In this document: piece by piece, positions 1 to 63,279 of the stretch | Position numbering within the stretch: the stretch's first letter is position 1 | Layout: each line of letters begins with the position of its first letter | IMG/VR virus record: IMGVR_UViG_3300046004_002250 | Location: 1-63,279 of that record | DNA length: 63,279 nucleotides | Strand: one strand, 5' to 3' | DNA from: a virus | The notes under the pieces: model-generated | The model's input: the letters and a program-made list of their open reading frames with translations, nothing else | Databases searched by the model: none | Told to the model about the DNA's origin: nothing | Translations under genes and position numbers: made by a program

Positions 1-1
1 A

Positions 2-412
2 GGCGACACGCCATCTTTGAATCTGGCCGCACATTTGGGCAAGCTGACGCGCTTCAATGATCCGCTGGATGCGGGCTGGGATCTGCGGGATGCGCGGGGC
101 CGGTCGGCGCGGGTGTTTGCACCGGGCAGTCAGGGCCGTGAGCGGCGGCCGAAGGAGTGGTATGAAAAGATCGACAACGAGCGCAAGCTCTGGGCGGGTG
201 CGGCACTGGCCGGCACGGGTCTGGGCGCAGCGGTCATGCACAAGCTGGGCGGCAAGAAGCTGACCGGAGCCACGGAGCGGGCCGTGCAAGCTGAGCGGGC
301 CAAGATCCGCAAGGCGCTGCAAGCCGTGCACAAGAAGCGGGCCGCGGCAGGTGGGCCGCCACCGTCCAACATTCGATTCATGCCCAAACCATCCGCAGGG
401 GCAGCGGCTTAA
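2..412 (+). CDS. C-terminal fragment of giant virion-associated protein (copy A)
   Basis: The gene is open from the left edge, so only about 136 C-terminal residues are present. It matches residues about 1141-1276 of the giant protein ending at 61480 with only a handful of substitutions. The fragment holds the motif LTRF (44-55), a basic and tryptophan-containing stretch, one Gly/Ala-rich hydrophobic segment (around residue 70) and a Lys/Arg/Ala-rich tail ending PSAGAAA. It is followed 38 bp later by the 451 gene, the same order as at 61480-61519. Function is unknown; I infer a virion-internal or ejection protein from its setting between portal and protease genes. Confidence 0.75.
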   Translation, partial: GDTPSLNLAAHLGKLTRFNDPLDAGWDLRDARGRSARVFAPGSQGRERRPKEWYEKIDNERKLWAGAALAGTGLGAAVMHKLGGKKLTGATERAVQAERAKIRKALQAVHKKRAAAGGPPPSNIRFMPKPSAGAAA

Positions 413-450
413 TTGACAACTTCACCCAAACTGACAGACACACTTTTTCC

Positions 451-1242
451 ATGAACACACGCCAACTCATTCAACTCTCCTCCCGTCTCAACGGGGCACT
501 CAACCAATTTGCCCTGGTGGCTAATGCCAGTGGGGAATACCCGTGGCAGCAGCAGCAGCGCGAGAAGCGCAATGGTCGCATGGTCAAGGCGGGCGTGGGT
601 GCCGCTGTGCTCGGTGGTGCCGGAATCTACGGCCATCAGAGCGTGATGAACCGCGCTGCCGCCGCTGGTCCGGTGCGTGCCCGTGATGCTTACAAGTCCG
701 TGGGCAATGAGGTGATGGACAAAGTGAAGCCTGCTATGGATGCCGCTGGAGCGCGTGCGGGTGCTTATGGCAAGAATCTCAAAGGTGCCTATCAGGGTGC
801 GCGTGCCGGTGCTGCTGGCATGGGCTGGAAAAAACCCGGCATGGGTGTGGGCCGCGCTGCGATGGCGGCCCTCAAAGGCGTGCGCTTCTCTACCGCTGAA
901 CGTCTGGTCGAACTGGAAGCGCAGTTGGATGGGGCGCTGGTGGAGTTTGCGGAGCAGCCATCCAACAAAAAGAAAAAACTGGCAATCGCTGGTGGTGCTG
1001 CAGCCGGGATTGGTGCGGGTGCTTATCTTGGTGACCGCGCCATCATGGGTGCCGCCAAGAAGAAGTATGGATTCACCCCAACTCGCGCCAATGCTTACGG
1101 TGATGCCGTCACCAGCGGCATGCAGGCAGGAAAGCGCGGCCTGAAAAAAGGCATGGCTCAAGCATCTTATCATGCCGAGCCAGCCCTGCGCAAAATCAAG
1201 GGTGCGCTGGGTCTGCGTAAAGTCGTGGGCAAGCTCAAGTAA
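451..1242 (+). CDS. Gly/Ala-rich basic protein with two LxxF modules (copy A)
   Basis: 263 aa, not a family I recognise. It is built of two units. Each has an RLDGAL-type helix ending in LNQF (499-510) or LVEF (937-948), a Lys/Arg/Gln-rich stretch, then a Gly/Ala-rich zipper-like segment. The C-terminal 60 residues are nearly identical to those of the 61519 gene, while the central part has diverged and carries small indels. There is no Shine-Dalgarno; the leader 431-450 is CACAC/T-rich, like the leaders of the capsid genes. It lies between the giant protein and the 1270 gene. A role as minor head or ejection protein is inference. Confidence 0.8.
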   Translation: MNTRQLIQLSSRLNGALNQFALVANASGEYPWQQQQREKRNGRMVKAGVGAAVLGGAGIYGHQSVMNRAAAAGPVRARDAYKSVGNEVMDKVKPAMDAAGARAGAYGKNLKGAYQGARAGAAGMGWKKPGMGVGRAAMAALKGVRFSTAERLVELEAQLDGALVEFAEQPSNKKKKLAIAGGAAAGIGAGAYLGDRAIMGAAKKKYGFTPTRANAYGDAVTSGMQAGKRGLKKGMAQASYHAEPALRKIKGALGLRKVVGKLK

Positions 1243-1269
1243 TCCATCATCCCTCATGCCACCGCCGCC

Positions 1270-2253
1270 ATGACATCCCTCTCCCAACTCTCCCGCTTGC
1301 TCACGCAGTTTGAAAAACTGGATCTTGGTTACACCTATGACGACAGTTACCCCTGTCTGGCATCATCGGGTGACTCCAAAGCACCGAAGATTCAGTATCC
1401 GAATCTGTATGTGAACCGGGTGAAGGATGATGTCATGGCGGTGCCGGAGACGGGCACGGCGCTGGTGGAATACAAGATCACCGGCCGCAACATGAACCAG
1501 CGGGATGGCAAGAAAAAGTATGGCATGGATGTCGAGATCCGCAGCTTTGACCCGCAAGCCGGAGCCAAGCTGCTGGCCAAGGCTGGCAAACCCGGCGCTG
1601 CCAAAACCCTAATGCTGATGGCGCAGGGTGAGGTGACGGAGTTTGCTGGAGGTTACATGAACACGAATGACGGAGTGCAAAAGGAGCGCGGGGTGGTGGC
1701 GCATCTGAAACGCAACGCGGCTACTTATGCCAGCATTCCGCTTTTTCTCCCCACACCTGCTGATGACGTTTTAAGCAATTTAATTCCGGCGGCTGGTGCT
1801 GGAATTGACCGGCTTCTCAGGAAGAATAACAACATCCGCAAAACCAGCTACGAGCCAAAGGTGGACAAGAAGGGTCGCGGCCTGTGGAAAGTCCAGCCGG
1901 ATGGCAAAGTGATCAAATTCTCCGACCGCACCCGTGATGGTGATGGGCAGTTTGTGGGGGCGGCGACGGGTGGGGCGGACCCGGTGACGATGCGGCAGGC
2001 GTATGGCAAGAAGCTGGCGGTGGGGGCGGGAGCGTCGGCACTGGCCGGGGCGGGGCTGCTCGGTGGCACGCAGGGCGGGCGCAAGCTGGCCAGCAAGGGA
2101 CTCAAGGTGGCGGGGGCCAAGCTGCGGGATCTGCGCGCTGGACTGGTGAGCCGCTCCAGCGGTGGCCGTGGCAAGGGCTTTATGCAGGGGGGGGCTGAGA
2201 AGGCTTCCGGGCGTGGGTCGATGCTGCAACGGGAGATGCGGCGCGGCGCGTGA
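1270..2253 (+). CDS. Virion-associated hypothetical protein, LTQF module (copy A)
   Basis: 327 aa. The N-terminus carries LLTQF (ending at 1311) followed by a Gly-Tyr-Thr-Tyr-Asp-Asp patch; a second site, VTEF, lies at 1633-1644. The C-terminal third is basic with a Gly/Ala-rich zipper-like segment (around 2010-2080) and ends in Gly/Arg-rich sequence. A diverged copy starts at 62369 and runs off the right edge. The next gene is the protease-scaffold, so it belongs to the head block. No known family is recognised. Confidence 0.8.
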   Translation: MTSLSQLSRLLTQFEKLDLGYTYDDSYPCLASSGDSKAPKIQYPNLYVNRVKDDVMAVPETGTALVEYKITGRNMNQRDGKKKYGMDVEIRSFDPQAGAKLLAKAGKPGAAKTLMLMAQGEVTEFAGGYMNTNDGVQKERGVVAHLKRNAATYASIPLFLPTPADDVLSNLIPAAGAGIDRLLRKNNNIRKTSYEPKVDKKGRGLWKVQPDGKVIKFSDRTRDGDGQFVGAATGGADPVTMRQAYGKKLAVGAGASALAGAGLLGGTQGGRKLASKGLKVAGAKLRDLRAGLVSRSSGGRGKGFMQGGAEKASGRGSMLQREMRRGA

Positions 2254-2279
2254 AGGATTGACAGGGGTGGGGTTTTGCA

Positions 2280-3608
2280 ATGAGCAAACCCCTATACACA
2301 TTTGAGACGTTCGGTGCCGATGGTGCCGTGGATGCAGAGAATGCCGTGATCAGCGGCGTGAGCATGATTACTGGTGGCCTGACGGCCAAGGGTCATGGGC
2401 TGGAGGTGGATGGCAAGACGCTGAAACAAATCTACCTCTGCGCCAAAAAGATGGGCCAGGTGCCGGTGAAGACCAATCATGGCAGTGGTGTGGATGCGGT
2501 GAACGGTTTCCTGACCAACTTCCGCATCGATGGCGACAAGGTGCGCGGTGACTGGCATCTCCTCCGGACGTATGCCACCACGGAGCATCTGCTGGAAATG
2601 GCGGAGCGGATGCCGAACAGTGTTGGCTTGTCCGTGGCCTTCCGTGGCGAGCCGGAGACGGCGGATGGGGAGACCATCTTCCATGATGAAAAGACCAAGA
2701 CGGATTACACGCTGGCGGCAGGCGGGCGCAAGGTGCCATTGAAAGCCGGCACCCCGAAACATGCACGCTGCACGGAGCTGGTGAGCACTGATCTGGTGGC
2801 CAGTCCAGCGGCCAATCCGGGCGGGATGTTCAGCGCGGGCGTTGACAGTCCGGAGAAAGGCATGGCTAAAACCACTGAATCCAATCCCACTCCTGCCGCT
2901 GAACCGACTTTGGCGGATGTCATGAACGCTATCAACGGCATCAATCAGCGCATCGAAGCGATTGAAGCCGGTGGTCAAAACGACGATGAACCGGAACTCT
3001 CTGATGAAGAAGTCCAGGAACTCATCGACAACGGCACTCTTGTCGAAGACGGCGAAGGCGGTCTGATGCTGGCTGAAGAAGCTGGTGAAGGCGAGGGTGA
3101 AGGCGAGGGCGAAGGTGAGGGCGAAGGCGAAGGCGAGCACGAAGCTGCCGAAGCTCATGCCCTTTCCAACAACGACCCGATCAAATACTTTGAAGCTCGC
3201 TGCAACAAACTGGAAGCCATGCTTGCCGGTGAGAAGCAGGCCAAGAAGCGTCAGGCTGAACAGACCATGTTTGCCACCATTGAGGCCAAGCAGGAGGCGC
3301 TGATCACCCGCTTTGAGGAAGTGCAGGCTGAAAACGTGGCGCTGCGTGAACTGGTGGCTGAATACCAGTCCGGCGGTGCGGTGAAGCTGAGCAGCAGCGC
3401 CGAGTCGATCATGTTCGATGAATCCGGTGAAGTGGAAGCAGGATCGCCCTTTGAAAAGCGCGTGGCTGCCAAGTTCACGGAACTGCGCAAGAGCCAGCCG
3501 ACTCTGTCGGAGTTCTCGGCCAAGGCTGAGGCCATGAAGTTCGCCATCGCCACCTACCCGGCGGACTACACGGCGCACCAGAAGAACAAGGGCATCACGA
3601 CCCTCTAA
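2280..3608 (+). CDS. Prohead maturation protease fused to scaffold domain
   Basis: 442 aa. Residues 1-180 look like a phage capsid serine protease: a conserved His in TNHGSG (about residue 63), a Ser in PNSVGLSVAF (about 115-124) and the family-like tail TDLVASPAANP. The rest is scaffold-like: acidic, with a GlyGlu dipeptide run (3088-3138) and a coiled-coil stretch around residues 300-370. The C-terminal region carries LSEF (3504-3515), the motif seen in the putative cargo proteins and in the portal N-terminus. Position before decoration and capsid genes fits lambda-like head order. The start is set by TTGAC at 2258-2262, 17 nt before ATG. Confidence 0.8.
   Translation: MSKPLYTFETFGADGAVDAENAVISGVSMITGGLTAKGHGLEVDGKTLKQIYLCAKKMGQVPVKTNHGSGVDAVNGFLTNFRIDGDKVRGDWHLLRTYATTEHLLEMAERMPNSVGLSVAFRGEPETADGETIFHDEKTKTDYTLAAGGRKVPLKAGTPKHARCTELVSTDLVASPAANPGGMFSAGVDSPEKGMAKTTESNPTPAAEPTLADVMNAINGINQRIEAIEAGGQNDDEPELSDEEVQELIDNGTLVEDGEGGLMLAEEAGEGEGEGEGEGEGEGEGEHEAAEAHALSNNDPIKYFEARCNKLEAMLAGEKQAKKRQAEQTMFATIEAKQEALITRFEEVQAENVALRELVAEYQSGGAVKLSSSAESIMFDESGEVEAGSPFEKRVAAKFTELRKSQPTLSEFSAKAEAMKFAIATYPADYTAHQKNKGITTL
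3088..3138 (+). repeat. GAGGGC/GAAGGC hexamer repeat coding Gly-Glu run
   Basis: An imperfect 6-bp tandem repeat inside the protease-scaffold gene encodes about 9 GlyGlu dipeptides, giving a strongly acidic flexible linker between protease and scaffold parts. Confidence 0.85.
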
Positions 3609-3646
3609 TCCTGCGGCTGAATCTCACACACGAAAAAACACACATC

Positions 3647-4363
3647 ATGCAACATAGCACACATTTGAGTCTGGTCGCCGATACCGGCGTGGCCATCACG
3701 ATGGGCCGCCGAATCGCCAACGTGGCGGGTTTCGCCGTCCATGCCGGAGCCGCCCAGCGGTTCATGGGCAGCAGCGAAGCCGATTTCAACGGCTCTGAAC
3801 CCTCTGCCAACACGGTGGGCGTGCATCGCCGCACCAACGGCAGTCACTACGCCACCCATGACGGCACCACGGCCATCACCGCTGGTGATGCCATCCAGGG
3901 CGCTGCGTTGGGCAAGATCGACAAGCATGCAGCCGTGGCCAAGGCCATCGCCATGCCAGCCGCAGCCGCCACGGCGGTGACGGCCAGCCATGACCTGTCG
4001 GCTGATCCGGTGAACGGTCTGCAAGTGCAGGTCGTCATCCCTGCCCTGCCTTCGTTGGTGGACGCCAAGGTGGCTACCTTCACGGTGCAGGACAGCGCCG
4101 ATGACATCACCTTTGCCACGATGGTGGGCGTGCCTGCCATCACCCGCACCGGTGCTAGCTCGGCCGGTTCTGCGGCCCTGACCACGAACATTGTGCTGGC
4201 TCCAACGGCCCGCCGTTACGTGCGTCTCTCCGCTGCGGTGGAGTCTGGTGGCGGCAGCAACATCGCCGTCTCGGTCACGCTGAACCTGCTGATGCCGAAG
4301 ATCGGGCAGGCTTTGGAATCGTCCAGCGCGGACGGCACCATCATCCGTGTCACTTACGACTGA
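3647..4363 (+). CDS. Putative head decoration protein
   Basis: 238 aa, rich in Ala, Thr and Val, with no membrane segment or Cys motif. It sits between the protease-scaffold and the major capsid gene, the place where lambda-like phages keep their capsid-stabilising decoration protein. The N-terminal half is Ala/Gly-rich; the C-terminal half looks like beta-sandwich repeats. The leader 3625-3646 is A- and CACAC-rich without a Shine-Dalgarno. The assignment rests on position and composition only. Confidence 0.6.
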   Translation: MQHSTHLSLVADTGVAITMGRRIANVAGFAVHAGAAQRFMGSSEADFNGSEPSANTVGVHRRTNGSHYATHDGTTAITAGDAIQGAALGKIDKHAAVAKAIAMPAAAATAVTASHDLSADPVNGLQVQVVIPALPSLVDAKVATFTVQDSADDITFATMVGVPAITRTGASSAGSAALTTNIVLAPTARRYVRLSAAVESGGGSNIAVSVTLNLLMPKIGQALESSSADGTIIRVTYD

Positions 4364-4404
4364 TCAACCTCAACCGAACAGACACACTTTAACGACACAA
4401 AATT

Positions 4405-5376
4405 ATGGCATACGCAAACACAGCCGCCGTCTCCCGCCCAGAAATCCGCGTCCTGCTTGAACAGGCCCGCGAAGCTGACAAGGGTCTGATCGCAGACAAA
4501 GTCCTTGGGGTTTACTCCAGCGAGGACCCAACCGGGCGCTACCCGCGCTACAACATCGGCAACGGCGGCCTTCTGGACGCTGACACCGACACCAAGCGCG
4601 CCCCAGGCACCGGCTACAAGCGCATCAACCGCAGCTACGAATGGGACACCTTCGATTGCGAGGACAGGGGCCTTGAAGAGGCGGTCGATGAAACGGACGC
4701 CCGCAAGGTGAAGAAGTTCTTCGACATGGAAGTTTCCAGCTCCCAGAAGCTGCGCCGCAACACGGCACTGGCCTATGAGAAGCGTGTGGCAGACAAGGTG
4801 ATGAGCGCTGCCAACAGCGGTTTCACCGCCGCCAATAGCGTGGTGGCCTACACGGAAGCCAATCTGGCGACCATCGACCTGCCGCGTGACATCCAGGAAG
4901 CCAAGCAATACCTGACCGCCCGTGGCGTGAATCAGGAGGAGATGTCTCTGGTGATGAGCAACGTGGTCTATGACCGCCTGCGCCGCTCCCCGAAACTGCT
5001 GTCCTATGTGTTCGGCAACCATGCGGATGTGGGCAACAAGCGCCTCAATCTGGCTGAACTGGCGGATGCGCTTGAGGTCAAGGAAATCCTGCTCGGCACC
5101 CGCAGCCGCAACTCAGCCAAAAAGGGCGGCACCCTTTCCCTGAGCGCGATCTGGGGCACCAGCACGGTGCTGCTGGCCAACCTCAAGTCGGGTGAGTTCA
5201 GCGAAGGCGGTATCGGCCGCACGATCGTCTGGACGGAAGATGCTTCCGGCCTGTATGTGGCTGAAAGCTACCGTGATGAAACCAACCGCTCGGACATTGT
5301 CCGCGTGCGTCAGAACAGCACGGAGAAGGTCACGGATGTGAATGAGGGCTACCTCATCACGACTCAGTGGGCCTGA
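4405..5376 (+). CDS. Major capsid protein (HK97-type fold expected)
   Basis: 323 aa. Length, composition and position after protease and decoration genes fit a phage major capsid protein. The N-terminal third has a charged helix, then a Gly/Tyr-rich E-loop-like segment. The middle has the YEKRVADK helix and an NVVYDRLRRSPKL segment of the type seen in P-domains. The C-terminal part ends with VYVAESYRDE-like beta strands. The leader 4379-4404 repeats the CAGACACACTTT element found before the 451 gene. A strong terminator follows at 5402. Confidence 0.85.
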   Translation: MAYANTAAVSRPEIRVLLEQAREADKGLIADKVLGVYSSEDPTGRYPRYNIGNGGLLDADTDTKRAPGTGYKRINRSYEWDTFDCEDRGLEEAVDETDARKVKKFFDMEVSSSQKLRRNTALAYEKRVADKVMSAANSGFTAANSVVAYTEANLATIDLPRDIQEAKQYLTARGVNQEEMSLVMSNVVYDRLRRSPKLLSYVFGNHADVGNKRLNLAELADALEVKEILLGTRSRNSAKKGGTLSLSAIWGTSTVLLANLKSGEFSEGGIGRTIVWTEDASGLYVAESYRDETNRSDIVRVRQNSTEKVTDVNEGYLITTQWA

Positions 5377-5401
5377 TGAAAGGATGAAGTCAGAAGGATG
5401 A

Positions 5402-5432
5402 AGCGCCGCCGGGAAACTGGCGGCGCTTTTTT
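5402..5432 (+). terminator. Rho-independent terminator after capsid gene
   Basis: A 9-bp perfect stem (5402-5410 with 5419-5427), loop GGGAAACT, then a run of six T. It lies 25 bp after the capsid stop and closes the head operon. Confidence 0.9.
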
Positions 5433-5459
5433 GTGTCGGTTGACGGGCACTTGTAGTGT

Positions 5460-6005
5460 ATGCGGTGTTATGTAAACCTGACTGAGGGCACAGTGAGCGG
5501 CGAGTATCCGGCGAGAGCCGGGGGCTACCGGCAACTGGTGAAGGCGCTCACGGGTGAGCGGGTGGAGATCCGCTTCATCCAGCATGGCAGTCCCTATGCC
5601 CTGCCCTCTGGCACGGAACTCAAGCTGGTGGTGCGTGACACTAAGGGTGGTGTGCTGCTGGCAGAGCAGACCAGCTTCACGGCACCGGACGATGTGAGCA
5701 GCGGATTTTACACAGCGCGGTTGAGTTTCAACACCGTGAGCGTGGTGACTCTACTGGCGGCCAACCCCCTGAAAACCAGCCTGCCGGTGCTGGGTGAAAT
5801 CTTGTGGAAACTGAGCGGAGCCACCGACTGGGAAGCCAGCGATGACCTGCAACTGACCCTGCAACGCAAGGTGAGCACGGGCGACGACGAAGGCAATCCG
5901 CTGGGCGTGCCGCAGACCATCACGGCAGGCGGGTTCATGCGTTACGAGGCGGCAGATGGCACGGTTTACCATCTGGCGCTCAATCTTGGCGAACCTCCGG
6001 CTTAA
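5460..6005 (+). CDS. Putative tail/fibre-associated protein
   Basis: 181 aa, beta-rich, no clear family. It begins the block of fibre genes directly after the capsid terminator and may be an adaptor or baseplate-type beta-sandwich protein. TTGAC at 5440-5444 lies 15 nt before the ATG, close to the fixed spacing seen for other rightward genes. Function is inferred from neighbours only. Confidence 0.6.
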   Translation: MRCYVNLTEGTVSGEYPARAGGYRQLVKALTGERVEIRFIQHGSPYALPSGTELKLVVRDTKGGVLLAEQTSFTAPDDVSSGFYTARLSFNTVSVVTLLAANPLKTSLPVLGEILWKLSGATDWEASDDLQLTLQRKVSTGDDEGNPLGVPQTITAGGFMRYEAADGTVYHLALNLGEPPA

Positions 6006-6026
6006 TCATTCATTCAACCTGACGAC

Positions 6027-8423
6027 ATGCGATCCCTCCTCTGCGGCTTTTTTACCTTCATCTTCATCCTGTCTGCCTGCGCTCAAACCGTGGGGCAATG
6101 GGAACTGCGCAAGCGCGGCAGCACTGGCATGACCAGCTACGGCATCACGGCGGAAAATGGCAAAGCGATTGGGTTCACGGCAGGCGTGCCGGCCATGCTT
6201 ACGGTGGGCGCGGGTAACGCGATGATTGGTGATCCGCTCAGCCAGTTTGCGGCCACCAGCTCGCAGCAACTGCGCAGTGTCCTCAGTGATGAATCCGGCA
6301 CGGGTTTGTTTTTAACCACCACGGGCAGTGGAGCGACGCTGACAGGCATCACGGCGGGTCAGATTAGTGGCCTGGGCACGCTGGCGACTCAGAGCGCGAC
6401 CATCAGCGACTATCTCACGACCGCATCCGCCGCCAGCACCTACCAGCAACTTGACTCCGACCTTACCGCCATCGCTGCACTGGTCACCACGACGGCCGGA
6501 CGCGCCCTGCTCGATGATGCCGATGCCACCACTCAACGCACCACCCTCGGCCTGGGCACGCTGGCGACTCAGAGCGCGACCATCAGCGACTATCTCACGA
6601 CTGCATCCGCCGCCAGCACTTATGCACCGCTAGCGTCTCCATCGTTCCTTGGTCAGATTGTATCGGACGGTGATATTCAAGGGCGCGTCGGCGGGCCCAC
6701 TCGCTACTCAGATGGCATGGTGCGCTTTTTCGGTGGGGCCAGTGCGTCGCCATGGCATGGAGGTCTTGGTGGATCTCTTTTGCTGCAAGGTGCCGATGCA
6801 GACGGCCAGCACGGTGGCAATGGCGGGTCGTTGATGATGTATGGCACCGCTGGACAAAACGCAGGTAGCATCACCACCATCGCAGGCGGTTCGCTGACGA
6901 TGGGAACAGCGAATCTGGCTGGTGGGGCTGTGGCGGGAACGATTCTAACTACCAACGGTTCTGCTGCTGGGCTTACTGACTTCCCCACCCTGAATCAGAA
7001 CACGACTGGAAACGCAGCGACTGTCACAACGAATGCGAACCTCACGGGTCCAGTAACCTCAGTTGGGAATGCGACAACTATTACAGCGAACGCTATTGGG
7101 GCAACACAGCTTGCTTCCACGGCAGTCACAGCGGGCAGTTACACGTCCACAAACCTGACCGTGGATGCTGATGGCAGGATCACCGCAGCCAGCAATGGCA
7201 GTGGTGGCGGTGCCACACTGGGAGCCAATACATTTACGGGGGCGCAATTACTGACGGTCAATGCTGTAGCCTCCACACCAGCACTGAAACTCACAGGCAC
7301 TGTGTATGCAGGGACAGGTTCAACCTCGACACCATTGCTGCAAATTGAGCCCTCTACGGTGACGGTCTCAAATACTTGGAACACAGCAGGCAGCATGTTT
7401 GGCCTAAATTCCCCGGCAGCATTCACGGGTGACCTGATGATGGTCCAAAAGAATGGAGCCAAGAGATTCCGTGTGACCAGCTCGGATGCCAGTGAATCAA
7501 ACAGTCAAGTGGTCGAAATTAAGGATGACTCCAATTTCATGCTGAAAGTCAGCGGCAGTGTAATCGACACCACGCGAGGTGCGCTCTATCTAGGTTATTC
7601 TGCTTGCCCCGCAGTTTACCTTACCTCTGGAGCCGCCGTGGAATTGACCACTACCAGCATCTCCTTTGGTGGCGATACCTACATGAGAAAAGACGCCTCT
7701 AATACCATGGCGTTCTCGAACTCGACTAACCCCCAAAAGGTGCGAGTTTACGAGACCGATCCGAGCGGGGCCAATGATGAGTATCTCGAAATCTCAGCAG
7801 CCAGCGGATCGAACACGATCAAGCCAGTAGCTACTGGCACTGGTGTAGCTTCCCAAGTGCGCTACTACACCACACCAACAGTCTGGGTTGGGAGCGGGAC
7901 TGGCTCTCCTGAAAGCGTGGAAACAGCTGCTATAGGAAGTGCTTACACCGATAGGTCAACGGGAGAGCTTTACACCAAAACTTCCGGCACTGGTAATACA
8001 GGTTGGGCAGTAGTCGGCGCAGCAGCACCACCACCAACACCAGCCACGCCAGAAACGGCGCATGGCATAGAGCTCTCTGACGAAACGAGCGACAATACTG
8101 CGTCCAGCACTGTCCCAAAGCGGACTTTCCGTATGCCGTATGCGATGACAATCACGCGGCTAAAGTGCTGCCTCACTAAGGCTGCTACGGGAGCTACTTT
8201 TATCGTGGATGTCCATAAGGATGGGACTAGCGTGATGACTACAAACAAACTATCTGTAGATGCTGGTGAAACTACAAGTGCCACAGCTGCCACTGCACAC
8301 ACGCTGACCTCAACGGCATTCGCGGAGGACGCAGTTCTTGAGTTTTTTATCGACCAAGTTGGAACCACCACAGACAACACGGGAGAGGGAGTCAAAGTTT
8401 GGGTCATCGGAACAATCGACTAA
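6027..8423 (+). CDS. Tail fibre-like protein with lipoprotein-type signal
   Basis: 798 aa, long, Ser/Thr/Ala/Gly-rich, with repeated short beta elements typical of trimeric phage fibres. A 25-residue block occurs twice (encoded by 6369-6442 and 6549-6622). The N-terminus reads as a lipoprotein signal peptide: Arg, about 12 hydrophobic residues, then LSAC with Cys18. That is unusual for a cytoplasmically assembled tail fibre. The region of residues 650-690 is Pro/Thr-rich, followed by a C-terminal globular domain. Alternatives: a phage-encoded surface protein displayed on the lysogen. Confidence 0.65.
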   Translation: MRSLLCGFFTFIFILSACAQTVGQWELRKRGSTGMTSYGITAENGKAIGFTAGVPAMLTVGAGNAMIGDPLSQFAATSSQQLRSVLSDESGTGLFLTTTGSGATLTGITAGQISGLGTLATQSATISDYLTTASAASTYQQLDSDLTAIAALVTTTAGRALLDDADATTQRTTLGLGTLATQSATISDYLTTASAASTYAPLASPSFLGQIVSDGDIQGRVGGPTRYSDGMVRFFGGASASPWHGGLGGSLLLQGADADGQHGGNGGSLMMYGTAGQNAGSITTIAGGSLTMGTANLAGGAVAGTILTTNGSAAGLTDFPTLNQNTTGNAATVTTNANLTGPVTSVGNATTITANAIGATQLASTAVTAGSYTSTNLTVDADGRITAASNGSGGGATLGANTFTGAQLLTVNAVASTPALKLTGTVYAGTGSTSTPLLQIEPSTVTVSNTWNTAGSMFGLNSPAAFTGDLMMVQKNGAKRFRVTSSDASESNSQVVEIKDDSNFMLKVSGSVIDTTRGALYLGYSACPAVYLTSGAAVELTTTSISFGGDTYMRKDASNTMAFSNSTNPQKVRVYETDPSGANDEYLEISAASGSNTIKPVATGTGVASQVRYYTTPTVWVGSGTGSPESVETAAIGSAYTDRSTGELYTKTSGTGNTGWAVVGAAAPPPTPATPETAHGIELSDETSDNTASSTVPKRTFRMPYAMTITRLKCCLTKAATGATFIVDVHKDGTSVMTTNKLSVDAGETTSATAATAHTLTSTAFAEDAVLEFFIDQVGTTTDNTGEGVKVWVIGTID
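6369..6442 (+). repeat. 74-bp direct repeat, copy 1 (copy 2 at 6549-6622)
   Basis: Two copies exactly 180 bp apart differ at only about two positions. They encode the duplicated GLGTLATQSATISDY block in the fibre protein. Confidence 0.9.
6549..6622 (+). repeat. 74-bp direct repeat, copy 2
   Basis: Second copy of the repeat at 6369-6442; same reading frame, so recombination between them would remove 60 residues in frame. Confidence 0.9.
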
Positions 8424-8424
8424 A

Positions 8425-9192
8425 ATGCGCTGCGTCAAACACATCCTCGCTATAGCTTGCATCCTCGCAGCATTACCCGCTGCTGGATTCATCTTTGGTT
8501 TTGTGAGTACCTCGGGAGGGGGCGACCCATCGTTCAGTAGCGTCAAACTGCTACTGCACGCCGATGGCACCAATGGTGCGACCAGCACCACCGACTCTAG
8601 CTCAGTGAACAATACCGTCACTTTTGGTGGTAACGCGCAGCTAAATACTACGGCCCCTAAATTTGGGACGGCGTCAGTGTTATTGGATGGGACGGGAGAT
8701 TATCTTGAAGTTGAAGACTCCTCTGACTGGGATTTTGGGACAGGCGCATTTACAATAGAAGGCTGGGTAAAATTTACCGCAGCGTCAGACGCCAGTACTT
8801 TCGTCAGTACCTATAACAGCGGAAATGGATTTACTTTTAGGTTCAATGATACAAGTCACTGTTTAGAATTTTTGTGGGGAGGAACAATGATAGCCTCGAC
8901 AACCGCTTGGACATGGGTGCCAACCAATGGATTATGGCAGCATTTTGCGGTTTGCCGCAGTGGCACTAGTTTAAGGATGTTTATTGATGGCGTGCAATAC
9001 GGCACCACAGCTACAGATAGCACAAACATGACAGGCTCTACAGTTGCGCTACAAATAGGGTGTCTGCCTTATGGGTTGCCAACACGTTACCATTTTCTAA
9101 ATGGCCGATTTGACGACATCCGCATCAGTAAAGGTGTCGGTCGATATATAGCCAACTTTACGCCACCAACTAGTGCTTTCTCTAACTTCTAA
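8425..9192 (+). CDS. LamG/concanavalin A-like lectin-domain protein
   Basis: 255 aa from ATG 8425; a longer open frame exists, but this start follows the previous stop by 1 bp. Residues 1-30 form a hydrophobic, signal-like segment. Residues about 40-255 have the hallmarks of the LamG/ConA-like jellyroll: LLLHADGTNGATSTTDSS, YLEVEDS.DWDFG, FTIEGWVKF, WQHFAVCRSG, MFIDGVQ and FDDIRISKGVGRY. These domains bind glycans, so it is probably a receptor- or polysaccharide-binding accessory protein. It sits with the fibre genes. Confidence 0.75.
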   Translation: MRCVKHILAIACILAALPAAGFIFGFVSTSGGGDPSFSSVKLLLHADGTNGATSTTDSSSVNNTVTFGGNAQLNTTAPKFGTASVLLDGTGDYLEVEDSSDWDFGTGAFTIEGWVKFTAASDASTFVSTYNSGNGFTFRFNDTSHCLEFLWGGTMIASTTAWTWVPTNGLWQHFAVCRSGTSLRMFIDGVQYGTTATDSTNMTGSTVALQIGCLPYGLPTRYHFLNGRFDDIRISKGVGRYIANFTPPTSAFSNF

Positions 9193-9653
9193 TGAGACTT
9201 CTATACAACACCGTAACTCAGGCTGTTAGTCAGTATCCACGCAGCGACGATGAGGATATTGTCGGGCTGTCTGCTGAATACTTGGCAATGACTGTGACGC
9301 ACGATGAGACTCCTGCGTATAACCCTGTTACACAGCTCCTAGCCAGAGTCGAAACCATCGACGTTCCTGCCCGCACGATCCACTACAGTTGGACTATCAC
9401 CGACTTGCCACCAGCAGTAAAGGTGTGGCCGACTAAGTCGGAGTTCTGGGCAGAGCTTACCGATACCGAGAAGGCAGGCATCATCACTTGCCCGGACGTT
9501 GGCATCAAGCTCCTTGATAAAGAGCTCACGATGTGGACCGCTACCGTGCGGGCCGATGACGCTCGTATCCTTGCTGGGCTGACTGCACTAGTGACGGCTG
9601 GCATCTTGAGTGAATCCCGCAAAACCGAAATCCTAAGCACTACAACACCATGA
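9192..9653 (+). CDS. Hypothetical protein downstream of fibre genes
   Basis: 153 aa; its ATG overlaps the previous stop by one base, suggesting translational coupling. It begins MRLLYNTVTQAV, has a WPTKSEFWAELTD stretch and a C-terminal helix. The size and place recall fibre-assembly proteins, but no family motif is decisive. Confidence 0.6.
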   Translation: MRLLYNTVTQAVSQYPRSDDEDIVGLSAEYLAMTVTHDETPAYNPVTQLLARVETIDVPARTIHYSWTITDLPPAVKVWPTKSEFWAELTDTEKAGIITCPDVGIKLLDKELTMWTATVRADDARILAGLTALVTAGILSESRKTEILSTTTP

Positions 9654-9967
9654 ACGATCTCCTAACACCACCCCCGGTCAATGCAGCCTATTCGGTTGCC
9701 CAGACCATTGACCAGACTGCCAAGGACGGTGTGCAAAGCTTTGTCAGCAGCATCAGAGAAGCTTTCAAGCTATTCTGGAAACACCCAACAGTTACGCCTA
9801 CCGAGCAAGCGGCGCAGTGGGGGACAAACTGCTGCGCCTTGTTTGACCGACACGCTGCGGCGGTGGCATTCCTGCTGTCACAGGGGGTGGAACTGGACCC
9901 ATCTGACTACACACCACCGCTGCCCTTTGTGCGCAATGAAGACGGCACCGTGACCATTGGAGAATAA
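9650..9967 (+). CDS. Hypothetical protein
   Basis: 105 aa; ATGA overlap with the previous gene. The N-terminal half is helical (AYSVAQTIDQTAKDGVQSF), the middle contains a CC pair. No recognised family; part of the co-translated run 8425-10478. Confidence 0.55.
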   Translation: MNDLLTPPPVNAAYSVAQTIDQTAKDGVQSFVSSIREAFKLFWKHPTVTPTEQAAQWGTNCCALFDRHAAAVAFLLSQGVELDPSDYTPPLPFVRNEDGTVTIGE

Positions 9968-9971
9968 CAGC

Positions 9972-10478
9972 ATGTGTGAAATCAGCCAGCTTTACACAGA
10001 GCACCGGCAGAATCTGGTGGCGTATGCGGTGGGGTATCATCGCCGTTCGGAGATGGAGGCGCAGGATTGTGTGCAGGATCTGTTTGTGCTGCTGATGCGG
10101 AAGGGGCTGGGGATCAAGCTGGATGAGGCGCGCAATGTGGGGGCCTGGCTGCGGATGAATCTGGGCTGGGTGATCAGTGCGCGGAAAACACGGGCAGCAC
10201 GGCCCTGCCGGGGTGGCACGTCGGAGCATGTGGGGCTGGATCAATGCGCGGAGGTGCCGGATGCGGCCCTGCTGCCAGATGCGGAAGCCAGCCGGGCGGA
10301 TGTGGCGCGGGTGCTGGAAGCCTGTGGAGTCACTGAGGCCACGGTGATCTGGAAACCGGGCATGGAAGATGCCAAACGGGTGGCGCTGTATCGCTTCCGG
10401 AAAAAGGTGCGGGAACAAGTCAGGGCAATGCTGCAACTCAACGAAGATGATGAATTTTACCGAACACTTTCTCACTGA
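9972..10478 (+). CDS. Sigma-70-like region 2 protein
   Basis: 168 aa from ATG 9972; a GGAG sits 9 nt upstream, one of the few Shine-Dalgarno-like sites here. Residues 5-50 (LYTEHRQNLVAYAVGYHRR.SEMEAQDCVQDLFVLLM) match the core and -10-recognition helices of sigma-70 region 2 (ECF-like). A region 4 helix-turn-helix is not clear; residues about 110-150 may be a degenerate one. It lies in the late operon before membrane/lysis genes, so it could direct late transcription. It could also be a distant homologue with another role. Confidence 0.6.
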   Translation: MCEISQLYTEHRQNLVAYAVGYHRRSEMEAQDCVQDLFVLLMRKGLGIKLDEARNVGAWLRMNLGWVISARKTRAARPCRGGTSEHVGLDQCAEVPDAALLPDAEASRADVARVLEACGVTEATVIWKPGMEDAKRVALYRFRKKVREQVRAMLQLNEDDEFYRTLSH

Positions 10479-10833
10479 AATCAAGCTGACACTGCTGGCT
10501 CTGATCGGCCTTGGTGCATGGGTGGCGGATGCCAGTCAATCGCTGAATCTTCAAGGCTGGGATGAGGTGGGCCTCAAAGGCATCCTGCTGGCGGCGGTGT
10601 TCTTCATTGGCAAGCTGTTCCTGCAAAGCCAGCGGGATCACAAGGCGGAGATGACGGAGACCTGGAAACTGCACAAGGAGGAGAGCACAGCGCGGGAGGA
10701 GCGGATGTGCACGGCGCTGGACAAACATGCGGTGAGTCTGGAGAGGATTGCGGAGCTGAATGAGGAGCAGTTGCAGCACTTTCGTGGCTTTGTGAAAAAC
10801 GCGATCGAGGACAAGATGCGGCCGCATGGTTGA
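10447..10833 (+). CDS. Putative holin-like membrane protein
   Basis: 128 aa from ATG 10447 (a second ATG follows at once), overlapping the sigma-like gene by about 30 bp. There are two hydrophobic segments (around residues 12-27 and 42-58), then a long charged helix (residues 60-110) likely to be coiled coil. Two membrane helices and a charged tail next to a small lipoprotein gene suggest a holin, but sequence alone does not prove it. Confidence 0.5.
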   Translation: MMNFTEHFLTEIKLTLLALIGLGAWVADASQSLNLQGWDEVGLKGILLAAVFFIGKLFLQSQRDHKAEMTETWKLHKEESTAREERMCTALDKHAVSLERIAELNEEQLQHFRGFVKNAIEDKMRPHG

Positions 10834-10848
10834 CGCTGGGCGGCAGGA

Positions 10849-11094
10849 ATGAAAAACAAACTTCTCCTGCGGACAGTGGCTGTTCTAATGTTGGTGGTGG
10901 GACTGCTAAGCGGATGCAGTATGGGCAAGCTGAATGACTGGACACTGCGCGAGGGCAACCTTTCGCTGATGGATCTGCTGCGAATCGGCACAGACAGCGT
11001 GGCTGCCGCTGAAATCATCAAGGACGATGTGCGCCGGACACAGGCTGCCAATAGGTCGGCCAAAGCGGTGAAGAATGTAACGGTCAGTAAATAG
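10849..11094 (+). CDS. Small lipoprotein, possible o-spanin
   Basis: 81 aa with a clear type II signal: basic start, LLLRTVAVLMLVVGL core and lipobox LSGC with Cys23. The mature part is about 58 residues, charged. A tiny lipoprotein beside a putative holin recalls Rz1-type outer-membrane spanins, although no partner i-spanin is evident. TTGAC (10830-10834) lies exactly 14 nt before the ATG. Confidence 0.55.
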   Translation: MKNKLLLRTVAVLMLVVGLLSGCSMGKLNDWTLREGNLSLMDLLRIGTDSVAAAEIIKDDVRRTQAANRSAKAVKNVTVSK

Positions 11095-11119
11095 TAACTC
11101 AAAAAAACACACGAAAATC

Positions 11120-11377
11120 ATGCCATTCCTGCTGAATTATCTGACGAAATACCTGCGCGCTGCGCTGGTGAATTACAAGACCACGCTGGTGGGGGTGGGC
11201 ATGATTTTACATGCCTTGCTGGTGCTGGCAGATCAGGCCAATGCGGTGGCCAATGGCACGGGTGAGATTGATCCGGCACAACTGCTGCTGGTCAAAGCTG
11301 AACTGCTGGGCGGTGTGGGCTTCATCTCGACACGGGATGGCGACAAGACTTCTGAGCAATCGGGCGCCAAGCATTAA
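11120..11377 (+). CDS. Small membrane protein, holin-like
   Basis: 85 aa with one clear membrane segment (VGVGMILHALLVLAD, about residues 26-40) and a second weaker one near residue 70. The leader 11099-11119 is A-rich with CACACGAAAA, as before the decoration gene. It could be a holin or antiholin with its upstream neighbour. Confidence 0.5.
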   Translation: MPFLLNYLTKYLRAALVNYKTTLVGVGMILHALLVLADQANAVANGTGEIDPAQLLLVKAELLGGVGFISTRDGDKTSEQSGAKH

Positions 11378-11380
11378 GCC

Positions 11381-12859
11381 ATGGCCATTGTCTTTTCCGC
11401 GTCCGGATTGAAGCCGAGCGTTGGTGCGCGGGTGACGGTGGGGATTGCTGGTGAAACGGTGGCCTATGGGGCTGCCGTTTACTGCGTGCCGGAGACGGAG
11501 CGGTGGTGGCAGTCGGATGCCAATGGCGCGGCGGCCAAGCGGGTGGTGCATGGGCTGGCGCTGAATGCGGCCGTGGTGGGCCAGAGTCTGCTGGTGGTGC
11601 AGGAAGATCCTCACCTGCGCACGGGCCTGACCACGGGCGAGGTGATCGCGGCGGGCTCCATTCTGGTGCTGAGCACAGCGGCGGGCGTGCTGAAAATCGG
11701 GTCGGCGGTCTCTTCCAGCACGGCGGTGGTGGTGGCGGTGGCCAACTCAAGCACGGAGATCCATTTCAAGCCGCTGGCTGGCGGGGAGACGGCGGCGGGC
11801 ACGTTTTACACCCGCACGGCGTTTGTGGCCAGTGGCGGTAATGACAGTGGCGGGACGCTGGGGTATCTGGACCAGCCTTATTTGACGCTGGCGGCGGCAG
11901 TGGGCGCACTGGCGGCGGCCTATCCTGGGCAAACGACGACGATCCGATGTCTGGGAGGAGTTGGCGGGGATGGTGTTTTGAGTTCCAGCGCCAGTCTGGA
12001 CACGCTGCTGACGGCAGGGCTGACGATCCGCAGTCATGACACAGGCGTAGTGTCGCTGGGAGAGGTGAGCTTTGGCAGCCAGCCGGATGCGCTGCTGACG
12101 CTGAATCATGTGAGTATCACTGCGCTGGTCAAGGTGGGGCATGTCGGGGGTGGCGCGGATTCAGCAGGCACGATCACGGGAGATGCCGAGACGGTGATCG
12201 GACTCTTGCAGGTGAGTGGCAGTGGCAGTTACACGCCAGGCGGCAATGGGGCGCATGGAGGGACTGTGAATGCGGATGCAGGCTTTTCCCCGCCGCCAAA
12301 TTCTCCGCCAATGAATGGATACGATGGAGATATGGCGTATGCCAGTGGGGCGGCTGGGAGTGTTGGCAGCACCGGGAACCGGGCGTGGGATGTGACGCTG
12401 GCGGGTGCTGGCTCAGTGTCATACATCACAGCGGTGGGTGGTCCGGGTGGTGATGGCGGGATTGGCGGCAATGGCGGCAGTGCGCTTGGCGGGTTCGGTG
12501 GCCGTGGGGGTGACTCAAACAACAGCATGGCTCCGGAAGTGGGTGGCAATGGCGGCAATGGCGGTAATGCGTATGCCAATGGTGGTGCGGGTGGCACGGG
12601 TGGTCGTGGTGGTGATGGTGGTGACATTGATCTGGGAGCCTGGGCGGGATCAGCCATCGCTTCGTATGCAGGTGGTGCAGGTGGAATCAGCGGGACTCCC
12701 GGCTCTGCTGGAACAGCGACGGCAGGAGGTCTGGGATTAGGTGGTGACGGTGCTCTGGGTGGAGCCAATGGAACGGCTGGCACAGCGGGCACGGCTTATG
12801 CCAATGCTGGCGCATCGGGTGGCACCAATGGGTCGGGCACGGCTGGATCACTGGTCTAA
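11381..12859 (+). CDS. Decoration-like domain fused to polyglycine adhesin
   Basis: 492 aa. Residues 1-137 are clearly homologous to the whole of the next gene product (12912): same FS(S/A).GLKPS start, SDANGAAA.(K/R)VV.G.A.NAA.VGQSL core and TAAGxxL strands. Residues 140-330 are an extended beta region. Residues 345-490 are a Gly-rich array (GGNGG, GGAGGTGGRGG) like the polyglycine-II sandwiches known from T-even-like adhesins such as S16 gp38. I infer a head- or tail-displayed adhesin anchored by its N-terminal domain. Confidence 0.6.
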   Translation: MAIVFSASGLKPSVGARVTVGIAGETVAYGAAVYCVPETERWWQSDANGAAAKRVVHGLALNAAVVGQSLLVVQEDPHLRTGLTTGEVIAAGSILVLSTAAGVLKIGSAVSSSTAVVVAVANSSTEIHFKPLAGGETAAGTFYTRTAFVASGGNDSGGTLGYLDQPYLTLAAAVGALAAAYPGQTTTIRCLGGVGGDGVLSSSASLDTLLTAGLTIRSHDTGVVSLGEVSFGSQPDALLTLNHVSITALVKVGHVGGGADSAGTITGDAETVIGLLQVSGSGSYTPGGNGAHGGTVNADAGFSPPPNSPPMNGYDGDMAYASGAAGSVGSTGNRAWDVTLAGAGSVSYITAVGGPGGDGGIGGNGGSALGGFGGRGGDSNNSMAPEVGGNGGNGGNAYANGGAGGTGGRGGDGGDIDLGAWAGSAIASYAGGAGGISGTPGSAGTATAGGLGLGGDGALGGANGTAGTAGTAYANAGASGGTNGSGTAGSLV

Positions 12860-12911
12860 GCGTTGACAGGGGGAGCGAGGGGAACAGTCAACTCTCTTTT
12901 AATCACTCATT

Positions 12912-13331
12912 ATGGCATCTCCTGTTTTTTCTTCCACTGGACTCAAACCAAGCACTGCCGCCACTAAGGTTATCGGTGTGGCGGGTGAAGCGATTGCCGC
13001 TGGTGATCAGGTTTACCGCGCTGAAACCACGGGCCTGTTCTGGTTGTCAGACGCCAATGGCGCTGCTGCTGCCAAGGTCGTTTATGGCATGGCCATGAAT
13101 GCCGCTGCTGTTGGTCAGTCCCTGATTGTGGTTTCCAAAGATCCGGTGCTGACCACGGGTGCCACCACAACGGTGGTCATGGCTGCCGGTGACATCCTGG
13201 TGCTCGGTGAAACACCGGGCAAGGTGGTGGTGGCTCCAGCTTCCTCCGGTGACGCAGTGATCGTGATCGGAGTGGCGCTGAGTGCGACCACACTCAATTA
13301 CAGTGTGCTGGCAGGTGGCTCGGTGGCCTAA
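12912..13331 (+). CDS. Capsid decoration/head-fibre-like protein
   Basis: 139 aa, Ala/Val/Thr-rich beta protein, paralogue of the N-terminal domain of the previous gene. A free copy and a copy carrying an adhesin would allow a mixed set of subunits on the same particle surface. TTGAC occurs far upstream (about 12863), not at the usual spacing. Confidence 0.6.
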   Translation: MASPVFSSTGLKPSTAATKVIGVAGEAIAAGDQVYRAETTGLFWLSDANGAAAAKVVYGMAMNAAAVGQSLIVVSKDPVLTTGATTTVVMAAGDILVLGETPGKVVVAPASSGDAVIVIGVALSATTLNYSVLAGGSVA

Positions 13332-13354
13332 CCTGATTTTCTTCTTCTCCCGGC

Positions 13355-13696
13355 ATGGCCTCTCCCTTTGATGCAGCGTGGACTCTTGAGACAGAGGCTG
13401 CGGTGAATCAGATGGGGGAGGCCATTACGTTGGGTGATGTGGCGCTGACGGCGGTGGTGAGTGAAGTGGAGTCCAGCCCGACCCATCAGGGGCCGATGGT
13501 GGTGAACAGCGGGGTGCTGTTTCAGGTGTTTCTCACTCGGTTACAAGTTACTGAATGTTACCCTGATGACGGTGCGGCGGAACGGCTCAAGGGCAAGGTG
13601 GTGCTGCGTGGCACGCGGCGTGCACGGGTGCTGCGGGTGATCGATCTGGGTGGTGCTGGCGTGCAGCTTGATTGCGGGCCGGTGGGTGATCGTTGA
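13355..13696 (+). CDS. Head-tail joining (stopper-like) protein
   Basis: 113 aa. The size, the N-terminal helix and the C-terminal beta barrel pattern (RLKGKVVLRGTRRARVLRVIDLGGAGVQL) fit lambda FII-type connector proteins. It directly precedes the tail-terminator candidate, the canonical position. Confidence 0.5.
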   Translation: MASPFDAAWTLETEAAVNQMGEAITLGDVALTAVVSEVESSPTHQGPMVVNSGVLFQVFLTRLQVTECYPDDGAAERLKGKVVLRGTRRARVLRVIDLGGAGVQLDCGPVGDR

Positions 13697-13711
13697 CGGC
13701 GGCGGTGCTGC

Positions 13712-14164
13712 ATGGCGACGACGACTATCGAACAACGGGTGGAACTGATGCTGGGGGCGGAGCTGTCTGCCCGTGTGCCGGAAATGCGCTGGCTGCTGAG
13801 CCAGCAAAATGCGGAGGGCGATCCGCCGTATGCGCTGATCCAAGCGGATGAAGCGCGGGAAACAACGCCTGAAAGCGGGGTGTTTTACGTCAAGGTTTAC
13901 CTGCTGGTGACGCATGCGCTGGATGAAGAATCCGGTGAGCGGCATGGTGAGATCGTGCAGGCGGTGCGCCTGGCACTGGAGTCCCTGCCGCGGCCAGCGG
14001 AGGATGAAGATCATGGCGTGCGGGTCTATGGCCTGACGGTGCTGCAAACGACCACGGCAAACACGGCGCATGAGATCGGGGTGCTGATGGAACTCAATGT
14101 GGGCTGCGGGGTGCTGGAAAAACAAGAAGGCGGAGCGGTGTATACACCGGATGTGGAGCTGTGA
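13712..14164 (+). CDS. Tail terminator/completion protein (gpU-like)
   Basis: 150 aa alpha/beta protein with the pattern of tail terminators: an N-terminal helix, PPYALIQADEARE, a long strand with FYVKVYLLV, then a helix EIVQAVRLALES and another strand. It sits between the stopper and tail-tube candidates. TTGAC (13693-13697) overlaps the previous stop codon and is exactly 14 nt before the ATG. Confidence 0.55.
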   Translation: MATTTIEQRVELMLGAELSARVPEMRWLLSQQNAEGDPPYALIQADEARETTPESGVFYVKVYLLVTHALDEESGERHGEIVQAVRLALESLPRPAEDEDHGVRVYGLTVLQTTTANTAHEIGVLMELNVGCGVLEKQEGGAVYTPDVEL

Positions 14165-14185
14165 TGTTGACAGGGTGCGCTGGAT

Positions 14186-14578
14186 ATGGCTCTCAAACAA
14201 TTTGGCAATCAGGGTTACGTCTATGGCTTCACCGATGGTGAGGCTGCAGCAATCGCAGCAACAATCGGGCTGACCCCGCAAGACCTGACGATGCAGGTGG
14301 CTCCCGAAGTCGAGGCGGAGGGCAAGGACATTTACAACCGCGCCGTGGCCTTCACGCTGGACACTCAGGGCAAGAAAAGCTTCACGCTCAATGGCTACAT
14401 CAGCAATGCCGCCCTGTTTGAAGCGGCGATCGGCCAGACGTTTGTTTACAAGACTTTTGTGCTCATCATTTCCGGCCGTGAGCTGGGGGTGAAGAAGGAT
14501 GACTTCCAGACTGGGAGCGTCACGGGAGTGAGCTACAGCCAGATCACGGATCAGGCTGGCACGACGATTGTGGCCTAA
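14186..14578 (+). CDS. Putative major tail (tube) protein
   Basis: 130 aa, beta-rich (AVAFTLDTQGKKSFTLNGYI, TFVYKTFVLIISG). It lies between the tail terminator and the chaperone/tape measure genes and has its own terminator behind it, as expected for an abundant tail tube subunit. It is short for the family. TTGAC (14167-14171) is 14 nt before the ATG. Confidence 0.5.
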   Translation: MALKQFGNQGYVYGFTDGEAAAIAATIGLTPQDLTMQVAPEVEAEGKDIYNRAVAFTLDTQGKKSFTLNGYISNAALFEAAIGQTFVYKTFVLIISGRELGVKKDDFQTGSVTGVSYSQITDQAGTTIVA

Positions 14579-14611
14579 CGGGGCTGCTTGGCAGGATGAA
14601 CAGCAAGGGTT

Positions 14612-14643
14612 AAAGGCCGGGGGTGGTTCCCCCGGCCTTTTTG
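14612..14643 (+). terminator. Rho-independent terminator after tail-tube gene
   Basis: A GC-rich stem AAAGGCCGGGGG / CCCCCGGCCTTT (14612-14623 with 14629-14640), a short TGGTT loop, and T residues after it. It would lower expression of the tape measure genes relative to the tube gene. Confidence 0.9.
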
Positions 14644-14662
14644 TTGACGGCGCGGGTGCTGC

Positions 14663-15382
14663 ATGAGTAAACATCCTGAACTTGATGAAGTGCTGCTGGC
14701 CTGGTGTGGGGGCGGTGACTGGCGTGTGCTGGGGCATCGTCTGCGACCGCTGACGCTGCTGCACATTGAACTGCTGCGCATGATCAACAGTGGGGTGGTG
14801 ACAGGCGGGAAGATGAACTTGCCGGAGCTGGATCTGGCGGCGCGGATTTGCAGCATGGACCCGTGGCGTGCAGGGCGCTGGCTGACGCGCAGGCGGAAGG
14901 GGTGGTGGCAGATATGGGAGCGGGCTCGGTTCACTTTGGTGCTGCTGCGCTGGTGGCGGGCACTGCCGGAGCAGTGGGGCATCATGACGAGTTATGCCGA
15001 GGCCACGCTGAAAGCGCCGGAGATGATGGTGCGTGAGCAGGCGGCGGCCGGGGCCTCTGAAAAGCGGGATGCGCCAGCGTTTCTGGATAGCTGGGCAGCG
15101 ATGGTGGAGGCTGGATTCCCGCACCGTGAGGTGGTGGGCGTGTGGCCTGCTTCACTGATTGGCTGGCTGCAGGAGACGCTGGCCAGCCGGGAAGGCGGAC
15201 GGAAATTCATCACCACGGAAGACCGTGAGTTGATGCGCAAAGCGGAGGCAGCGCGGGCCATGACTGACCCTGCGCCATCAAGCATCGAGGTGATGGCTCA
15301 ACGGGCGCGGCGAATGCGGGCGTTGACGCAGAGGGTTGTGCATGGCACTCCCGAATCTGCGCAATCTGGTCAACAGCAATAA
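14663..15382 (+). CDS. Tail assembly chaperone candidate
   Basis: 239 aa, Arg/Trp-rich in the middle, helical. It lies immediately before the tape measure gene and overlaps it by 41 bp, the position of tail assembly chaperones (lambda G/GT). No frameshift product is apparent. TTGAC (14644-14648) is 14 nt before the ATG, just behind the terminator T-run. Confidence 0.5.
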   Translation: MSKHPELDEVLLAWCGGGDWRVLGHRLRPLTLLHIELLRMINSGVVTGGKMNLPELDLAARICSMDPWRAGRWLTRRRKGWWQIWERARFTLVLLRWWRALPEQWGIMTSYAEATLKAPEMMVREQAAAGASEKRDAPAFLDSWAAMVEAGFPHREVVGVWPASLIGWLQETLASREGGRKFITTEDRELMRKAEAARAMTDPAPSSIEVMAQRARRMRALTQRVVHGTPESAQSGQQQ

Positions 15383-18191
15383 AGCCTCAGCGATCGAGGG
15401 CGGCGGAGCGGCGCTGGTGACACTGGCGCTGGGTGGCAGCAAGGCCGAGGCGGCGATGGCTGGTCTTGGGCAGGCGCTGGCGCATAAGGTGCTGGGGCCG
15501 TTGTCCTTGGTGGCCGGTATGGCTTACGGGGCGCTCAAGGGTGTGTTTTCACTGACCAAGGGCTTTGCCAGCATGGGGGTGGCCAGTGCTGCCAGCATGG
15601 AAAAGGTGCAGAACCAACTGCGGGTGATGTTGAAAGGGTTGGATGCCGCCAAACAACGGGTGCGTGAGATGCAGGCATTCAGTGTCAAGACGCCGTTCTC
15701 CATGAAGGATGTGGTGGCGGGCAATCGGGTGATGGAAAGCCTGGGCCGTGGTGCGCTGAGCACCAAGGAGATGATGACTCAGGTGGGGGATGCCGCGGCA
15801 CAGGCGGGCACCGATTTTGAACAGATGTCCATTTATGTGGGCCGTCTCTATGATGGACTGGCAGCGGGTCGGCCAGTGGGGGAAGTGCTGTTTCGACTGG
15901 CGGAACTCGGAGTGGTGAGCGGGGCGGCGCGCACCCGGCTTGAGCAGTTACAGGCCAGTGGGGCTGGATTTGCCGAAGTGTGGGGAGTGGTCGAGCAGGA
16001 ACTCAAGCGCAGCAAGGGCACGATGGACTACACCAGCCGGACGCTGGAAGGCATGCAGCAGGCCGTGGCGGATGCACAGGATCAGATGCAGGCGAGTTTC
16101 AGCATGAACTTCTTGGAAGGGCAGAAGGAGGCGATGCAGGCGCAGATGCAGACCATGCAGAACCTGACACCCGTGGCGGCAGATTTGGGGCAGGCGTTTG
16201 GCAGTGTGATCACGATTGCCACGACGTTCAAGGATAAGGCGCTGGCCATGGTGACGAGCTGGAAGCCTGTGCAGGTGGTGATGAGTGTGGTGGCGCGCGC
16301 GGTGGCCCTGCTATCAGTGGCGATTGTGGGTCTGGCCAGTGTCGTGGGTGTGGTGCGCATCTACCAACTGGTGAGTGGAGTGGCGGCGCTGGGCAAGGCG
16401 GCGCTGGTGGCGCGCTTGGGCGTGACGGCGCTGGGGCGGAGCCTGCTGCTATTGGCATCGGGGCCGTTTGTGCTGCTGGCGGCGGCGCTGCTGCTGCTGG
16501 GGTCGGGCCTGATGATGATCCGTGATAAAGCGGCACGCACCAGCGCGGCGCTGCGTGAGTATCAGGGGGCCACGCGGTCACTGATCACCCAACTACAAGC
16601 GCAGGCGGCAGCGATCAAAACGCTGGACGAACTCAGCCTGGGCTACCAGCAAACGCTAGCCAAACTGCGGGAAGCGTATGAGCAGGAGGCGGATGCTGCG
16701 CTTGCTGGCGAGGGTAAAAAACAAAAGGCGGCGCGTGACAAGATCACGGCACTCAAAGAGCACTTGGCTTATCTGGACAAGATCAATCGGGCTGGACTGG
16801 AGCAACCGCAAAATGTGGTGGACACCATGACGGCACTGAAAGGCAACCGGCGTAACAATGCCGCGGCAGAACGGGAAGCAAACCGGGCCAAAATGACACC
16901 CGAAGGCCGCGCTGCGGACAGTGAGCTGGAGGCCAATGAACTGCTGCGCAGGCGGGAGGCGGCAGCGCGTGAGATTGCCGGCCAGATGAGCTATACGGAG
17001 GGCGGGGCAGAGGCGCAAACGGCTTTGGCGCGCAATCGAACCGATCAAAAGGAAGTGCAGGAGGCTTTCCGTGGTCGTGGGTTGGATGATCCAAAAAAAC
17101 AAGCATTGAATCCAACGGGATATGCTATGCTGACACAGCGGGCGGCAGAGTTAAAAACTCAGGAAATTGAACTGGCCAAGGCGGTGCTGATGCAGGCAGA
17201 GGCCAGTGGCAGCGAGATTGCCGTGATGCAGGAAAAGCTCAAAATTTGGGATCAATGGGTGGCCGTGCAGGCAGATGTTGAGGCGGCGCAAAACGCGGTG
17301 ACTGAGGCGACTTTGGAAGAGGATAAAGATGGTAAAAAGGCGCAAAAAGTCCGTGAGTTGACCATTGCACTGGAGGATCAACTGGAGACCCGGCGGCGCC
17401 TTGCTGAGATTGCTGGCATGGCCAAGATGGACCCACGCACAGCGCAGGCGATGCGGGCCGAGGTGGAGCGGCGTAAGGCTGAGACTGGCGCAGACATCAT
17501 GAACCGGCCGGAGGAGATTGCCAAACGGGATCAGGCGGAACGGGAACGCAAGGCGGCGGATGCGGCGGGCCGGAATGCGGAGCTGGATGTGACGGTGGCG
17601 GGTGCGGGACTGGATGGCCGACTGGCCTCAGAGCAGGCGGCACTGGATGCGGAGCGGCAGCGGCTGGAGATTCAGGCACGCACGGAGAGCATGGATGAAC
17701 GCATCTATGCAGCGCGGCGCAAGCTGCTGGAGATTGATCAACTGCGGCTGAATACACAGAAGGAAATTGCCAAACAGGAACGCACGGGTGAGTTCAAGGC
17801 AGGCGGGTTTGATCTGCGGGCACAGGCGGCGCGGCTGGGTGGTCGCGGAGACAAGATGCGGGAGATGGAGGAGAAGGCGGCGCTGGCGCGTGAGGAGGCT
17901 GGACGCAAGGCGCGTGAGCAGGCGCTGATGGACACGGGCCTGACGGATGAAGAGGCCAAAGGCCAGACCCAGGCGGAGTTTAACCGTAACCGAATGAGCC
18001 GTGAGATGGATCGGCAGGGCAGTCTGCTGGGGGTGGCGATGGGTGAACGCAGTGTGTCTGACAGCATGGCGCGAATCGGTGGTGGTGGCAGCACGTATGG
18101 TGGTGGCGACATCAAGGCCATCACGGATCGACTGGACAAGCTGATCAAGGCGGTGGAGGAGCAGGAAGCGCATGAAGCGAAGCTGCGGTGA
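15342..18191 (+). CDS. Tail tape measure protein
   Basis: 949 aa from ATG 15342 (an in-frame TTG lies two codons upstream; GAGGG and TTGAC favour the ATG). Residues 60-300 show the conserved tape-measure N-terminal region (MEKVQNQLRVMLKG, FSMKDVV, MTQVGDAAAQAGTDFEQM). A hydrophobic membrane-like stretch covers about residues 300-390 and long coiled coils fill 410-900. The length predicts a tail of about 140 nm at 1.5 A per residue. TTGAC (15323-15327) is 14 nt upstream. Confidence 0.9.
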   Translation: MALPNLRNLVNSNKASAIEGGGAALVTLALGGSKAEAAMAGLGQALAHKVLGPLSLVAGMAYGALKGVFSLTKGFASMGVASAASMEKVQNQLRVMLKGLDAAKQRVREMQAFSVKTPFSMKDVVAGNRVMESLGRGALSTKEMMTQVGDAAAQAGTDFEQMSIYVGRLYDGLAAGRPVGEVLFRLAELGVVSGAARTRLEQLQASGAGFAEVWGVVEQELKRSKGTMDYTSRTLEGMQQAVADAQDQMQASFSMNFLEGQKEAMQAQMQTMQNLTPVAADLGQAFGSVITIATTFKDKALAMVTSWKPVQVVMSVVARAVALLSVAIVGLASVVGVVRIYQLVSGVAALGKAALVARLGVTALGRSLLLLASGPFVLLAAALLLLGSGLMMIRDKAARTSAALREYQGATRSLITQLQAQAAAIKTLDELSLGYQQTLAKLREAYEQEADAALAGEGKKQKAARDKITALKEHLAYLDKINRAGLEQPQNVVDTMTALKGNRRNNAAAEREANRAKMTPEGRAADSELEANELLRRREAAAREIAGQMSYTEGGAEAQTALARNRTDQKEVQEAFRGRGLDDPKKQALNPTGYAMLTQRAAELKTQEIELAKAVLMQAEASGSEIAVMQEKLKIWDQWVAVQADVEAAQNAVTEATLEEDKDGKKAQKVRELTIALEDQLETRRRLAEIAGMAKMDPRTAQAMRAEVERRKAETGADIMNRPEEIAKRDQAERERKAADAAGRNAELDVTVAGAGLDGRLASEQAALDAERQRLEIQARTESMDERIYAARRKLLEIDQLRLNTQKEIAKQERTGEFKAGGFDLRAQAARLGGRGDKMREMEEKAALAREEAGRKAREQALMDTGLTDEEAKGQTQAEFNRNRMSREMDRQGSLLGVAMGERSVSDSMARIGGGGSTYGGGDIKAITDRLDKLIKAVEEQEAHEAKLR

Positions 18192-18215
18192 GGCATTGAC
18201 ACCCGGCGCTGCGAT

Positions 18216-18971
18216 ATGGCTCTGAAAACATTTGGTCCGGTCAATACAGCGCGCACGCTGCCTGACAGTGTGCGGCTGACGCAGAAAAAGAACGGCTTGA
18301 GTGAGGGTGAGGCCAGCTTTGAAGTGTCGGGCGTGCCTGGGGTGGCGCTGGCGGCTTACCTGCCGGGACTCGGGACAGTGCATCCGCTTTCAAGCAATGT
18401 GTGGATGGAAAGCCGGACGCTGACGCAGACTCCGACAGGTATGCGGGCTGACTGCCGCTATGCGGGTGCGGAACCGGCGATGTTCGATGTGCCGCAGTAT
18501 GAGCTGACGATCTCGATGCAGGAGCAGCCGATTGAAACGCATCAACTCTTTGCCAGCACGCTGGCGGGCACTCCCACGGCACCACTGAACGGGGCGATCT
18601 TCATTGACCCGGATACGAACATGATCGGGACCAGCAATGTGAAGTGCGTGTTTGAGCGGTTTGCGCCTGTGCTGACGGGTGGTGGGCGCAATCCGATGGG
18701 TGGACTGGAATCGTTTCTGGCACCGACGGTGACTTACCGGCAGATTTATGTGAGTGACAATCTGCCAAGTGCCACGGGCTTTGGTAAAATTGCCAGCAGT
18801 GGTGTGCCGTTGCCAGGATTTCCGGGCTCATTGGGAGCGCGGACCTGGCTCTACATGGGCTTCACCTACAAGCGGCGCGGTGCGCCTGCGGGTGGGAGCG
18901 GCATTGTCTATGAAGTGCAGAAGGAATGGCTGTTGAGCGGGCCTGCGGGCTGGAACACGGATGTTTACTGA
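18216..18971 (+). CDS. Distal tail/baseplate protein candidate
   Basis: 251 aa, beta-rich. It follows the tape measure, where siphophages encode the distal tail protein. The first residues (MALKTFGP) resemble those of the tail-tube candidate at 14186 (MALKQFGN), perhaps a shared tube-type start. TTGAC at 18196-18200 is 15 nt before the ATG. Confidence 0.5.
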   Translation: MALKTFGPVNTARTLPDSVRLTQKKNGLSEGEASFEVSGVPGVALAAYLPGLGTVHPLSSNVWMESRTLTQTPTGMRADCRYAGAEPAMFDVPQYELTISMQEQPIETHQLFASTLAGTPTAPLNGAIFIDPDTNMIGTSNVKCVFERFAPVLTGGGRNPMGGLESFLAPTVTYRQIYVSDNLPSATGFGKIASSGVPLPGFPGSLGARTWLYMGFTYKRRGAPAGGSGIVYEVQKEWLLSGPAGWNTDVY

Positions 18972-18973
18972 CC

Positions 18974-19594
18974 ATGAGTGCTGACCGATTTTCTCAAACG
19001 CTGAGTGAGACGACACCGGGCATGCGGATGCAGGAGGCGATCACGGCGGAGCGGATGAATGCGCTGGGGATTCTGGCACAGGAAGCAGCGGCGGGGAAGC
19101 ATGTGCGCGGAGGCATGGGCATTCAGGTTCGCAACGGGCCTGCAGGGGTGACGATCTCAACCCGCAACCGGGCGCGGGGTGCGCCGATTGCGGATCACCC
19201 GTGGCGCTACCGCTCGGCACCTGCGGGAAGCACGGCGTTCCAGTTCTGTCTGACCAGTGGCACGGTGAATCTGATTGTGCCAACTGGGATGGCGGGGCCG
19301 TTCACGGTGGGTTCTTCGTCGGTGCTGTATGTGTGGGTCTCGGTGACGCTGAGTGGCACGGGGGCGGTGACGGGTGCGGCGATGGCCAGCGGTTCATCCC
19401 TGCCGAGTCCGGTGACGGCGTGGTTCAGCGCCACGGGTGCGCCGAGTGCGATCTATCTGCCGGTGCTGAAAGTGACCAGTGATGCTGCTGGGATCACGAT
19501 GGTGGAGCAGATCGAAAAGGTGAACCGGCAGTTTGGCAGGCGGGTGGTTTACATGAGCTGCACGGAAACCAAGTTTGCCATGATGTGGGACTGA
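18974..19594 (+). CDS. Tail protein, unknown
   Basis: 206 aa from ATG 18974 (an upstream in-frame start would overlap the previous gene). A helical N-terminus is followed by beta-rich Thr/Gly/Val sequence. It is in the distal tail block; no family recognised. Confidence 0.55.
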   Translation: MSADRFSQTLSETTPGMRMQEAITAERMNALGILAQEAAAGKHVRGGMGIQVRNGPAGVTISTRNRARGAPIADHPWRYRSAPAGSTAFQFCLTSGTVNLIVPTGMAGPFTVGSSSVLYVWVSVTLSGTGAVTGAAMASGSSLPSPVTAWFSATGAPSAIYLPVLKVTSDAAGITMVEQIEKVNRQFGRRVVYMSCTETKFAMMWD

Positions 19595-19597
19595 GCC

Positions 19598-21127
19598 ATG
19601 GCCACGACGCTCTGCAACGGTTTCAATCCAAGCTTCACCTGGGTGGAGAAGGCGCAGAACTGCCATTCGGTGACGCCGGATACGGCACCTGCCGAGGGGG
19701 TGGATAACTGCACACCCTGCGGCAGTGGTGCCAGCGCGGTGCTGGAGGTGAAGGCGCGGGTGATGAGTCTGCCCAAAGTGGGCTTTGCTGATCCTGATAC
19801 GGGCGTGAAGCTGTATAAGAAGGTGGTGTCAGACTTGGAAAGTCATTGGACGGAAAAGATTGCGTCTGGTGCGCCGGTGAGTGCTGGCGGGGATGTGCAC
19901 TCCACCTTCACGCAGGAACTGGACATGCTGGGCAACCTGAGTTGTTCAGGCAGTTCCACCATCAGTGGGCAGAATGACACCCGTGATCCGGGCGGGCCGA
20001 CTTACAAGCTGTGCGCCACGGAGAGTTTTTCCGGCAGTTGGAGCGTGGACACAGATGCGTGCGTGACGGGAAGCTGGACATGGACACGGGCGGAGGTGAG
20101 TCACACTTCACCCTGCGGGGTGTATTATGGCACGAATGCCACGGGCTCGTATTACAATGCGCTTGGGTTCGGGCATTTTATCACGCTCTACAACACTGAG
20201 GCATCAGATGAGTGCTGCCCGGCGGCGACTCTGGGCACACCAACAATCACGGGCACGCAATACAAGGTGCTGGGGGTAGGCACGCCAACGCATGGCACGG
20301 CCAGCCTGACTTACACCGATGATTATTCCCTGGAGTCCACGGACGCTGAACTCACTTCGTATGTGACGACCAAGCTGGGCACGCTGCCAGCCCTGAGCAG
20401 CATTGCCTGGGGTGTGGCGGAGACGCTTTACAATGGCAGTCTGCCGAAAACGACGGCCTGCGGCACGGCGATGAGCAGCAACATCACCACGGCAGGGCTG
20501 GCGGACGCGGTGAGTGCGGCATCCACTCTGGTAAGCGCGCGCACATCAGAATTGACGGCGGCCACGGCGGATGTGGCGGCGGCGACTGCGGACTTGGCGG
20601 CGTTTGAAAGTGATTTCACGGCCACACATACGGCGTGGAAGGCGGCGATGCTGGTCTGGTGCACCAGTGGTGGATCTGCGCCGGATGCAACGACGGTGCT
20701 GGCCTATCATGCTACCAAGCGGACATGGCAGGCAGCGCTGGCTGCGGCGATCCATAATGAACTGGATGCCACCCGAGGCAAGGCGGTGGCGGATGCGAGA
20801 TATGCGGCGGCAGTGGCGGCGCAAAGTGCGGCGACGGCGGGCAGTTACAAGTTGCTGCGCTTAGCTTCCGGTGCGGATTATGAGCAGGAGCAGTCCGTGG
20901 TGGTGCTGGCTGGAACAGCGACAATGGCTGAGGTGCAGTATCGCTACCGGATCGACATCCCATACATCGCGGAAGAGGATGAAACATGGACACTGGCGGT
21001 GGCGGATGCCGGAGTGACGCAAACGGTGACGGTGCCGGCCGGGCAATGCTACGCTTATGGGTCGATGTTCACCACAGCGAGCGGGGTGATCGTGCATAGT
21101 GCAACGGTGGTGCTGACACGGGTGTAA
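19598..21127 (+). CDS. Large Cys-containing tail tip protein candidate
   Basis: 509 aa with about 15 Cys, beta-rich in residues 1-270 and an Ala-rich coiled coil at about 300-420 (heptads of AATADVAAATADLAAFE type), then a C-terminal beta domain. It starts 4 bp after the previous stop. Likely a tail-tip or receptor-interacting protein by position. Confidence 0.5.
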   Translation: MATTLCNGFNPSFTWVEKAQNCHSVTPDTAPAEGVDNCTPCGSGASAVLEVKARVMSLPKVGFADPDTGVKLYKKVVSDLESHWTEKIASGAPVSAGGDVHSTFTQELDMLGNLSCSGSSTISGQNDTRDPGGPTYKLCATESFSGSWSVDTDACVTGSWTWTRAEVSHTSPCGVYYGTNATGSYYNALGFGHFITLYNTEASDECCPAATLGTPTITGTQYKVLGVGTPTHGTASLTYTDDYSLESTDAELTSYVTTKLGTLPALSSIAWGVAETLYNGSLPKTTACGTAMSSNITTAGLADAVSAASTLVSARTSELTAATADVAAATADLAAFESDFTATHTAWKAAMLVWCTSGGSAPDATTVLAYHATKRTWQAALAAAIHNELDATRGKAVADARYAAAVAAQSAATAGSYKLLRLASGADYEQEQSVVVLAGTATMAEVQYRYRIDIPYIAEEDETWTLAVADAGVTQTVTVPAGQCYAYGSMFTTASGVIVHSATVVLTRV

Positions 21128-21131
21128 AAAT

Positions 21132-21461
21132 ATGACACCGGCTGAAATGTATGCGAGCAAGCGCAAGCTGGTGGTGCCAGACATGCCAAGCGTGAGCAGG
21201 CGCGGGGCGAATGCAGTGGCGGCGGTGGGCAGGGTGGTGACTCAAATGCTGCTGCAAGGACCTGTGCTGGTGCCTGCGGTGGAGGTGCAGCGCAGGCTGG
21301 CAATCTGTCAGGCCTGCGAGTGGTGGCGCACAGAGGCGTATGGTGGCACGGGTGGCTGCGGCCATGAACAATGCGGATGCAGCCGGATGAAGATGCTGCT
21401 GACGACGGAGCGCTGCCCGATGGGCAAGTGGCTAGTTCAGGGCCCGGATCTGGCGGAGTAG
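21132..21461 (+). CDS. Small Cys-rich (zinc-binding?) protein
   Basis: 109 aa. The C-terminal half has CQACEWW, CGHEQCGC and ERCPMGKW, a likely zinc-binding cluster. It ends the rightward tail operon and overlaps the converging helicase gene by 30 bp. Function unknown. Confidence 0.55.
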   Translation: MTPAEMYASKRKLVVPDMPSVSRRGANAVAAVGRVVTQMLLQGPVLVPAVEVQRRLAICQACEWWRTEAYGGTGGCGHEQCGCSRMKMLLTTERCPMGKWLVQGPDLAE

Positions 21462-22802
21462 GGTGGGCCAGTTTTGAATGATCTGGACTTGGTCAGAGGG
21501 ATCGATGGCATCCAACGCAGGGAAGCCTTGGGACTCAAGCACGCTGGAGAGGGTGGCGAGGCCGATGTTTTCAGCGAGCATGAGCTGATGCAGGCGCGCG
21601 CGGGATGAAAGCTCGAGAGTGGCGATGTATTTGCGGGCGCGGCCTTCACCTTCACACCTGAACCGGAAGACTCCCCCGTGGGGAAGGGTCCACGTTCTGC
21701 CGCGGCGCTCGGGAGCATAATTTTTCAGGCAGGCACCAAAGCGGGCGTTGGCACTCTGACTGAGGTGGATGCGGGTGAGACCGGTGGCGGCGGAGACTTC
21801 TTCCCTGCCCTCAAGGTAATAGGTGAAGAGACCATTCTGGAAGCAAAGCTGCGCAATCTCATCAAAGGTGAAGGCGTGTGCGGGAAAGCCTTGAGTGAGG
21901 AGGTGAGGATGGATCTTCTCAGTCATGAGATTGACGAGCTTGCGCATGTCGGAATCCACGCTGTTGCCGCTGTTGGAGTCGGCAAAGCGGGGCTCAAAGA
22001 GATCGCCAAACCCTGCGGCACCGATGATGCCGCCGACCATGTTGGAGTAGGTCTCAAAGCCACGACGGACACGACCGGGTGAGGGTGGGCGGCCAAGGTT
22101 GTCCCAATGGGTGACGAGGCCATAGGCGGCGGCGAAGATTTCTTCACGATGCTCCATGATCCATGCCTGCTCGATGGTGTTTTCCACGACGCGGGACTGC
22201 GCTTCCACTTCCTCGACAAAGAGGTCGCACTGCAAAAACCGCTCGACCATGTCCACGCTGAGTTTGAGGTTGTTGCCGGTGATGATGATGCTGCAGTTGG
22301 TGGCGGCGGTGAAGCTGCGGTTGCCGCCAAGGATACGGCCATTCCAGACGGGCAGGGTCATGAAGGCTTCAAGGTTGGGTGACTCGACCTGAGCGCGGAT
22401 GTTGTCGAAAAAGGCGTAGCTGGCACCTTCAAGGGAGATGGTGTCGAGGACTTTACGGAGTTCATTCTCATCCGTGGTGGATTTCTTCTCTCCAGCGACG
22501 GGCCAGGAGCGGCCTGCAGTCCAGCCATGAACGGGACAGATGGCGGACTGTGCCAGCAGGGATTTGCCGGAGCGCTGGGCATTGGCGTTGTAGGCGAACC
22601 CGAGACGGTTGCAGCCTTTGGGCAGCATGGCATTGATGATGAGGCTGACCATGCACGCGAGATGCACCCGAAAACTGCGCGGCCATGCGGCAGCGGGGAT
22701 GTCTTCAAGATTGGCGGCGGCGGTGGTGAGTGACCGCAAATTGCCCTCAGCAAAGGGGAACTCGCGGTAAAGATCGACAAGGTAGGGAGCGGTGGGGGCC
22801 AT
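21432..22802 (-). CDS. Replicative helicase-type ATPase (C-terminal half)
   Basis: 456 aa. P-loop NANAQRSGKS (residues 72-81), Walker B-like YAFFDN (129-134), sensor-1 CSIIITGNN (170-178) and an arginine finger ERFL (187-190) mark an SF3/AAA-like ATPase of the phage/plasmid primase-helicase group. The start LVDLYREFPF...LT matches the segment that in longer relatives follows an N-terminal domain ending GYD..T.iY. That domain is found separately at 24080-24610. It is the last gene of the leftward replication operon. Confidence 0.7.
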   Translation of the reverse strand: MAPTAPYLVDLYREFPFAEGNLRSLTTAAANLEDIPAAAWPRSFRVHLACMVSLIINAMLPKGCNRLGFAYNANAQRSGKSLLAQSAICPVHGWTAGRSWPVAGEKKSTTDENELRKVLDTISLEGASYAFFDNIRAQVESPNLEAFMTLPVWNGRILGGNRSFTAATNCSIIITGNNLKLSVDMVERFLQCDLFVEEVEAQSRVVENTIEQAWIMEHREEIFAAAYGLVTHWDNLGRPPSPGRVRRGFETYSNMVGGIIGAAGFGDLFEPRFADSNSGNSVDSDMRKLVNLMTEKIHPHLLTQGFPAHAFTFDEIAQLCFQNGLFTYYLEGREEVSAATGLTRIHLSQSANARFGACLKNYAPERRGRTWTLPHGGVFRFRCEGEGRARKYIATLELSSRARLHQLMLAENIGLATLSSVLESQGFPALDAIDPSDQVQIIQNWPTLLRQIRALN

Positions 22803-22898
22803 GATGGTTAGGAGTGTTTTCTTTTCCGGCGGCGGCCAATGAAGGGCGCGTAGAAAGGTGGTTTCTGCTTGCAGCGGTGAGGTGGGCAGTCGTCGTGG

Positions 22899-23270
22899 TC
22901 ACAGACGCAAAGATGCATGAGCGGGATGCGAGGGGGTGTCCATCAGCGTCATCTCCACGCAGCGTGGCGGCACTGGCCTAACACTGCGCACCACCTGGAC
23001 AATGATGTATTCATCTCCCCATTCTTGCGGCGCTCCACCAGTGCGCAGACAGCCGCATGAGCCTATCCAGTCTTCGGCGGAGGTTTCCTTGATCCATTGC
23101 TCGGCGCGTTCTTGCGTGTGGTAGGGTCCGTGCGCTTGGATCGTGCCCTCTGACATGCCATCCGTTCCGGTGTCGAGCACCCAGAACTGAGAACACGGCA
23201 CTGGTGCCAACCGCCTGGGCTTTTGGCCTTTGGTAGCTGGCTTCTTCGATGGTGTCTTTTTGGTCTTCAT
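22899..23270 (-). CDS. Hypothetical protein
   Basis: 123 aa; Lys-rich N-terminus, then QFWVLDTG and AEQWIKETS segments. No family recognised. A part of the replication operon, 96 bp before the helicase ATPase. Confidence 0.5.
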   Translation of the reverse strand: MKTKKTPSKKPATKGQKPRRLAPVPCSQFWVLDTGTDGMSEGTIQAHGPYHTQERAEQWIKETSAEDWIGSCGCLRTGGAPQEWGDEYIIVQVVRSVRPVPPRCVEMTLMDTPSHPAHASLRL

Positions 23271-23283
23271 AAGTCAGTCGTGG

Positions 23284-23673
23284 TTAGTCGGCGGTCGGCA
23301 CAGTTGGAGCGTTAAGCAGTCGAAACCGCATGAGACATTTTGTGATGGTTTGGCCTGGCTTTACTAGCGGGCGGAACCATTCGTCCATCTCCTTGCGGGA
23401 CTCGAAGCCCTCCGTTTCATGAAGGCGCTTTGCATTCTCCATGCCGTATGAGTAGAGCATCCCGCCATCCTCGCGGCGGGTAATTCGGATCGTCCAGTAG
23501 CCAAGGACAGTGATAGCGGCGACATTGGTTTGTGGCGAGCGGTAGGCGGCACCAGTCCAGTTGTAGAGCATGATCGGTGTTTTGACTGGCCACGGCTTAT
23601 CACGGATCGTGGTGAACTTCTGACCTGAGAGCACTGCGCTGGTGAAGCGGGTGTTGAGTGGGCGCTTGATCAT
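23284..23673 (-). CDS. ASCH-like RNA-binding domain protein
   Basis: 129 aa from ATG 23673. The segment from IKRPLNTRFTSAVLSG through QKFTTIRDKPWP resembles ASCH/PUA-like domains (basic-G-K-T-T-I-R core), followed by VAAITVLGYWTIRI. Such domains bind RNA and occur in phage accessory genes. The remainder (residues 75-129) is not characteristic. Confidence 0.55.
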   Translation of the reverse strand: MIKRPLNTRFTSAVLSGQKFTTIRDKPWPVKTPIMLYNWTGAAYRSPQTNVAAITVLGYWTIRITRREDGGMLYSYGMENAKRLHETEGFESRKEMDEWFRPLVKPGQTITKCLMRFRLLNAPTVPTAD

Positions 23674-23918
23674 GGTGTATTGGTGATGACTCGGCTGATG
23701 GCAAACAGGATGGCGAAAACTAGATGAGCGAGGGCATACCAAGTGGACAAAAAGACTGCCCAGCGCAGGAACTTGATTCTGTAGGTGAGCAGGGCGACGA
23801 TGAACCAAAGGGCAGAAAGAGCTTCCTCAGTCTGTGAGGGTGTCCAGGCTGGAACGATGGAGATGCTACTTGGCGGCGCGGAGGTGGGTGTAGGCGGTGA
23901 AGAGGGCGGCGAGGTCAT
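23670..23918 (-). CDS. Small two-helix membrane protein
   Basis: 82 aa; a Pro/Ser-rich start and two hydrophobic helices (ALWFIVALLTY and AVFLSTWYALAHLVFAILFAI). It overlaps both neighbours (ATGA at its end). Unknown function. Confidence 0.5.
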   Translation of the reverse strand: MTSPPSSPPTPTSAPPSSISIVPAWTPSQTEEALSALWFIVALLTYRIKFLRWAVFLSTWYALAHLVFAILFAISRVITNTP

Positions 23919-24120
23919 CGGTGAGGAGGGCTTGCTTGGTGGTTTCGATCAACTGACTGAGGGTGATGAAGCGGTGGATGGCGGCGGGGCAGGTGGGCTT
24001 GGCGATGTGCTTCTCCAGCAGGAGGTAGCAACGCTGCAACTCGACGGTGATGCTGTGCTCCAAGGTGGCGCGGGTGGCATCAGGCGGCGGGGTAGGTGTA
24101 GATGCGGGTGGTGGTGTCAT
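23866..24120 (-). CDS. Hypothetical protein
   Basis: 84 aa; Pro/Thr-rich start, helical remainder. Overlaps the helicase N-terminal gene by 41 bp at its start. Family not recognised. Confidence 0.45.
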   Translation of the reverse strand: MTPPPASTPTPPPDATRATLEHSITVELQRCYLLLEKHIAKPTCPAAIHRFITLSQLIETTKQALLTDDLAALFTAYTHLRAAK

Positions 24121-24610
24121 AACCGGAGGGAAGCAGGCGGATGGCGTGAGTGACGGGATCTAGGACGGGCAGGGGCCGGGCATGGATGGCGACGATCTCA
24201 GGTAACTGGCTGATGAACTGTGAAGCGGTGAGGAGGCCTTCGGCTTCACTCTTGGAGAGGGTGACGGTGATTTCGCGGGTCTGGCCGTTGGCACCGAATT
24301 TCTGCCGCCAAAGCTCGATGTAATCGGAGAAGAAGGTGCGAGCGCTGGCGGGCTCAAGGGGTAGGAGGCCGATGCGGTAGAGGCCGTCTGTCTCGGGGAT
24401 GAGATCGGGAAAGACGATGATGCGGCCACGGCGGAAGAGGATGGGGGTGGCGAGACTGCGCAGGGCGGCGCCAAGGTCGTGAGCGGTGTCGGCAAGGTCA
24501 CGCTCTTCATTGGGCATCTGGACGCGGAGGCGTGGACGGGTGTTCGGCGTGCGCCGGAGCCGGGGTGGTAGGCGGCGCTGGGTCTCGGTGAGAGCGGCGG
24601 GTGTGGGCAC
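24080..24610 (-). CDS. N-terminal part of split primase-helicase
   Basis: 176 aa with a GTG start at 24610, preferred over ATG 24517 because PRLRVQ.PNEERDLADTAHDL belongs to the conserved start of this family. Further landmarks are ILFRRGRIIVFP and the end LPEIVAIHARPLPVL...GYDTTTRIY. In many phage and plasmid proteins this region runs straight into the ATPase. Here the ATPase is a separate gene at 21432, with four small genes between. Probably a subunit of the same helicase. Confidence 0.55.
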   Translation of the reverse strand: MPTPAALTETQRRLPPRLRRTPNTRPRLRVQMPNEERDLADTAHDLGAALRSLATPILFRRGRIIVFPDLIPETDGLYRIGLLPLEPASARTFFSDYIELWRQKFGANGQTREITVTLSKSEAEGLLTASQFISQLPEIVAIHARPLPVLDPVTHAIRLLPSGYDTTTRIYTYPAA

Positions 24611-24657
24611 GGTGAGGGCTGGTGGAAGGGATGATCATGGGTAGTCAACTGACGGGC

Positions 24658-25995
24658 TCAGGCGGTGGGCGGGGGAAGTCCCTGCTGCCACTGCTCCATA
24701 AGGTGAAGGTGATCGGCGTAAACTTGATCGCCCAGATTGAGGGTGCGCCAGTAGGTGCGCCAGTAGCTGGGGGAGCGACGCCCTTTGGGATGGCTGGGGT
24801 CCATGAGGATGAGGCGGGCGGTCATGCCAAGGGTGGTGCTGGTGAGGGCGGCGGCTCGGCACCATTTGAGGAAGCTGAGGGGCGGGGTATCTGGCCGGAC
24901 GGCGGCGGTGAGGCGTGGCCGGATCTGGGCGAGGAAGTCGGTGCCGGTGAGGTGGCCTGCTTTGATGAGGTCATTCAAATCCTTGCACCCTGGAGCGGTG
25001 GGCAGGAGGGTGACGAGGCGGGTGAGGCGGGGACTGAGGGTGTCTAAAAAGCCGCCTTCCTCATACCATTTGGTGCCTGCGGTGTCGGCGTCTCCGATGG
25101 CGATGGCGACGGCGGCGCTGTCGATGGGGATGCCGATGGCGGGATCTAGGAGGAGACGCCAAGACTGTGCACCACGGAGGCCGATGATGCAGACGCCGGG
25201 TGGCATGGAGGCGGGCCAGTGCCAGCCGCAGATGTCGGCGATGGCCATGGCATCCCACTGGCCCTCAGTGAAGAAGATCCACCGTGCACCGATGGGATTA
25301 CCCCAAAAGAAGGGCCATGCGCGGGTGCCGGAGGGGTCGAAGCGCCAGGAGGGTTTGGGATGGGGATTGCCCTGTGAATTGGGCGCAAGTCGGCAGTGGA
25401 TGGAGATGGGGGCAAGCTCGGAACCGCCATCCTGCCTGCCGGTGAGGGCGTGGGTGGGTGCCTGAACAAGGAATGCCTCACGGGTCTCTCCGAAATACTG
25501 CCAGCGGGCCATGAGCTGTGCCTCGGCGGCTCCAATGATGGTGTCGGGGCTGAAACCGCGCCAGTCGGCAAGGTGCTGGACTGCACGCGGGTCGGCGGCA
25601 AGGGCGGCGCAGGCGGACTGCCAGGCGAGCAGGCGCTGAGGTTTCAGGGGCTCGATGAGGATCGGGGCGGGCGTGGCCTTTGGCGTGGGGGTGAAGTCAC
25701 CGCTGCGGAGGTCGGGTGAGTCGGCAAGGAGTGCGGCGATGGTTTCGGCCTTGGTCATGCCGCGGCTGTGGGTGAGGTAGTCGAGGAGGTCACCGTGGAC
25801 GCCGCAGCCGTAGCAGTGGTAGTGGTTGTCTGATTCCCAGATGTGAAAGGAGGGTGTCTTTTCAACATGGAAGGGGCAGCAGGCCATCCATCGACCGGTG
25901 CTGTGGCGGCGCATGACGAGACCGTCTTTTTGCAGCCAAGTGAGGAGGGGATGACGGATTTTTAGCTCGCTGATGAGCTGGGAGGTATCACTCAT
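24658..25995 (-). CDS. DNA primase (CHC2 zinc finger + Toprim)
   Basis: 445 aa. Residues 38-70 form the DnaG-type zinc finger (C40, H43, C61, C64: CPFH...CYGCGVHGD). A Toprim-like core has E244 (FFTEGQWDAMA) and D302/D304 (GDADTAG). It lacks the long DnaG C-terminal helicase-binding domain. The ATG overlaps the stop of the upstream DUF4406 gene. It makes RNA primers for phage replication with the neighbouring helicase. Confidence 0.85.
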   Translation of the reverse strand: MSDTSQLISELKIRHPLLTWLQKDGLVMRRHSTGRWMACCPFHVEKTPSFHIWESDNHYHCYGCGVHGDLLDYLTHSRGMTKAETIAALLADSPDLRSGDFTPTPKATPAPILIEPLKPQRLLAWQSACAALAADPRAVQHLADWRGFSPDTIIGAAEAQLMARWQYFGETREAFLVQAPTHALTGRQDGGSELAPISIHCRLAPNSQGNPHPKPSWRFDPSGTRAWPFFWGNPIGARWIFFTEGQWDAMAIADICGWHWPASMPPGVCIIGLRGAQSWRLLLDPAIGIPIDSAAVAIAIGDADTAGTKWYEEGGFLDTLSPRLTRLVTLLPTAPGCKDLNDLIKAGHLTGTDFLAQIRPRLTAAVRPDTPPLSFLKWCRAAALTSTTLGMTARLILMDPSHPKGRRSPSYWRTYWRTLNLGDQVYADHLHLMEQWQQGLPPPTA

Positions 25996-26318
25996 GAGCG
26001 TGGTGGGAGATTGAAAATGGGGATTTTAAGGCTCTGGGCGTAGGTGCGCTCGGTGCGTGCGCCGGGACTGGCCTGCCAGTCTGGCAGCATGATGACGGCG
26101 GTGCTGCGGCGCACCATGATGAGGCAGTGCTCCATGTAATGGTCGTAGGTCCAGCCGGCTGGGAAGATGACGGGACTGAGGATGCGGTGGGGCTGGTGCA
26201 GCGTGCGGACGGTCTCCTCTGCGACTCGGAAGCGCAGTTTGAAATCAGGGACGCCGGTGATGGGGCCGGAAAGGTAGATGGTGCCTTTCAGGGCGGCGGT
26301 GGCTCTGGGATCAATCAT
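25992..26318 (-). CDS. DUF4406-family protein
   Basis: 108 aa from ATG 26318, which overlaps the upstream stop as ATGATTGA. IYLSGPITGVPDF at the start, FPAGWTYDHYMEHCL in the middle and MLPDWQASPGARTE near the end are the DUF4406 signature, a fold related to nucleoside 2-deoxyribosyltransferases. The enzymatic role in phages is not established. Confidence 0.75.
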   Translation of the reverse strand: MIDPRATAALKGTIYLSGPITGVPDFKLRFRVAEETVRTLHQPHRILSPVIFPAGWTYDHYMEHCLIMVRRSTAVIMLPDWQASPGARTERTYAQSLKIPIFNLPPRS

Positions 26319-27153
26319 CTGTGGGGAGGGAATCGCGGACGCGGATGGCGGTGTCGATGAGGTCTTCAACCTCGGTGAGGAAGGCGATGCGACGCTCAAT
26401 GGGCCAACTGAGGATGTGATCAGTGCCGCCGACCTGATTCTTCCACTGGCGGAATTTAAGGCTGAGCCCCTGCAAGGTGAGGACGCCGCTGGACTGGCCG
26501 ACGCCCTCCTTGAGATCCTGATCGGTGATGATCACATCCTTTTCGATGGATCGCTTGAGCGCGAGCGGTGAGAGGTGATGCTCATGGGCGCGCTGTGCCC
26601 ACAATTCCTGTGAGACGGTGTCGGTGGCAAATTTCAGGCCAAGGACGTAGTAGTGCTCGCTGGTGAGATTCCACTTTTCCCGCAAGCTGAGCGGGGTGAG
26701 GCCGATGCTGTTTGCATGGGTGATGTCCTCAAACGGGAAGGCAAGCTGGGTGATCTGAGTCTCCACGAACTCGGTGCCGAACTGGCTGCGGCCGTAATTG
26801 AGGAGGTCGGCGAGGGCGGTGTGGTAGGTCTCTTTGACGATGCGGAGACGGGAAAGGGTGATGCTCCACTCTTCCTGTGTGAGGTCGCGGTGAAGGCGCA
26901 AGCCGTGGCGGCAGATGTCGAGGTTCAGGAGCAACTGTCCCTCTGAGCGCATGGCGAGGGCTGTCTCAACTCCGGTGCCGGTGAGCCAGACGGTAGGAAC
27001 TCCAGTCTCATCAACAGGTAGGATGCGACGAATGACGCGGGCCTGTAGGCCAAGCTCAACAAGCTCGGGGTCGAGATCGGTCTCGGGGACTGGCTTGTTC
27101 CTGAGTGCGTCAAAGAGGAAGAGGAGGCGGGGATTGATGGTGGGCTGGGACAT
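26311..27153 (-). CDS. Hypothetical replication-region protein
   Basis: 280 aa from ATG 27153; longer open frames upstream are not coding-like. Mixed alpha/beta, with no recognised motif. It heads the DUF4406-primase string and its upstream region holds the AGTTAATTGTGACGA and TTGTTACG motifs. Confidence 0.55.
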   Translation of the reverse strand: MSQPTINPRLLFLFDALRNKPVPETDLDPELVELGLQARVIRRILPVDETGVPTVWLTGTGVETALAMRSEGQLLLNLDICRHGLRLHRDLTQEEWSITLSRLRIVKETYHTALADLLNYGRSQFGTEFVETQITQLAFPFEDITHANSIGLTPLSLREKWNLTSEHYYVLGLKFATDTVSQELWAQRAHEHHLSPLALKRSIEKDVIITDQDLKEGVGQSSGVLTLQGLSLKFRQWKNQVGGTDHILSWPIERRIAFLTEVEDLIDTAIRVRDSLPTDD

Positions 27154-27164
27154 TGGGTGTGTGA

Positions 27165-27197
27165 CACTGATAGTTAATTGTGACGATTTGTTACGGG
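27165..27197 (-). promoter_or_regulatory. Leftward promoter/operator-like motifs
   Basis: AGTTAATTGTGACGA followed by TTGTTACGG lies just upstream of the 27153 start. The first element differs at one base from one arm of the inverted repeat at 49063-49118; the second matches the GTTAC boxes near other leftward genes and the repressor. Confidence 0.4.
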
Positions 27198-27202
27198 TGA
27201 GA

Positions 27203-27793
27203 TCAGGCGGGTTGGGCGGGTGTTTTGGTCGTCCATGTTTTATTGCGCCAGTGCTTGAGGCGCTGAGCCTGTGAGAGGGCGGCTTTGGCTTTGGTGGTCT
27301 TGCCAAAGGTGGTGCTGCTGATGCCAAGCTCGGCTTCCCACTGGCGTTTCTTTTTGCTGATGGCCTCGGGTGAGACATCGATCTGGGCGGCATACTCGCG
27401 GATGCTGCCAAGGCCGTTCAGGGCGTCGAGATTCAGGGCGAAGCAAAGCCCGGCGACGCTGATGCGGACGTTTTGCTCAATGAGAAGGAGGCCGATGACG
27501 CGCTGGATGACGAGGGGGTCGAGGCCACCTGTGCGAGTGGTGGGCGAGGGGTCGCGATCAAGGGAGTCATAGTCAAACCCGATGACGGCGAGGGGTGACT
27601 CGGCGGCGTCCTGGGTCTCGCTGGGACTGTGCCCTGATGCGTGTGAGGACTCAGGAGCGGGTGTGTCGATGCCAAGCTCGACAAGCTTCGCACGCTCGGC
27701 TGGCGTCATGTCGGTCAGCCACTTTTTGTATTCCTCCGCAGCGGCAGCTTCCAGCCTGCGAGCATGCTCCATGTAGGTTGGGTCGATGGCCAT
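27203..27793 (-). CDS. Putative DNA-binding protein with C-terminal HTH
   Basis: 196 aa from ATG 27793 (an upstream in-frame start at 27802 exists). The N-terminus is helical with a Lys/Glu-rich segment. Residues about 125-165 (SIREYAAQIDVSPEAISKKK) read like a helix-turn-helix. It is the first gene of the leftward replication operon, divergent from the integrase; two GTGGTCAA sites abut its start. Confidence 0.5.
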   Translation of the reverse strand: MAIDPTYMEHARRLEAAAAEEYKKWLTDMTPAERAKLVELGIDTPAPESSHASGHSPSETQDAAESPLAVIGFDYDSLDRDPSPTTRTGGLDPLVIQRVIGLLLIEQNVRISVAGLCFALNLDALNGLGSIREYAAQIDVSPEAISKKKRQWEAELGISSTTFGKTTKAKAALSQAQRLKHWRNKTWTTKTPAQPA

Positions 27794-27794
27794 A

Positions 27795-27987
27795 GTGGTC
27801 AAGCATTGTGGTCAATACCCGCCCAAAAGGCTGAGGATGTGGTGATTAGGGAGGTGGGCGTCTCATTGCGAATGAGATTGCGGTGTGGTAAAAAGGGAAG
27901 TTTACCAAGGAAAGGATTTCCCAAAACCCATCTATTGACCACATTACCCACATGAAAACTGCCAAAGTGGTCAAGAAAAGTGGTCAA
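27795..27987 (+). repeat. Five TTGACCAC/GTGGTCAA octamers around integrase start
   Basis: Copies at 27795-27802, 27808-27815, 27967-27974 and 27980-27987 (as GTGGTCAA) and one inverted at 27935-27942 (TTGACCAC). The two direct pairs have the same 13-bp period and flank the divergent region. They look like integrase arm-type or regulator binding sites; the attachment core is not identified. Confidence 0.6.
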
Positions 27988-29010
27988 GGTGTGAAGGTGC
28001 GGGGGCTCTCCCAAATCGGGGGGCGTTATTACTATCGGCCGCCTCAAATGAATGGTGTGAGACCGCCGAGAAGGGCGCTGGAAACTTCGTCTTTCGAGGA
28101 GGCTGTGGACATCGCTCTCCAAATCCGCAACAATCGTGCGCCTCAATACACGCCGGGCACGCTGGTCTTTGAGACTGACCGTTTCATGCGAGTGCGCAAG
28201 GCCAAGAAGTTGAGTCGATGGACGCTGGACTCGGATAGCTCGGTGATGCACTTGATTTCTGTAGAGTTTGGTGCTGCAACGACTGTGGCTGCGATCACTC
28301 CACGCATGGTTGAGGCTTGGCGTGAGCGGATGCGTGGAAAAGGTCATTCCGAATCGACGGTGAAGACCTACCTGCTGCGGCTCCATGCTTTCTTTGCGTG
28401 GTTGGTGAAGGATGGTGGGCTGCCAAGAAATCCGATGCTGAATGTTGAACTGCCTTTGGTTAGGAAGACCAGAGCGGAAAAATTCCTGACCAGGGAGGAG
28501 CGGGATAAACTTATCGCGGGGTGCAAGCGTGATGATTTGCGCCTGATGCTGATGCTGGGATTCCACGCAGGTCTGCGGCTCAACGAGATGGTCGAGGCGC
28601 GTGTGGATTGGTTGCGCCTGTGGGAGGGCGGCGGTGAGATCGTGGTGAGTGCGACTGATACTTTCACTCCCAAGGATAGGGAGGCTCGGCGTGTGCCGAT
28701 GAATGATCTGCTTTGGCGTTACATGAAGGACATGAAGTTCGAGGGCACTTATTTGGTGCGTGATGATGTTGCTCGGCAGAAGCATAAATATCGCTGGGAA
28801 CCAAGAAAGCCTTTTGGGCGGCTGGTGGAGGCGATGGGAATGGGGTGGGTAGGATGGCATACGCTGAGACATACTTATGCGACGTTGTTGGTTATGGGTG
28901 GTTGCCCTGTGGCGACGGTGGCGAGGTGGTTGGGGGATGGGATCGAGGTGACTTACAAAAACTATGTGGGCTGCATCCCTCTCAGGGAGCATGTGAATGC
29001 TGGCCTTTAG
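27952..29010 (+). CDS. int: Tyrosine recombinase (integrase)
   Basis: 352 aa. A SAM-like N-terminal core-binding domain (residues about 70-160) and a C-terminal catalytic domain carry R209 (HAGLRLNE), K241 (PKDREARRV), H303-x-x-R306 (HTLRHTYAT), W326 (ARWLGDG) and the nucleophile Tyr (YKNYVG, Y335 or Y338). All catalytic positions are present. The first 20 residues are basic and encoded over two octamer repeats. It integrates and, with a directionality factor, excises the prophage. Confidence 0.95.
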   Translation: MKTAKVVKKSGQGVKVRGLSQIGGRYYYRPPQMNGVRPPRRALETSSFEEAVDIALQIRNNRAPQYTPGTLVFETDRFMRVRKAKKLSRWTLDSDSSVMHLISVEFGAATTVAAITPRMVEAWRERMRGKGHSESTVKTYLLRLHAFFAWLVKDGGLPRNPMLNVELPLVRKTRAEKFLTREERDKLIAGCKRDDLRLMLMLGFHAGLRLNEMVEARVDWLRLWEGGGEIVVSATDTFTPKDREARRVPMNDLLWRYMKDMKFEGTYLVRDDVARQKHKYRWEPRKPFGRLVEAMGMGWVGWHTLRHTYATLLVMGGCPVATVARWLGDGIEVTYKNYVGCIPLREHVNAGL

Positions 29011-29227
29011 CTTTGGTTGCTTCTTCGTCGTGACCGCCATTGAGGCTTAGCACTTTGAGGGCGGTGTCGATGTCGGCGCGGTGGTAAATGACCTGCCTGT
29101 GGCCTTTGCCTTTGAAGATGGGTTTGAGGCCAGCCTCTACAAGGTGCTCAAGCAGGGCGCGGGCTCCAACATATTCGCGGGCCTCGCGGGTATTGAGCCC
29201 GATCTGGACGGGGGGCTCAATTTTCAT
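28982..29227 (-). CDS. Excisionase-like/MerR-type HTH protein
   Basis: 81 aa. LNTREAREYVGARALLEHLVEAGLKPI...VIYHRADIDTALK matches small winged HTH proteins (HTH_17/excisionase type). It converges with the integrase gene and overlaps its end by 29 bp. Probably the recombination directionality factor or a small regulator. Confidence 0.6.
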   Translation of the reverse strand: MKIEPPVQIGLNTREAREYVGARALLEHLVEAGLKPIFKGKGHRQVIYHRADIDTALKVLSLNGGHDEEATKAKGQHSHAP

Positions 29228-29418
29228 TTGGCGAGCAATGCTTTCTCTACCCAGGAGGTTTTGATTTGATCAAGCTGTTCAGAAAACTCGCTTAAAGCAA
29301 TCCGGTCTGGTCCTGTATCGGCCCGTTTTATACTTTGATTACATATTGCTGTAAACTCGTCTAAGACGTTTTTACGGGCAGATTGAAGTGTCGATATTGG
29401 GAAAATGGAGGCGCTCAC
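29224..29418 (-). CDS. Small hypothetical protein (GTG start)
   Basis: 64 aa, helical, polar; the only usable start is GTG 29418. Its end overlaps the excisionase-like start as ATGA. It diverges from the repressor and would be transcribed from the same operator region. Confidence 0.45.
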   Translation of the reverse strand: MSASIFPISTLQSARKNVLDEFTAICNQSIKRADTGPDRIALSEFSEQLDQIKTSWVEKALLAK

Positions 29419-29423
29419 ACGTT

Positions 29424-29539
29424 GTTTGTAACGGAAAAGAAAAAGTTACGCAAGGAAATATAAATGAAATGTGAAATTGTAACTGATTGTTACGAAATGA
29501 GTTGTTTTTTTGTTTTCCTGAAAGATTGTTACGAAATGA
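29424..29539. promoter_or_regulatory. Repressor operator region with GTTAC boxes
   Basis: A perfect 16-bp direct repeat GATTGTTACGAAATGA (29485-29500 and 29524-29539), an inverted pair GTAAC-N5-GTTAC around 29480-29494, and further GTAAC/GTTAC boxes at about 29428 and 29445. The second repeat covers the repressor start codon. Probably an autoregulated divergent control region. Confidence 0.6.
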
Positions 29540-29952
29540 AAACAGCACTAACTGCAAAGATATTGAGGGAGGTCTTGTCGGACCTCGAATGGGATCAAAC
29601 TGAAACGGCTAGACGCGTCAAATTGGCGAGGCCGCAAGTCTCGCTGCATTTGGCTGCTGTGAGGCCAGTGCGGGATGATCATCTGGCGAAATATTTGAAG
29701 GCGCTGCCGAGCACAGATGCTCTGCGTGTGCTTAATGCCTGGATGAAGGATGTGGTGAAAATCGATGTGCTGAACTCGCTGGGGCAGGAGAAATGGACGC
29801 GAGTGGCTAAGGTGCAGATCGATGCGACGCCGAAGGTGAAGGCGGTGATGCAATGGTGGGCTGAGCAGATGGCGGGGGATGCTGAAATGGAGACAATTTT
29901 TATGGCGCTCTCTCGCCGTATGGGATTTGATGAGAAAAAACTCAAACACTGA
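29536..29952 (+). CDS. HTH (Cro/C1-like) repressor candidate
   Basis: 138 aa from ATG 29536 (in-frame ATG at 29464 and 29497 would start inside operator repeats). Residues 8-50 (VLSDLEWDQTETARRVKLARPQVSLHLA) form a Cro/C1-type helix-turn-helix followed by AVRPVRDDHLAKYLKAL. The C-terminal part is helical with no peptidase motif. It sits beside integrase and excisionase, so it is the best candidate for the lysogeny repressor. Confidence 0.6.
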   Translation: MKTALTAKILREVLSDLEWDQTETARRVKLARPQVSLHLAAVRPVRDDHLAKYLKALPSTDALRVLNAWMKDVVKIDVLNSLGQEKWTRVAKVQIDATPKVKAVMQWWAEQMAGDAEMETIFMALSRRMGFDEKKLKH

Positions 29953-29957
29953 AAATT

Positions 29958-30305
29958 ATGGCAGCACTTCCAGACTGGTATGTTTATCTCCCTGAGCAGG
30001 GAGTCATTGGGCCAATGAGTTGGAAGGAACTGCAGGGGTATCCTCGCAACACGCTTGCAGGCTATTCTGGAGGCAAGCTGTGGTATCCCAGGTGCGTGTG
30101 GTGCGAGAATGGTGATCTGTATGTGGGGCTCGTTGGGATGGTGTTTCTTGTGGGATTGATTTGGACTTCGGCGGGGGTGGTGGAATACCTCTTTTATGAC
30201 AGTTACTACTCAAGCGATGAGTGGGGGATCTATTGGGCTGGTATATTGCTGTGGATCTTTCTCATTATTCGCCTGAGGAACAGGCTTGGTGTGTCGTTCG
30301 AGTAG
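29958..30305 (+). CDS. GYF_2-like membrane protein
   Basis: 115 aa. The start (WYVYLPEQGVIGPMSWKELQGYPRNTL) resembles the GYF_2 fold, and two hydrophobic segments follow (LVGMVFLVGLIW and WAGILLWIFLII). It follows the repressor by 5 bp and may be a lysogenic-conversion membrane protein. Confidence 0.5.
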   Translation: MAALPDWYVYLPEQGVIGPMSWKELQGYPRNTLAGYSGGKLWYPRCVWCENGDLYVGLVGMVFLVGLIWTSAGVVEYLFYDSYYSSDEWGIYWAGILLWIFLIIRLRNRLGVSFE

Positions 30306-30526
30306 GCACCCCGTTCCCCGAGGTCGATCGTGGTTGGAGGCATGTAGCTGTCAGCTTGCAATCCACGATTTCAGAAGTGACCACCACCGTGGAAAAGGAA
30401 TCTCTTTTTGTGTGGGACACGTTGGGTTATACCGAAGGGGAAAAGTCGCGGAGGGTTTGGTTTTTTCTTGAATGTCCCATTGGAGGGGTGGGACACGAAA
30501 TGTCTGAGGTGTCGGCGCTGTAAATT

Positions 30527-30550
30527 GAGACAGTTGACGGGACATGTCTC
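30527..30550. promoter_or_regulatory. GAGACA/TGTCTC inverted repeat before terminase
   Basis: GAGACA (30527-30532) and TGTCTC (30545-30550) surround TTGAC (30534-30538), directly upstream of the small terminase start. Similar GGGACA/TGTCCC pieces lie at 30413, 30474 and 30488. Confidence 0.4.
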
Positions 30551-30555
30551 ATATC

Positions 30556-31332
30556 ATGAGTGATGAGGCAGGCCATAGTGAGGATGTGGCAGATCAGGCG
30601 CAGGAGGACTTGGAAAGTATCCGGCGTCAGGATTTGCAGAACATCCGTGCCTTTGCGAGAGCCGGGCGGCCTTTGACTGCGGAGCAGTTGCGGAGACTTG
30701 AGGCGGCGGACAGGGGGCAGGGTTCTTTGAATCTGGAGACGAGTGCTGCGGGCCAGCCGGTGTATGTGGCAAATCAGTCCATGCTGGCAGAGGCGCTAAA
30801 TCTGGCGGACCGGAAAACGATCCAGCGTTGGTTGCGCAAGGAAGGTGCGCCGCAGGCGACTGATGACGGGCGCTATGATGTGACGGCGTGGCGGGCTTGG
30901 ATGCTGACCAATGGGCTTGGCAGCAGGCGCAAGGAGCATGATCTGGAATCACTCAAGAAGGAACATGCGACGCTGGACCTGCGGACGAAGCAGATCGAGC
31001 TGGATGAACTGGAAGGACGCAGCGCGCCGATTGATGATGTGGTGCGGATTGTGGTGGAGCAGTATGCGCGGATGGTGCAGGGCTTTCGATCCATGCGGCA
31101 CTCACTGGCACCAGCGGTGGTTGGGGAAACGGTGCCGGAGGCGAGCAAGCGCATTGCGGCGGCGGTTGACGAGGTGCTTGGGCAATTTGCGATTCCTGAG
31201 AGCGCAAAAAAAAAAGTGTTTTGGAGGAACGCATCTACGAAGCTTGCAAGCCGCCTACCAGTGTTGCTCCACACGATTATGCCAGAGCCCACTTCCGTTT
31301 GCACAACGGAGACCGATGGGACCCTGACCTGA
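30556..31332 (+). CDS. Terminase small subunit
   Basis: 258 aa from ATG 30556 (ATG 30544 is also possible). Residues about 75-125 form a DNA-binding HTH (LNLADRKTIQRWLRKEGAPQ) followed by a coiled coil (RRKEHDLESLKKEHATLDLRTKQIELDELEG in two halves) as in Nu1-like subunits. After Ala-Lys-Lys-Lys at a run of ten A (31206-31215) the remaining 35 residues look out of frame. The natural product may therefore end by frameshifting into the large subunit. Confidence 0.75.
   Translation: MSDEAGHSEDVADQAQEDLESIRRQDLQNIRAFARAGRPLTAEQLRRLEAADRGQGSLNLETSAAGQPVYVANQSMLAEALNLADRKTIQRWLRKEGAPQATDDGRYDVTAWRAWMLTNGLGSRRKEHDLESLKKEHATLDLRTKQIELDELEGRSAPIDDVVRIVVEQYARMVQGFRSMRHSLAPAVVGETVPEASKRIAAAVDEVLGQFAIPESAKKKVFWRNASTKLASRLPVLLHTIMPEPTSVCTTETDGTLT
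31206..31215 (+). promoter_or_regulatory. A10 slippery run in terminase overlap
   Basis: Ten consecutive A. In the small-subunit frame this is A AAA AAA AAA, a good site for -1 ribosomal or transcriptional slippage, which would enter the large-subunit frame (open from 31200). Confidence 0.45.
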
Positions 31333-32996
31333 GATTTCAGGAAAAGATCATGCGGGATTTTGCCGATCCGGCGATCCGCAAGCAGGCCTGCCAGTGCAGT
31401 GCGCAGAGCACGAAGACGGTGCTGATGTATGGCTGCATGGGTTATGCGTTTTTGGAAGATCCGGGCCCGTTTCTTTGGGTGACGAAGTCGCTGCCGGAAG
31501 CGAAGAAGATGGCGGAAGCCTACTTGTGGCCGTTCTGGGAGAACACGCCAAAGCTGATGGAGAAGCTGCCGACGCAGCGAGACAAGAAACGGAAACTGTC
31601 GGCAAACTTTGGCGGGTTTTATTTCAACATCACGGGGGCTGATGCGGCGGCATCATTGCAGTCGCTGCCTTACCGATACTTATTTTTGGACGAGGTGCGG
31701 CAATGGCGTGCGGGGGCGCTGGAGCAGGCGAGCAAGCGGACGCGGTCGTATCCGCATAACTACAAGCAGTTCATGGTCTCCTGTCCGGACATGGAGGAGG
31801 ATATGATGGATCGAGCGTTTCTGGCCGGCAGTCAGGAACACTGGCATGTGCCATGCAGGAGTTGTGGCCACATGCAGGTGCTTGACTGGGGTGAGAAGAA
31901 AAAACCGGGCGGGGTGAAGTGGGATGACAATGAGATCACGCACCCGAACGGTGTGTGGAATCTGGACGAGGCCACGAAGTCATTGCGCTTTGAGTGTGAG
32001 TCCTGCGGGCATGAGCACCGCGACATCCGGCCATCAGGTGCAGACCGGAAATGGTTTTGTCGTGAAGGTGAATGGGTGGCTTACAATCCTGATGCACCGG
32101 CGGACTACAAGAGCTACACATGGAATGCGCTGCTGCCGCACTTCACCAGTTGGGCGGATCAGTTTCATGAGTTTCTGCGGGCAACGCAGGCGTTGAAGTC
32201 GGGCGACATCATGCCGCTCAAGGATCATTGGAATGAAACCCGCGGCAAGGTGTGGGCTGACCGGATGCGCTTTGCCAAGGACGATGAGTTCTTGAAGGAG
32301 CGTGAGCATCATTACCTGCCGGGCGATGTCTGGGAGAATGAAGTGCGGCGGTTCATGACGATCGACGTTCAGGGCAAGGGCGGACGCCACTATTGGGTGG
32401 TGATTCGTGCCTGGGGACAGTTCGGCCAATCCCGCAAGCTGCATCATGAAAAGGTTTACACGCGGGAGGATCTGATGCGGTTGCAAAAAGAGTGGGGTGT
32501 TGACCCGCGCAATGTGGCGATCGACTCGGCCTACTCGACGGCGGAGATTTACAAGCTGGTCATGGAGAGTGGCGGGCTGTGGAAAGCCATTCGTGGGGAG
32601 GAGAAACAATTCTTCACGCAGGATCACGGAGTCAAGGCGATCTGGGCCATGTCGAAGTTTGACCCGGCCATGGGCACGCGGTTGCAGGGACAGGTGGCGG
32701 CGATGCCGTTGTGGCTGTTCTCAGCACCGGCGACGAGGGAGCGGTTGGTGATGATGATGTATGGTGATCTGGGCGACTGGAGGCTGCCGCTGAATGAGGA
32801 TCATGAATACAAGCGGCAGGTGACAGCTTGGGAGCGCAAGCTGGTGCAGGGCGGACGGGGTGGTGCCAGCTACGTCTGGTATCAAAAGCGGGTCGATGAC
32901 CATCTGGAAGCCTGTGAGCGTATGCAGATTGCATGCGCGGCGATCTGTGGGCTTTTTGAGGCGGCAGATGGCAGTGCGCAGTTGCCACTGCTCTGA
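31221..32996 (+). CDS. Terminase large subunit (GpA-like)
   Basis: 591 aa if TTG 31221 is used. The ATPase has the degenerate P-loop CSAQSTKT (59-66) and Walker B YLFLDEV (153-159). A zinc-binding insertion has C212/C215 and C259/C262. The nuclease Asp lie in TIDVQGKGG (D382) and AIDSAYST (D435). This is the lambda gpA family. No ATG precedes the conserved W.DPDLRFQEKIM region, so expression depends on TTG or on a -1 shift from the small subunit. Confidence 0.9.
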   Translation: MEERIYEACKPPTSVAPHDYARAHFRLHNGDRWDPDLRFQEKIMRDFADPAIRKQACQCSAQSTKTVLMYGCMGYAFLEDPGPFLWVTKSLPEAKKMAEAYLWPFWENTPKLMEKLPTQRDKKRKLSANFGGFYFNITGADAAASLQSLPYRYLFLDEVRQWRAGALEQASKRTRSYPHNYKQFMVSCPDMEEDMMDRAFLAGSQEHWHVPCRSCGHMQVLDWGEKKKPGGVKWDDNEITHPNGVWNLDEATKSLRFECESCGHEHRDIRPSGADRKWFCREGEWVAYNPDAPADYKSYTWNALLPHFTSWADQFHEFLRATQALKSGDIMPLKDHWNETRGKVWADRMRFAKDDEFLKEREHHYLPGDVWENEVRRFMTIDVQGKGGRHYWVVIRAWGQFGQSRKLHHEKVYTREDLMRLQKEWGVDPRNVAIDSAYSTAEIYKLVMESGGLWKAIRGEEKQFFTQDHGVKAIWAMSKFDPAMGTRLQGQVAAMPLWLFSAPATRERLVMMMYGDLGDWRLPLNEDHEYKRQVTAWERKLVQGGRGGASYVWYQKRVDDHLEACERMQIACAAICGLFEAADGSAQLPLL

Positions 32997-33370
32997 CCAG
33001 ACCAGACCTAGTTTACTCGTAATCGAGTAAAAACGGTGTTTTCTATAAAAATGGGAAAACTGTGCACACCTTGCTGGAAATTGGCAGACCTTGCAAAAAA
33101 GGAGTGTGCCGCGTGGAACGGTTGAGTTCGTGGCGAGGAACAGTGTTTCATCATACCTTACATACCTTGCATACCTTTTTGAAGATGGGGTAAGGGAAGA
33201 CGCATTAAAAATCGTCGTTTATGTGTATAAGGGATACCCCCCTCTGAGGTGTGCAGGTGTGCAAAAAAGTGCTAGAAGCCTTTTGTCGTGGGCGTTCCAC
33301 GCTGCATGCTTACCTTTTGGCTTGATAACTCCGTTGTTTGGAAGGCTTTAAGCCTGTGGAACGCCTGATT
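32997..33370. other. Gene-poor region with palindrome and iteron-like repeats
   Basis: A perfect palindrome TTTACTCG-TAAT-CGAGTAAA at 33012-33031; three 9-bp tandem units CATACCTT(A/G/T) at 33152-33178; GCGTGGAACG (33111-33120) with its inverse CGTTCCACGC (33293-33302) and another copy at 33355-33364; and GTGTGC repeats near 33250. I see no convincing gene. Candidate origin or control region. Confidence 0.4.
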
Positions 33371-33694
33371 TTACGAGGCTTTTGCCAATCTGCGCACCCC
33401 TGGCCTGATGAGCAGAGGTGTGCAGCGCGGTGGGGTTGCGGGTGTTTTTTCCTGCGTAACGATCTGAATTTGAGGGATGTAGGAGCGGTAATCGAGGTAT
33501 GCAGAGCATTCGCTGCGGGCGTGTCCGGTTTGAATGGACCGGACGTGTTTGCAGGTGCGTTGGCCGTCTGCGGTGGTGCGCCTTGTCCAGCCGGGGCAGT
33601 TGCAGGTGATGAGACCGGTATCTAAAACAAGGGTCTCATAGGTGCTTTTGCTGCTGCTGCTGGCAAAGCGGTAAAGCTCATTGATGGTGCTCAT
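33371..33694 (-). CDS. SWIM zinc-finger protein
   Basis: 107 aa. YETLVLDTGLITCNCPGW...RTCKHVRSI fits the SWIM finger CxCx(n)CxH (residues about 20-52). SWIM domains bind DNA or proteins. Its start codon lies 20 bp from the divergent 33715 gene. The C-terminal half is Pro/Arg-rich and not conserved-looking. Confidence 0.7.
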   Translation of the reverse strand: MSTINELYRFASSSSKSTYETLVLDTGLITCNCPGWTRRTTADGQRTCKHVRSIQTGHARSECSAYLDYRSYIPQIQIVTQEKTPATPPRCTPLLIRPGVRRLAKAS

Positions 33695-33714
33695 GTTGAT
33701 AGGGCGTTAGTGAG

Positions 33715-34224
33715 ATGCAGACAAAATTAATGGAGATGAGCCAAAGGTTAGATTCGGCGCTGAACGAGTTTTACTATCCGAACATGCCGGCCTTGGCTGC
33801 GGCAGTGAAAATGAAGGGGTCTGGCATTGGCCGCCGTAAGTGGCAGAAAGTGTTCAGAGATGCCCGCAAAGAGCATCCTAAACCGGCGGAATGGTTGACC
33901 GATCCCTCAGTGAAGAGTTTCCGTGGCAAGGTGTTTAAGGCGCCTGTGGCGACTCCGCACGATACGTTCAAGGAACAATATCGGACACATGCCTACCCGT
34001 TGCTCGAAATCCAAAAGCGTTATGGCACAGGTGAAGGCCATGCGAAAGTGGCACGCACGATGGGGTTCACCACGAATCGGCAGGGCTTCGTCTCTCGCGG
34101 AGAGGCACAGCAACGGGCATGGAAAAAAGGGATTCGGATTGATGATCCGGAAGCACCGTGGAGGAAGAAATCTTGGAAAGGTCTTCACTCATCTGACATG
34201 CGTGGTCACTATGGCCCGCCGTGA
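33715..34224 (+). CDS. Isolated rightward gene, putative packaged cargo protein
   Basis: 169 aa, basic. The N-terminus MQTKLMEMSQRLDSALNEF carries the RLD.AL.xF motif (LNEF at 33760-33771) shared with the Gly/Ala-rich virion proteins. The remainder has HPKPAEWL, VARTMGFTTNRQGF and PWRKKSW, unknown. It stands alone among leftward genes and has TTGAT (33696-33700) exactly 14 nt before the ATG. Its last 158 bp overlap the converging 34067 gene. Confidence 0.7.
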   Translation: MQTKLMEMSQRLDSALNEFYYPNMPALAAAVKMKGSGIGRRKWQKVFRDARKEHPKPAEWLTDPSVKSFRGKVFKAPVATPHDTFKEQYRTHAYPLLEIQKRYGTGEGHAKVARTMGFTTNRQGFVSRGEAQQRAWKKGIRIDDPEAPWRKKSWKGLHSSDMRGHYGPP

Positions 34225-34465
34225 TCCATCCGTGAAGATAGGGGGCATAAGCGGGCACATCAAGTGGGGCGCCTGATGCTTTCACAAAGTCCGCTGGGGA
34301 CATGCTTTTGACGCATTTGTGAGTATCGTAATCAAAAAGTTTAACGCTATCATCTTTGTAGAAGAAGCGTGCGGCGTATTCTTGCCCATTTACGGTGACA
34401 TGATCTGAGGTGTTAGATATATGCCACAAGGAGCGGAGAGCATCGGGTGAGTAAGATTGAAGCAT
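34067..34465 (-). CDS. Hypothetical protein overlapping the 33715 gene
   Basis: 132 aa. The first 80 residues (VNGQEYAARFFYKDDSVKLF) look like a normal small beta protein. The last 50 are antisense to the 33715 gene and low-quality, suggesting that an inserted cassette replaced the original 3' end. Confidence 0.5.
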   Translation of the reverse strand: MLQSYSPDALRSLWHISNTSDHVTVNGQEYAARFFYKDDSVKLFDYDTHKCVKSMSPADFVKASGAPLDVPAYAPYLHGWITAGHSDHACQMSEDLSKISSSTVLPDHQSESLFSMPVAVPLRERRSPADSW

Positions 34466-34500
34466 GGGTTAAGATAAGAGGCTGGAATAACGGTTCAAGC

Positions 34501-34719
34501 TCATGATTTGTTGGCTGGGACGCCTTCGCGGATTTTCTTTTCAAAGATGCAATGTTCACCGTCAGTGCGAATCCAGCGGTAGCCGTTTTTGAGCAGGTTG
34601 CTGAGTTCGGTGGAGTGTGCATCTGCGGACAGGTAAACACTTTTTGGCACTGGCACGGCGAGCATGGGATTGACGATGTGCAACGGCATTGTGGCGTAGT
34701 GATACAGATCGGAAATCAT
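34501..34719 (-). CDS. Small hypothetical protein
   Basis: 72 aa; ends NGYRWIRTDGEHCIFEKKIREG, resembling small phage proteins of the DNA-metabolism region. Its ATG overlaps the stop of the ParB-like gene. Confidence 0.5.
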   Translation of the reverse strand: MISDLYHYATMPLHIVNPMLAVPVPKSVYLSADAHSTELSNLLKNGYRWIRTDGEHCIFEKKIREGVPANKS

Positions 34720-36320
34720 TTGGGTTGGAGGGTGATGGGGTCGAGGTGTTTGAGGGAGCCGGGGAGTTTGCTGCCGGTGGCGGCGCGGACGTAGGCGGCG
34801 GGGAGGTCAAACTTGGTGAGGGTTGAGATGTGGGTCATTTCAGCGATGAAGGCGGGGCTGGCGATGTCGCTCTGGCGCTCGGTGTGGGCGCGGTCACGGA
34901 GACGGCGGATGATGACGTTGCAGACGCTGTCCCAAAGCGCGTCAATCGTGGTTTTAAGGTCTTGGTTCTGGAGTTGGTGAAACTCATCCCAGGTCTTGGG
35001 ATTGACGCTGTTGGCGTTGGAGTCGGTGCCAAAGCTGGTGGCGAGTATGAGCAGGGAATCGGTGCCTAATCCAAGGTGGCCAAACTTACAGGCATCAAGG
35101 TGCAGGCGCAGGTCATCGAGGACGAGGCTGTAGCGTTTACCTTGCAGGCGGGTGATGCTGGCGTGGATGGCTTCGGCGGGATCTTTGATGCCGTCTTGGC
35201 TGGAGGGTTTGGGGAGAGGTTTGCTGTTGGGGCCAGTGGGTTCTGGGGCAATTTTCCAAGTGAGTTTGACTTTACCGTTTTCTTCCTCAAGGAAGGGTTC
35301 GGCTACGGGGTCTGATTTCTTGGAAGTTTTCCAGTTATGGAAGTTCCATTGGTTCCGAAGTTTGAGAGTGGACCCATCTGCCAGCGTGACGGGATCGGGA
35401 TCGTAGGATGCAGAGATGGCGTAGTAGCCTTTGGGGGCTTTGGCGATGGCGGCCTGCCACTCGGCGTCACGGGCGAGGTTTTTGCGTTTATTGAAGCAGG
35501 CAGGGTTGAGGCATTGGGCGCACTTGGTCACTTTGGCATCAGCAAACTCGGTGTTGCTGAACAGATCGCTGGCGACGCTGCTGGTGGCGCAACCGCTGGG
35601 GCCGCAGCCTTCGATGAAGGTGGCGGGGTTATCGAGCCATTTGGCGTCTTTGAGTGAGCAACTGAGACTAGACAGCCATGAAACGACTTCGGAATGGCTG
35701 GGGCTTTCATAGCCATCTACGACCCACTCGCTGTGGAAATGCTCCTGCAGTTCGGGACTCAGGGCGGCGACGAGTTCCATGGTGGCGATGGGCAGGTTGT
35801 GGATGCTGCTTTCGGGGTCTTGCCAGGCGGTGTGGATGCTGTCGGTGAGGGCGCAGAGGCGCATCCGGCGTTTGACCCATGAGTCGGGCCGGCCAAGCAT
35901 GGCGGCGATGGATTCCGGGGTGCTGCCGGGCAGTTCAGTGAGTCGGCGGATCTGAGCGGCTTCCTCGCGTGGTTCGGGGTTTTCACGCTGCAAGTTTTCG
36001 ATGGCGAGCATGGCTTCAATTTCGGCATCAGAGAGATCACGGACGATGCAGTCGAGGGAGAGCCCGGCGAGTTTGGCGGCGTGCCAGCGGCGGGCTCCAG
36101 CGCCGAGTTGGTAGCGGTCGGGCTTGGTGGGATGCGGGCGGACGGTGACGGGCTGGATCTGGCCGTGGCTGCGCATGGAGTCGGCAAGGCCGCGGCAGGA
36201 CTCAGGTGTGATCTGCCGGTTGTGCGGATGGGGATCGATGGATTTAGTGGCGATCCATTGGCGAGTGCCGTCGGTGATGGTGGTTTGGGCGGTGGGTTTT
36301 GGGGTGGGTTTGGTTTTCAT
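34716..36320 (-). CDS. ParB/Spo0J-like nuclease-domain protein
   Basis: 534 aa. Residues about 25-125 are the ParB-like domain: IDPHPHNRQ, LADSMRSHGQIQPVTVRP, LGAGARRWHAAKLAG and AIENLQRENPEPREEA. An HTH-like region follows (SIAAMLGRPDSWVKRRMRL, about 135-155). A central cluster C-GPSGC and CAQCLNPAC may bind zinc. The C-terminal half is unique. It may act in DNA segregation, replication control or transcription. Confidence 0.75.
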   Translation of the reverse strand: MKTKPTPKPTAQTTITDGTRQWIATKSIDPHPHNRQITPESCRGLADSMRSHGQIQPVTVRPHPTKPDRYQLGAGARRWHAAKLAGLSLDCIVRDLSDAEIEAMLAIENLQRENPEPREEAAQIRRLTELPGSTPESIAAMLGRPDSWVKRRMRLCALTDSIHTAWQDPESSIHNLPIATMELVAALSPELQEHFHSEWVVDGYESPSHSEVVSWLSSLSCSLKDAKWLDNPATFIEGCGPSGCATSSVASDLFSNTEFADAKVTKCAQCLNPACFNKRKNLARDAEWQAAIAKAPKGYYAISASYDPDPVTLADGSTLKLRNQWNFHNWKTSKKSDPVAEPFLEEENGKVKLTWKIAPEPTGPNSKPLPKPSSQDGIKDPAEAIHASITRLQGKRYSLVLDDLRLHLDACKFGHLGLGTDSLLILATSFGTDSNANSVNPKTWDEFHQLQNQDLKTTIDALWDSVCNVIIRRLRDRAHTERQSDIASPAFIAEMTHISTLTKFDLPAAYVRAATGSKLPGSLKHLDPITLQPK

Positions 36321-36340
36321 GTTGATACGTGGGTGGTGGT

Positions 36341-36466
36341 ATGAATCGAGATTTGACGCGATTGAATCGCAGACTGGATGCGGCGCTGACTCAGTTTGGA
36401 GTCACTGAGTTTGCCAAGATGTCGAAGGACACTTTTAAGGCGGTCTGGCGGCGTTCGCGGTTGTGA
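36341..36466 (+). CDS. 41-aa isolated rightward gene with tandem LTQF/VTEF motif
   Basis: A short gene found by its start signal: TTGAT (36322-36326), 14 nt, ATG 36341, stop TGA 36464-36466. The peptide begins MNRDLTRLNRRLDAALTQF and continues GVTEFAKMSK, ending RRSRL. It repeats the N-terminal motif of the 33715, 40490 and 451 genes, giving LTQF (36386-36397) and VTEF (36401-36412). It diverges from the ParB-like gene with 20 bp between starts. Either a minimal cargo peptide or a truncated cargo gene. Confidence 0.55.
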   Translation: MNRDLTRLNRRLDAALTQFGVTEFAKMSKDTFKAVWRRSRL

Positions 36467-36515
36467 TCCAAGCGTGGGTCATCAAAGAGAGTTGGATCGA
36501 GGTAGGGTGTTGAGA

Positions 36516-36902
36516 TCATCGTGATTTGCAAAAAAACGGGCGGTCGAAGGGGTCATCGAAATAGATGTTTTCCGCGCCACGGGAGGTTTCAAAAATGAGG
36601 CAATCGCGCTGGAGGGCGATCATGTCGTCGCGCTCCAATTCACGCGGGCCGGAACGTGGCAGATGCTGCAAGCCAACAATGCCCTGGGAGATTTCCAGCA
36701 CACAGCGTGCGCCGCTGGCTTTGGGTTTGCCGGTGCTGTTGCCGTGGATCATGCTGGCGTGCGCGGCTTGCAGCAAGACGCCGGTGCAGTCATGGATCTG
36801 CTTGCCTTGGATCAAGCGGACGGTGAGACCGCTTTTGAGGTTAGCTTTGCAGTAGTAAATCGTGATTGGTTCTTTGGGTGTGGCGCGGAGGAGGTGTGTC
36901 AT
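36516..36902 (-). CDS. Hypothetical protein
   Basis: 128 aa, mixed alpha/beta (ITIYYCKANLKSGLTVRLI; RDCLIFETSRGAENIYFDDP). Family unknown; co-oriented with and overlapping the next upstream gene by 4 bp. Confidence 0.5.
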   Translation of the reverse strand: MTHLLRATPKEPITIYYCKANLKSGLTVRLIQGKQIHDCTGVLLQAAHASMIHGNSTGKPKASGARCVLEISQGIVGLQHLPRSGPRELERDDMIALQRDCLIFETSRGAENIYFDDPFDRPFFCKSR

Positions 36903-37168
36903 GGTGAGTTGCGGTTTGGGTTGGGGATGGAAAAAAGGGCGTCGTAGGGGCCGTGGCTGTCTTTGCGGCGTTCAGCCCAGACGATGAGAACACGGGGCTT
37001 CATGTGCTCTGGCACGGGTGTGCCGGGGATCTTGCCGGGTTTGTATTTGCCGCGGTCAAAGCGCTCTTTGGGCAAGCTGGCCAAGCTGTGACCTTGAACG
37101 GGGTTGAACAGGGAATCGCGCAAGGCAGCGGTGAACTGTCGCTTGGTGAGGATGGTGTCGTATTTCAT
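36899..37168 (-). CDS. Hypothetical protein
   Basis: 89 aa from ATG 37168; KYDTILTKRQFTAALRDS start and a MKPRVLIVWAERRKDSHGPYDALFSI C-terminal part. No family recognised. Coupled to both neighbours by ATGA overlaps. Confidence 0.5.
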   Translation of the reverse strand: MKYDTILTKRQFTAALRDSLFNPVQGHSLASLPKERFDRGKYKPGKIPGTPVPEHMKPRVLIVWAERRKDSHGPYDALFSIPNPNRNSP

Positions 37169-37371
37169 GGTTGGCAGTGGAATTTCCAGATTGAATCTTC
37201 TTTGCCGGAGGTGATGCAGAGGTAGCGGGCGACGAGGGTTGTGTTGCCTGCGATCGTGTAGCCAAAGACGCAAAATTGTCCGGCGAAGAAGCGGCCGTCT
37301 GGGCCGGTGGAGACGATGAGTTCAGGTGACTTGCTCATCTCGGACATGGTCATGGTTTCGGTTAGAATCAT
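37165..37371 (-). CDS. Small hypothetical protein
   Basis: 68 aa from ATG 37371 (other in-frame ATGs a few codons on); GRFFAGQFCVFGYTIAG beta segment. It follows the methyltransferase stop by a few bases. Confidence 0.5.
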   Translation of the reverse strand: MILTETMTMSEMSKSPELIVSTGPDGRFFAGQFCVFGYTIAGNTTLVARYLCITSGKEDSIWKFHCQP

Positions 37372-37375
37372 GGGA

Positions 37376-38194
37376 TTAGGCGGCGAAATCGAAGTCGAGT
37401 TGGCCGCGGTTGGCGGTGATGCGGGCCTCGCGTTCGGCGGTGGTGGCGGCGATGGCGGCGGCGATTTTTTGTAGTTCAGCGGTGGCGGTGCGGGCGGCGT
37501 CTTCGGCGCGTTCGACGGCGGTGCGGCGGTAGGGGTGGAGGACGCCAACGAGGGTGGTTTCGTTGCGGTGTTCTTCCAGACTCAGGCTGTTGCCCCAGAT
37601 CACATTGGCGGGCACACCGCAGAGGGTGAGTTGGATGTAGGTGGCCATGAACATCTTGGGGTCAACGTCCACGGCGGTGAGCCAGTAGTGCCAGGGCATG
37701 AAGCCTTTTTCATGGAGCACGTTGGTGGTGGCGATGGCCATCGCTCCGGCACCGCAGGCGGGCTCGCAGATGGTGAGGCGGCGGTCGGGATCGGGTTGTT
37801 GCTCGCCCATCGTCATGCGGGCCATCAGGTCGCAGACGTGTTTTGGGGTGAAGAATTGGCCGTTCCATGAGGAGAGCAGTTCAAGTTCGCTAGCGACACA
37901 GCCGAGGAAATCATAGCGTTCGCGGTCGAGGCCCATGACGAGGTGGGCCATGGCCTCGCGAAACTTGGCGGGGTATTTGTAGCGGGCTTCGATCGAGAGA
38001 AATTCTTTTTCCTTTTCGGTATTCATCTCGCCGGTTTGGAATTTGCAGACGGCTTGCGACAAGCTCAGGTAGGCGAGGTTGAGGAAGTCGCTGAACGTCT
38101 CCCACATGGAGCGCGATCCGAAGGAGGTCTCTTCCAGGCAGGTGGCAAAGGTGTGGTGGTGTTTGTGGGAAAAGTGAGATGATTTCATGGGCAT
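37376..38194 (-). CDS. N-6 adenine DNA methyltransferase-like protein
   Basis: 272 aa. HsdM-type signatures: NGQFFTPKHVCDLM (111-124) and SAM motif I ICEPACGAGAM (142-152), then AVDVDPKMF. Where the catalytic N/D-PP-Y/F should be, the sequence is WGNSLSLE (200-207), so catalysis is uncertain; similar GN-S/T-L variants occur in phage and plasmid proteins. A C-terminal coiled coil (residues 225-260) replaces the usual end. A leftward terminator lies directly upstream. Confidence 0.7.
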   Translation of the reverse strand: MPMKSSHFSHKHHHTFATCLEETSFGSRSMWETFSDFLNLAYLSLSQAVCKFQTGEMNTEKEKEFLSIEARYKYPAKFREAMAHLVMGLDRERYDFLGCVASELELLSSWNGQFFTPKHVCDLMARMTMGEQQPDPDRRLTICEPACGAGAMAIATTNVLHEKGFMPWHYWLTAVDVDPKMFMATYIQLTLCGVPANVIWGNSLSLEEHRNETTLVGVLHPYRRTAVERAEDAARTATAELQKIAAAIAATTAEREARITANRGQLDFDFAA

Positions 38195-38217
38195 AAAAAA
38201 ACCGCCGGATGGCGGTT
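38195..38217 (-). terminator. Leftward rho-independent terminator
   Basis: AACCGCC-ATCC-GGCGGTT stem followed by a T-run in leftward reading, separating the 38309 gene from the methyltransferase. Confidence 0.85.
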
Positions 38218-38308
38218 GGTGGGTGGAGGATGTTGGTGGGATGATTAGAAGGCGGGAAGGGCCATGCGTGCCGGCTGTTCATGCAGGTGCCACATGAAAT
38301 GCTCAACA

Positions 38309-38602
38309 TCAGCGCCAGTCCACTGGCTGGCTGGTTTGGGTGTCTGATTTGAAACGGTTCGGCTCATCTTCGGTGATCTCACAGACCAAATGCTCAGGCA
38401 CTCCATAGAGCACATTGCAGGTGGTCAGCGAGTTGCGCCATGTTGCGCGCTCCACAGTTGCGAGGCCGTTTCCATTCGTGGTCACTTTCACGGACTCGCC
38501 CGTCGAGAAGTTGCAATATGTTCCAGCCAGCGGAGACGCAAGCCGAACAAATCGGATGCAGGCAACGGCTCTAGGAGTCGGTGGAGTATTCATAGCTTTC
38601 AT
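38309..38602 (-). CDS. Hypothetical protein
   Basis: 97 aa; AGTYCNFSTGESVKV and VPEHLVCEITEDE segments, small beta protein. Coupled to the upstream gene by a 4-bp overlap. Confidence 0.45.
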   Translation of the reverse strand: MKAMNTPPTPRAVACIRFVRLASPLAGTYCNFSTGESVKVTTNGNGLATVERATWRNSLTTCNVLYGVPEHLVCEITEDEPNRFKSDTQTSQPVDWR

Positions 38603-39042
38603 TTCGCCGTCGCCTGATCCGAAGCGTTCTCTAGCGGGTGTGTCTCAAGAGCGGCCATCGCTGATTCCCACGCTTCGCGAATGCGGCGGCAGTCGCCATT
38701 TGTGACCTGGATTTCCACGTCCATATCCCAATCTTCAAAATCAGGCTGATGCTGTTCGCCAATGAGTCGTGTGACGTTCACGCATTTGATGAGCGCGGCA
38801 CGCATGTCGTCCACGGCTCTTTCGGCTTTGCGTGCTCGCATCTTCCATACGCTTGCCATGTTGATTTCGAGTATGCGGTCTTGAGTGGCGTGACTGTTGA
38901 GGATTCGCGCGCACCAGCCGGTGTAGCGTTCGAGAGCTTCTAAGCTGGGTTCAGCATCGAAAGTCACGCTCACGGTGTCGTTGACTTGATCTTGATGCCG
39001 CAGTGTGGCTTTGACTTCGAGTTGGGATTTACCTTTGGGCAT
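38599..39042 (-). CDS. Hypothetical protein
   Basis: 147 aa, charged and helical from residue 30 to 95, beta-rich at the start. No family recognised. Its ATG touches the stop of the ACP-like gene. Confidence 0.5.
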   Translation of the reverse strand: MPKGKSQLEVKATLRHQDQVNDTVSVTFDAEPSLEALERYTGWCARILNSHATQDRILEINMASVWKMRARKAERAVDDMRAALIKCVNVTRLIGEQHQPDFEDWDMDVEIQVTNGDCRRIREAWESAMAALETHPLENASDQATAK

Positions 39043-39290
39043 CAGGGTTGGGGGTCGAGGATGTCTTCGAGGTAGCGGTGGATGGCGCCGGGAGTGGTGA
39101 AGGTGTCGATGATGTCTTCGGGGATGGTGAGCTTGTAATGGTCTTCGACGGCGAGGATCACATCGAGCATGTCGGTGGGATCAGCGCCGAGATCGGTGAA
39201 GAGGGCTTCACGGGTGAGGTCGGTGAGGTCGATGCCGGTGTGGTCGAGTTGGTTGAGCAGGAGTTGTTGCAGGCCGGAGAAGTGAATCAT
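39042..39290 (-). CDS. Acyl-carrier-protein-like protein without the carrier Ser
   Basis: 82 aa. The whole length follows the ACP four-helix pattern: an initial helix, FTDLGADPTDMLDVILAVEDHYKLTIPED and TTPGAIHRYLEDI. The serine that receives phosphopantetheine (GADSL in ordinary ACPs) is Pro38 here. So it is an ACP fold that should not carry acyl groups in the normal way, although Thr39 is adjacent. It lies beside the sliding clamp. Confidence 0.65.
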   Translation of the reverse strand: MIHFSGLQQLLLNQLDHTGIDLTDLTREALFTDLGADPTDMLDVILAVEDHYKLTIPEDIIDTFTTPGAIHRYLEDILDPQP

Positions 39291-39325
39291 GAGAGTTGAG
39301 GGTTTGAGTTCGGTCAGGTGTCACC

Positions 39326-40465
39326 TTATTCAGTGATGCGCATGGGCATGAGCACGGTCTGGCGGCCGTCTGGCTGGCCGCCAAGCATGGGGCTATTGGA
39401 ATCACGCAGGCGAAGATAGGTGCCGCTGAAATCCAGACAGGGCAGGAGCAGGAAGGTGTCGAAAGCAATGTTGAAGGGTTCACTGGTGCCTTTCCATGTG
39501 CCTGCGGGGAAGGGCTCACAAAGAACGGACGGGGTGCCGGAACTGGTTTTGACCGCGGCGGTGACGCTATGGTCGGCGTGCAGATGGAAGGTGGTGGTGG
39601 TTTCAGCGCGGGTGCTGCGCTGGTGGAAGAGCAGAGTTTCGCGAGTGGTGTCGGTGAGGGTGACGAAGGTGGTCATGTCCTCGCTTTTAGGGATGACCTG
39701 GGCGTAGTTGGGATAGGTCCCATCGATGAGGGTGTGCTTGAGCAGGCAGTTGTCGAAAGGTTGGGCGAGGATGGTGCAGCGTGCAAAATCATCATTTGCA
39801 ATGTTCATGGGCTTTGAGAGCCAGAAGGGAATGGGTTTGTCGTCTTCCGGCAGGAGGGGGCTGGTGAGGCATTTCAGGGCACGAGGAGGTATGATGAAGC
39901 TGGCAGGCAGGGTAGTGCCGGGTGCGGGTGGGGTGAAGCCGAGATAGCGGCCATTGGTGGCGACAGTGGTGCCGTTTGGAGCAAAGAAGACGCCATTGAG
40001 GACGTAACGGGTCTCATCTGTGGACATGAAGGCGCTGGAGGCGATGGCATCATGCAGGGTTTTGGGATTGAGCCAGCCGCCGAGATTGAAGCCGGTGGTA
40101 TCAAAAGGCGGGAACTGGTCATGATCGATGCGTGCCTGCGGGCATAGGGAGGCGGTGCCGGTGCTGGTGAAGGCGCGCATGTGGTGATTGAGCTGGCAGA
40201 ACTCAATCCAGCCATCCTTGGGAAGGCTGCGGGTGATGGCGAGAAACCATTCAATGCTGCAGGAGGTGGGTTCAGTGAGGCTGGTGGGCTCGGGGAGTTG
40301 CAGGGGCCAGTGGAACTGGTTTTCCAGATCGCTGGAGGCGAGGACGATGCGGGTCTCGTTGATGGGGTGAATGTGCAGGTGGGTGAGCACGGGCAGTTTC
40401 ACTTTGGAATTGATTGAGGTGAGCAGGGCGCGGAGACGGCGGAGGGTGGGGGTGGTGAGTTTCAT
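39326..40465 (-). CDS. dnaN: DNA polymerase III beta sliding clamp-like protein
   Basis: 379 aa, usual length for DnaN. Landmarks are LLTSINSKVKLPVLTHLHI near the start, STDETRYVLNGVFF in the middle and the ending VLMPMRITE (DnaN proteins end in VMPMRL). It should form the processivity ring for a host or phage polymerase. It is one of the few essential replication genes placed in the long leftward region; the divergent 40490 gene starts 24 bp away. Confidence 0.85.
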   Translation of the reverse strand: MKLTTPTLRRLRALLTSINSKVKLPVLTHLHIHPINETRIVLASSDLENQFHWPLQLPEPTSLTEPTSCSIEWFLAITRSLPKDGWIEFCQLNHHMRAFTSTGTASLCPQARIDHDQFPPFDTTGFNLGGWLNPKTLHDAIASSAFMSTDETRYVLNGVFFAPNGTTVATNGRYLGFTPPAPGTTLPASFIIPPRALKCLTSPLLPEDDKPIPFWLSKPMNIANDDFARCTILAQPFDNCLLKHTLIDGTYPNYAQVIPKSEDMTTFVTLTDTTRETLLFHQRSTRAETTTTFHLHADHSVTAAVKTSSGTPSVLCEPFPAGTWKGTSEPFNIAFDTFLLLPCLDFSGTYLRLRDSNSPMLGGQPDGRQTVLMPMRITE

Positions 40466-40489
40466 GGGAGTTGATGAGGGTTGGGTGTT

Positions 40490-41035
40490 ATGTTATTACA
40501 GAGACTGACGCTGCTTGAGGAGAGATTGGATGGTGCTTTGACGCTGTTGTGGACGCGGGAGATTGATGACAAAAAATATGCGGACGGAATGCGGACTGAT
40601 AAGTTCCGGTTGAAGGATGGGTCACTGATCAGCGTGGAGCGTGACGAGCCGCGGGCAAAAACCCGCTACTACAAGGTGGAAGATCCCGGTGGTGCTCATG
40701 TGAGGTATTCCACCCATCAGGGAAAGAATAAAAAGCGCATGAAGGTGGACTGGCTTGTCCACGATAAAAACATGAACGGGATGCCTACCCGCGGGCAGGT
40801 GGCATCCGTTCAGAGGGCAACGCGAAAGGTGATTGGTCGCGCTGACAAGATGAGAATGACTGCTTACACAGATCCAGTGCCCTTTGGGCGGATGCCGGTT
40901 GAGTCACTGGTCAAAATGTATGGCCGGGATAGATTCAAAGGCATCAAGACCGGAGGTGATCTTTCAGCGTCGTTTCGCCGGAAGGACAAGTGGGGTGCTC
41001 TGGGGGCTTTGGTGCGCAAGCCGAAGCTGCGCTGA
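40490..41035 (+). CDS. Isolated rightward gene, putative packaged cargo protein
   Basis: 181 aa from ATG 40490, set by TTGAT (40471-40475) exactly 14 nt upstream. The N-terminus MLLQRLTLLEERLDGAL repeats the RLDGAL peptide of the virion proteins. The rest is basic (KKYADGMRTDKFRLKDGS, RRKDKWGALGALVRKPKLR), with no known family. It stands alone among leftward genes; its last 92 bp overlap the converging 40944 gene. Confidence 0.7.
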   Translation: MLLQRLTLLEERLDGALTLLWTREIDDKKYADGMRTDKFRLKDGSLISVERDEPRAKTRYYKVEDPGGAHVRYSTHQGKNKKRMKVDWLVHDKNMNGMPTRGQVASVQRATRKVIGRADKMRMTAYTDPVPFGRMPVESLVKMYGRDRFKGIKTGGDLSASFRRKDKWGALGALVRKPKLR

Positions 41036-41366
41036 CATACAAGGTCTGAGGAGGTGATGGGAAATAATGGAGGAAGGCCGGACAAAGCCAGAAGGTGAGA
41101 CCTTCCTTGAGATGCTCTTTGTCGAGGTAAACAAACCCGCCCATGTCCTTGCGGACAAAGCTGTAATTCAGCGCGGATGGGAAGGGCTGGCTGGATGCGA
41201 GCAGTAAAAAATCACGCTGCGGGGACAAGCCAAAATGCAGTGCCAGATGGGCAAGAGCGGTGTTGGCGGCAAGGACAAAGGGTTCATCGACCAGCCCGTG
41301 ATGCGGATCACTGAAAACATAGATGCTGCCTTTGGGCCTGACGTGGAGAGTGTGGATGGTGTTCAT
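40944..41366 (-). CDS. DUF6717-like protein
   Basis: 140 aa. SDPHHGLVDEPFVLAANTAL and LKEGLTFWLCPAFLHYF are close to the DUF6717 pattern. The final 30 residues are antisense to the 40490 gene and Cys/Pro-rich, perhaps readthrough after loss of the original end. Confidence 0.5.
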   Translation of the reverse strand: MNTIHTLHVRPKGSIYVFSDPHHGLVDEPFVLAANTALAHLALHFGLSPQRDFLLLASSQPFPSALNYSFVRKDMGGFVYLDKEHLKEGLTFWLCPAFLHYFPSPPQTLYVSAASACAPKPPEHPTCPSGETTLKDHLRS

Positions 41367-41476
41367 CGATAAGAGTAGTGGCTGAATTTGTGGTAGGAGC
41401 GGACGACGATAACGGCGGCAGTGATGATGGCGATGAGTAAAAGCCAGAGGGCGGTGGTGAGGGTGCGGTGGAGCAT
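41363..41476 (-). CDS. 37-aa single-pass membrane peptide
   Basis: From ATG 41476: MLHRTLTTALWLLLIAIITAAVIVV in two pieces forms one membrane helix, followed by a short polar tail. ATGA overlap with the next gene supports translation. Confidence 0.45.
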   Translation of the reverse strand: MLHRTLTTALWLLLIAIITAAVIVVRSYHKFSHYSYR

Positions 41477-41477
41477 C

Positions 41478-41819
41478 TCAGTTGTGGTGGAGGTATTGGT
41501 CGGGGAAGTGACTGGTGACGTTGGTGATCTGGTGGGCTTTGAGCAGACCGAGAACAAATTCCTGGGTGAACTCGTCCCAGCTCATGAGGGTGGCGGGGAC
41601 AAACATGATGCAGTAGCCATTGTCGGCGGGATTGGGAAATCCGGTGAAATACTGGGCGACGAGGTGGCCGGTGGTGCCGGACAGGGAGAAGTCGCGGTGA
41701 TAGTAGGTGCAGGCATTTTGGCCGGGCTGGATGCGGCGCTCGAAATCGCCAAGGATGCCGGCTTGCAGGAGGATGTGGCGGCAGAGTGCGTCTTCCTGAC
41801 AGATGATGATGTCGGACAT
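41478..41819 (-). CDS. Hypothetical protein
   Basis: 113 aa; QEDALCRHILLQAGILGDF and GYCIMFVPATLMSWDEFTQ segments, mixed alpha/beta. The family is not recognised. Confidence 0.5.
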   Translation of the reverse strand: MSDIIICQEDALCRHILLQAGILGDFERRIQPGQNACTYYHRDFSLSGTTGHLVAQYFTGFPNPADNGYCIMFVPATLMSWDEFTQEFVLGLLKAHQITNVTSHFPDQYLHHN

Positions 41820-41897
41820 GGCGGAGAAAAGATGAATGATGAAGGATGAAACCGCAGGCCATGCGGGAGGCGTGGCCTGCGGTGCGGTGCTCAGCGG

Positions 41898-43091
41898 TTA
41901 AGCGGCGACTTTGGCCTTGCCTTTTTTAGCGGGAGCGGCAGGCAGTTCTTCCTGCGGCTCGGCCTTTGCGGCGATGTGGGTGCGGACGAGGTCGAGCATC
42001 TGCTGGAGTTCCATCTCCCAGGTGCGGAGTTCGCTCAGATCGGCGATCTCGATGCAGTCCACCAGATCGTCCTGCAATCCGGCGATGGACTGCGTGATGA
42101 TGTCGGTGGAAGGCACGCCATCCATGGCGTCGGCCATGGCGCTGCCGACTTGTTCGGGGGTCAGGTTGTCTTCGTCTTCGTCTTCGACGGCAGGGGTTTC
42201 TTCCTGCTCGTCTTCCGGCTCAGCCGAGGCGGAGGAGAAGGCGACGACGTTGGTGGCGGGTGTCGTGGCAGGTGTGACCGCGGTTTCTTCCTCATTTTCA
42301 GGCTCGGCATCAGCATCAGGCTCAGCATCATCAGGCTCAGTGGTAGTAGCTGCTGGGGCAGTGACCACGGGAGCGGTGATGACGGGAGCGGTGACCACGG
42401 GAGCGGTGACCACGGGAGCGGGTTCAGGTTGCGGCGGTGGTGGGGGTGGGTTGGCGGCGAGTTGGGCGGCCTGCTCGGCAATCTGGACCTGCATGGCGGC
42501 GGCGCTGGCTTCGAGGTCGATGATGCGCTGGCGCTCGGCAGCGGCGTCCACGGCCTGCTGGGCGGCGCGGGCGGTGAGTCCGGCGAGGGTGAGACCAGAC
42601 TCAAAGAAGGATTCAAGCTGGTCATCCCAATCGGCATGGTCGGCGCAGATGGCGCGGGACTGTGTGACGGTGGGGCGGTGCTTGAGATTGCCAAGCAGGG
42701 TCATGGACTTGCGCAGGATGTCACACTGGCGCAGGGTCATGCGGTCGTAGAACGCTTCGGTGAAGGGTTCCTTGGTGCCGTCTGCGGTGGCAAAGAGCAC
42801 GGGCTCGGACAGGGCAGGCAGGGTGGAGAGAACCCATTCGGCGGTGCGGGCGTTGTTCAGGCTGGAGGGCTTGATGCCTGCGGCCTTGAGCAGGTCGGTG
42901 GCGTCTGGCAGGGTGCTGAGGATTTTACCCTGGAGCAGGAAGCTGGCGTTCACTTTGCGCTCGGTGGTGACGTAGAGATCCACGCGCTCGTTTTGCGCCA
43001 TCGCGGTGAGGATGGCGAGGGTGAGGCTTGGAGGGGCATCGGTGGTGGATGCCGTGGTGGTTGCTGCTGGTGTGGTGGTTTTTTTAGCCAT
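41898..43091 (-). CDS. Acidic, repeat-containing hypothetical protein
   Basis: 397 aa from ATG 43091. Residues 1-30 are Thr/Ala-rich; 30-200 appear folded and helical; 210-330 are low complexity with VTAP repeats and long Glu/Asp runs; the C-terminal helix is followed by a basic tail (AAPAKKGKAKVAA). An inverted repeat at 43171-43192 lies upstream. Possibly a nucleic-acid-mimic or scaffold-type protein; function unknown. Confidence 0.5.
   Translation of the reverse strand: MAKKTTTPAATTTASTTDAPPSLTLAILTAMAQNERVDLYVTTERKVNASFLLQGKILSTLPDATDLLKAAGIKPSSLNNARTAEWVLSTLPALSEPVLFATADGTKEPFTEAFYDRMTLRQCDILRKSMTLLGNLKHRPTVTQSRAICADHADWDDQLESFFESGLTLAGLTARAAQQAVDAAAERQRIIDLEASAAAMQVQIAEQAAQLAANPPPPPPQPEPAPVVTAPVVTAPVITAPVVTAPAATTTEPDDAEPDADAEPENEEETAVTPATTPATNVVAFSSASAEPEDEQEETPAVEDEDEDNLTPEQVGSAMADAMDGVPSTDIITQSIAGLQDDLVDCIEIADLSELRTWEMELQQMLDLVRTHIAAKAEPQEELPAAPAKKGKAKVAA
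42358..42425 (-). repeat. 15-bp tandem repeat (VTAPV codons)
   Basis: Four near-identical units of GTGACCACGGGAGCG (one variant) within the 41898 gene, encoding the VTAPV/VITAP repeats. Confidence 0.85.
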
Positions 43092-43170
43092 GGTGGTGGT
43101 TTTTAGGGTTTTGAGCAGCCGGATGGGTGAATGCAGTCGCTGTCCGGCGAGGCGGCGACGGCAAATTAAA

Positions 43171-43192
43171 GTCACTCGATATTACAAGTGAC
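43171..43192. promoter_or_regulatory. GTCACT-N10-AGTGAC inverted repeat (operator candidate)
   Basis: Perfect 6-bp arms between the MarR gene and the 41898 gene, in an AT-rich stretch with GTTACG at 43198. A natural site for the adjacent MarR protein. Confidence 0.5.
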
Positions 43193-43210
43193 GGAAAGTT
43201 ACGCGGAAGA

Positions 43211-43507
43211 TCAGGCGGCGGCCTGTCCGGTGAGGAGTTCGGCCTGATGGATCAGGTTGCGGCCGGTGTCGGTGATGTGGATGGCGATGGCGCGGCGATC
43301 AGCGAGGAGTTTGCGCTCGATGTAGCCTTTGTGCTCCAGGGAGTCGAGCTGGCCGGTGATGGCGGCGGGGCTGATGTAGAGGCGTTTGGCCAGATCACAG
43401 GGGCGGATGAGTCCGTCTGTGAGGACGGTGAGCAGGGCAAGCTGGCGCATGGAGATGCCATGCGAGGAGCAGTGGTGATTGAGGACGAGGAGGTTGCGGA
43501 CTGACAT
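43211..43507 (-). CDS. MarR-family winged-helix regulator
   Basis: 98 aa. LALLTVLTDGLIRPCDLAKRLYISPAAITGQLDSLEHKGYIERK and ADRRAIAIHITDTG cover the MarR HTH and wing. It is shorter than typical MarR proteins (about 140), lacking much of the dimerisation helices. It likely regulates neighbouring leftward genes. Confidence 0.8.
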   Translation of the reverse strand: MSVRNLLVLNHHCSSHGISMRQLALLTVLTDGLIRPCDLAKRLYISPAAITGQLDSLEHKGYIERKLLADRRAIAIHITDTGRNLIHQAELLTGQAAA

Positions 43508-43538
43508 GGCGGTGGTGGTGGATGGGGTGGGAAAGAGA

Positions 43539-43655
43539 CGCCGGGGTGCTGGTCGGATCGGGTGAAAGCTGCTACGGCAAAGGCCCGAGCGACCGCTGGT
43601 GGTCAGGCCGAAAGGCCCGACTATAACACCAACACCCCGGCGAAAGGGGGTGTCG
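43539..43655. ncRNA. Candidate structured RNA/leader element
   Basis: CGCCGGGGTGCTGGT (43539-43553) pairs with 43628-43642. A second stem GTCGG/CCGAC lies inside, then CGGG/CCCG, GACC-GGTC and GGCC-GAAA-GGCC hairpins. The 3' arm can instead pair with GGGGTGT (43647-43653). It precedes the leftward MarR gene; GNRA loops on the + strand leave orientation open. No known RNA family recognised. Confidence 0.4.
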
Positions 43656-43682
43656 TAACAAAGAGTGAAAAGTTAAAAAGAG

Positions 43683-43868
43683 TTACAAATCAGCGCAGCG
43701 TTTGCACTGGTCGAGGATGTTGGCGATCAGCCGGTGGCGGCGGAGGCGGCGGCGGAACAGGGCGACGTTGTCGGTCACGCGAGTCTTGGTGCTGTGACTG
43801 CTGAGGTCAGGCTGTGGGTCGAGACCGCGGCGGGCGATGATGGGTGGTGGACGGTGCATGATGAACAT
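43683..43868 (-). CDS. Small basic hypothetical protein
   Basis: 61 aa, Arg/His-rich, ending LIANILDQCKRCADL. Weak support: correct orientation and spacing between the DnaJ-like gene and the structured region, but no known family. Confidence 0.35.
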   Translation of the reverse strand: MFIMHRPPPIIARRGLDPQPDLSSHSTKTRVTDNVALFRRRLRRHRLIANILDQCKRCADL

Positions 43869-43896
43869 GGGATGTCAAAAGTGGTTAGACGTTGGC

Positions 43897-44526
43897 TTAT
43901 CGCTGTGCAAAGGACATGAGGACGCCGGAGCCATAGAGGCCACCGCCTGCGGCGAAGGTGAAGCCAGCCATATCGCCACTGTTGGCGTAGAACTGATACT
44001 CGGGCAGGCTGGCGATGAGGGCGAGGTAGCGGGCTTGGTAGCCGCTATTGCCGACGACCACGCGGATGGGTTGGCTGATTTTGCCAGTGGACTGGCACGC
44101 ATCGCAGTCGGTAGTGCCGGCAGAGTCGGGCACGAGTCCGCGGGCGTCACAGGTGCGGCAGTCGTGTTGATGTTCACACTCGGAACAAGTGTGGACGCCT
44201 TCACCTTTGCAGTCCGGGCATGGGCCCAGATGGCCTTGGCCATCACAAGCGGCACATTTTTCAAAGATTGGATCGGGCAGAGGATGCGGGATTGGGGTGG
44301 CGGGGTGGGTGAACAATTCTGCCAGTGGTGCAAAGCACTTGGCAGCGGAGATGGCTTGTGGTGGGGTTGGCTGATTTGGATCAACGGGGTTGAGGGGCAG
44401 CGAGGGCACGCGGACACAAATGCGGGCATCGGTGGCGTAGGTGAAGCCGTCATACGTCCATGGCCTGCGCAGGTTGGGACGGTGTGGGTTAGTGGAGCAG
44501 AAGCGTTGTAGGTCGATGGGGTTCAT
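43897..44526 (-). CDS. DnaJ-type zinc-finger domain protein
   Basis: 209 aa. Four CxxC(x)G-like repeats in residues 90-150 (CAACDGQG, CPDCKGEG, CSEC, CRTCDARG, CDACQSTG) resemble the DnaJ central zinc domain, without a J domain. The N-terminal half (YATDARICVRVP) resembles clamp-like or uncharacterised phage domains. It overlaps the AAA+ gene by 4 bp. Confidence 0.65.
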   Translation of the reverse strand: MNPIDLQRFCSTNPHRPNLRRPWTYDGFTYATDARICVRVPSLPLNPVDPNQPTPPQAISAAKCFAPLAELFTHPATPIPHPLPDPIFEKCAACDGQGHLGPCPDCKGEGVHTCSECEHQHDCRTCDARGLVPDSAGTTDCDACQSTGKISQPIRVVVGNSGYQARYLALIASLPEYQFYANSGDMAGFTFAAGGGLYGSGVLMSFAQR

Positions 44527-46061
44527 GCGGCGATAGGTTTTTGGTGGAGTTTACGAGGTTGGGCTTGGGTGACGATGGCGGCAGTGGCGGTGGTGACTGG
44601 ACGGGCCTTGCCATTGAGACGCTGGCGGCGGGCCTCGATCTGTTCCTTCATGGTCGTGGCGGTCGGGGTTTCCTTGGCCAGCACGCCGAGAATGTCAGCC
44701 GTGGTGGGTTCACGGACGTTGTCGTTGAAGGCGGTGGCCATGGCTTTCTGCCAAGTGCGCTCAATCTGCCGGCCGGAGAAGCCATCACTGGCACGGGAGA
44801 GGGCGGCGAGGTCAAAGCTGGCGGACTGACGCTTGCGGCGGCGGATGTGGATGGCGAAGATTTCTTCACGCTCCTTGGCATTCGGCAGTTCGACACTCCA
44901 GACATCCAGACGGTCGATCAGTGGATCGGGCAGGTTGTCGATGTCGTTGGCGGTGAAGATGAAGTAGATGCCGGTGCTGTCCTGGATGTCTTGCAGGAAG
45001 GCTTTGATGAGACTGGCCGTGGTGCCGCCATCGGTCTGGCCGCTGGACTTGGCACCGGCGGTCATGCCGTCGATTTCATCGATGTAGAGGGCGCACTTTT
45101 TCAGAGCACGGGCGGTGTCCATGACGCGCTTCCAGTTGTTTTCGGTCTGGCCGACGAGAGAGCCTTTAAGCTGGTCGGCGCGGACACGGAGGACGGGGAT
45201 GCCGAGTTGTTTGCCGACGATGGGAGCGATGAGGCTCTTGCCAGTGCCGGGCATGCCGACGAGCAGGCAGCCTTTGTTGGGTGTGAGATCGTAGTCGGAG
45301 GCAGCGGTGGTGAACTGATTGCGGAAGGTGTTCAGTTCATCCTTGAAGGCATCCCAGCCGCCGACATCCGCCAGGGTGAGGGGACTGTCGATGTATTCGA
45401 CCAGACCATTCTTGCGCAGGATGGCGATTTTTTCACGCAGGACGATGGCGGGATCAAAGCGGCCTTGGGTGATGATGCTGAGGGCAAAGGCATCCTCAGC
45501 CTCCGGACTGGTGAGTCCGGCAGCGGCATCCAGCAGGGCATCAAGGTCAAGACCGGTGGGCAGATCACGGATCTGAGTGCGGACGCCGTCTTCGGTCTGG
45601 TAGCAGAGTTCAGTGGCCAGTGCCAGCAACTCGGCGCGGTCAGGCAGGGCGAAGTCGATGACGGAGAAGTGCTTCTCCAAGTCGATCGGCAGTTTCACTT
45701 CCGGCATGATGAGGACGAGGCTGATGAGGCGCTGCTTGGCAATCTGCAGGCTGTCCTTGATCTGGCGGTAGAGCATGGGGTTGGGATCAGCCATGATGAG
45801 ATGGAAATCGCGGAGCAGGAGCACGGTCTTTTCCGGCAGGCCGCCGACGCTTTTGAGGACTTCAAAGGCATCTTCGCCACTGACGGTTTGAGCGCGGGTA
45901 TCGACCCGGCCTTGGGTGACTGACCATGCGTGCAGGCCATACTCCAGGGTGGAGCAGACGGAGTCGAGCAGGGCTTCGGCACGGCTCTCTTCATGAGAGA
46001 CGAGGATGAGACCGGCATAGCCGGCTTGGATGCGTTGGGTGAGCAGGGTGGTGGTGTTCAT
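44523..46061 (-). CDS. Ycf46-like AAA+ ATPase
   Basis: 512 aa from ATG 46061. Residues 1-230 are the Ycf46-type N-terminal region (AGYAGLILVSHEESRAE...). The AAA+ module has GMPGTGKS (269-276), LYIDEID (325-331) and a later RLDVW arginine region. It is FtsH-like but has no protease domain or membrane anchor. DUF1257 (Ycf35-like) and DUF2997 genes lie nearby, a set also linked in plastids and cyanobacteria. Cellular role unresolved. Confidence 0.75.
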   Translation of the reverse strand: MNTTTLLTQRIQAGYAGLILVSHEESRAEALLDSVCSTLEYGLHAWSVTQGRVDTRAQTVSGEDAFEVLKSVGGLPEKTVLLLRDFHLIMADPNPMLYRQIKDSLQIAKQRLISLVLIMPEVKLPIDLEKHFSVIDFALPDRAELLALATELCYQTEDGVRTQIRDLPTGLDLDALLDAAAGLTSPEAEDAFALSIITQGRFDPAIVLREKIAILRKNGLVEYIDSPLTLADVGGWDAFKDELNTFRNQFTTAASDYDLTPNKGCLLVGMPGTGKSLIAPIVGKQLGIPVLRVRADQLKGSLVGQTENNWKRVMDTARALKKCALYIDEIDGMTAGAKSSGQTDGGTTASLIKAFLQDIQDSTGIYFIFTANDIDNLPDPLIDRLDVWSVELPNAKEREEIFAIHIRRRKRQSASFDLAALSRASDGFSGRQIERTWQKAMATAFNDNVREPTTADILGVLAKETPTATTMKEQIEARRQRLNGKARPVTTATAAIVTQAQPRKLHQKPIAA

Positions 46062-46086
46062 GGGATGAAGGGTGAAGGGTGAGGGG

Positions 46087-46410
46087 TTACCAGTTGAAGG
46101 AGGGGAGGTCGGTGTATTCCTGGCCTTCGCTGTCGAGGCGCAGGTGGTGGAAGCCGAGATTGTGGAAGGTCTCGATGAGGTTGAGGAAGGCGTCTGAGTA
46201 ACAGGCGTCTTCCATCCACTCGCCGAGGTCATCGATGTCGAGCAGATAGCCGCCAGCGGGCAGGCGGGCCATCATGGGGCTGCTGTGCGGATCTTCCTCA
46301 AGCAGTGCGGCGTTGTCGGTCTCCTTGATGTGGCGGGTGCTGACGACGGGCACCGCCATGACCCAGGGCACGGTGTTGGCGGGTAGGTTGGGGATTTGTT
46401 CAGTCTTCAT
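46087..46410 (-). CDS. DUF5983-like protein
   Basis: 107 aa from ATG 46410. VVSTRHIKETDNAAL, GGYLLDIDDLG and the ending FHHLRLDSEGQEYTDLPSFNW match the pattern of DUF5983 phage/plasmid proteins. Function unknown. Confidence 0.6.
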   Translation of the reverse strand: MKTEQIPNLPANTVPWVMAVPVVSTRHIKETDNAALLEEDPHSSPMMARLPAGGYLLDIDDLGEWMEDACYSDAFLNLIETFHNLGFHHLRLDSEGQEYTDLPSFNW

Positions 46411-46960
46411 GGTTTTCGGAATGGAAGAGGGCGATTTCTTCATCTTCTTCGGGTTCGGTTTTGGGTGGCTGGAGATCCCGGAAGCCAGTGAGGCGGAACT
46501 CGTCAAACCATGTGGCGTGGCAGTCATGACAATCGACCATCTGGTCGGCAGTCATGCCGTCCGGTTCCAGGGCGCTGGCTTGGATGGCGGTGCTGCCGCA
46601 GTGCGGGCAGGTGGTGCCGCCATCTTCCAGATACTGCTGTTGAGGGTTGGGCTGGTGGGCACCTTCATGCGGGCAGATGATCCAATGCCAGACGGGGTGA
46701 TCGTGCGGCAGGTTGCGGCGGAGCAGGGTGAACAGAGGAAACGCTGGGTCAGTGACATCAGGCCGGAGGTCGAGGATCTCATGACCTTCAAGTATGTTGC
46801 CTAAAAGATGGCAGAGATGGGCGGCGGTATCGCCGGTGATCTGCCACTTGAGACTTGTCCAGACGTGCTTGGCCACGGCGGCGCGGGAGGCGTCACCAAG
46901 GGCGGCGCTGATCGTTTTGGCGCTGGCGATGAGGTCAGTGTTGAGGGCGGGTTGGGACAT
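46400..46960 (-). CDS. Zinc-ribbon hypothetical protein
   Basis: 186 aa from ATG 46960. A helical N-terminal half and a zinc ribbon (CPHCGST...CHDCHATW, residues about 130-165), with an acidic tail. The upstream spacer 46965-47003 is the GGATGAA heptad repeat. Confidence 0.55.
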   Translation of the reverse strand: MSQPALNTDLIASAKTISAALGDASRAAVAKHVWTSLKWQITGDTAAHLCHLLGNILEGHEILDLRPDVTDPAFPLFTLLRRNLPHDHPVWHWIICPHEGAHQPNPQQQYLEDGGTTCPHCGSTAIQASALEPDGMTADQMVDCHDCHATWFDEFRLTGFRDLQPPKTEPEEDEEIALFHSENHED

Positions 46961-46964
46961 GGGG

Positions 46965-47003
46965 AAAGGATGAAGGGTGAAGGATGAAGGATGAAGGTGA
47001 AGG
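46965..47003. repeat. GGATGAA heptad spacer
   Basis: Tandem GGATGAA/GGGTGAA heptads between genes; nearly identical to 48291-48325, and related to 54119-54155, 50712-50726 and 46063-46082. Confidence 0.7.
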
Positions 47004-48092
47004 TTAGGCGGCTTTGAGTTTGAGCTGGGAGATGTGGCACTCCTGTGGCGAGACATCGTCACGGGGGCCGAGATAGACGGGCTGGAAGACGCAGCCATCA
47101 GGGAAGGCGTAGAGGTAGCGCACCTCGACAATGGAGTCGGCGGGCGGGATGCTGTGATTGGGTGGGATGGTCACATTGCCAAAGCCACGGACGCGGCCCT
47201 GATTCTCGTAGAGGATGAGTTCTACGCTGCGCTTGCCTGTGCTGGTGCTGCCGACGATGAAGCTGGCGGTCTCCGTGAACTTGAACTTGAGGGCAGGGCC
47301 GCCAGTGCTGGGGCGTGAGCTTTGCCACGGAGCATTCAGGTCTTTGAAGACGATGCCTTCGGCGTTGTCGGCGCGGAGTTGGTCGAGTAGGTCTTGCTTG
47401 CTTGCAAGAGTGGTCTCACTATCGACGCATTGCAGGTGGATGAAGTATTCATCATTGACGTAAAGCAGACGCCGGAGCATGTCATGGCGTTCGGCATAAG
47501 AGCGGTGCCGGACATCGATATTGTCCTGACTGAGCAGGTCAAAGGCCATGAAGGTGTCACCCACCATTTCACCGTCGATCACACAAAGGTGGAGTAGATC
47601 AAGCATGGCGCGCTGGACGGTAGCCGGGAAACCACAGGGCAGGCCGCGCTTATTGACGGCAGTCACGACGCCTCTGCCGCCTTGGCTGGTGAGGGTGAGC
47701 GTCATGCGTTTGCCGTCGTGCTTCTGCTGGGCGCAGTAGCGCCCATCACGCAGCAGGCGGTCAAGCTCTGCTTCGGTGATGCTGTTGAGCAGCATGGGCA
47801 GGGTGGGGTCGGCTGCGGGCGCGGTGCTGACGGTGGGGGCCACGGCGGGCGCGGTCTGGCCATCGGTGGCGATGACGTAACCGCCTGCCTGCTTGCTGCG
47901 GATGAGTTTGGTGGCGATGTCTCCGGCCACTTCATGGCGGACGGGTTCGGGCGTCTTGGTGCCGGTGGTCAGGGTGCTGCCACGGCGGCCGTAAGCAAAG
48001 GTGACGATGCTGGTGGTGGCCGTGATGGGGTCGATCGTGACTTGATAGACCTTGTCACTGCCAGCTTGGCGGTTGTAAAGGGTGGTGGTCAT
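47004..48092 (-). CDS. WGR-domain ATP-dependent DNA ligase
   Basis: 362 aa. Residues 1-75 resemble a WGR domain (YGRRGSTLTTGTK). The ligase nucleotidyltransferase follows: motif I KHDGKR with the AMP-accepting K124, motif III DGEMVG (E175), motif IV EGIVFKDLNAPW (245-256) and motif V LKFKF (268-272). It should seal nicks in phage DNA. WGR normally reads DNA ends in PARPs, so the fusion may target the ligase to breaks. Confidence 0.85.
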   Translation of the reverse strand: MTTTLYNRQAGSDKVYQVTIDPITATTSIVTFAYGRRGSTLTTGTKTPEPVRHEVAGDIATKLIRSKQAGGYVIATDGQTAPAVAPTVSTAPAADPTLPMLLNSITEAELDRLLRDGRYCAQQKHDGKRMTLTLTSQGGRGVVTAVNKRGLPCGFPATVQRAMLDLLHLCVIDGEMVGDTFMAFDLLSQDNIDVRHRSYAERHDMLRRLLYVNDEYFIHLQCVDSETTLASKQDLLDQLRADNAEGIVFKDLNAPWQSSRPSTGGPALKFKFTETASFIVGSTSTGKRSVELILYENQGRVRGFGNVTIPPNHSIPPADSIVEVRYLYAFPDGCVFQPVYLGPRDDVSPQECHISQLKLKAA

Positions 48093-48100
48093 GGACGGAG

Positions 48101-48289
48101 TTAAGCGTTGGCGTTTTGGTAGGTGGTGGCGGAGGTCTGAGCGTGGAACTCAGGTTTCTTTTTGACGGACTGGACGGTGCCGAGTGCGGCCTCGATCTGG
48201 GCGGTGGTGCTCTGGCAGGACTTGCCTTTGAAGCCGCTGGTCTCCACGGAGGTGGCACCGTTGTGCAGGGTGATGGTGATGGTTTTCAC
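48101..48289 (-). CDS. DUF2997 protein
   Basis: 62 aa with a GTG start at 48289. KTITITLHNGATSVETSGFKGKSC..TT.QIEAALG matches DUF2997. It sits between the ligase and DUF1257 genes. Confidence 0.7.
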   Translation of the reverse strand: MKTITITLHNGATSVETSGFKGKSCQSTTAQIEAALGTVQSVKKKPEFHAQTSATTYQNANA

Positions 48290-48290
48290 A

Positions 48291-48325
48291 GAAAGGATAA
48301 AGGGTGAAGGATGAAGGATGAAGGT
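48291..48325. repeat. GGATGAA heptad spacer
   Basis: Second long heptad spacer, sharing the sequence GAAAGGAT(G/A)AAGGGTGAAGG with 46965-47003. Confidence 0.7.
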
Positions 48326-48780
48326 TAGGCGGCGCAGGTGATCTGGATGGCCCCGTTGGGCAGGGTTTTGCGGACGGGCTGGTATCCTTTCTGCCGAAGC
48401 ATGGCCATGGCGGTGTGGGCACCGTAGGTATCCTGCAGGCGGACGAGGTTGTCCCCGAAGCGCTCTTTGAGCTTCATGCCGTCATGGCGCAGGTTTTTGC
48501 CCGTGCCGAAGAAGTCCCAGGCGAGGGTGTAACTGCCGGCGGTGGTCTTGCTGGCGACGACGCCGATCTCGTAATGCACGCCGGGCAGGCGGATGACGTG
48601 ATCACACTTGCCAAGGTCGGCCAGGGTCATGCCCTCTGGCAGAGGTTCATCGCCCACTTTGGCGCCATACCAGTTGTAGGTGGGGACGTTGCGGTGGAGG
48701 GACGCGCCGAGTTCGGCGCAGGCAGCTTCGAGGGTGGCGAGGTCTTTGATGACCAGTTTGATGGTGGTGATGTGGGACAT
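48325..48780 (-). CDS. DUF1257 (Ycf35-like) protein
   Basis: 151 aa. The start MSHITTIKLVIKDLATLEAA and the LPGVHYEIGVV and YTLAWDFFG segments fit DUF1257. In cyanobacteria and plastids this family is Ycf35, found near Ycf46. Its presence beside a Ycf46-like AAA+ and DUF2997 here suggests a conserved functional unit. Confidence 0.7.
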   Translation of the reverse strand: MSHITTIKLVIKDLATLEAACAELGASLHRNVPTYNWYGAKVGDEPLPEGMTLADLGKCDHVIRLPGVHYEIGVVASKTTAGSYTLAWDFFGTGKNLRHDGMKLKERFGDNLVRLQDTYGAHTAMAMLRQKGYQPVRKTLPNGAIQITCAA

Positions 48781-48804
48781 GGACGGTGGTGGTGGTGGGT
48801 TGGG

Positions 48805-49038
48805 TTATTGGGCGAGCAGGAGGTGATCGTGGTCGTGCTCCCATTGCAGGCAGGTGCTGCGGTCGGAGTGAGCGAAGAGGGGGGCGTGGTCGGACTGGAT
48901 GCGGACTTCCCATTCCTGAGTCAGGAAATTGAAGTCCACCGTGGAAGCGCGCTCGACTTGGCAAGGGCCGAGTTCACGCAGATCGACGGCATCCGTCCAC
49001 AGGGCGCGGGCGGTGCCATTGGCGATTTCGATGGTCAT
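48805..49038 (-). CDS. Small hypothetical protein
   Basis: 77 aa from ATG 49038; TIEIANGTARALWTDA and STVDFNFLTQEWEV segments, His/Asp-rich tail. No family recognised. Downstream of the divergent-looking promoter region 49063-49118. Confidence 0.45.
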   Translation of the reverse strand: MTIEIANGTARALWTDAVDLRELGPCQVERASTVDFNFLTQEWEVRIQSDHAPLFAHSDRSTCLQWEHDHDHLLLAQ

Positions 49039-49062
49039 GGTGGTGGCGTGTGGTAACAAAAA

Positions 49063-49118
49063 GTGACAATTAACTAAACTTAACACGGCGGGCCGTATCA
49101 CGTAAAGTTAATTGTCAC
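49063..49118. promoter_or_regulatory. GTGACAATTAACT/AGTTAATTGTCAC inverted repeat
   Basis: Perfect 13-bp arms (49063-49075 and 49106-49118) 30 bp apart between two leftward genes; each arm resembles the -35 part of strong promoters, and GGTAAC lies at 49052. Candidate promoter/operator. Confidence 0.5.
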
Positions 49119-49136
49119 GATGAGTGACGGATGAGG

Positions 49137-49439
49137 TCAGGCGGCGAACGGCAGGCCGCTGGCGGCTGGGGTTGGCAGGGTGGTGGTGGCGGGGTCAAAG
49201 GCGGCGCAGCGCAGCCAGACCCACTGCTTGCTGGCGCTGTCCCAGACACGGCCACGGCGGACGTAGCCGTCGTGGTCGATGTTTAGCAGATCGCCCTCCT
49301 TGCCATGCAGGACAAAGGCGGCGGGTGGGCGGTAACGCTGGGGCACGGTGGTGCTGGCGGCTTGGAGCTTGGCCTCGTTGAGATCTGTGTGGATGCGGCC
49401 GGGCTGGGTGCGGCGGCGGGTGGTGCAGGCGGTGATCAT
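49137..49439 (-). CDS. Hypothetical protein
   Basis: 100 aa; FVLHGKEGDLLNIDHDGYVRRGRVWDS beta segment. Family unknown. Overlaps the 49436 gene start-stop. Confidence 0.45.
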   Translation of the reverse strand: MITACTTRRRTQPGRIHTDLNEAKLQAASTTVPQRYRPPAAFVLHGKEGDLLNIDHDGYVRRGRVWDSASKQWVWLRCAAFDPATTTLPTPAASGLPFAA

Positions 49440-50392
49440 GCGGCGATGGAGTCAGGGGTGGGTTGAGCGGTTGGGGCGGTGGGTTTCGGAGCGGCGGGTG
49501 CAGCGAGCTTGCGCGGGGCCAGGTTGAGGCCGTAGCTGGTGGCCAGCGTAGATAGGGCGGCGGCGGTGCTGGTGCGGGCGATGGCGCTGTCACGCAGGTC
49601 GGCCTGCGTGCGGTTGAGCATCCGGCGGGCATCGGCCACCAGGCGGCTGATGGTGCTGTCCTCCGTCATGTTGTATTGCGGGGCCAGTTCCAGAATCTCG
49701 TTGAGATTTTCCAGAGTGCGGGCGTGGATTTGTGGCTCGGCTTTGAGGCGTGGCTGGCCGTCGGGGCCGGTCTCGTAGAGAGACTGGAACAGACGGTTCA
49801 TCTTCTCGGTGATGCGCTCCATGAGCTGATTGCGCGCCTGTGTGCCTGCCAGTTGGGTGGCTTGCGCCAGTTGATCCTTGAGCATCTGGACGCGGGCATC
49901 TGACAGGCCGGGCACGGCATCCAACGCATCTGGATTCGGCAGGGGCAGCAGCCCGTAATCGAAACAGAACAGGTCGGGCAGGGTGTGGGCGGCGGGGTAG
50001 TCCTCTTCACGGTAGGCATCTTTGAGGATTTCAAGGCGGGCGCGCTGCTTGTAGGATGCGTAATTGTCGATGAAGCGGCGGACGGCGGCATCCCACTGAT
50101 CCTTCCACGCGGCCATGCTGCGTAGGTAAGCTTCGGAGCGGGAGGCTGGGATGATGCTGCCAAAGGGGGCCACAAAGGTCTGCTTTTCGTGGTCTGACTT
50201 GGCGGCGCTGCGGATCTGGCGGATGGGCTTGAGGCAATCGTCAGGCAGGCGGCAGCGGCTGTATTTTCCGGCTTTGTCACTCATGTTGTGCTTGCGGTGC
50301 ACTTCATCGGTGAGGTCGTCGTCCTTGAGATTGTTGCCGAACAGAGAGAACTTCTGGCGGGCCAGCAGGGTGGTTTGAGTGAGGGGATTCAT
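49436..50392 (-). CDS. Hypothetical (DUF3150-like?) protein
   Basis: 318 aa, mostly helical. ARQKFSLFGNNLKDDDL, an APFGSIIPASR segment and a long helix around residues 190-260 recall DUF3150 proteins of phages, but the match is tentative. The C-terminus is Pro/Ala-rich. Confidence 0.5.
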   Translation of the reverse strand: MNPLTQTTLLARQKFSLFGNNLKDDDLTDEVHRKHNMSDKAGKYSRCRLPDDCLKPIRQIRSAAKSDHEKQTFVAPFGSIIPASRSEAYLRSMAAWKDQWDAAVRRFIDNYASYKQRARLEILKDAYREEDYPAAHTLPDLFCFDYGLLPLPNPDALDAVPGLSDARVQMLKDQLAQATQLAGTQARNQLMERITEKMNRLFQSLYETGPDGQPRLKAEPQIHARTLENLNEILELAPQYNMTEDSTISRLVADARRMLNRTQADLRDSAIARTSTAAALSTLATSYGLNLAPRKLAAPAAPKPTAPTAQPTPDSIAA

Positions 50393-50410
50393 GGGCGTGG
50401 GTTTGGGGGT

Positions 50411-50486
50411 GTAACTGAAACAGTTTTTTTACATTTGGTAACGAACTGACGCAGACTGTCACCGTGCCGCCGGAGTGGCGGCACGG
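50411..50486. promoter_or_regulatory. GTAAC boxes and perfect hairpin upstream of 50392 gene
   Basis: GTAAC at 50411 and GGTAACGAA at 50437 flank a T-rich stretch; a 10-bp perfect stem CCGTGCCGCC/GGCGGCACGG lies at 50462-50486 without a T-run. Confidence 0.35.
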
Positions 50487-50499
50487 GATAGCGGACGGG

Positions 50500-50685
50500 T
50501 TAGGGTTTGAAGTAGGCATTGACGCCAATGGTCACCGCCTTCTTGCTGCCATCGGCAGCGGTGTATTCGGCGGCATTTTTGGCGGTGTCGCTGGCGAGCA
50601 GGTAGGACTTGCCGGACGAGGAAATCTTGGGCGCGTTCAGGTTGATTTCGATGGTGAGGAGGTTGTTTTTGATGCTGGCTTTCAT
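50500..50685 (-). CDS. Small hypothetical protein
   Basis: 61 aa from ATG 50685; SIKNNLLTIEINLNAPKISSSGKSYLLAS looks like a small phage beta protein. Function unknown. Confidence 0.5.
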   Translation of the reverse strand: MKASIKNNLLTIEINLNAPKISSSGKSYLLASDTAKNAAEYTAADGSKKAVTIGVNAYFKP

Positions 50686-50729
50686 TGGGTGGGTTTGGTT
50701 TGGGTTTGGGGAAAGGATGAAGGGTGGTG

Positions 50730-51383
50730 TTACCATTCCATGAGCAGGCCTGTGCAGAAGCCGAACTCTTGGTGGCGGATGTTTTCCGCGACTACAGCAG
50801 CAAGGCTGGCGATGGGGTCGGCGGTGGCTTGGATGAGGTAATAAGCCTGCTCCACACTGTCGAATCCCGCCTTGGGATCGAATAGGCCGAGCCGCTCTTG
50901 CATGACTTGGGTGATGCGCTCTGCGAGGGCATTGGTTTGATCATCCTGTGCTGCGATGTCGCGCAAATGGATCAGTGCGTCGATCATGGCCTTGTCCACC
51001 TCGGTGAGGGTGGGCGCTTCGGGCGCAGGGACGATGGCGGTGATGGGTGGTTCCGGTGCAAGGCAGCCACACTCGTCGCCCTCATCTGGATGGGGTGGCA
51101 CGGGCATTCCGGGCGGGGTGGCGAGGTGCTGAGAGAAGGTGTCAGTCTCGGGGCCATCCGTGGTGACGCACCAGTCGCCGTAATAGGTATCGTCATAGTG
51201 GATCAAGTCTTCGATGGCAGAGAGGTAGCCTTCTTTGAAGTTTTCAAAGACGAAGTGGGGTGGGTCGCCGTAGGTGCCGGAGAGGCTTTTGATCGGCCCG
51301 AAGGTGGGGCCGACAGTGCCCCAGTCCTCGGGTTGATCGTCGGGGTGGCTGCGGCCGTGGAAGAGATGCAAGAAGAGAGCCAT
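50730..51383 (-). CDS. Hypothetical protein
   Basis: 217 aa; the N-terminal half has a WGTVGPTFGPI motif and acidic patches (HYDDTYYGDW), a Pro-rich linker with CGC follows, and the C-terminal half is helical. No family recognised. Confidence 0.5.
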   Translation of the reverse strand: MALFLHLFHGRSHPDDQPEDWGTVGPTFGPIKSLSGTYGDPPHFVFENFKEGYLSAIEDLIHYDDTYYGDWCVTTDGPETDTFSQHLATPPGMPVPPHPDEGDECGCLAPEPPITAIVPAPEAPTLTEVDKAMIDALIHLRDIAAQDDQTNALAERITQVMQERLGLFDPKAGFDSVEQAYYLIQATADPIASLAAVVAENIRHQEFGFCTGLLMEW

Positions 51384-51416
51384 GATGTGGGTGGTGTTTG
51401 GGTTTGGGGTGAGTGG

Positions 51417-51632
51417 TTACCAGCAGAGTTGGAGCAGGCCGTTGGCGAGCTTCCAGAGACCGGACTTGCCGGCATTGCGCGGACGGAGTTCACGGGGTTT
51501 CAGGGTGCCGAGGCTGGTGCGGCGGGCGCTGCGCAGGATGTTGGCGGCGTGAGCGCGCACGATTTTTTCATCGCCAATGCTTTCAGGCATGGCGGTGGCG
51601 TGGGGGCTGAGTGGGGTGTAGGTGAGTTTCAT
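51417..51632 (-). CDS. Small basic hypothetical protein
   Basis: 71 aa from ATG 51632; a helix AANILRSARRTSLGTLKPREL suggests nucleic-acid binding, but no family is clear. A terminator lies directly upstream. Confidence 0.45.
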   Translation of the reverse strand: MKLTYTPLSPHATAMPESIGDEKIVRAHAANILRSARRTSLGTLKPRELRPRNAGKSGLWKLANGLLQLCW

Positions 51633-51651
51633 GGCGTTTGGGTGTGGGTAT

Positions 51652-51680
51652 AAAAAAGCCCGCGCCGCTGGGGAGCGGGC
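51652..51680 (-). terminator. Leftward rho-independent terminator
   Basis: GCCCGC/GCGGGC stem (51658-51663 with 51675-51680) and a T6 tail in leftward reading. Confidence 0.8.
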
Positions 51681-51702
51681 GGGCGGGTTGGGGTTGAGTG
51701 GT

Positions 51703-52521
51703 TTAGGCTTGGGTGCGGGTGCCGAGGAAGCGCAGGTCATGCTGGGATTCCCAGATGCTGATGCTGCTGCGGCCCCAGGCGGATGTGCTGGTGCTGGTTT
51801 GGGTGGGGTTGGCGGGTGGACGGTAGGCCAGAGTGCGGGCCTTGAAGGCAGGCACGGGGGCGGGTTCAGGTTGCGGTGGCGGGGTAGGGGCGGGTGCCTT
51901 GGCCTTCACGGTCTTGGCCTTGATGGTCTTGCCGGAGTGCCAGACGGCCTTAAGCAGGGGCGGGCCGCATTCCGGCAGGGTGCCGTCGATGGCCAGTTCC
52001 CAATGAGCGCGGATGCTGGCGGGTGCCTTGGGCACGGGGGCGGACGGGGCGGGGTCTGCCAGACGGGTCATGAGACCGGCTTTGGTGGCGATCCAGCCAC
52101 GGGTGAAGCGATCCATGCGGCGGGCGTGGGCTTCACCTTCGGGGGCAAACCATCGCTGCGCTTTGATGGACGCGATGGCGCTGGACTTGCGCAGCTTGCC
52201 GCCACGGGAGGCAAAGGTGCCTGGACTGGCCTTCTGTGGGAACAGCAGCACGGCTTTGCCATTTTTGTAGCGCGGGGTGCCATCCGCTTTGATTTCCAGA
52301 TTCGCATCCGCGAGGTGGGCGGAGTAGGACATGGGAGCCGCAAAGAACTCATCATGGCAGGCGGGGGCGGTGAAGCCCTTGGTAGGCATATTTTCGGGAT
52401 CAGGGCCGTCATCGGTCGGGAGAAACCGGACGGGGTCGGCGGCAGTTTTAATGGCTGCCCATTTAGCGGCACGGGCCGCAAAGGCTTTCGTGCCTGGACT
52501 TGCAAGTAGATCGGATAACAT
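51703..52521 (-). CDS. Hypothetical protein
   Basis: 272 aa; residues 1-130 appear folded (ATLADANLEIKADGTPRYKNGKAVLLF-type segments), then a Lys/Ala/Pro-rich linker and Thr/Ser-rich tail. Function unknown. Its leader carries the GCACGCC-type hairpins. Confidence 0.45.
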   Translation of the reverse strand: MLSDLLASPGTKAFAARAAKWAAIKTAADPVRFLPTDDGPDPENMPTKGFTAPACHDEFFAAPMSYSAHLADANLEIKADGTPRYKNGKAVLLFPQKASPGTFASRGGKLRKSSAIASIKAQRWFAPEGEAHARRMDRFTRGWIATKAGLMTRLADPAPSAPVPKAPASIRAHWELAIDGTLPECGPPLLKAVWHSGKTIKAKTVKAKAPAPTPPPQPEPAPVPAFKARTLAYRPPANPTQTSTSTSAWGRSSISIWESQHDLRFLGTRTQA

Positions 52522-52672
52522 AAGAGGAGCACGCCGAGCGTGTGGTGGTGGGTATGATTCCAGCTTGGTGCCGCAGAGCGGCGGACGGGGAAAGGCACGC
52601 CGGGCGTGCTATTCAGGGCACGGACATCCCTTGTGCCGCAGAGTTGCGGACGGTGGCCCGTGGGCAAAAGTC
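52522..52672. repeat. Dispersed hairpin repeats in leftward leader
   Basis: The palindrome GCACGCCGGGCGTGC (within 52595-52609; second copy 53515-53529) and two copies of GTGCCGCAGAG..GCGGACGG (52568-52588 and around 52631-52652). Confidence 0.6.
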
Positions 52673-52704
52673 AAAAAAGAGGGCCGCGCTTTTTAGCGCG
52701 GCCC
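52673..52704 (-). terminator. Leftward rho-independent terminator
   Basis: 10-bp perfect stem GGGCCGCGCT/AGCGCGGCCC (52681-52690 with 52695-52704) and an A6 run at 52673-52678, i.e. T6 in leftward reading, just behind the 52711 gene. Confidence 0.9.
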
Positions 52705-52710
52705 TTGATT

Positions 52711-53502
52711 TTAGGCTGCCTGCTTGAATGGCGCGATGTTCGCGGCAGGTGAAAGCAGGGCTTTCAATTTTTCCGGCGAGTTGCAAAGGGCCGCCAGCAT
52801 AGAGCGGGCCGCCTCTGCCTGCTTGTCATTCATGCGCGAAAGATGGCCTTTCACAAGCTCGACAAGCGCAATCGCTGAAAGCGTAGCGGCAGGCGCATCA
52901 GTGGCGGCAGGCGCAGTGGCGGCAGGCGCATCAGTGGCGGCAGGCGCAGTGGCGGCAGGCGCATCAGTGGCGGCAGGCGCAGTGGCGGCAGGCGCAGTGG
53001 CGGCAGGCGCATCAGTGGCGGCAGGCGCATCAGTGGCGGCAGGGAATTTTTCGAGGATATAAGCAATCCATCCAGCGCGAAACTTACAAGGGCCGCTTAA
53101 GTATTTCGTGAGCTTTTCAAGCGTAGCCGTGTCTTTTTTGATGCTCGAAAAATAATCTGCCAATGTTCGACTTTCAGCGCGTGAAATTGCTTCATAAGAC
53201 GCTTGAGGGATGAAAGCTGAAATAGCGCTCAAGACATCCGCAAAAGACTTGCTATCCTCGAAAGCCTTGCGCGTGCCAGTGCCGTATTCCTTCACAATTT
53301 CGGCGAGTGAAAGGCCGTTTCTTTGTGCGTGAAAGCGAATCGCTCCAATGTAAGGCAAGCGAGAATTGGTGAACGAATCAAGGGCCGCAAATTCTGCGAT
53401 TGCGAGCGTCTTGATAGAATCGCCGGAAAGGGATGCGAGTGAAGCCAAGTCGAACTTGGCGAATTCAGGAGCGGCAGGGGCCGCGATAGGGGATTTTTTC
53501 AT
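52711..53502 (-). CDS. Hypothetical protein with AATDAP/AATAP repeats
   Basis: 263 aa. Residues 1-150 are a helical domain (SLAEIVKEYGTGTRKAFEDS), 152-205 a low-complexity Ala-Ala-Thr-(Asp)-Ala-Pro repeat linker, and 206-263 a helix-rich end. It is the most upstream gene of the long leftward block, flanked by a terminator and the 53503-53875 control region, so it is probably an immediate early gene. Codon use (more A/T) differs from its neighbours. Confidence 0.5.
   Translation of the reverse strand: MKKSPIAAPAAPEFAKFDLASLASLSGDSIKTLAIAEFAALDSFTNSRLPYIGAIRFHAQRNGLSLAEIVKEYGTGTRKAFEDSKSFADVLSAISAFIPQASYEAISRAESRTLADYFSSIKKDTATLEKLTKYLSGPCKFRAGWIAYILEKFPAATDAPAATDAPAATAPAATAPAATDAPAATAPAATDAPAATAPAATDAPAATLSAIALVELVKGHLSRMNDKQAEAARSMLAALCNSPEKLKALLSPAANIAPFKQAA
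52884..53041 (-). repeat. 15/18-bp tandem repeat (AATAP/AATDAP)
   Basis: About ten units of GGCGGCAGGCGCA with or without TCA within the 52711 gene. Confidence 0.85.
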
Positions 53503-53875
53503 GGGATATTAGAGGCACGCCGGGCGTGCTATTTCGGGCACGTATCTCCCGCCCGTCACCAGTATGGCTTCGGAAAAAACGGAAAGGCACGCGGCCCTCG
53601 CTAAGGTTTGACACTTCACAGTGTGAACCACTGTCTAATCTTAGCAGATCACATAACACTATCAACCACTTTCGACACTTTCCCGAAAAATAAACATTCC
53701 CGCATTCTAAACTTTCGTGATAACTTGGCATGATTCCTGAATTTGTGAAAGCGTGCCAAGTTTAGAAAAAACTGTCACTAGGTGAAATTTACTTATACAT
53801 AAGTAAATTTACTAACCAAGCAGAGATGGGCGCGTGTGGCCTGGGATGCGTCCGGCGGATGGCGGCGGCAGGGGG
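53503..53875. promoter_or_regulatory. AT-rich early control region
   Basis: No gene seen. It contains GCACGCCGGGCGTGC (53515-53529), TTCACA-G-TGTGAA near 53611, ACTTGGCA/TGCCAAGT arms about 53724-53762 and a perfect palindrome AAATTTACTTAT-AC-ATAAGTAAATTT at 53785-53810. Probably the leftward early promoter with operators for the adjacent HTH protein. Confidence 0.5.
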
Positions 53876-54118
53876 TTAGCGTCCGTGTTCCTGCTGCGCT
53901 GCGAGCCAGGTGGCGATTTCCAGAAAGTAACTGGCGCTGGGCTGGACTTTCCCGCTGGCAAAGTTGCTGACACTGACTCTGGCACCTGGTAATGTGAGGC
54001 CGCGCTGGTGAACGAGATGGCGGGCCAAGGCGCTCTTGCTGCCATGGTGCCGGTTGAGGTGATCGTTCAGCTCGGTGAGCCAGACATCGTAGTTGGCGGG
54101 CAGGGTGATGGTTTTCAC
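53876..54118 (-). CDS. XRE-type HTH regulator
   Basis: 80 aa with GTG start at 54118. GSKSALARHLVHQRGLTLPGARVSVSNFASGKVQPSASYFLEI fits a Cro/C1-type HTH with a long turn. The palindrome just downstream at 53785 and others in 53503-53875 are likely sites. Divergent from the amidase gene. Confidence 0.65.
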   Translation of the reverse strand: MKTITLPANYDVWLTELNDHLNRHHGSKSALARHLVHQRGLTLPGARVSVSNFASGKVQPSASYFLEIATWLAAQQEHGR

Positions 54119-54194
54119 GGAAAGGATGAAGGTGGAAGGATGAAGGATGAAGAGGTGAACTGCAAGCGGGATTGGTGACAGGCCAAGTTTGCTG

Positions 54195-54776
54195 ATGAAT
54201 ATCACAGCAGATCATTGGTTGGATACAGCGGTGCGGCGTCCGGTTGTCGGGGGCTCGGCCATGAATGTGCGGCGCTTTCTGGTCTGGCATTTCACGAGTG
54301 GAGCCACGGCGGTCTCAAGCATCAACTACTGGAACAGCACGGCGGCCAATGGGGCATGCGCTCATGTGGTGATTGATCGGGATGGCACGATCTATCAATG
54401 CCGTCCTTTCAACAAAACCTGCGGTCATGCCGGAGTGAGCAAGTGGCAGGGATTCAGCGGGCTGAACAGTTGCGCCATCGGGATCGAGCTGGCGAATGCG
54501 GGGGATGAGACATCGCTGGCCAAACGCTGGACGAAACTGCCGCTGGTGCGTGCGCGGCATCGCAATGGCGGGCCGGTGCAGGAGTGGGAGGCGTATCCGC
54601 CAGCGCAGCTTGCGGCCTGTGAGGCGCTGTCGAAGGTGCTGGTGAAACGCTACAATCTGGATGACGGGATCGGCCATGAAGATGTGGCACCAGCACGCAA
54701 GAATGATCCAGGCCCGGCCTTTCCCATGCAGGCCATGCGGGAAGCCTGCGGGTTCAAGGGCATGCCGAAACCGTGA
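54195..54776 (+). CDS. N-acetylmuramoyl-L-alanine amidase (endolysin)
   Basis: 193 aa from ATG 54195 (TTG 54189 also in frame). Amidase_2 fold: zinc ligands H32 (WHFTSG), H161 (IGHEDVAP) and D171 (KNDPGPAFP), with K169 as the likely catalytic Lys. The HVVIDRDGTIYQ strand and IGIELAN are typical. No signal peptide, so a holin is required. GTGAC lies 15 nt before the ATG. It cuts the amide between muramic acid and L-Ala at lysis. Confidence 0.9.
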   Translation: MNITADHWLDTAVRRPVVGGSAMNVRRFLVWHFTSGATAVSSINYWNSTAANGACAHVVIDRDGTIYQCRPFNKTCGHAGVSKWQGFSGLNSCAIGIELANAGDETSLAKRWTKLPLVRARHRNGGPVQEWEAYPPAQLAACEALSKVLVKRYNLDDGIGHEDVAPARKNDPGPAFPMQAMREACGFKGMPKP

Positions 54777-54799
54777 AGTGTTGACGCTGCGGTGTGGGC

Positions 54800-55042
54800 A
54801 TGGGCATGTCACAACACCTTGAGGTTTACGAGAGTTACACCGGCGCGGAACTGGAGGAGGAGATCACGCGGCTGAAAACGGCGCGCAAGGGTTACCTGAG
54901 CCAGTCGATCGGCAGCAAAAGTTACACGCAGGATCTGCGGCGGATCGATGACATGCTGCAAGCCTGCGTTCGGGTGAAGAACGGGAAGGCAAGCAGTGGC
55001 AACAGCGTCATGAAAGGGAGGGCGGATTTTTCCGGAGCCTGA
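54800..55042 (+). CDS. gpW-like head-tail joining protein
   Basis: 80 aa from ATG 54800. YTGAELEEEITRLKTARKGYL followed by SYTQDLRRIDDMLQACVRV is the gpW pattern, and it lies before the portal as in lambda (W before B). TTGAC (54781-54785) is exactly 14 nt upstream. Confidence 0.65.
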   Translation: MGMSQHLEVYESYTGAELEEEITRLKTARKGYLSQSIGSKSYTQDLRRIDDMLQACVRVKNGKASSGNSVMKGRADFSGA

Positions 55043-55332
55043 TGCCGATCCAGGAACTCACGACTGAGGAGCAGGCCGCACGGGGCGTGCGCAGCTTCCT
55101 GCTGCAAGGGCAGATGACGCGCTGCCGCGTGGAGATGCAGTGGCAGGAGGAGGTGGACTATTCCGGTGCGCCGGAGTGGCGGGCACTGCCAGCGCCGGGC
55201 AATCGGGTGGTGATGGAAGAGCTGCTGGCGCTGCTGGCGGATTTGCGGCCGGTGATGATGGGGAGCCGTTTGGCCGTTTGGCCGGTTGACGCGGGTGGCG
55301 TGGCATGGGAAAGCCAACACTCAACCTGTTAG
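55042..55332 (+). CDS. Hypothetical protein before portal
   Basis: 96 aa; its ATG overlaps the gpW-like stop and its end overlaps the portal start by 28 bp. It begins TTEEQAARGVRSFLLQG; no family recognised. Confidence 0.5.
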   Translation: MPIQELTTEEQAARGVRSFLLQGQMTRCRVEMQWQEEVDYSGAPEWRALPAPGNRVVMEELLALLADLRPVMMGSRLAVWPVDAGGVAWESQHSTC

Positions 55333-57026
55333 AAAAAGTCATTTCGTATGTGTCACCGACCATGGCGCTGGAGCGCGGTCATGCGCGGCAGATGCTGACT
55401 CAATTTGGATACGACGGGGTGAGCGGGGATGGCAGGCGTGGCACCAGCGGGGGCACGCCAGGGCGGAATGGATCACCGGAGAATCCGCGCATGTCGCTGG
55501 ATGTGGTGAAGCTGATGTGGGAGAGCCGGGATCTGGAGCGCAATTCACCGCTGTGGAACGGGGTGCTGAGCCGGACGACGCGCTACTCGCTGGGCACGAT
55601 CAAGTGGCAGAGCCGCACGGGTGACAGTGCGCTGGATGCCGAATATGAGGCCTACTTTGAGAACTGGCAGAAGAATTGCGATTACAAGGGCCAGCATGAT
55701 TTCACCAAGCTGTGCCAGCTTTACCTGCGCTCCATGCTGCGGGATGGGGATGTGGGCGTGCATTTTGTCGATGAAGGCGGTGAACTGAAACTGCAGGGGA
55801 TCGAGGCCGACCGCATTGGTGATCCGAATCAGGCGGGCAATCAGGGCAACAATGAAGTGCGCGGCGTGAAGCTGGGTGAGCACGGCGAGGTCACCGGATA
55901 CAAGATTTACAAGCGGAACCGGAACAACCAGTATGACTTTGATCAGGAGGTGGTGCCGTCTGATTTTGTGCTGCTGATGGATGCGGAGCGGATTGACCAG
56001 ACACGGGGCATCTGCTGGGCGGGCGGGGCGCTGACAGTGCCGCGAGACCTCAAGGAGCTGGATCAATCGGAGATGGATGCCGCCAAGTTTGCCGCCAGCT
56101 TTGCCGGGTTCCTGAAATCCAACAATCCCTACAGCAGCAAGTCCGGCTCGGCCTGGGATGGCAAGGGAGCGGATGGCGTGAACAAGATGGAGATGAAGAG
56201 CGGCATCATCCAGCGGTTGCCGGAGGGGGATGACATTGTTTTCCAGAATCCGCCAAACCGGCCAAACGGTGCCTACATGGCGTATTATGAGAACAAGATC
56301 CGTGAGTTCTCGGTGAAGCTGGACATGCCGTTTGGCTTCATCTGGAATCTGGCCATGCTGGGTGGGGTCACGGCACGCATCGAGGTGAACCAGGTCATGC
56401 GCACCTTGAAGCATTTCCGTGAACTGATGCGGCGGAAGCTGCTGGAAGAAGTGGTGGTGCGAGTGCTGCGGCGCGGGGTGGCGAACAAAGACATCCGCCA
56501 GCATCCGAAACGCGGTGCGGGCAAGTGGAACTTTGGCGCGGAGATCACGGGTGATGTGGGCCATGATACGTCGGCAGATTTGCAGTTGCTGGAAGTCGGG
56601 GCCATCAGCCTGAGTGATCTGGTCGAGGGCAAGCTGGGCGGTGACTTTGAAGAGCTGTGCAAATCACAGGCCCGTGAAATGACCATCCGGCAGGAAGTGG
56701 CGGCGGAGAGCGGCGTGCCGATCGAACTGCAAAGCGAGCGGTTCCCGAATGCGACACAACTGCTGGCAGCCATGCAGACACGGGGAGAGCCGGACGCAGA
56801 GCAGCCTGTGCTGGATGAAAATGCACCGGAGCAGATGCCGATGGACTCCCCTGCCCCACCGGCCGGTCTGGCGGCAGCGCATGGCAAGGACGCGGTCAAG
56901 GGTCTGCTGGACATCATGAAAAAACTGAACACGGGCGAGTTGACTCGCGAACAGGCAGTGACGGTGCTGGTGGCGAGCTACGGCATGGACTTGGCCGAAG
57001 CAGAGCAAATCATCCCGAACCAATAA
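55305..57026 (+). CDS. Portal protein (lambda gpB-like)
   Basis: 573 aa. SRDLERNSPLWNGVLSRTTRY, LYLRSMLRDGDVGVHFV, GIEADRI, RGICWAGGALTVPRDL and the PFGFIWNLAM..GVTARIEVNQ block are characteristic of lambda-type portals. Near the N-terminus (about residues 31-34) it carries LTQF (55395-55406), the motif of the cargo proteins; lambda gpB itself is shortened N-terminally. The C-terminal 70 residues are Pro/acidic-rich. TTGAC (55286-55290) is 14 nt upstream. Confidence 0.9.
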   Translation: MGKPTLNLLEKVISYVSPTMALERGHARQMLTQFGYDGVSGDGRRGTSGGTPGRNGSPENPRMSLDVVKLMWESRDLERNSPLWNGVLSRTTRYSLGTIKWQSRTGDSALDAEYEAYFENWQKNCDYKGQHDFTKLCQLYLRSMLRDGDVGVHFVDEGGELKLQGIEADRIGDPNQAGNQGNNEVRGVKLGEHGEVTGYKIYKRNRNNQYDFDQEVVPSDFVLLMDAERIDQTRGICWAGGALTVPRDLKELDQSEMDAAKFAASFAGFLKSNNPYSSKSGSAWDGKGADGVNKMEMKSGIIQRLPEGDDIVFQNPPNRPNGAYMAYYENKIREFSVKLDMPFGFIWNLAMLGGVTARIEVNQVMRTLKHFRELMRRKLLEEVVVRVLRRGVANKDIRQHPKRGAGKWNFGAEITGDVGHDTSADLQLLEVGAISLSDLVEGKLGGDFEELCKSQAREMTIRQEVAAESGVPIELQSERFPNATQLLAAMQTRGEPDAEQPVLDENAPEQMPMDSPAPPAGLAAAHGKDAVKGLLDIMKKLNTGELTREQAVTVLVASYGMDLAEAEQIIPNQ

Positions 57027-57052
57027 CAACCAAACAACCCAAAAAAACCAAG

Positions 57053-57397
57053 ATGGCTGAGATCACACATCGACTTTGTCTGCCCGTGGGCAGTTACATG
57101 AAACAGGGCGCTCAGAAGGCGACCATTGAATACCGTGAGCTGGGCGTGCTCATGGTGTTTCAGGACAATGCAGGCAATGAATGGACGGAGGTGCGTCTGC
57201 ATGTGGATGCGCTCAATCCCGTGCTGGCCACACTGGCACGGGGCCAGATGGAAAAGGGCACCAGCTCGGCGCGGGTGAAATTGTTCGGCATCGACAATGG
57301 CCGTGGGGCATCGAGCCGGGCCAAACCAGCGACACCGGCAGAGACGGGGCCGATGAATACGGCGGCACCGAGTGAGGGCGACGACATTCCCTTCTGA
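57053..57397 (+). CDS. Small protein with SSB-like acidic tip
   Basis: 114 aa. The N-terminal 75 residues are beta-rich, a Pro/Ala/Thr-rich linker follows, and the end reads GDDIPF, the tip used by single-stranded DNA-binding proteins to recruit partners. An OB fold cannot be proved from the sequence. It is odd to find it between portal and virion genes. The leader is A-rich without Shine-Dalgarno. Confidence 0.5.
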   Translation: MAEITHRLCLPVGSYMKQGAQKATIEYRELGVLMVFQDNAGNEWTEVRLHVDALNPVLATLARGQMEKGTSSARVKLFGIDNGRGASSRAKPATPAETGPMNTAAPSEGDDIPF

Positions 57398-57399
57398 TC

Positions 57400-57621
57400 A
57401 TGAGTGCCGGGGTGAAATCCAATCTGGGCGTGTGCTATGGTGGCGCGCAGGATGGGGCTGAATTTGCCCTGGTGGCAGCGAGTGAGCCGGGCAGTGATCC
57501 GCCGTTTGCGCGGCGGGTCATCATCAAGGGGGAGACTTATGTCTGGCATGAGGCCATGAGTCTGCGGCTGGGGCGGCAGGTGTTCGTGCATCAGCGGATT
57601 GAAGCTTGGAAGGTGCAGTAG
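57400..57621 (+). CDS. Small hypothetical protein
   Basis: 73 aa starting 2 bp after the previous stop; ARRVIIKGETYVWHEAMSLRLGRQVFVHQRIEAW. No family known. Confidence 0.5.
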   Translation: MSAGVKSNLGVCYGGAQDGAEFALVAASEPGSDPPFARRVIIKGETYVWHEAMSLRLGRQVFVHQRIEAWKVQ

Positions 57622-57649
57622 GCTGCCAAGTTGACGTGGAGTGGCCAAC

Positions 57650-60600
57650 ATGGCTGACAACTCCAAAATTTCCGGCGGCGACCGCGCGCGCAATGCACTC
57701 ATCACCGGCACGGCCGGGGCTTATCTCGGCAGCATGGTGCTGGATGGGAAGCATAAAATTCCCAAGGCATTGCAGCGTCTGCTGCGCACACGGCGGCGCA
57801 CCATGACCGTGCATGGCGCACGGGCAGGCGGAGTGGCTGGCGCGGTGCTGGGAGCCACCAACAAAGGCAAGCGCAGTGAGACCGTGGACAGTGTGGCCAC
57901 GGGTGGTGACTGGAAATTCAGCGCCTTCATTGAAGACATGGTCTTCAAATCCCTGCCCAAAGAAGTGCAGGGCGAAGTGACGCGCTTTGTCGATGCCAAG
58001 GCAGGCACGCCGCTGGTGCATTACGGTATGACGGTGGCGGAACTGATCGGCAAAGCGGATGCCGAAAATTTGAAGTCGGCACGCAAAGCATTGGGCACCC
58101 TGCGCGCCAGTCGGGCACGGGAAGAGGTGATGGGCAAGATCAAGGGCGGCAGCAAATACATCCTGCTCATGAACGACCGCATTGTGGACGGGCATCACTT
58201 TTTGGCGAAAGCCGAGCGCGGCGCGATCACCAGCAGCCTGAACGTGCTGGATCTGACCCCGGCACGGTTGAGCACAGGGAAGACCACGGAGTTTGGGTTT
58301 CTGTCCATGCGCTCAAACCCAGATCGAGGCACACGGGCCACCAACTCAGATCCGAAGAAGGCTAAGTGGAAAGCTTTGATCGGCAGCGTTACGCCTGACG
58401 AGGCTAAAAAACTTGAAGGCCAGCACCAAAATGCTGAAGCAAAATCGAAAACGGTGAGGGATGCCCAACTGGTGATCGGCGGTGGCTTGGTTGGTCAAAA
58501 GCTGGTGCGTGAGGGGCGGGACAGACTAACTGGCCGCACAACTTTGTATCATGGCACGGACAAAGCCTCCGCGAAGAATATCCAGAAAACAGGGCTGAAA
58601 TCAGCGGACCGTGCGAAGACTCACGGAATTTCGGATGTGATCATGGGCGGTGGGAAGGAGTCGTTTAATCCGTTTGGCGGCAACAAGGCCGACATGCTCA
58701 AAAAGACGCGCAAGGGTGCTTTCTTGTCCCATGAAAAAGGCATGAATGGAGCGGGCCAGTATGCCGCTCAAAGTGCCTGGCTAAAGGAAGGCGGACGCCC
58801 ACTGAGCGCCGAAGATGTCAAAAAGATCATGGACGCCAAGGATAGCGGCAAAGGGATGGGAAAGGCTGTGGTTACGGCGGTGCGTAAAAAACTAGGACGT
58901 GACCTCATGCCGCTCACGCATCGGCACAAAGGCACCGTTTTGAAGTATCGCATGCCGCTGTGGCGGAAAGGATTGCAGAAAAATTTGATGCCGAATCCAG
59001 AGGTTGATCAACTGCTTGATCCAGTTGCTTCCTTCATGCTGAAAGACCGCACCAAAGTGATGAAGAACAAAGCACCGGAATCCTACCGCGTTGGCTCAAA
59101 GCATTACAAGGGGATGTCGATGAAGGAATGGAAACAGTATATCAAACTGCACCCCAAGCGTGCTGCCGCCGGTGCGGGCTTGGCAGTTGGTGGCGCGGCG
59201 ATGCTGGCTGGCAGCGGTGTCTATGCGAAGAAGGCATGGAAGGAACGCAAGGCGCGGAATGAAAAGCTCAAAGAGATGTCGGCGCGTTTGAGCCTGACGG
59301 CGTTCGCTGACCCCTCACGCAATCGCACGCGGGATCTGCGGGACAAGCTGGGGCTGGCGAAGGATGTGGGCGTGCTGGGCTTGATCGGTGGCGCGGGCTA
59401 CGGCGGGCACAAGCTTTATAAGCAGGGGCAGAAGGCGGTGACGGAGCTGACGCCTGCCGTGCGCCGCACCCTGGCGCGGGCGAATGTCGGGCTGCGTCAG
59501 GCGGGCAAGATTGGCAAGAGCTGGCGCAAGGCGGCGATTAGCACCAAAGAAACCCTGGGCACGGTGAACGATGCCGTGCAGCCAGCGGCGTCGATGAATC
59601 GCGGCATTGCCAAGGCGGGTCGCAAGATTGCGGTCGGGGCCAAGAAGATCGGCCAGATCAAGCTGTGGGCGGATGGGCGGAAGCTGACGCAGTTTGAAAC
59701 CGCACCGAAGCGTGACAAGCTGAGCCGTGCGCGTGACATCGCCGTGCTCGGTGGAGCGGCGGCGGCGACGGCTGGGGCGGGTTATCTGGTGCATCAGGGA
59801 CACAAGGTGGTGAAGGCGGTGGCACCGACCGTGAAGGACATGAAGGCAACGACGACGAACGTGCGCCATGCCACCCGCATCAGTGCGGATGTCGGGCGGG
59901 TGTATGGGGATCTGACACAACCGCTGCGTGAGCCGAAACGCTATCAGGCCAAGGTGCGCGGGGCATTCCGGCGCGGGAAGCGCAGTGCTGCGGCAGCGCC
60001 AGCACCAGGCTGGGCGCAGAAGGTGGTGCGCATCGGCAAGAAAATCCGGCTGCTGCAAGTCGGGCCGGAAGGCCAGATGAAGCTGACGCAGTTCAATATC
60101 ATCGGGGCCGCGGTGGGCACGGTGGCGGGGGCGATGCTGGGCGGCAAGGTGCGGGCACCGCTTTACCGGACGCTGTTAAAACGGAATCCTGAAAAGCCGC
60201 TGGGCAAGTGGGCCAAGCGTCGGGCGCGTGCTGGTGCGTATGCCGTGGAAAACGGCATGCCAGCCATCGGCGGTGCAGCGGGTGGCATGATTGGCCGCAA
60301 GCAGCAGGAGATGGGGGATCTGCGTGTGCTGCGTAAGTTTGGCAGCAGTGAGCAGCAGGCTGACCTGCACAGCAGCCGCTACATGGACTCCTGGGACAGT
60401 TTCATCGGCAAATCCAAGGGCTACCGCAAAAAGGATGTGAACGAATACCATCGCCTGCGGCGGCAGTTGGCGGATCATGAATCAGGCGCACGCAAGTTCG
60501 CGCCGGAGACCGTGAGCAAGATCCATGCCAGCATGAAAGACATCGAGGACAATCCGCTGGAAGCCACCACGGGGCAGATTGGGCGCAGCATCATGCGCAA

Positions 60601-61480
60601 GGCCAATACTGTGCGCATGGTGTCGGAGCGCGGCGGCGGTCTGGCGCATGATGCAGTCAAGCATCTGCGCGGCGACAAGCGTGAGAAGGATGCCTGGGGT
60701 CGCGAGAAAAAGCGTGAGTGGGAAAAGCCATGGTTCCAGCGCAAGCGCAATCAGCTTGTGGCAGGCGGGGCCATTCTGGCCACTGGTTTGGCTTACCGCA
60801 AGTTCCCGAAACTGCAGCGCGGAGTTGAGGGACTGAAAATCAAGGGCAAGGATGCCGTGAACAAAGTCTTTCCAGACACCTTTCCAGACAAGGGCACAGC
60901 CCATGCTGCGGCGATGACGGGCAAACCGCAGAGCACCAGCGCCATGATCGAGGAAGAGGCCAAAGCTCTGGCAGCCAAGCTGGCCAAGGATGCCAAAGAG
61001 GCGAAGGCACGCATCAAGGGCTCCAAGCTCAAGGTGGTCAAACCCAAGGCCAGCAGGCCAGTCAAGGGAGGCGACACGCCATCTTTGAATCTGGCGGCGT
61101 ATTTGGGCAAGGTCACCCGGTTCAGTGATCCACTGGATGCTGGCTGGGATCTGCGGGATGCGCGGGGCCGTTCGGCGCGGGTGTTTGCACCGGGCAGTCA
61201 GGGCCGTGATCGCAGGCCGAAGGAGTGGTATGAAAAGATCGACAACGAACGCAAGCTCTGGGCGGGTGCGGCACTGGCCGGCACGGGCCTGAGTGCAGCG
61301 GTCATGCACAAGCTGGGCGGCAAGAAACTGGTCACTGCCACAGAGCGGGCGGTGCAGGCTGAGCGAGCCAAGATCCGCAAGGCGCTGCAAGCCGTGCACA
61401 AGAAGCGGGCGGCCGCCGGTGGGTCGCCACCGTCCAACATTCGATTCATGCCCAAACCCTCCGCTGGGGCAGCGGCTTAA
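57650..61480 (+). CDS. Giant modular virion protein with ART-like domain (copy B)
   Basis: 1,276 aa from ATG 57650; TTGAC (57631-57635) is 14 nt upstream (the GTG at 57641 is less likely). Very basic, Gly/Ala/Lys/Arg-rich. Residues about 299-435 resemble an ADP-ribosyltransferase: LYHGTDKASAKNIQKTGL, GAFLSHEKGMNGAGQYAAQSA and GTVLKYRMP. From residue 500 on, five Gly/Ala-rich segments follow or adjoin [LV]TxF sites: VTRF 110, LTAF 549, LTQF 679, LTQF 812, VTRF 1155. I infer a polyprotein cut by the prohead protease and ejected with DNA; T4 Alt is a known packaged ART. Confidence 0.7.
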   Translation: MADNSKISGGDRARNALITGTAGAYLGSMVLDGKHKIPKALQRLLRTRRRTMTVHGARAGGVAGAVLGATNKGKRSETVDSVATGGDWKFSAFIEDMVFKSLPKEVQGEVTRFVDAKAGTPLVHYGMTVAELIGKADAENLKSARKALGTLRASRAREEVMGKIKGGSKYILLMNDRIVDGHHFLAKAERGAITSSLNVLDLTPARLSTGKTTEFGFLSMRSNPDRGTRATNSDPKKAKWKALIGSVTPDEAKKLEGQHQNAEAKSKTVRDAQLVIGGGLVGQKLVREGRDRLTGRTTLYHGTDKASAKNIQKTGLKSADRAKTHGISDVIMGGGKESFNPFGGNKADMLKKTRKGAFLSHEKGMNGAGQYAAQSAWLKEGGRPLSAEDVKKIMDAKDSGKGMGKAVVTAVRKKLGRDLMPLTHRHKGTVLKYRMPLWRKGLQKNLMPNPEVDQLLDPVASFMLKDRTKVMKNKAPESYRVGSKHYKGMSMKEWKQYIKLHPKRAAAGAGLAVGGAAMLAGSGVYAKKAWKERKARNEKLKEMSARLSLTAFADPSRNRTRDLRDKLGLAKDVGVLGLIGGAGYGGHKLYKQGQKAVTELTPAVRRTLARANVGLRQAGKIGKSWRKAAISTKETLGTVNDAVQPAASMNRGIAKAGRKIAVGAKKIGQIKLWADGRKLTQFETAPKRDKLSRARDIAVLGGAAAATAGAGYLVHQGHKVVKAVAPTVKDMKATTTNVRHATRISADVGRVYGDLTQPLREPKRYQAKVRGAFRRGKRSAAAAPAPGWAQKVVRIGKKIRLLQVGPEGQMKLTQFNIIGAAVGTVAGAMLGGKVRAPLYRTLLKRNPEKPLGKWAKRRARAGAYAVENGMPAIGGAAGGMIGRKQQEMGDLRVLRKFGSSEQQADLHSSRYMDSWDSFIGKSKGYRKKDVNEYHRLRRQLADHESGARKFAPETVSKIHASMKDIEDNPLEATTGQIGRSIMRKANTVRMVSERGGGLAHDAVKHLRGDKREKDAWGREKKREWEKPWFQRKRNQLVAGGAILATGLAYRKFPKLQRGVEGLKIKGKDAVNKVFPDTFPDKGTAHAAAMTGKPQSTSAMIEEEAKALAAKLAKDAKEAKARIKGSKLKVVKPKASRPVKGGDTPSLNLAAYLGKVTRFSDPLDAGWDLRDARGRSARVFAPGSQGRDRRPKEWYEKIDNERKLWAGAALAGTGLSAAVMHKLGGKKLVTATERAVQAERAKIRKALQAVHKKRAAAGGSPPSNIRFMPKPSAGAAA

Positions 61481-61518
61481 TTGACAACTTCACCCAAACT
61501 GACAGACACACTTTTTCC

Positions 61519-62328
61519 ATGAAAACACGCCAACTCATTCAACTCTCCTCCCGTCTCAACGGGGCACTCAACCAATTTGCCCTGGCAGCCAATGCCACCG
61601 GGGAATACCCATGGCAGCAGCAGCAGCGTGAAAAGCGCAACCGCCGTGTCGGTGGTGGGATTGTCGCTGCGGGCGTGCTGGGTGGTGCCGGTTATGCCGG
61701 ACATCGCAGCGTGATGCAACGCGGTGCTGCCGCTGGTCCGGTGCGCGCCGGTGATGCCTACAAAGCCGTGGGCAATGAGGCGCTGGACAAGGTGAAGACG
61801 GCTGGCGCTGCCGGTGCGGCCCGTGCGGCGACCTACGGCAAGAACGTCAAGGGTGCTTATCAGGGTGCGCGTGCTGGCACTGCGGGCCTGGGTTGGAAGA
61901 AACCCGGCATGGGTGTGGGTAAGGCGGCTCTGGCAGCCCTGAAAGGCGTGCGCTTTGGTGCGGCGCAGCGTTTGGTGGAACTCGAAGCGCAGTTGGATGA
62001 CGTGCTGGTGGAGTTTGGTTCCACTATGAAGCATTTGGTGGGTGACGATGAGCGCAAGAAAAAAGCTGCGCGGATCGGTGCCGGGGCAATAGCTGTCGGT
62101 GGGGGTGCTTTTGTAGGTGACCACGCCATCATGAGCGCGGCCAAGAAGAAATACGGATTCACTCCGACCCGCGCCAATGCTTACGGCGATGCCGTCACCA
62201 GTGGCATGCAGGCAGGAAAGCGCGGTCTTAAAAAAGGCATGGCTCAAGCATCTTATCATGCCGAGCCAGCCCTGCGCAAAATCAAGGGTGCGCTCGGTCT
62301 GCGTAAAGTCGCGGGCAGGCTCAAGTAA
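61519..62328 (+). CDS. Gly/Ala-rich basic protein with two LxxF modules (copy B)
   Basis: 269 aa, homologue of the 451 gene, with LNQF and LVEF in the same places. The N-terminal 25 and C-terminal 55 residues are nearly identical to copy A; the middle has replacements and indels (for example GSTMKHLVGDDERKKK in place of AEQPSNKKKK). The identical CACACTTTTTCC leader precedes it. The contrast of fixed ends and variable core suggests the ends do the targeting. Confidence 0.8.
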   Translation: MKTRQLIQLSSRLNGALNQFALAANATGEYPWQQQQREKRNRRVGGGIVAAGVLGGAGYAGHRSVMQRGAAAGPVRAGDAYKAVGNEALDKVKTAGAAGAARAATYGKNVKGAYQGARAGTAGLGWKKPGMGVGKAALAALKGVRFGAAQRLVELEAQLDDVLVEFGSTMKHLVGDDERKKKAARIGAGAIAVGGGAFVGDHAIMSAAKKKYGFTPTRANAYGDAVTSGMQAGKRGLKKGMAQASYHAEPALRKIKGALGLRKVAGRLK

Positions 62329-62368
62329 GGTTCATCCTCCATCCTTCATCCTTCCTCCTTCCTCCCTC

Positions 62369-63279
62369 ATGACCTCCTTCTCCCGACTCTCACGGCTGCT
62401 GACTCAGTTTGAAAAACTGGATCTTGGTTACACTTATGACGACAGTTATGGCTGCATGCCGAGTCTGAGTGATTCCAAAGCACCGAAGATTCAGTATCCG
62501 AATCTGTATGTGAATCGGGTGAAGGATGATGTCATGGCGCTGCCGGAGACGGGCACGGCGCTGGTGGAATACAAAATCACCGGCCGCAACATGAACCAGC
62601 GTGATGGCAAAAAGAAGTATGGCATGGATGTCGAGATCCGCAGCTTTGACCCGCAGGCCGGGGCCAAGGTGCTGGCCAAGGCTGGCAAACCCGGCGCTGC
62701 CAAAACCCTGATGCTGAATGCGCGGGGTGAGGTGACGGAGTTTGCGGGTGGTTACATGAACACTCATGATGGAGTGCAGAAGGAGCGTGGTGTGCTGGCG
62801 CATTTGAAACGCAATGCGGCTACTTATGCCAGCATCCCGCTTTTTCTTCCCACGCCTGCTGATGATCATTTAAGCAATCTAATTCCGATGGCAGGTGCTG
62901 GGATTGATCGGCTGTTGAGGAAGAATAACAACATCCGCAAAACAAGCCATGAGCCAAAGGTGGACAAGAAGGGTCGTGGCTTGTGGAGGGTTCAGCCAGA
63001 TGGCAAGGTGATCAAATTCTCCGACCGCACCCGTGATGGTGACGGGCAGTTTGTGGGGGCGGCGACGGGTGGGGCAGATCCGGTGACGATGCGGCAGGCG
63101 TATGGCAAGAAGTCGCTGGCGGTGGGCGCAGGTGCGGCGGCGCTGGCGGGTGCGGGGCTGCTGGGTGGCACAGGCGGCGGGCGCAAGCTGGCCAGCAAGG
63201 GACTCAAGGTGGCGGGTGGCAAGCTGCGGGATCTGCGTGCGGCGCTGGTGAACAAGTCCAGTGGCGGACGTGGCAACTC
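62369..63279 (+). CDS. Virion-associated hypothetical protein, LTQF module (copy B, partial)
   Basis: 303 residues before the window ends. Homologous to the 1270 gene throughout, with LLTQF near the start, VTEF in the middle and the C-terminal Gly/Ala segment; differences are mostly third-base and conservative. Its leader is a TTCATCC/TTCCTCC heptad repeat (62331-62368), unlike that of copy A. In a circular genome it would continue into the protease-scaffold gene. Confidence 0.75.
   Translation, partial: MTSFSRLSRLLTQFEKLDLGYTYDDSYGCMPSLSDSKAPKIQYPNLYVNRVKDDVMALPETGTALVEYKITGRNMNQRDGKKKYGMDVEIRSFDPQAGAKVLAKAGKPGAAKTLMLNARGEVTEFAGGYMNTHDGVQKERGVLAHLKRNAATYASIPLFLPTPADDHLSNLIPMAGAGIDRLLRKNNNIRKTSHEPKVDKKGRGLWRVQPDGKVIKFSDRTRDGDGQFVGAATGGADPVTMRQAYGKKSLAVGAGAAALAGAGLLGGTGGGRKLASKGLKVAGGKLRDLRAALVNKSSGGRGN

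What the first reader, a model, noticed from the sequence alone, without database searches (positions are those of the whole stretch)
31197..31335. A10 run links small and large terminase: frameshift, slippage or TTG start
The small-subunit frame runs through A10 and continues 35 residues that look like a shadow of the large subunit. The large frame has no ATG before its conserved N-terminus, only TTG 31221, and is open from just before the A-run. A -1 slip on A AAA AAA would fuse the two. An assembly error of one A would also produce this (eleven A gives a direct fusion).
Basis: partly seen in the sequence, partly recalled or inferred. Interest (0 to 1): 0.62.

Follow-up and report, generated by a model that had tools for sequence, protein, structure and literature searches.

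The report
Conserved A-run links phage terminase genes
In a group of viruses that probably infect Verrucomicrobiota bacteria, a run of nine or ten A's is kept at the join of the two DNA-packaging motor genes, where a slip by RNA polymerase or the ribosome would fuse the two proteins; this looks like a programmed way of making the motor protein, though it has not been measured.

Summary
A10 lies at 31206-31215, the only A or T run of 8 or more in the window. The small-terminase (TerS) frame runs through it for 38 further codons. The large-terminase (TerL, GpA-type) frame is -1 to it, is open only from TGA 31197, and has one early candidate start, TTG 31221.

It is not an assembly error. Of 50 TerL clusters (90% identity, 89 loci), 24 have A9 or A10 at this junction. 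They lie in one clade of 26 clusters (support 100/99). The other two are L062 (no run, but an overlapping ATG) and L066 (cut off). In 23 of 24, TerL is -1 to TerS. The run lies in all three codon phases and is displaced in three clusters. Eight of 24 have no ATG/GTG/TTG for TerL. More distant relatives have no run and mostly ordinary starts.

Best explanation: programmed slippage that makes TerL as a TerS-TerL fusion, more likely by RNA polymerase than by the ribosome (runs always at least 9, no downstream RNA structure). Expression was not tested. Nine literature searches listed no report of it.

The parts
30544..31332 (+). TerS (terminase small subunit) ORF, zero frame, with a 38-codon tail after the A-run
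   Evidence: phrog_57 E 2.1e-12, 23 of 23 aligned relatives also match phrog_57
31206..31215 (+). A10 run, proposed slip site
   Evidence: A9/A10 in 24 of 50 TerL clusters
31197..31199 (+). TGA that closes the TerL frame upstream of the run
31216..31332 (+). stretch read in two frames (TerS tail and TerL N-terminus)
   Evidence: TerL and zero frame equally conserved over 13 codons after the run in 21 clusters
31221..31223 (+). TTG, the only early ATG/GTG/TTG in the TerL frame; CTG in L007 and L017
31200..32996 (+). TerL (terminase large subunit) open frame, -1 to TerS; homology to relatives starts at the run
   Evidence: PF05876 E 7.6e-35, phrog_15 E 2.9e-68
31330..31332 (+). zero-frame stop TGA, formed by CTG AGA of the TerL frame
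   Evidence: stop at the same place in L007 and L017

Best explanation
The A-run is a programmed slip site. Unslipped, the message gives TerS with a short tail. On a fraction of transcripts RNA polymerase adds one A (or, less likely, the ribosome slips -1 on A AAA AAA); translation then enters the TerL frame and makes a TerS-TerL fusion, the main or only source of TerL. Slip efficiency would set the TerS to TerL ratio. Shown: conservation of the run, the constant frame step, the clade distribution, the lack of a common start codon. Inferred: that slippage happens, its level, and that the fusion works in the packaging motor. The confidence given is for a slip of either kind; I put polymerase slippage at about 2 to 1 over ribosomal frameshifting.
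For: A9/A10 at the junction in 24 of 50 TerL clusters, in 14 of 15 readable clade members that were not chosen by the run itself. One clade, support 100/99. TerL is -1 to TerS in 23 of 24 with the run in three codon phases, and with 15-18 extra nt in three clusters. Eight run columns have zero entropy in 21 aligned clusters against 1.66 bits at TerS third positions upstream; no stretch of 5 or more nt is invariant inside TerL across the 24; AAA is only 0.295 of TerL Lys codons. Eight of 24 have no ATG/GTG/TTG for TerL before the conserved motif; L064 has no CTG either. L062, without a run, has an overlapping ATG instead. For polymerase: all runs at least 9, and folding downstream like controls (mean z 0.05, n 24, against -0.16, n 96); threshold lengths in PMC5009743 and PMC6260861.
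Against: No RNA or protein data. Nine of 24 clusters have an NTG just before the run and seven have a TTG only after it, so internal initiation is possible in them. CTG seems to be used as start in distant L082 and L089. L062 shows that TerL can be made unfused. L130 breaks the -1 rule. Both frames are conserved after the run, so TerL-frame conservation does not by itself prove fusion. Ten of the 24 clusters were first found by a pattern that contained A9.
Confidence: 0.82

Rival explanations
1. -1 programmed ribosomal frameshifting on A AAA AAA, not polymerase slippage. The product is the same fusion. This is a sub-case of the best explanation; the confidence is for this mechanism.
For: Every A9 or A10 run in the -1 arrangement holds an in-phase A AAA AAA (from the codons). 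-1 is the direction used by lambda gpGT (PMC5009743, passages).
Against: The heptamer needs only 7 or 8 A's in phases 2 and 1, yet all runs there are 9 or 10. No downstream structure signal. No A6G-type slippery site was seen among the 24. L130 (+1) could not be served by it.
Confidence: 0.27
2. TerL starts internally, at TTG/CTG about codon 4 after the run, or at an NTG just before it; the A-run is an initiation enhancer or a by-product.
For: A YTG lies at the same place in most clusters. Nine of 24 have an NTG just before the run, ATG in L048. CTG start is likely in L082 and L089. L062 starts at an overlapping ATG.
Against: L064 has CTT at that place and a TAA just before the run. In L047, L049, L059, L060 and L064 a TAA formed with the first A's of the run bars any start before it. 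Run length of at least 9 is unexplained, and the run is far from YTG in L068, L071 and L117. Shine-Dalgarno matches do not help either way: 1 of 25 candidate starts in run clusters, 2 of 23 no-run clusters.
Confidence: 0.13
3. Assembly or sequencing miscount: the true run has eleven A's and the genes are one ORF.
For: Homopolymers are error-prone; L130 has a count that does not fit its relatives.
Against: All 7 records of the window's cluster, from at least 5 datasets besides the window, have A10. 23 of 24 clusters are out of frame the same way with both A9 and A10; none is in frame.
Confidence: 0.03
4. Phase-variable contingency run: replication slips switch an in-frame fusion on and off.
For: Homopolymer in coding DNA; L130 differs by one.
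Against: No in-frame state among 24 clusters, no length variation among 7 records of the window's cluster. TerL is essential (recalled), so an off state makes little sense.
Confidence: 0.02

Closest known systems
Citrobacter rodentium tssM1, A11 transcriptional frameshifting (PMC4256274, passages read)
   Same: A long A-run near the end of an ORF; added A's restore a frame and give two products from one gene, and both are needed.
   Different: Not a phage gene; one broken gene is restored, whereas here two genes of one motor would be fused.
Thermus thermophilus dnaX, slippage at a 9-base A/T run (PMC5009743, passages read)
   Same: Run of nine; slippage sets the ratio of two products.
   Different: There slippage shortens the product; here it would add a whole second protein.
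Phage lambda G/GT tail chaperone -1 frameshift (PMC5009743, passages read)
   Same: Phage morphogenesis; a -1 step fuses the product of one gene to the next frame at a set ratio.
   Different: Ribosomal, tail assembly, and the T part has no stand-alone enzyme role.
Streptomyces phage Hau3 terminase, likely bypassing (PMC5009743, passages read)
   Same: Recoding proposed in a phage terminase gene.
   Different: Bypassing tied to a UUA codon; no poly-A and no TerS-TerL fusion in the passages read.

Membership tests
Programmed transcriptional slippage site | Homopolymer of at least about 9 A or T in the coding strand | tested here: met
   A9 in 10 and A10 in 14 of 24 clusters
Programmed transcriptional slippage site | Added or lost base opens a conserved second frame | tested here: met
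   TerL is -1 to TerS in 23 of 24; exception L130
Programmed transcriptional slippage site | Transcripts heterogeneous in run length | not testable with these tools
   no RNA reads
-1 programmed ribosomal frameshift | In-phase slippery heptamer X XXY YYZ | tested here: met
   A AAA AAA in phase in the -1 clusters (codons)
-1 programmed ribosomal frameshift | Downstream stem-loop or pseudoknot | tested here: not met
   mean z 0.05 over 24 clusters, controls -0.16 over 96 windows; pseudoknots not modelled
-1 programmed ribosomal frameshift | Upstream Shine-Dalgarno-like stimulator | tested here: inconclusive
   upstream sequences printed show no common AGGAGG-like element; no formal test
GpA-type terminase large subunit | GpA ATPase domain PF05876 | tested here: met
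   window TerL 121.2 bits, cut-off 25.6; 10 of 10 aligned members
GpA-type terminase large subunit | GpA nuclease domain PF20454 | tested here: inconclusive
   5 of 10 members match; the window protein does not at E up to 0.1, but phrog_15 covers its residues 7-578
Phage terminase small subunit | Match to a TerS family, gene just upstream of TerL | tested here: met
   phrog_57 in 23 of 23 rows
Phage terminase small subunit | TerS fold like a solved one | tested here: inconclusive
   no PDB match at E up to 0.001; model pTM 0.42

The most novel reading that the evidence does not exclude
In a clade of Verrucomicrobiota phages the packaging ATPase exists only as a TerS-TerL fusion made by RNA polymerase slippage on A9/A10. 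The slip rate fixes the ratio of free TerS to fusion in the motor, and the out-of-frame TerS tail, a predicted helix, has a role of its own.
Probability: 0.5. Interest if true: 0.8.

Novelty: new variant of a known kind. Interest (0 to 1): 0.68.

Why it matters
TerL is essential for genome packaging, and how many TerS and TerL chains work together is still debated (recalled). A slip site that ties the two in one chain would give a natural handle on that ratio and a fused motor to study. It also means that gene callers are likely to misplace the TerL start in these phages.

Tried and rejected
Assembly error as a general cause: rejected, because 23 of 24 clusters have the same frame relation and 7 of 7 records of the window's cluster have A10. 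Shine-Dalgarno as discriminator: dropped, because run and no-run loci hardly differ. Downstream RNA structure: none; Rfam gave one match below its gathering score, away from the run. Conservation after the run as proof of TerL translation from the run: not decisive, since both frames are conserved there. Start-codon absence alone: not decisive, since CTG may be used in L082 and L089. First genome-contig scan: nothing. Solved relatives of TerL by sequence: none. TerS fold search: nothing at E up to 0.001. Promoter scan: nothing. First pattern search in the own genome: nothing, because the pattern was wrong.

Rows left out: the three displaced clusters from the column profile; L066 is cut off at the junction and cannot be read; one search kept the best 80 of 190 relatives; L054 (truncated TerS), L130 and L132 were left out of the TerS alignment.

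Full report
What is there. The window is an IMG/VR virus record with a tyrosine integrase, portal, major head protein and tape measure. TerS (30544-31332; phrog_57) and TerL (PF05876 and phrog_15) meet at A10, 31206-31215. The TerS frame reads GCA AAA AAA AAA GTG and ends at TGA 31330-31332. The TerL frame is -1 to it, is closed upstream by TGA 31197-31199, and offers only TTG 31221 before its conserved N-terminal motif. A10 is the only A/T run of 8 or more in the window.

First relatives. A TerL query, which knows nothing of the run, gave seven records of 72-100% identity and later L017 at 68%. All have exactly A10. In L017 the run is shifted by one base against the codons (GCC A10 C instead of GC A10 GTG) and is still ten long. 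TTG 31221 is CTG in L007 and L017. L007 has no ATG/GTG/TTG in the TerL frame from the upstream stop to codon 43.

Wider survey. A scan of viral contigs with GCN A9 NNN TTY TGG gave 28 stretches. Eight were from contigs already known, 11 were further TerS/TerL junctions (TerL identity about 38-43%; L034 holds TerS only), and nine showed no TerS or TerL match. That scan was biased toward the run. So I used a TerL alignment whose search peptides lie away from the run, in genome contigs (4 loci), viral contigs (best 80 of 190) and genomes drawn from the phylum and order of two hit genomes (3 of 387 and 6 of 386 genomes at E up to 1e-100). Seven of the ten rows of that alignment had come from the biased scan. 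In all, 89 loci fall into 50 clusters at 90% identity; 24 clusters (33 loci) carry A9 or A10 at the junction. Ten of the 24 were first met by the motif scan; the other 14 were not chosen by the run. Among clade members not chosen by the run, 14 of 15 readable ones have it.

Tree. The run clusters fall in one clade of 26 with support 100/99. Its two members without a run are L066, whose contig begins at the junction, and L062, sister to the A9 row L064, which has an ATG overlapping TerS. Outside the clade there is no run of 9 or more at the junction, and 22 of 24 clusters have an ATG/GTG/TTG for TerL; L082 and L089 have CTG, which in L089 overlaps the TerS stop.

What is conserved. In 21 aligned clusters the eight columns of the run core have zero entropy; TerS third positions upstream average 1.66 bits. 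Within TerL no stretch of 5 or more nt is invariant across the 24, and the three invariant Lys columns mix AAG and AAA. AAA is 0.295 of 903 TerL Lys codons. The run lies in phase 0, 1 or 2 of the TerS frame, and three clusters (L068, L071, L117) have 15-18 more nt between run and YTG, by my subtraction. Still TerL is -1 to TerS in 23 of 24. This points to selection on the A's and on the frame step, not on a KKK peptide.

Exceptions. It may be a decayed prophage, a count error, or a case that only polymerase slippage could serve. Nine of 24 clusters have an NTG just before the run, and seven have a TTG only after it; in these an internal start cannot be excluded.

Two frames after the run. Over 13 codons the TerL and the zero frame are equally conserved (0.489 and 0.490; third frame 0.360). 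The TerS model (mean pLDDT 81, pTM 0.42) puts Lys 222-224 between a short helix and a tail helix at 225-245. So the zero-frame tail is probably a real part of TerS, and conservation alone cannot show how TerL is started. The zero-frame stop in the window, L007 and L017 is made by an AGR arginine codon of TerL, which is rare there (5 of 43, 1 of 44 and 2 of 45 Arg codons). That hints that the stop is kept, but these rows are related.

Polymerase or ribosome. Runs are never under nine, though the heptamer A AAA AAA needs only 7 A's in phase 2 and 8 in phase 1. Folding downstream is no stronger than in control windows. The review PMC5009743 (passages) says that bacterial RNA polymerase slips with high efficiency in vivo at nine A or T. 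PMC6260861 (abstract) says that E. coli polymerase needs at least 7 T and even more A. PMC4256274 (passages) is a proven A11 case in tssM1. I therefore favour polymerase slippage, without proof.

Host. MAG titles read Akkermansiaceae and Verrucomicrobiales, and genomes drawn from that phylum and order hold relatives. Binning of viral contigs can err, so the host is probable, not shown. In the phage collection the best listed hit has 26% identity, so no close isolate was found there.

Literature. Nine searches listed no paper on a TerS-TerL slippage or frameshift fusion. I saw the listings, passages of five papers (PMC5009743, PMC2853527, PMC6095929, PMC8008677, PMC4256274) and the abstract and outline of PMC6260861. 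Subscription papers and bioRxiv are mostly outside the library, so an earlier report cannot be excluded.

Noticed in passing
L020 (Roseobacter phage CRP-821) about 427-626: The annotated TerL start at 626 is probably too late; the frame matches from 470 and an ATG near 427 overlaps TerS.
   Followed up: partly
L082 and L089, just before the TerL anchor: TerL seems to start at CTG where relatives have TTG or GTG; in L089 the CTG overlaps the TerS stop.
   Followed up: partly
L130 around 1500 in the oriented locus: A9 instead of the A10 that would fit its relatives, so TerL is +1 to TerS.
   Followed up: partly
G001 contig C65:5866-7626: A second, distant TerL in the same Akkermansiaceae MAG that holds L048.
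   Followed up: no
window 57641-61480: ORF of 1279 aa with no PHROG match at E up to 0.001.
   Followed up: no

What the first reader, a model, noticed from the sequence alone, without database searches (positions are those of the whole stretch)
33696..41035. Three isolated rightward genes embedded in the leftward region share start signal and N-terminal peptide
33715, 36341 and 40490 each lie alone among leftward genes, each start 20-24 bp from a divergent start codon, each use TTGAT-N14-ATG, and each begin with an RLD.AL helix like the Gly/Ala-rich virion proteins; the first two also keep the LNEF/LTQF part. Their bodies are otherwise unrelated. This looks like late-expressed morons whose products are loaded into the capsid by a shared tag. 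The 41-aa gene was found only through this signal.
Basis: partly seen in the sequence, partly recalled or inferred. Interest (0 to 1): 0.78.

Follow-up and report, generated by a model that had tools for sequence, protein, structure and literature searches.

The report
Shared leader tag on phage cargo genes
Three stray genes in an uncultured phage share a late-gene start signal and a 19-residue leader helix with the phage's head-region proteins; related phages carry different genes behind the same leader at the same sites, so they look like swappable proteins carried inside the virus particle, as in phage T4.

Summary
Genes 33715, 36341 and 40490 (+) each have TTGAT exactly 19 bases before ATG and a 19-residue N-terminal leader. 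A score matrix built only from head-region proteins ranks these three directly behind its own training proteins among 3,387 ORF starts. The reverse matrix, run over whole proteins, finds only the two head-cluster families encoded between portal and major head protein, including an internal second copy. Two independent relatives (G013, G007) carry genes with the same start signal and leader at the same sites but mostly different bodies; other relatives lack them. One allele pair (99% identical flank) switches exactly at the TTGAT. Corrections: the start signal is not private to the three genes but is the TTGAY-N14-ATG signal of many late genes (portal, tail region) and is absent from leftward genes; the 41-aa gene is a truncated relic of a 225-aa gene; the tight divergent spacing is not conserved. 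Most likely mechanism (inferred): late accessory proteins docked into the prohead by the leader and possibly injected, working like T-even internal proteins and P1 DarB. Virion location is untested, so this is analogy, not membership. Body functions are mostly unknown; one allele is ParB-like.

The parts
33696..33714 (+). TTGAT-N14 late-type start element of gene 33715
   Evidence: the break with allele L037 falls exactly before its first base
33715..34224 (+). 169-aa accessory gene; leader codons 33721-33777; body unrelated to the other tagged genes
   Evidence: absent in 99%-identical relative L037
36322..36340 (+). TTGAT-N14 start element of gene 36341
36341..36466 (+). 41-aa truncated relic of a 225-aa tagged gene (intact in G013/L041:13710-14387); leader codons 36347-36403
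40471..40489 (+). TTGAT-N14 start element of gene 40490
40490..41035 (+). 181-aa accessory gene, leader codons 40499-40555; orthologue L041:18795-19340 (80% identity, dN 0.139, dS 1.02)
451..1242 (+). head-cluster protein with N-terminal leader (460-516) and internal second copy (898-954)
61519..62328 (+). variant copy of the 451 protein at the other, overlapping contig end; leader 61528-61584, internal copy 61966-62022
1270..2253 (+). second head-cluster family; N-terminal leader intact in the G007/G008 homologues, shortened by 4 residues in the window
10830..10848 (+). TTGAC-N14 start element of late gene 10849
13693..13711 (+). TTGAC-N14 start element of late gene 13712
14167..14185 (+). 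TTGAC-N14 start element of late gene 14186
14644..14662 (+). TTGAC-N14 start element of late gene 14663
15323..15341 (+). TTGAC-N14 start element of late gene 15342 (949 aa, tape-measure-like size and position)
54781..54799 (+). TTGAC-N14 start element of late gene 54800
55286..55304 (+). TTGAC-N14 start element of the portal gene 55305
57631..57649 (+). TTGAC-N14 start element of the 1,276-aa head-cluster gene 57650

Best explanation
The three genes are late-expressed accessory cargo genes. Shown: each starts with the phage's late-gene start element and a ~19-residue leader of the form LxxLxx[RQK]LDxALxxF, probably a helix, which elsewhere in these genomes occurs only in two protein families encoded between the portal and the major head protein. 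Shown: behind the leader, bodies are exchanged, lost or truncated between related phages at fixed sites. Inferred: the leader docks the protein onto an inner component of the prohead (scaffold, portal or shell) as in the head-cluster proteins, so the body is packaged in the capsid. More weakly inferred: the body is injected with the DNA and acts early against host functions or defences, which would explain why bodies are diverse and replaceable.
For: Exclusive sharing with head-cluster families, reciprocal matrices and shuffle control. Late start element shared with portal and tail-region genes in the window and relatives, absent at -19 in leftward genes. Same sites, same leader, different bodies in G007 (116 aa and 451 aa) and G013 (134 aa). 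Presence/absence: L037 and G014 lack the genes; the W/L037 switch is at CATG|TTGAT. Leader conserved as protein, not DNA: different codons for the same residues; 40490 pair dN 0.139 / dS 1.02. One body is ParB-like (phrog_1033, E 6.8e-6), a domain class named among virion-delivered effectors (PMC5512222).
Against: No virion proteomics and no host. The 451 and 1270 families have no database match, so their virion status rests on gene order. Most bodies have no detectable relatives, so injection and function are guesses. No cleavage site after the leader was found. AlphaFold models were useless (mean pLDDT 35 and 38).
Confidence: 0.64

Rival explanations
1. The shared 5' end is an expression cassette only: late start element plus first 20 codons were copied together because they give good late translation, and the leader peptide has no docking role.
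For: Start element and leader travel together; the allele switch falls exactly before TTGAT; 7 of 8 isolated genes use TTGAT.
Against: The leader is kept as amino acids while codons differ (dS of the leader 0.7-1.3 between orthologues); it also occurs inside the 451 and 1270 families, far from any start codon; most late genes with the same start element have no leader.
Confidence: 0.12
2. The tagged proteins are minor head assembly factors or structural proteins that bind the same partner as the 451 and 1270 proteins but are not injected effectors.
For: Leader shared with head-cluster proteins; the G007 451-aa protein has a Gly/Ala-rich body like them.
Against: Bodies are replaced, truncated or absent in close relatives, unlike assembly factors; one body is ParB-like.
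Confidence: 0.2
3. The resemblance is chance or a generic amphipathic N-terminus.
For: Short motif; a similar peptide occurs in an unrelated phage protein (L044).
Against: Score gap 19.0 versus 8.0 over 3,387 starts, reciprocal hits, independent recurrence in two relatives at the same loci with the same start element.
Confidence: 0.02

Closest known systems
T-even phage internal proteins (IPI, IPII, IPIII, Alt) and their capsid targeting sequence
   Same: Diverse, dispensable proteins with a short conserved N-terminal leader; polymorphic content between relatives; genes recognisable by the leader (PMC9026906, PMC3012670, PMC12373910).
   Different: Leader is ~19 residues with a different pattern, not ~10 residues; it also occurs, even internally, in conserved head-cluster proteins; lambda-type portal and gpA-type terminase phage, not T4-like; no prohead-protease cleavage site identified; packaging not shown.
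Phage P1 DarB N-terminal packaging signal
   Same: N-terminal 30 residues suffice to load a reporter into the capsid (PMC9024508).
   Different: P1 Dar proteins show no common N-terminal consensus (same paper), whereas here the leader is shared by several unrelated proteins.
MuF polymorphic toxins and polyvalent proteins
   Same: Virion-linked anchor with exchangeable effector domains; ParB-like and ART domains among the effectors (PMC5512222; PMC5576092 listed).
   Different: Anchor here is a short leader on small separate genes, not a MuF domain or a giant multidomain protein; MuF was not detected in the proteins scanned.

Membership tests
T-even internal protein / capsid targeting sequence system | Short conserved N-terminal leader on otherwise unrelated proteins | tested here: met
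T-even internal protein / capsid targeting sequence system | Leader homologous in sequence to the T4 leader (about 10 residues) | not tested
   No direct alignment was run; by length and pattern (LxxLxx[RQK]LDxALxxF, ~19 residues) it looks different from published descriptions
T-even internal protein / capsid targeting sequence system | Polymorphic loci: content differs between close relatives | tested here: met
T-even internal protein / capsid targeting sequence system | Protein packaged in the head and injected | not testable with these tools
   needs purified virions
T-even internal protein / capsid targeting sequence system | Leader cut off by the prohead protease | not tested
   no protease identified; no conserved residue pattern after the leader noticed
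T-even internal protein / capsid targeting sequence system | T4-like phage head genes | tested here: not met
   lambda-family portal (PF05136), gpA-type terminase (PF05876), phrog_1005 major head protein
Morons / accessory genes | Own start/expression signal, placed among oppositely oriented genes, variably present | tested here: met
MuF polymorphic toxin | MuF domain fused to a variable toxin domain | tested here: not met
   no MuF hit in the tagged genes or the 451, 1270 and 57650 proteins

The most novel reading that the evidence does not exclude
An independently evolved capsid-loading code in a non-T4 phage lineage: one docking helix, used once or twice inside the phage's own head proteins and copied, together with a fixed-distance late start element (GTTGAY-N14-ATG), onto an open-ended set of exchangeable cargo proteins at dispersed loci.
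Probability: 0.5. Interest if true: 0.76.

Novelty: new variant of a known kind. Interest (0 to 1): 0.63.

Why it matters
A leader plus start-element signature lets one list candidate injected proteins directly from sequence in uncultured phages, as the T-even leader did for internal proteins. Finding the same motif inside conserved head proteins suggests where such leaders come from and narrows the search for the docking partner. It would also give a new short tag for loading proteins into a capsid.

Tried and rejected
Genome collections with terminase and head-protein profiles: no prophage or host found. Phage GenBank records: no DNA match, only distant head-protein matches; none for the tagged genes (the 0.3 E-value hit is noise). 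Leader-codon scan of IMG/VR returned the known relatives plus one unrelated holin-like protein, L044. A second composite scan was mis-spaced by one base in my pattern, so its 7 hits are meaningless and the scan was lost. AlphaFold of L041:13710 and of 40490 with its orthologue failed (pLDDT 35 and 38); the Foldseek list from it is not used. I suspected an acetyltransferase fold for 40490 and an ADP-ribosyltransferase fold for L041:13710 by eye; no tool supported either, so neither is claimed. Helical moment is high for most leaders but not for 40490 and some others, so amphipathicity is weaker evidence than the sequence match. My first matrix run had misaligned anchors and was replaced.

Full report
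WHAT IS THERE. The window is a 63,279-base IMG/VR record of a phage with a lambda-family portal, gpA-type large terminase, phrog_1005 major head protein, integrase, primase-type zinc ribbon, sliding clamp, ParB-like protein and DNA ligase. Its first 2.2 kb and last 2.2 kb are 85% identical, and relatives G002 and G006 have that region once, so the record is probably a circular genome of about 61 kb closed with two strain variants. Late/structural genes run rightward; 33-54 kb is a leftward replication-type block. Genes 33715, 36341 and 40490 are the three rightward genes inside the first part of that block.

THE LEADER. The three proteins begin MQTKLMEMSQRLDSALNEF, MNRDLTRLNRRLDAALTQF and MLLQRLTLLEERLDGALTLLW; the head-cluster protein at 451/61519 begins MNTRQLIQLSSRLNGALNQF. 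A position matrix trained only on head-cluster families (451 family of the window, G003 and G007; 1270 family of G007 and G008) was run on every ORF start of at least 35 codons in the window: after the training proteins, ranks 3-5 of 3,387 are 36341 (27.9), 33715 (21.5) and 40490 (19.0), then 8.0. In G007 the top non-training starts of 3,275 are the two isolated genes (31.5, 25.4; next 12.5). In G013 the two best are 13710 and 10044; 18795 ranks fourth with a weaker 10.8. The reverse matrix (isolated genes only) returns the head-cluster starts. Shuffling matrix columns drops the mean score from 22.2 to -4.6 (maximum 7.2 of 200). Scanning whole proteins with the isolated-gene matrix hits, above 13 bits, only the 451 family at its N-terminus and again near residue 150-169, the G007 1270-family N-terminus, and an internal site of the G003 1270-family protein; shuffled proteins give 0.2 such hits. 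In the 451 family both copies are kept between the window and G007 although much of the rest has diverged.

THE START SIGNAL. TTGAT-N14-ATG is not special to the three genes. TTGA[CT] lies exactly at -19 in front of eight further rightward genes of the window, including the portal (55305), the 1,276-aa gene 57650 and the 949-aa gene 15342, and at -19 in front of none of about 40 leftward genes (Fisher p = 0.0005, binomial against base density 5e-21). The same strand bias appears in G002, G006, G003, G005, G007 and G008; G013 and G014 have too few rightward genes for the automatic count. Whole-sequence search: window 13 (+) against 2 (-), G007 15 against 1, with 0.95-1.85 expected per strand; in G013 the only 3 (+) matches are the three tagged genes. 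Aligned elements read about GTTGACRNGGNGNG...GGGC-ATG with no second conserved box upstream. Isolated genes use TTGAT in 7 of 8 cases; window structural genes use TTGAC, though two G007 late genes use TTGAT. Whether this is a promoter or a translation signal is open; the fixed distance to ATG inside tightly packed gene runs favours translation.

VARIABLE BODIES AT FIXED SITES. G013 (locus L041, terminase 93% identical) has a tagged 134-aa gene after the terminase (10044), a tagged 225-aa gene (13710) and a tagged 181-aa gene divergent from the sliding clamp (18795). The third is an orthologue of 40490 (80% identity; dN 0.139, dS 1.02: a protein under selection). The second matches 36341 over its first 37 codons, after which the window gene stops: the 41-aa gene is a relic. 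The first has a body unrelated to 33715, with a ParB-like match (phrog_1033, E 6.8e-6). G007 (terminase 69% identical) has tagged genes at the same two sites, of 116 and 451 aa, again with unrelated bodies. L037 is 99% identical to the window up to base 33695 and again from 34718, but carries 272 bp without a tagged gene in between; identity ends at CATG, just before TTGAT. G014 has the flanking genes but no tagged gene. The genes are thus accessory and exchangeable.

HOW IT MOST LIKELY WORKS. Shown here: shared late start element, shared leader, restriction of the leader to head-cluster proteins, and body exchange. Inferred: the leader binds a prohead component, packaging the body. Weaker inference: the body enters the cell with the DNA. 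This is how T-even internal proteins (PMC9026906, PMC3012670, PMC12373910) and P1 DarB (PMC9024508) work. It works like that system but is not filed as a member: the phage is not T4-like, the leader differs in length and pattern, and packaging was not testable.

LIMITS. No host, no expression data, no proteomics. Head-cluster status of the 451 and 1270 proteins rests on gene order. Relatives covering the 33-41 kb region number only two independent lineages plus fragments. dN/dS over the leader uses few codons. Gene starts in the window and relatives are my own calls by codon usage, not curated annotation.

Noticed in passing
window 10830-10848, 13693-13711, 14167-14185, 14644-14662, 15323-15341, 54781-54799, 55286-55304, 57631-57649: A conserved element GTTGACRNGGNGNG...GGGC at a fixed distance (TTGA at -19) precedes many late genes, even inside packed operons, and is absent from leftward genes; same in relatives. 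Promoter or translation signal unknown.
   Followed up: partly
window 1-2174 and 61069-63276: The two contig ends are 85% identical versions of one region that relatives carry once: probably a circular genome closed with two strain variants, not a true duplication.
   Followed up: partly
window 57650-61480, residues about 295-325: The 1,276-aa protein next to the portal has a weak KptA/ADP-ribosyltransferase-like stretch (LYHGTDKASAKNIQKTGL; Pfam E 0.02, below cut-off).
   Followed up: partly
window 9972-10478: A sigma-70 region-2-like protein (Pfam E 2.9e-4, just below cut-off) sits among the late genes; a candidate late transcription factor. No relative was found in G007, which uses the same start element.
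   Followed up: no
window 1270-2253 and homologues in G003, G007, G008: This family has conserved ends (C-terminal RDGDGQFV..TGGADPVTMRQAYG) around a variable middle that in G003 starts with a copy of the leader.
   Followed up: partly
window 898-954 and 61966-62022: Internal second copy of the leader inside the 451-family proteins, conserved in all homologues seen.
   Followed up: yes
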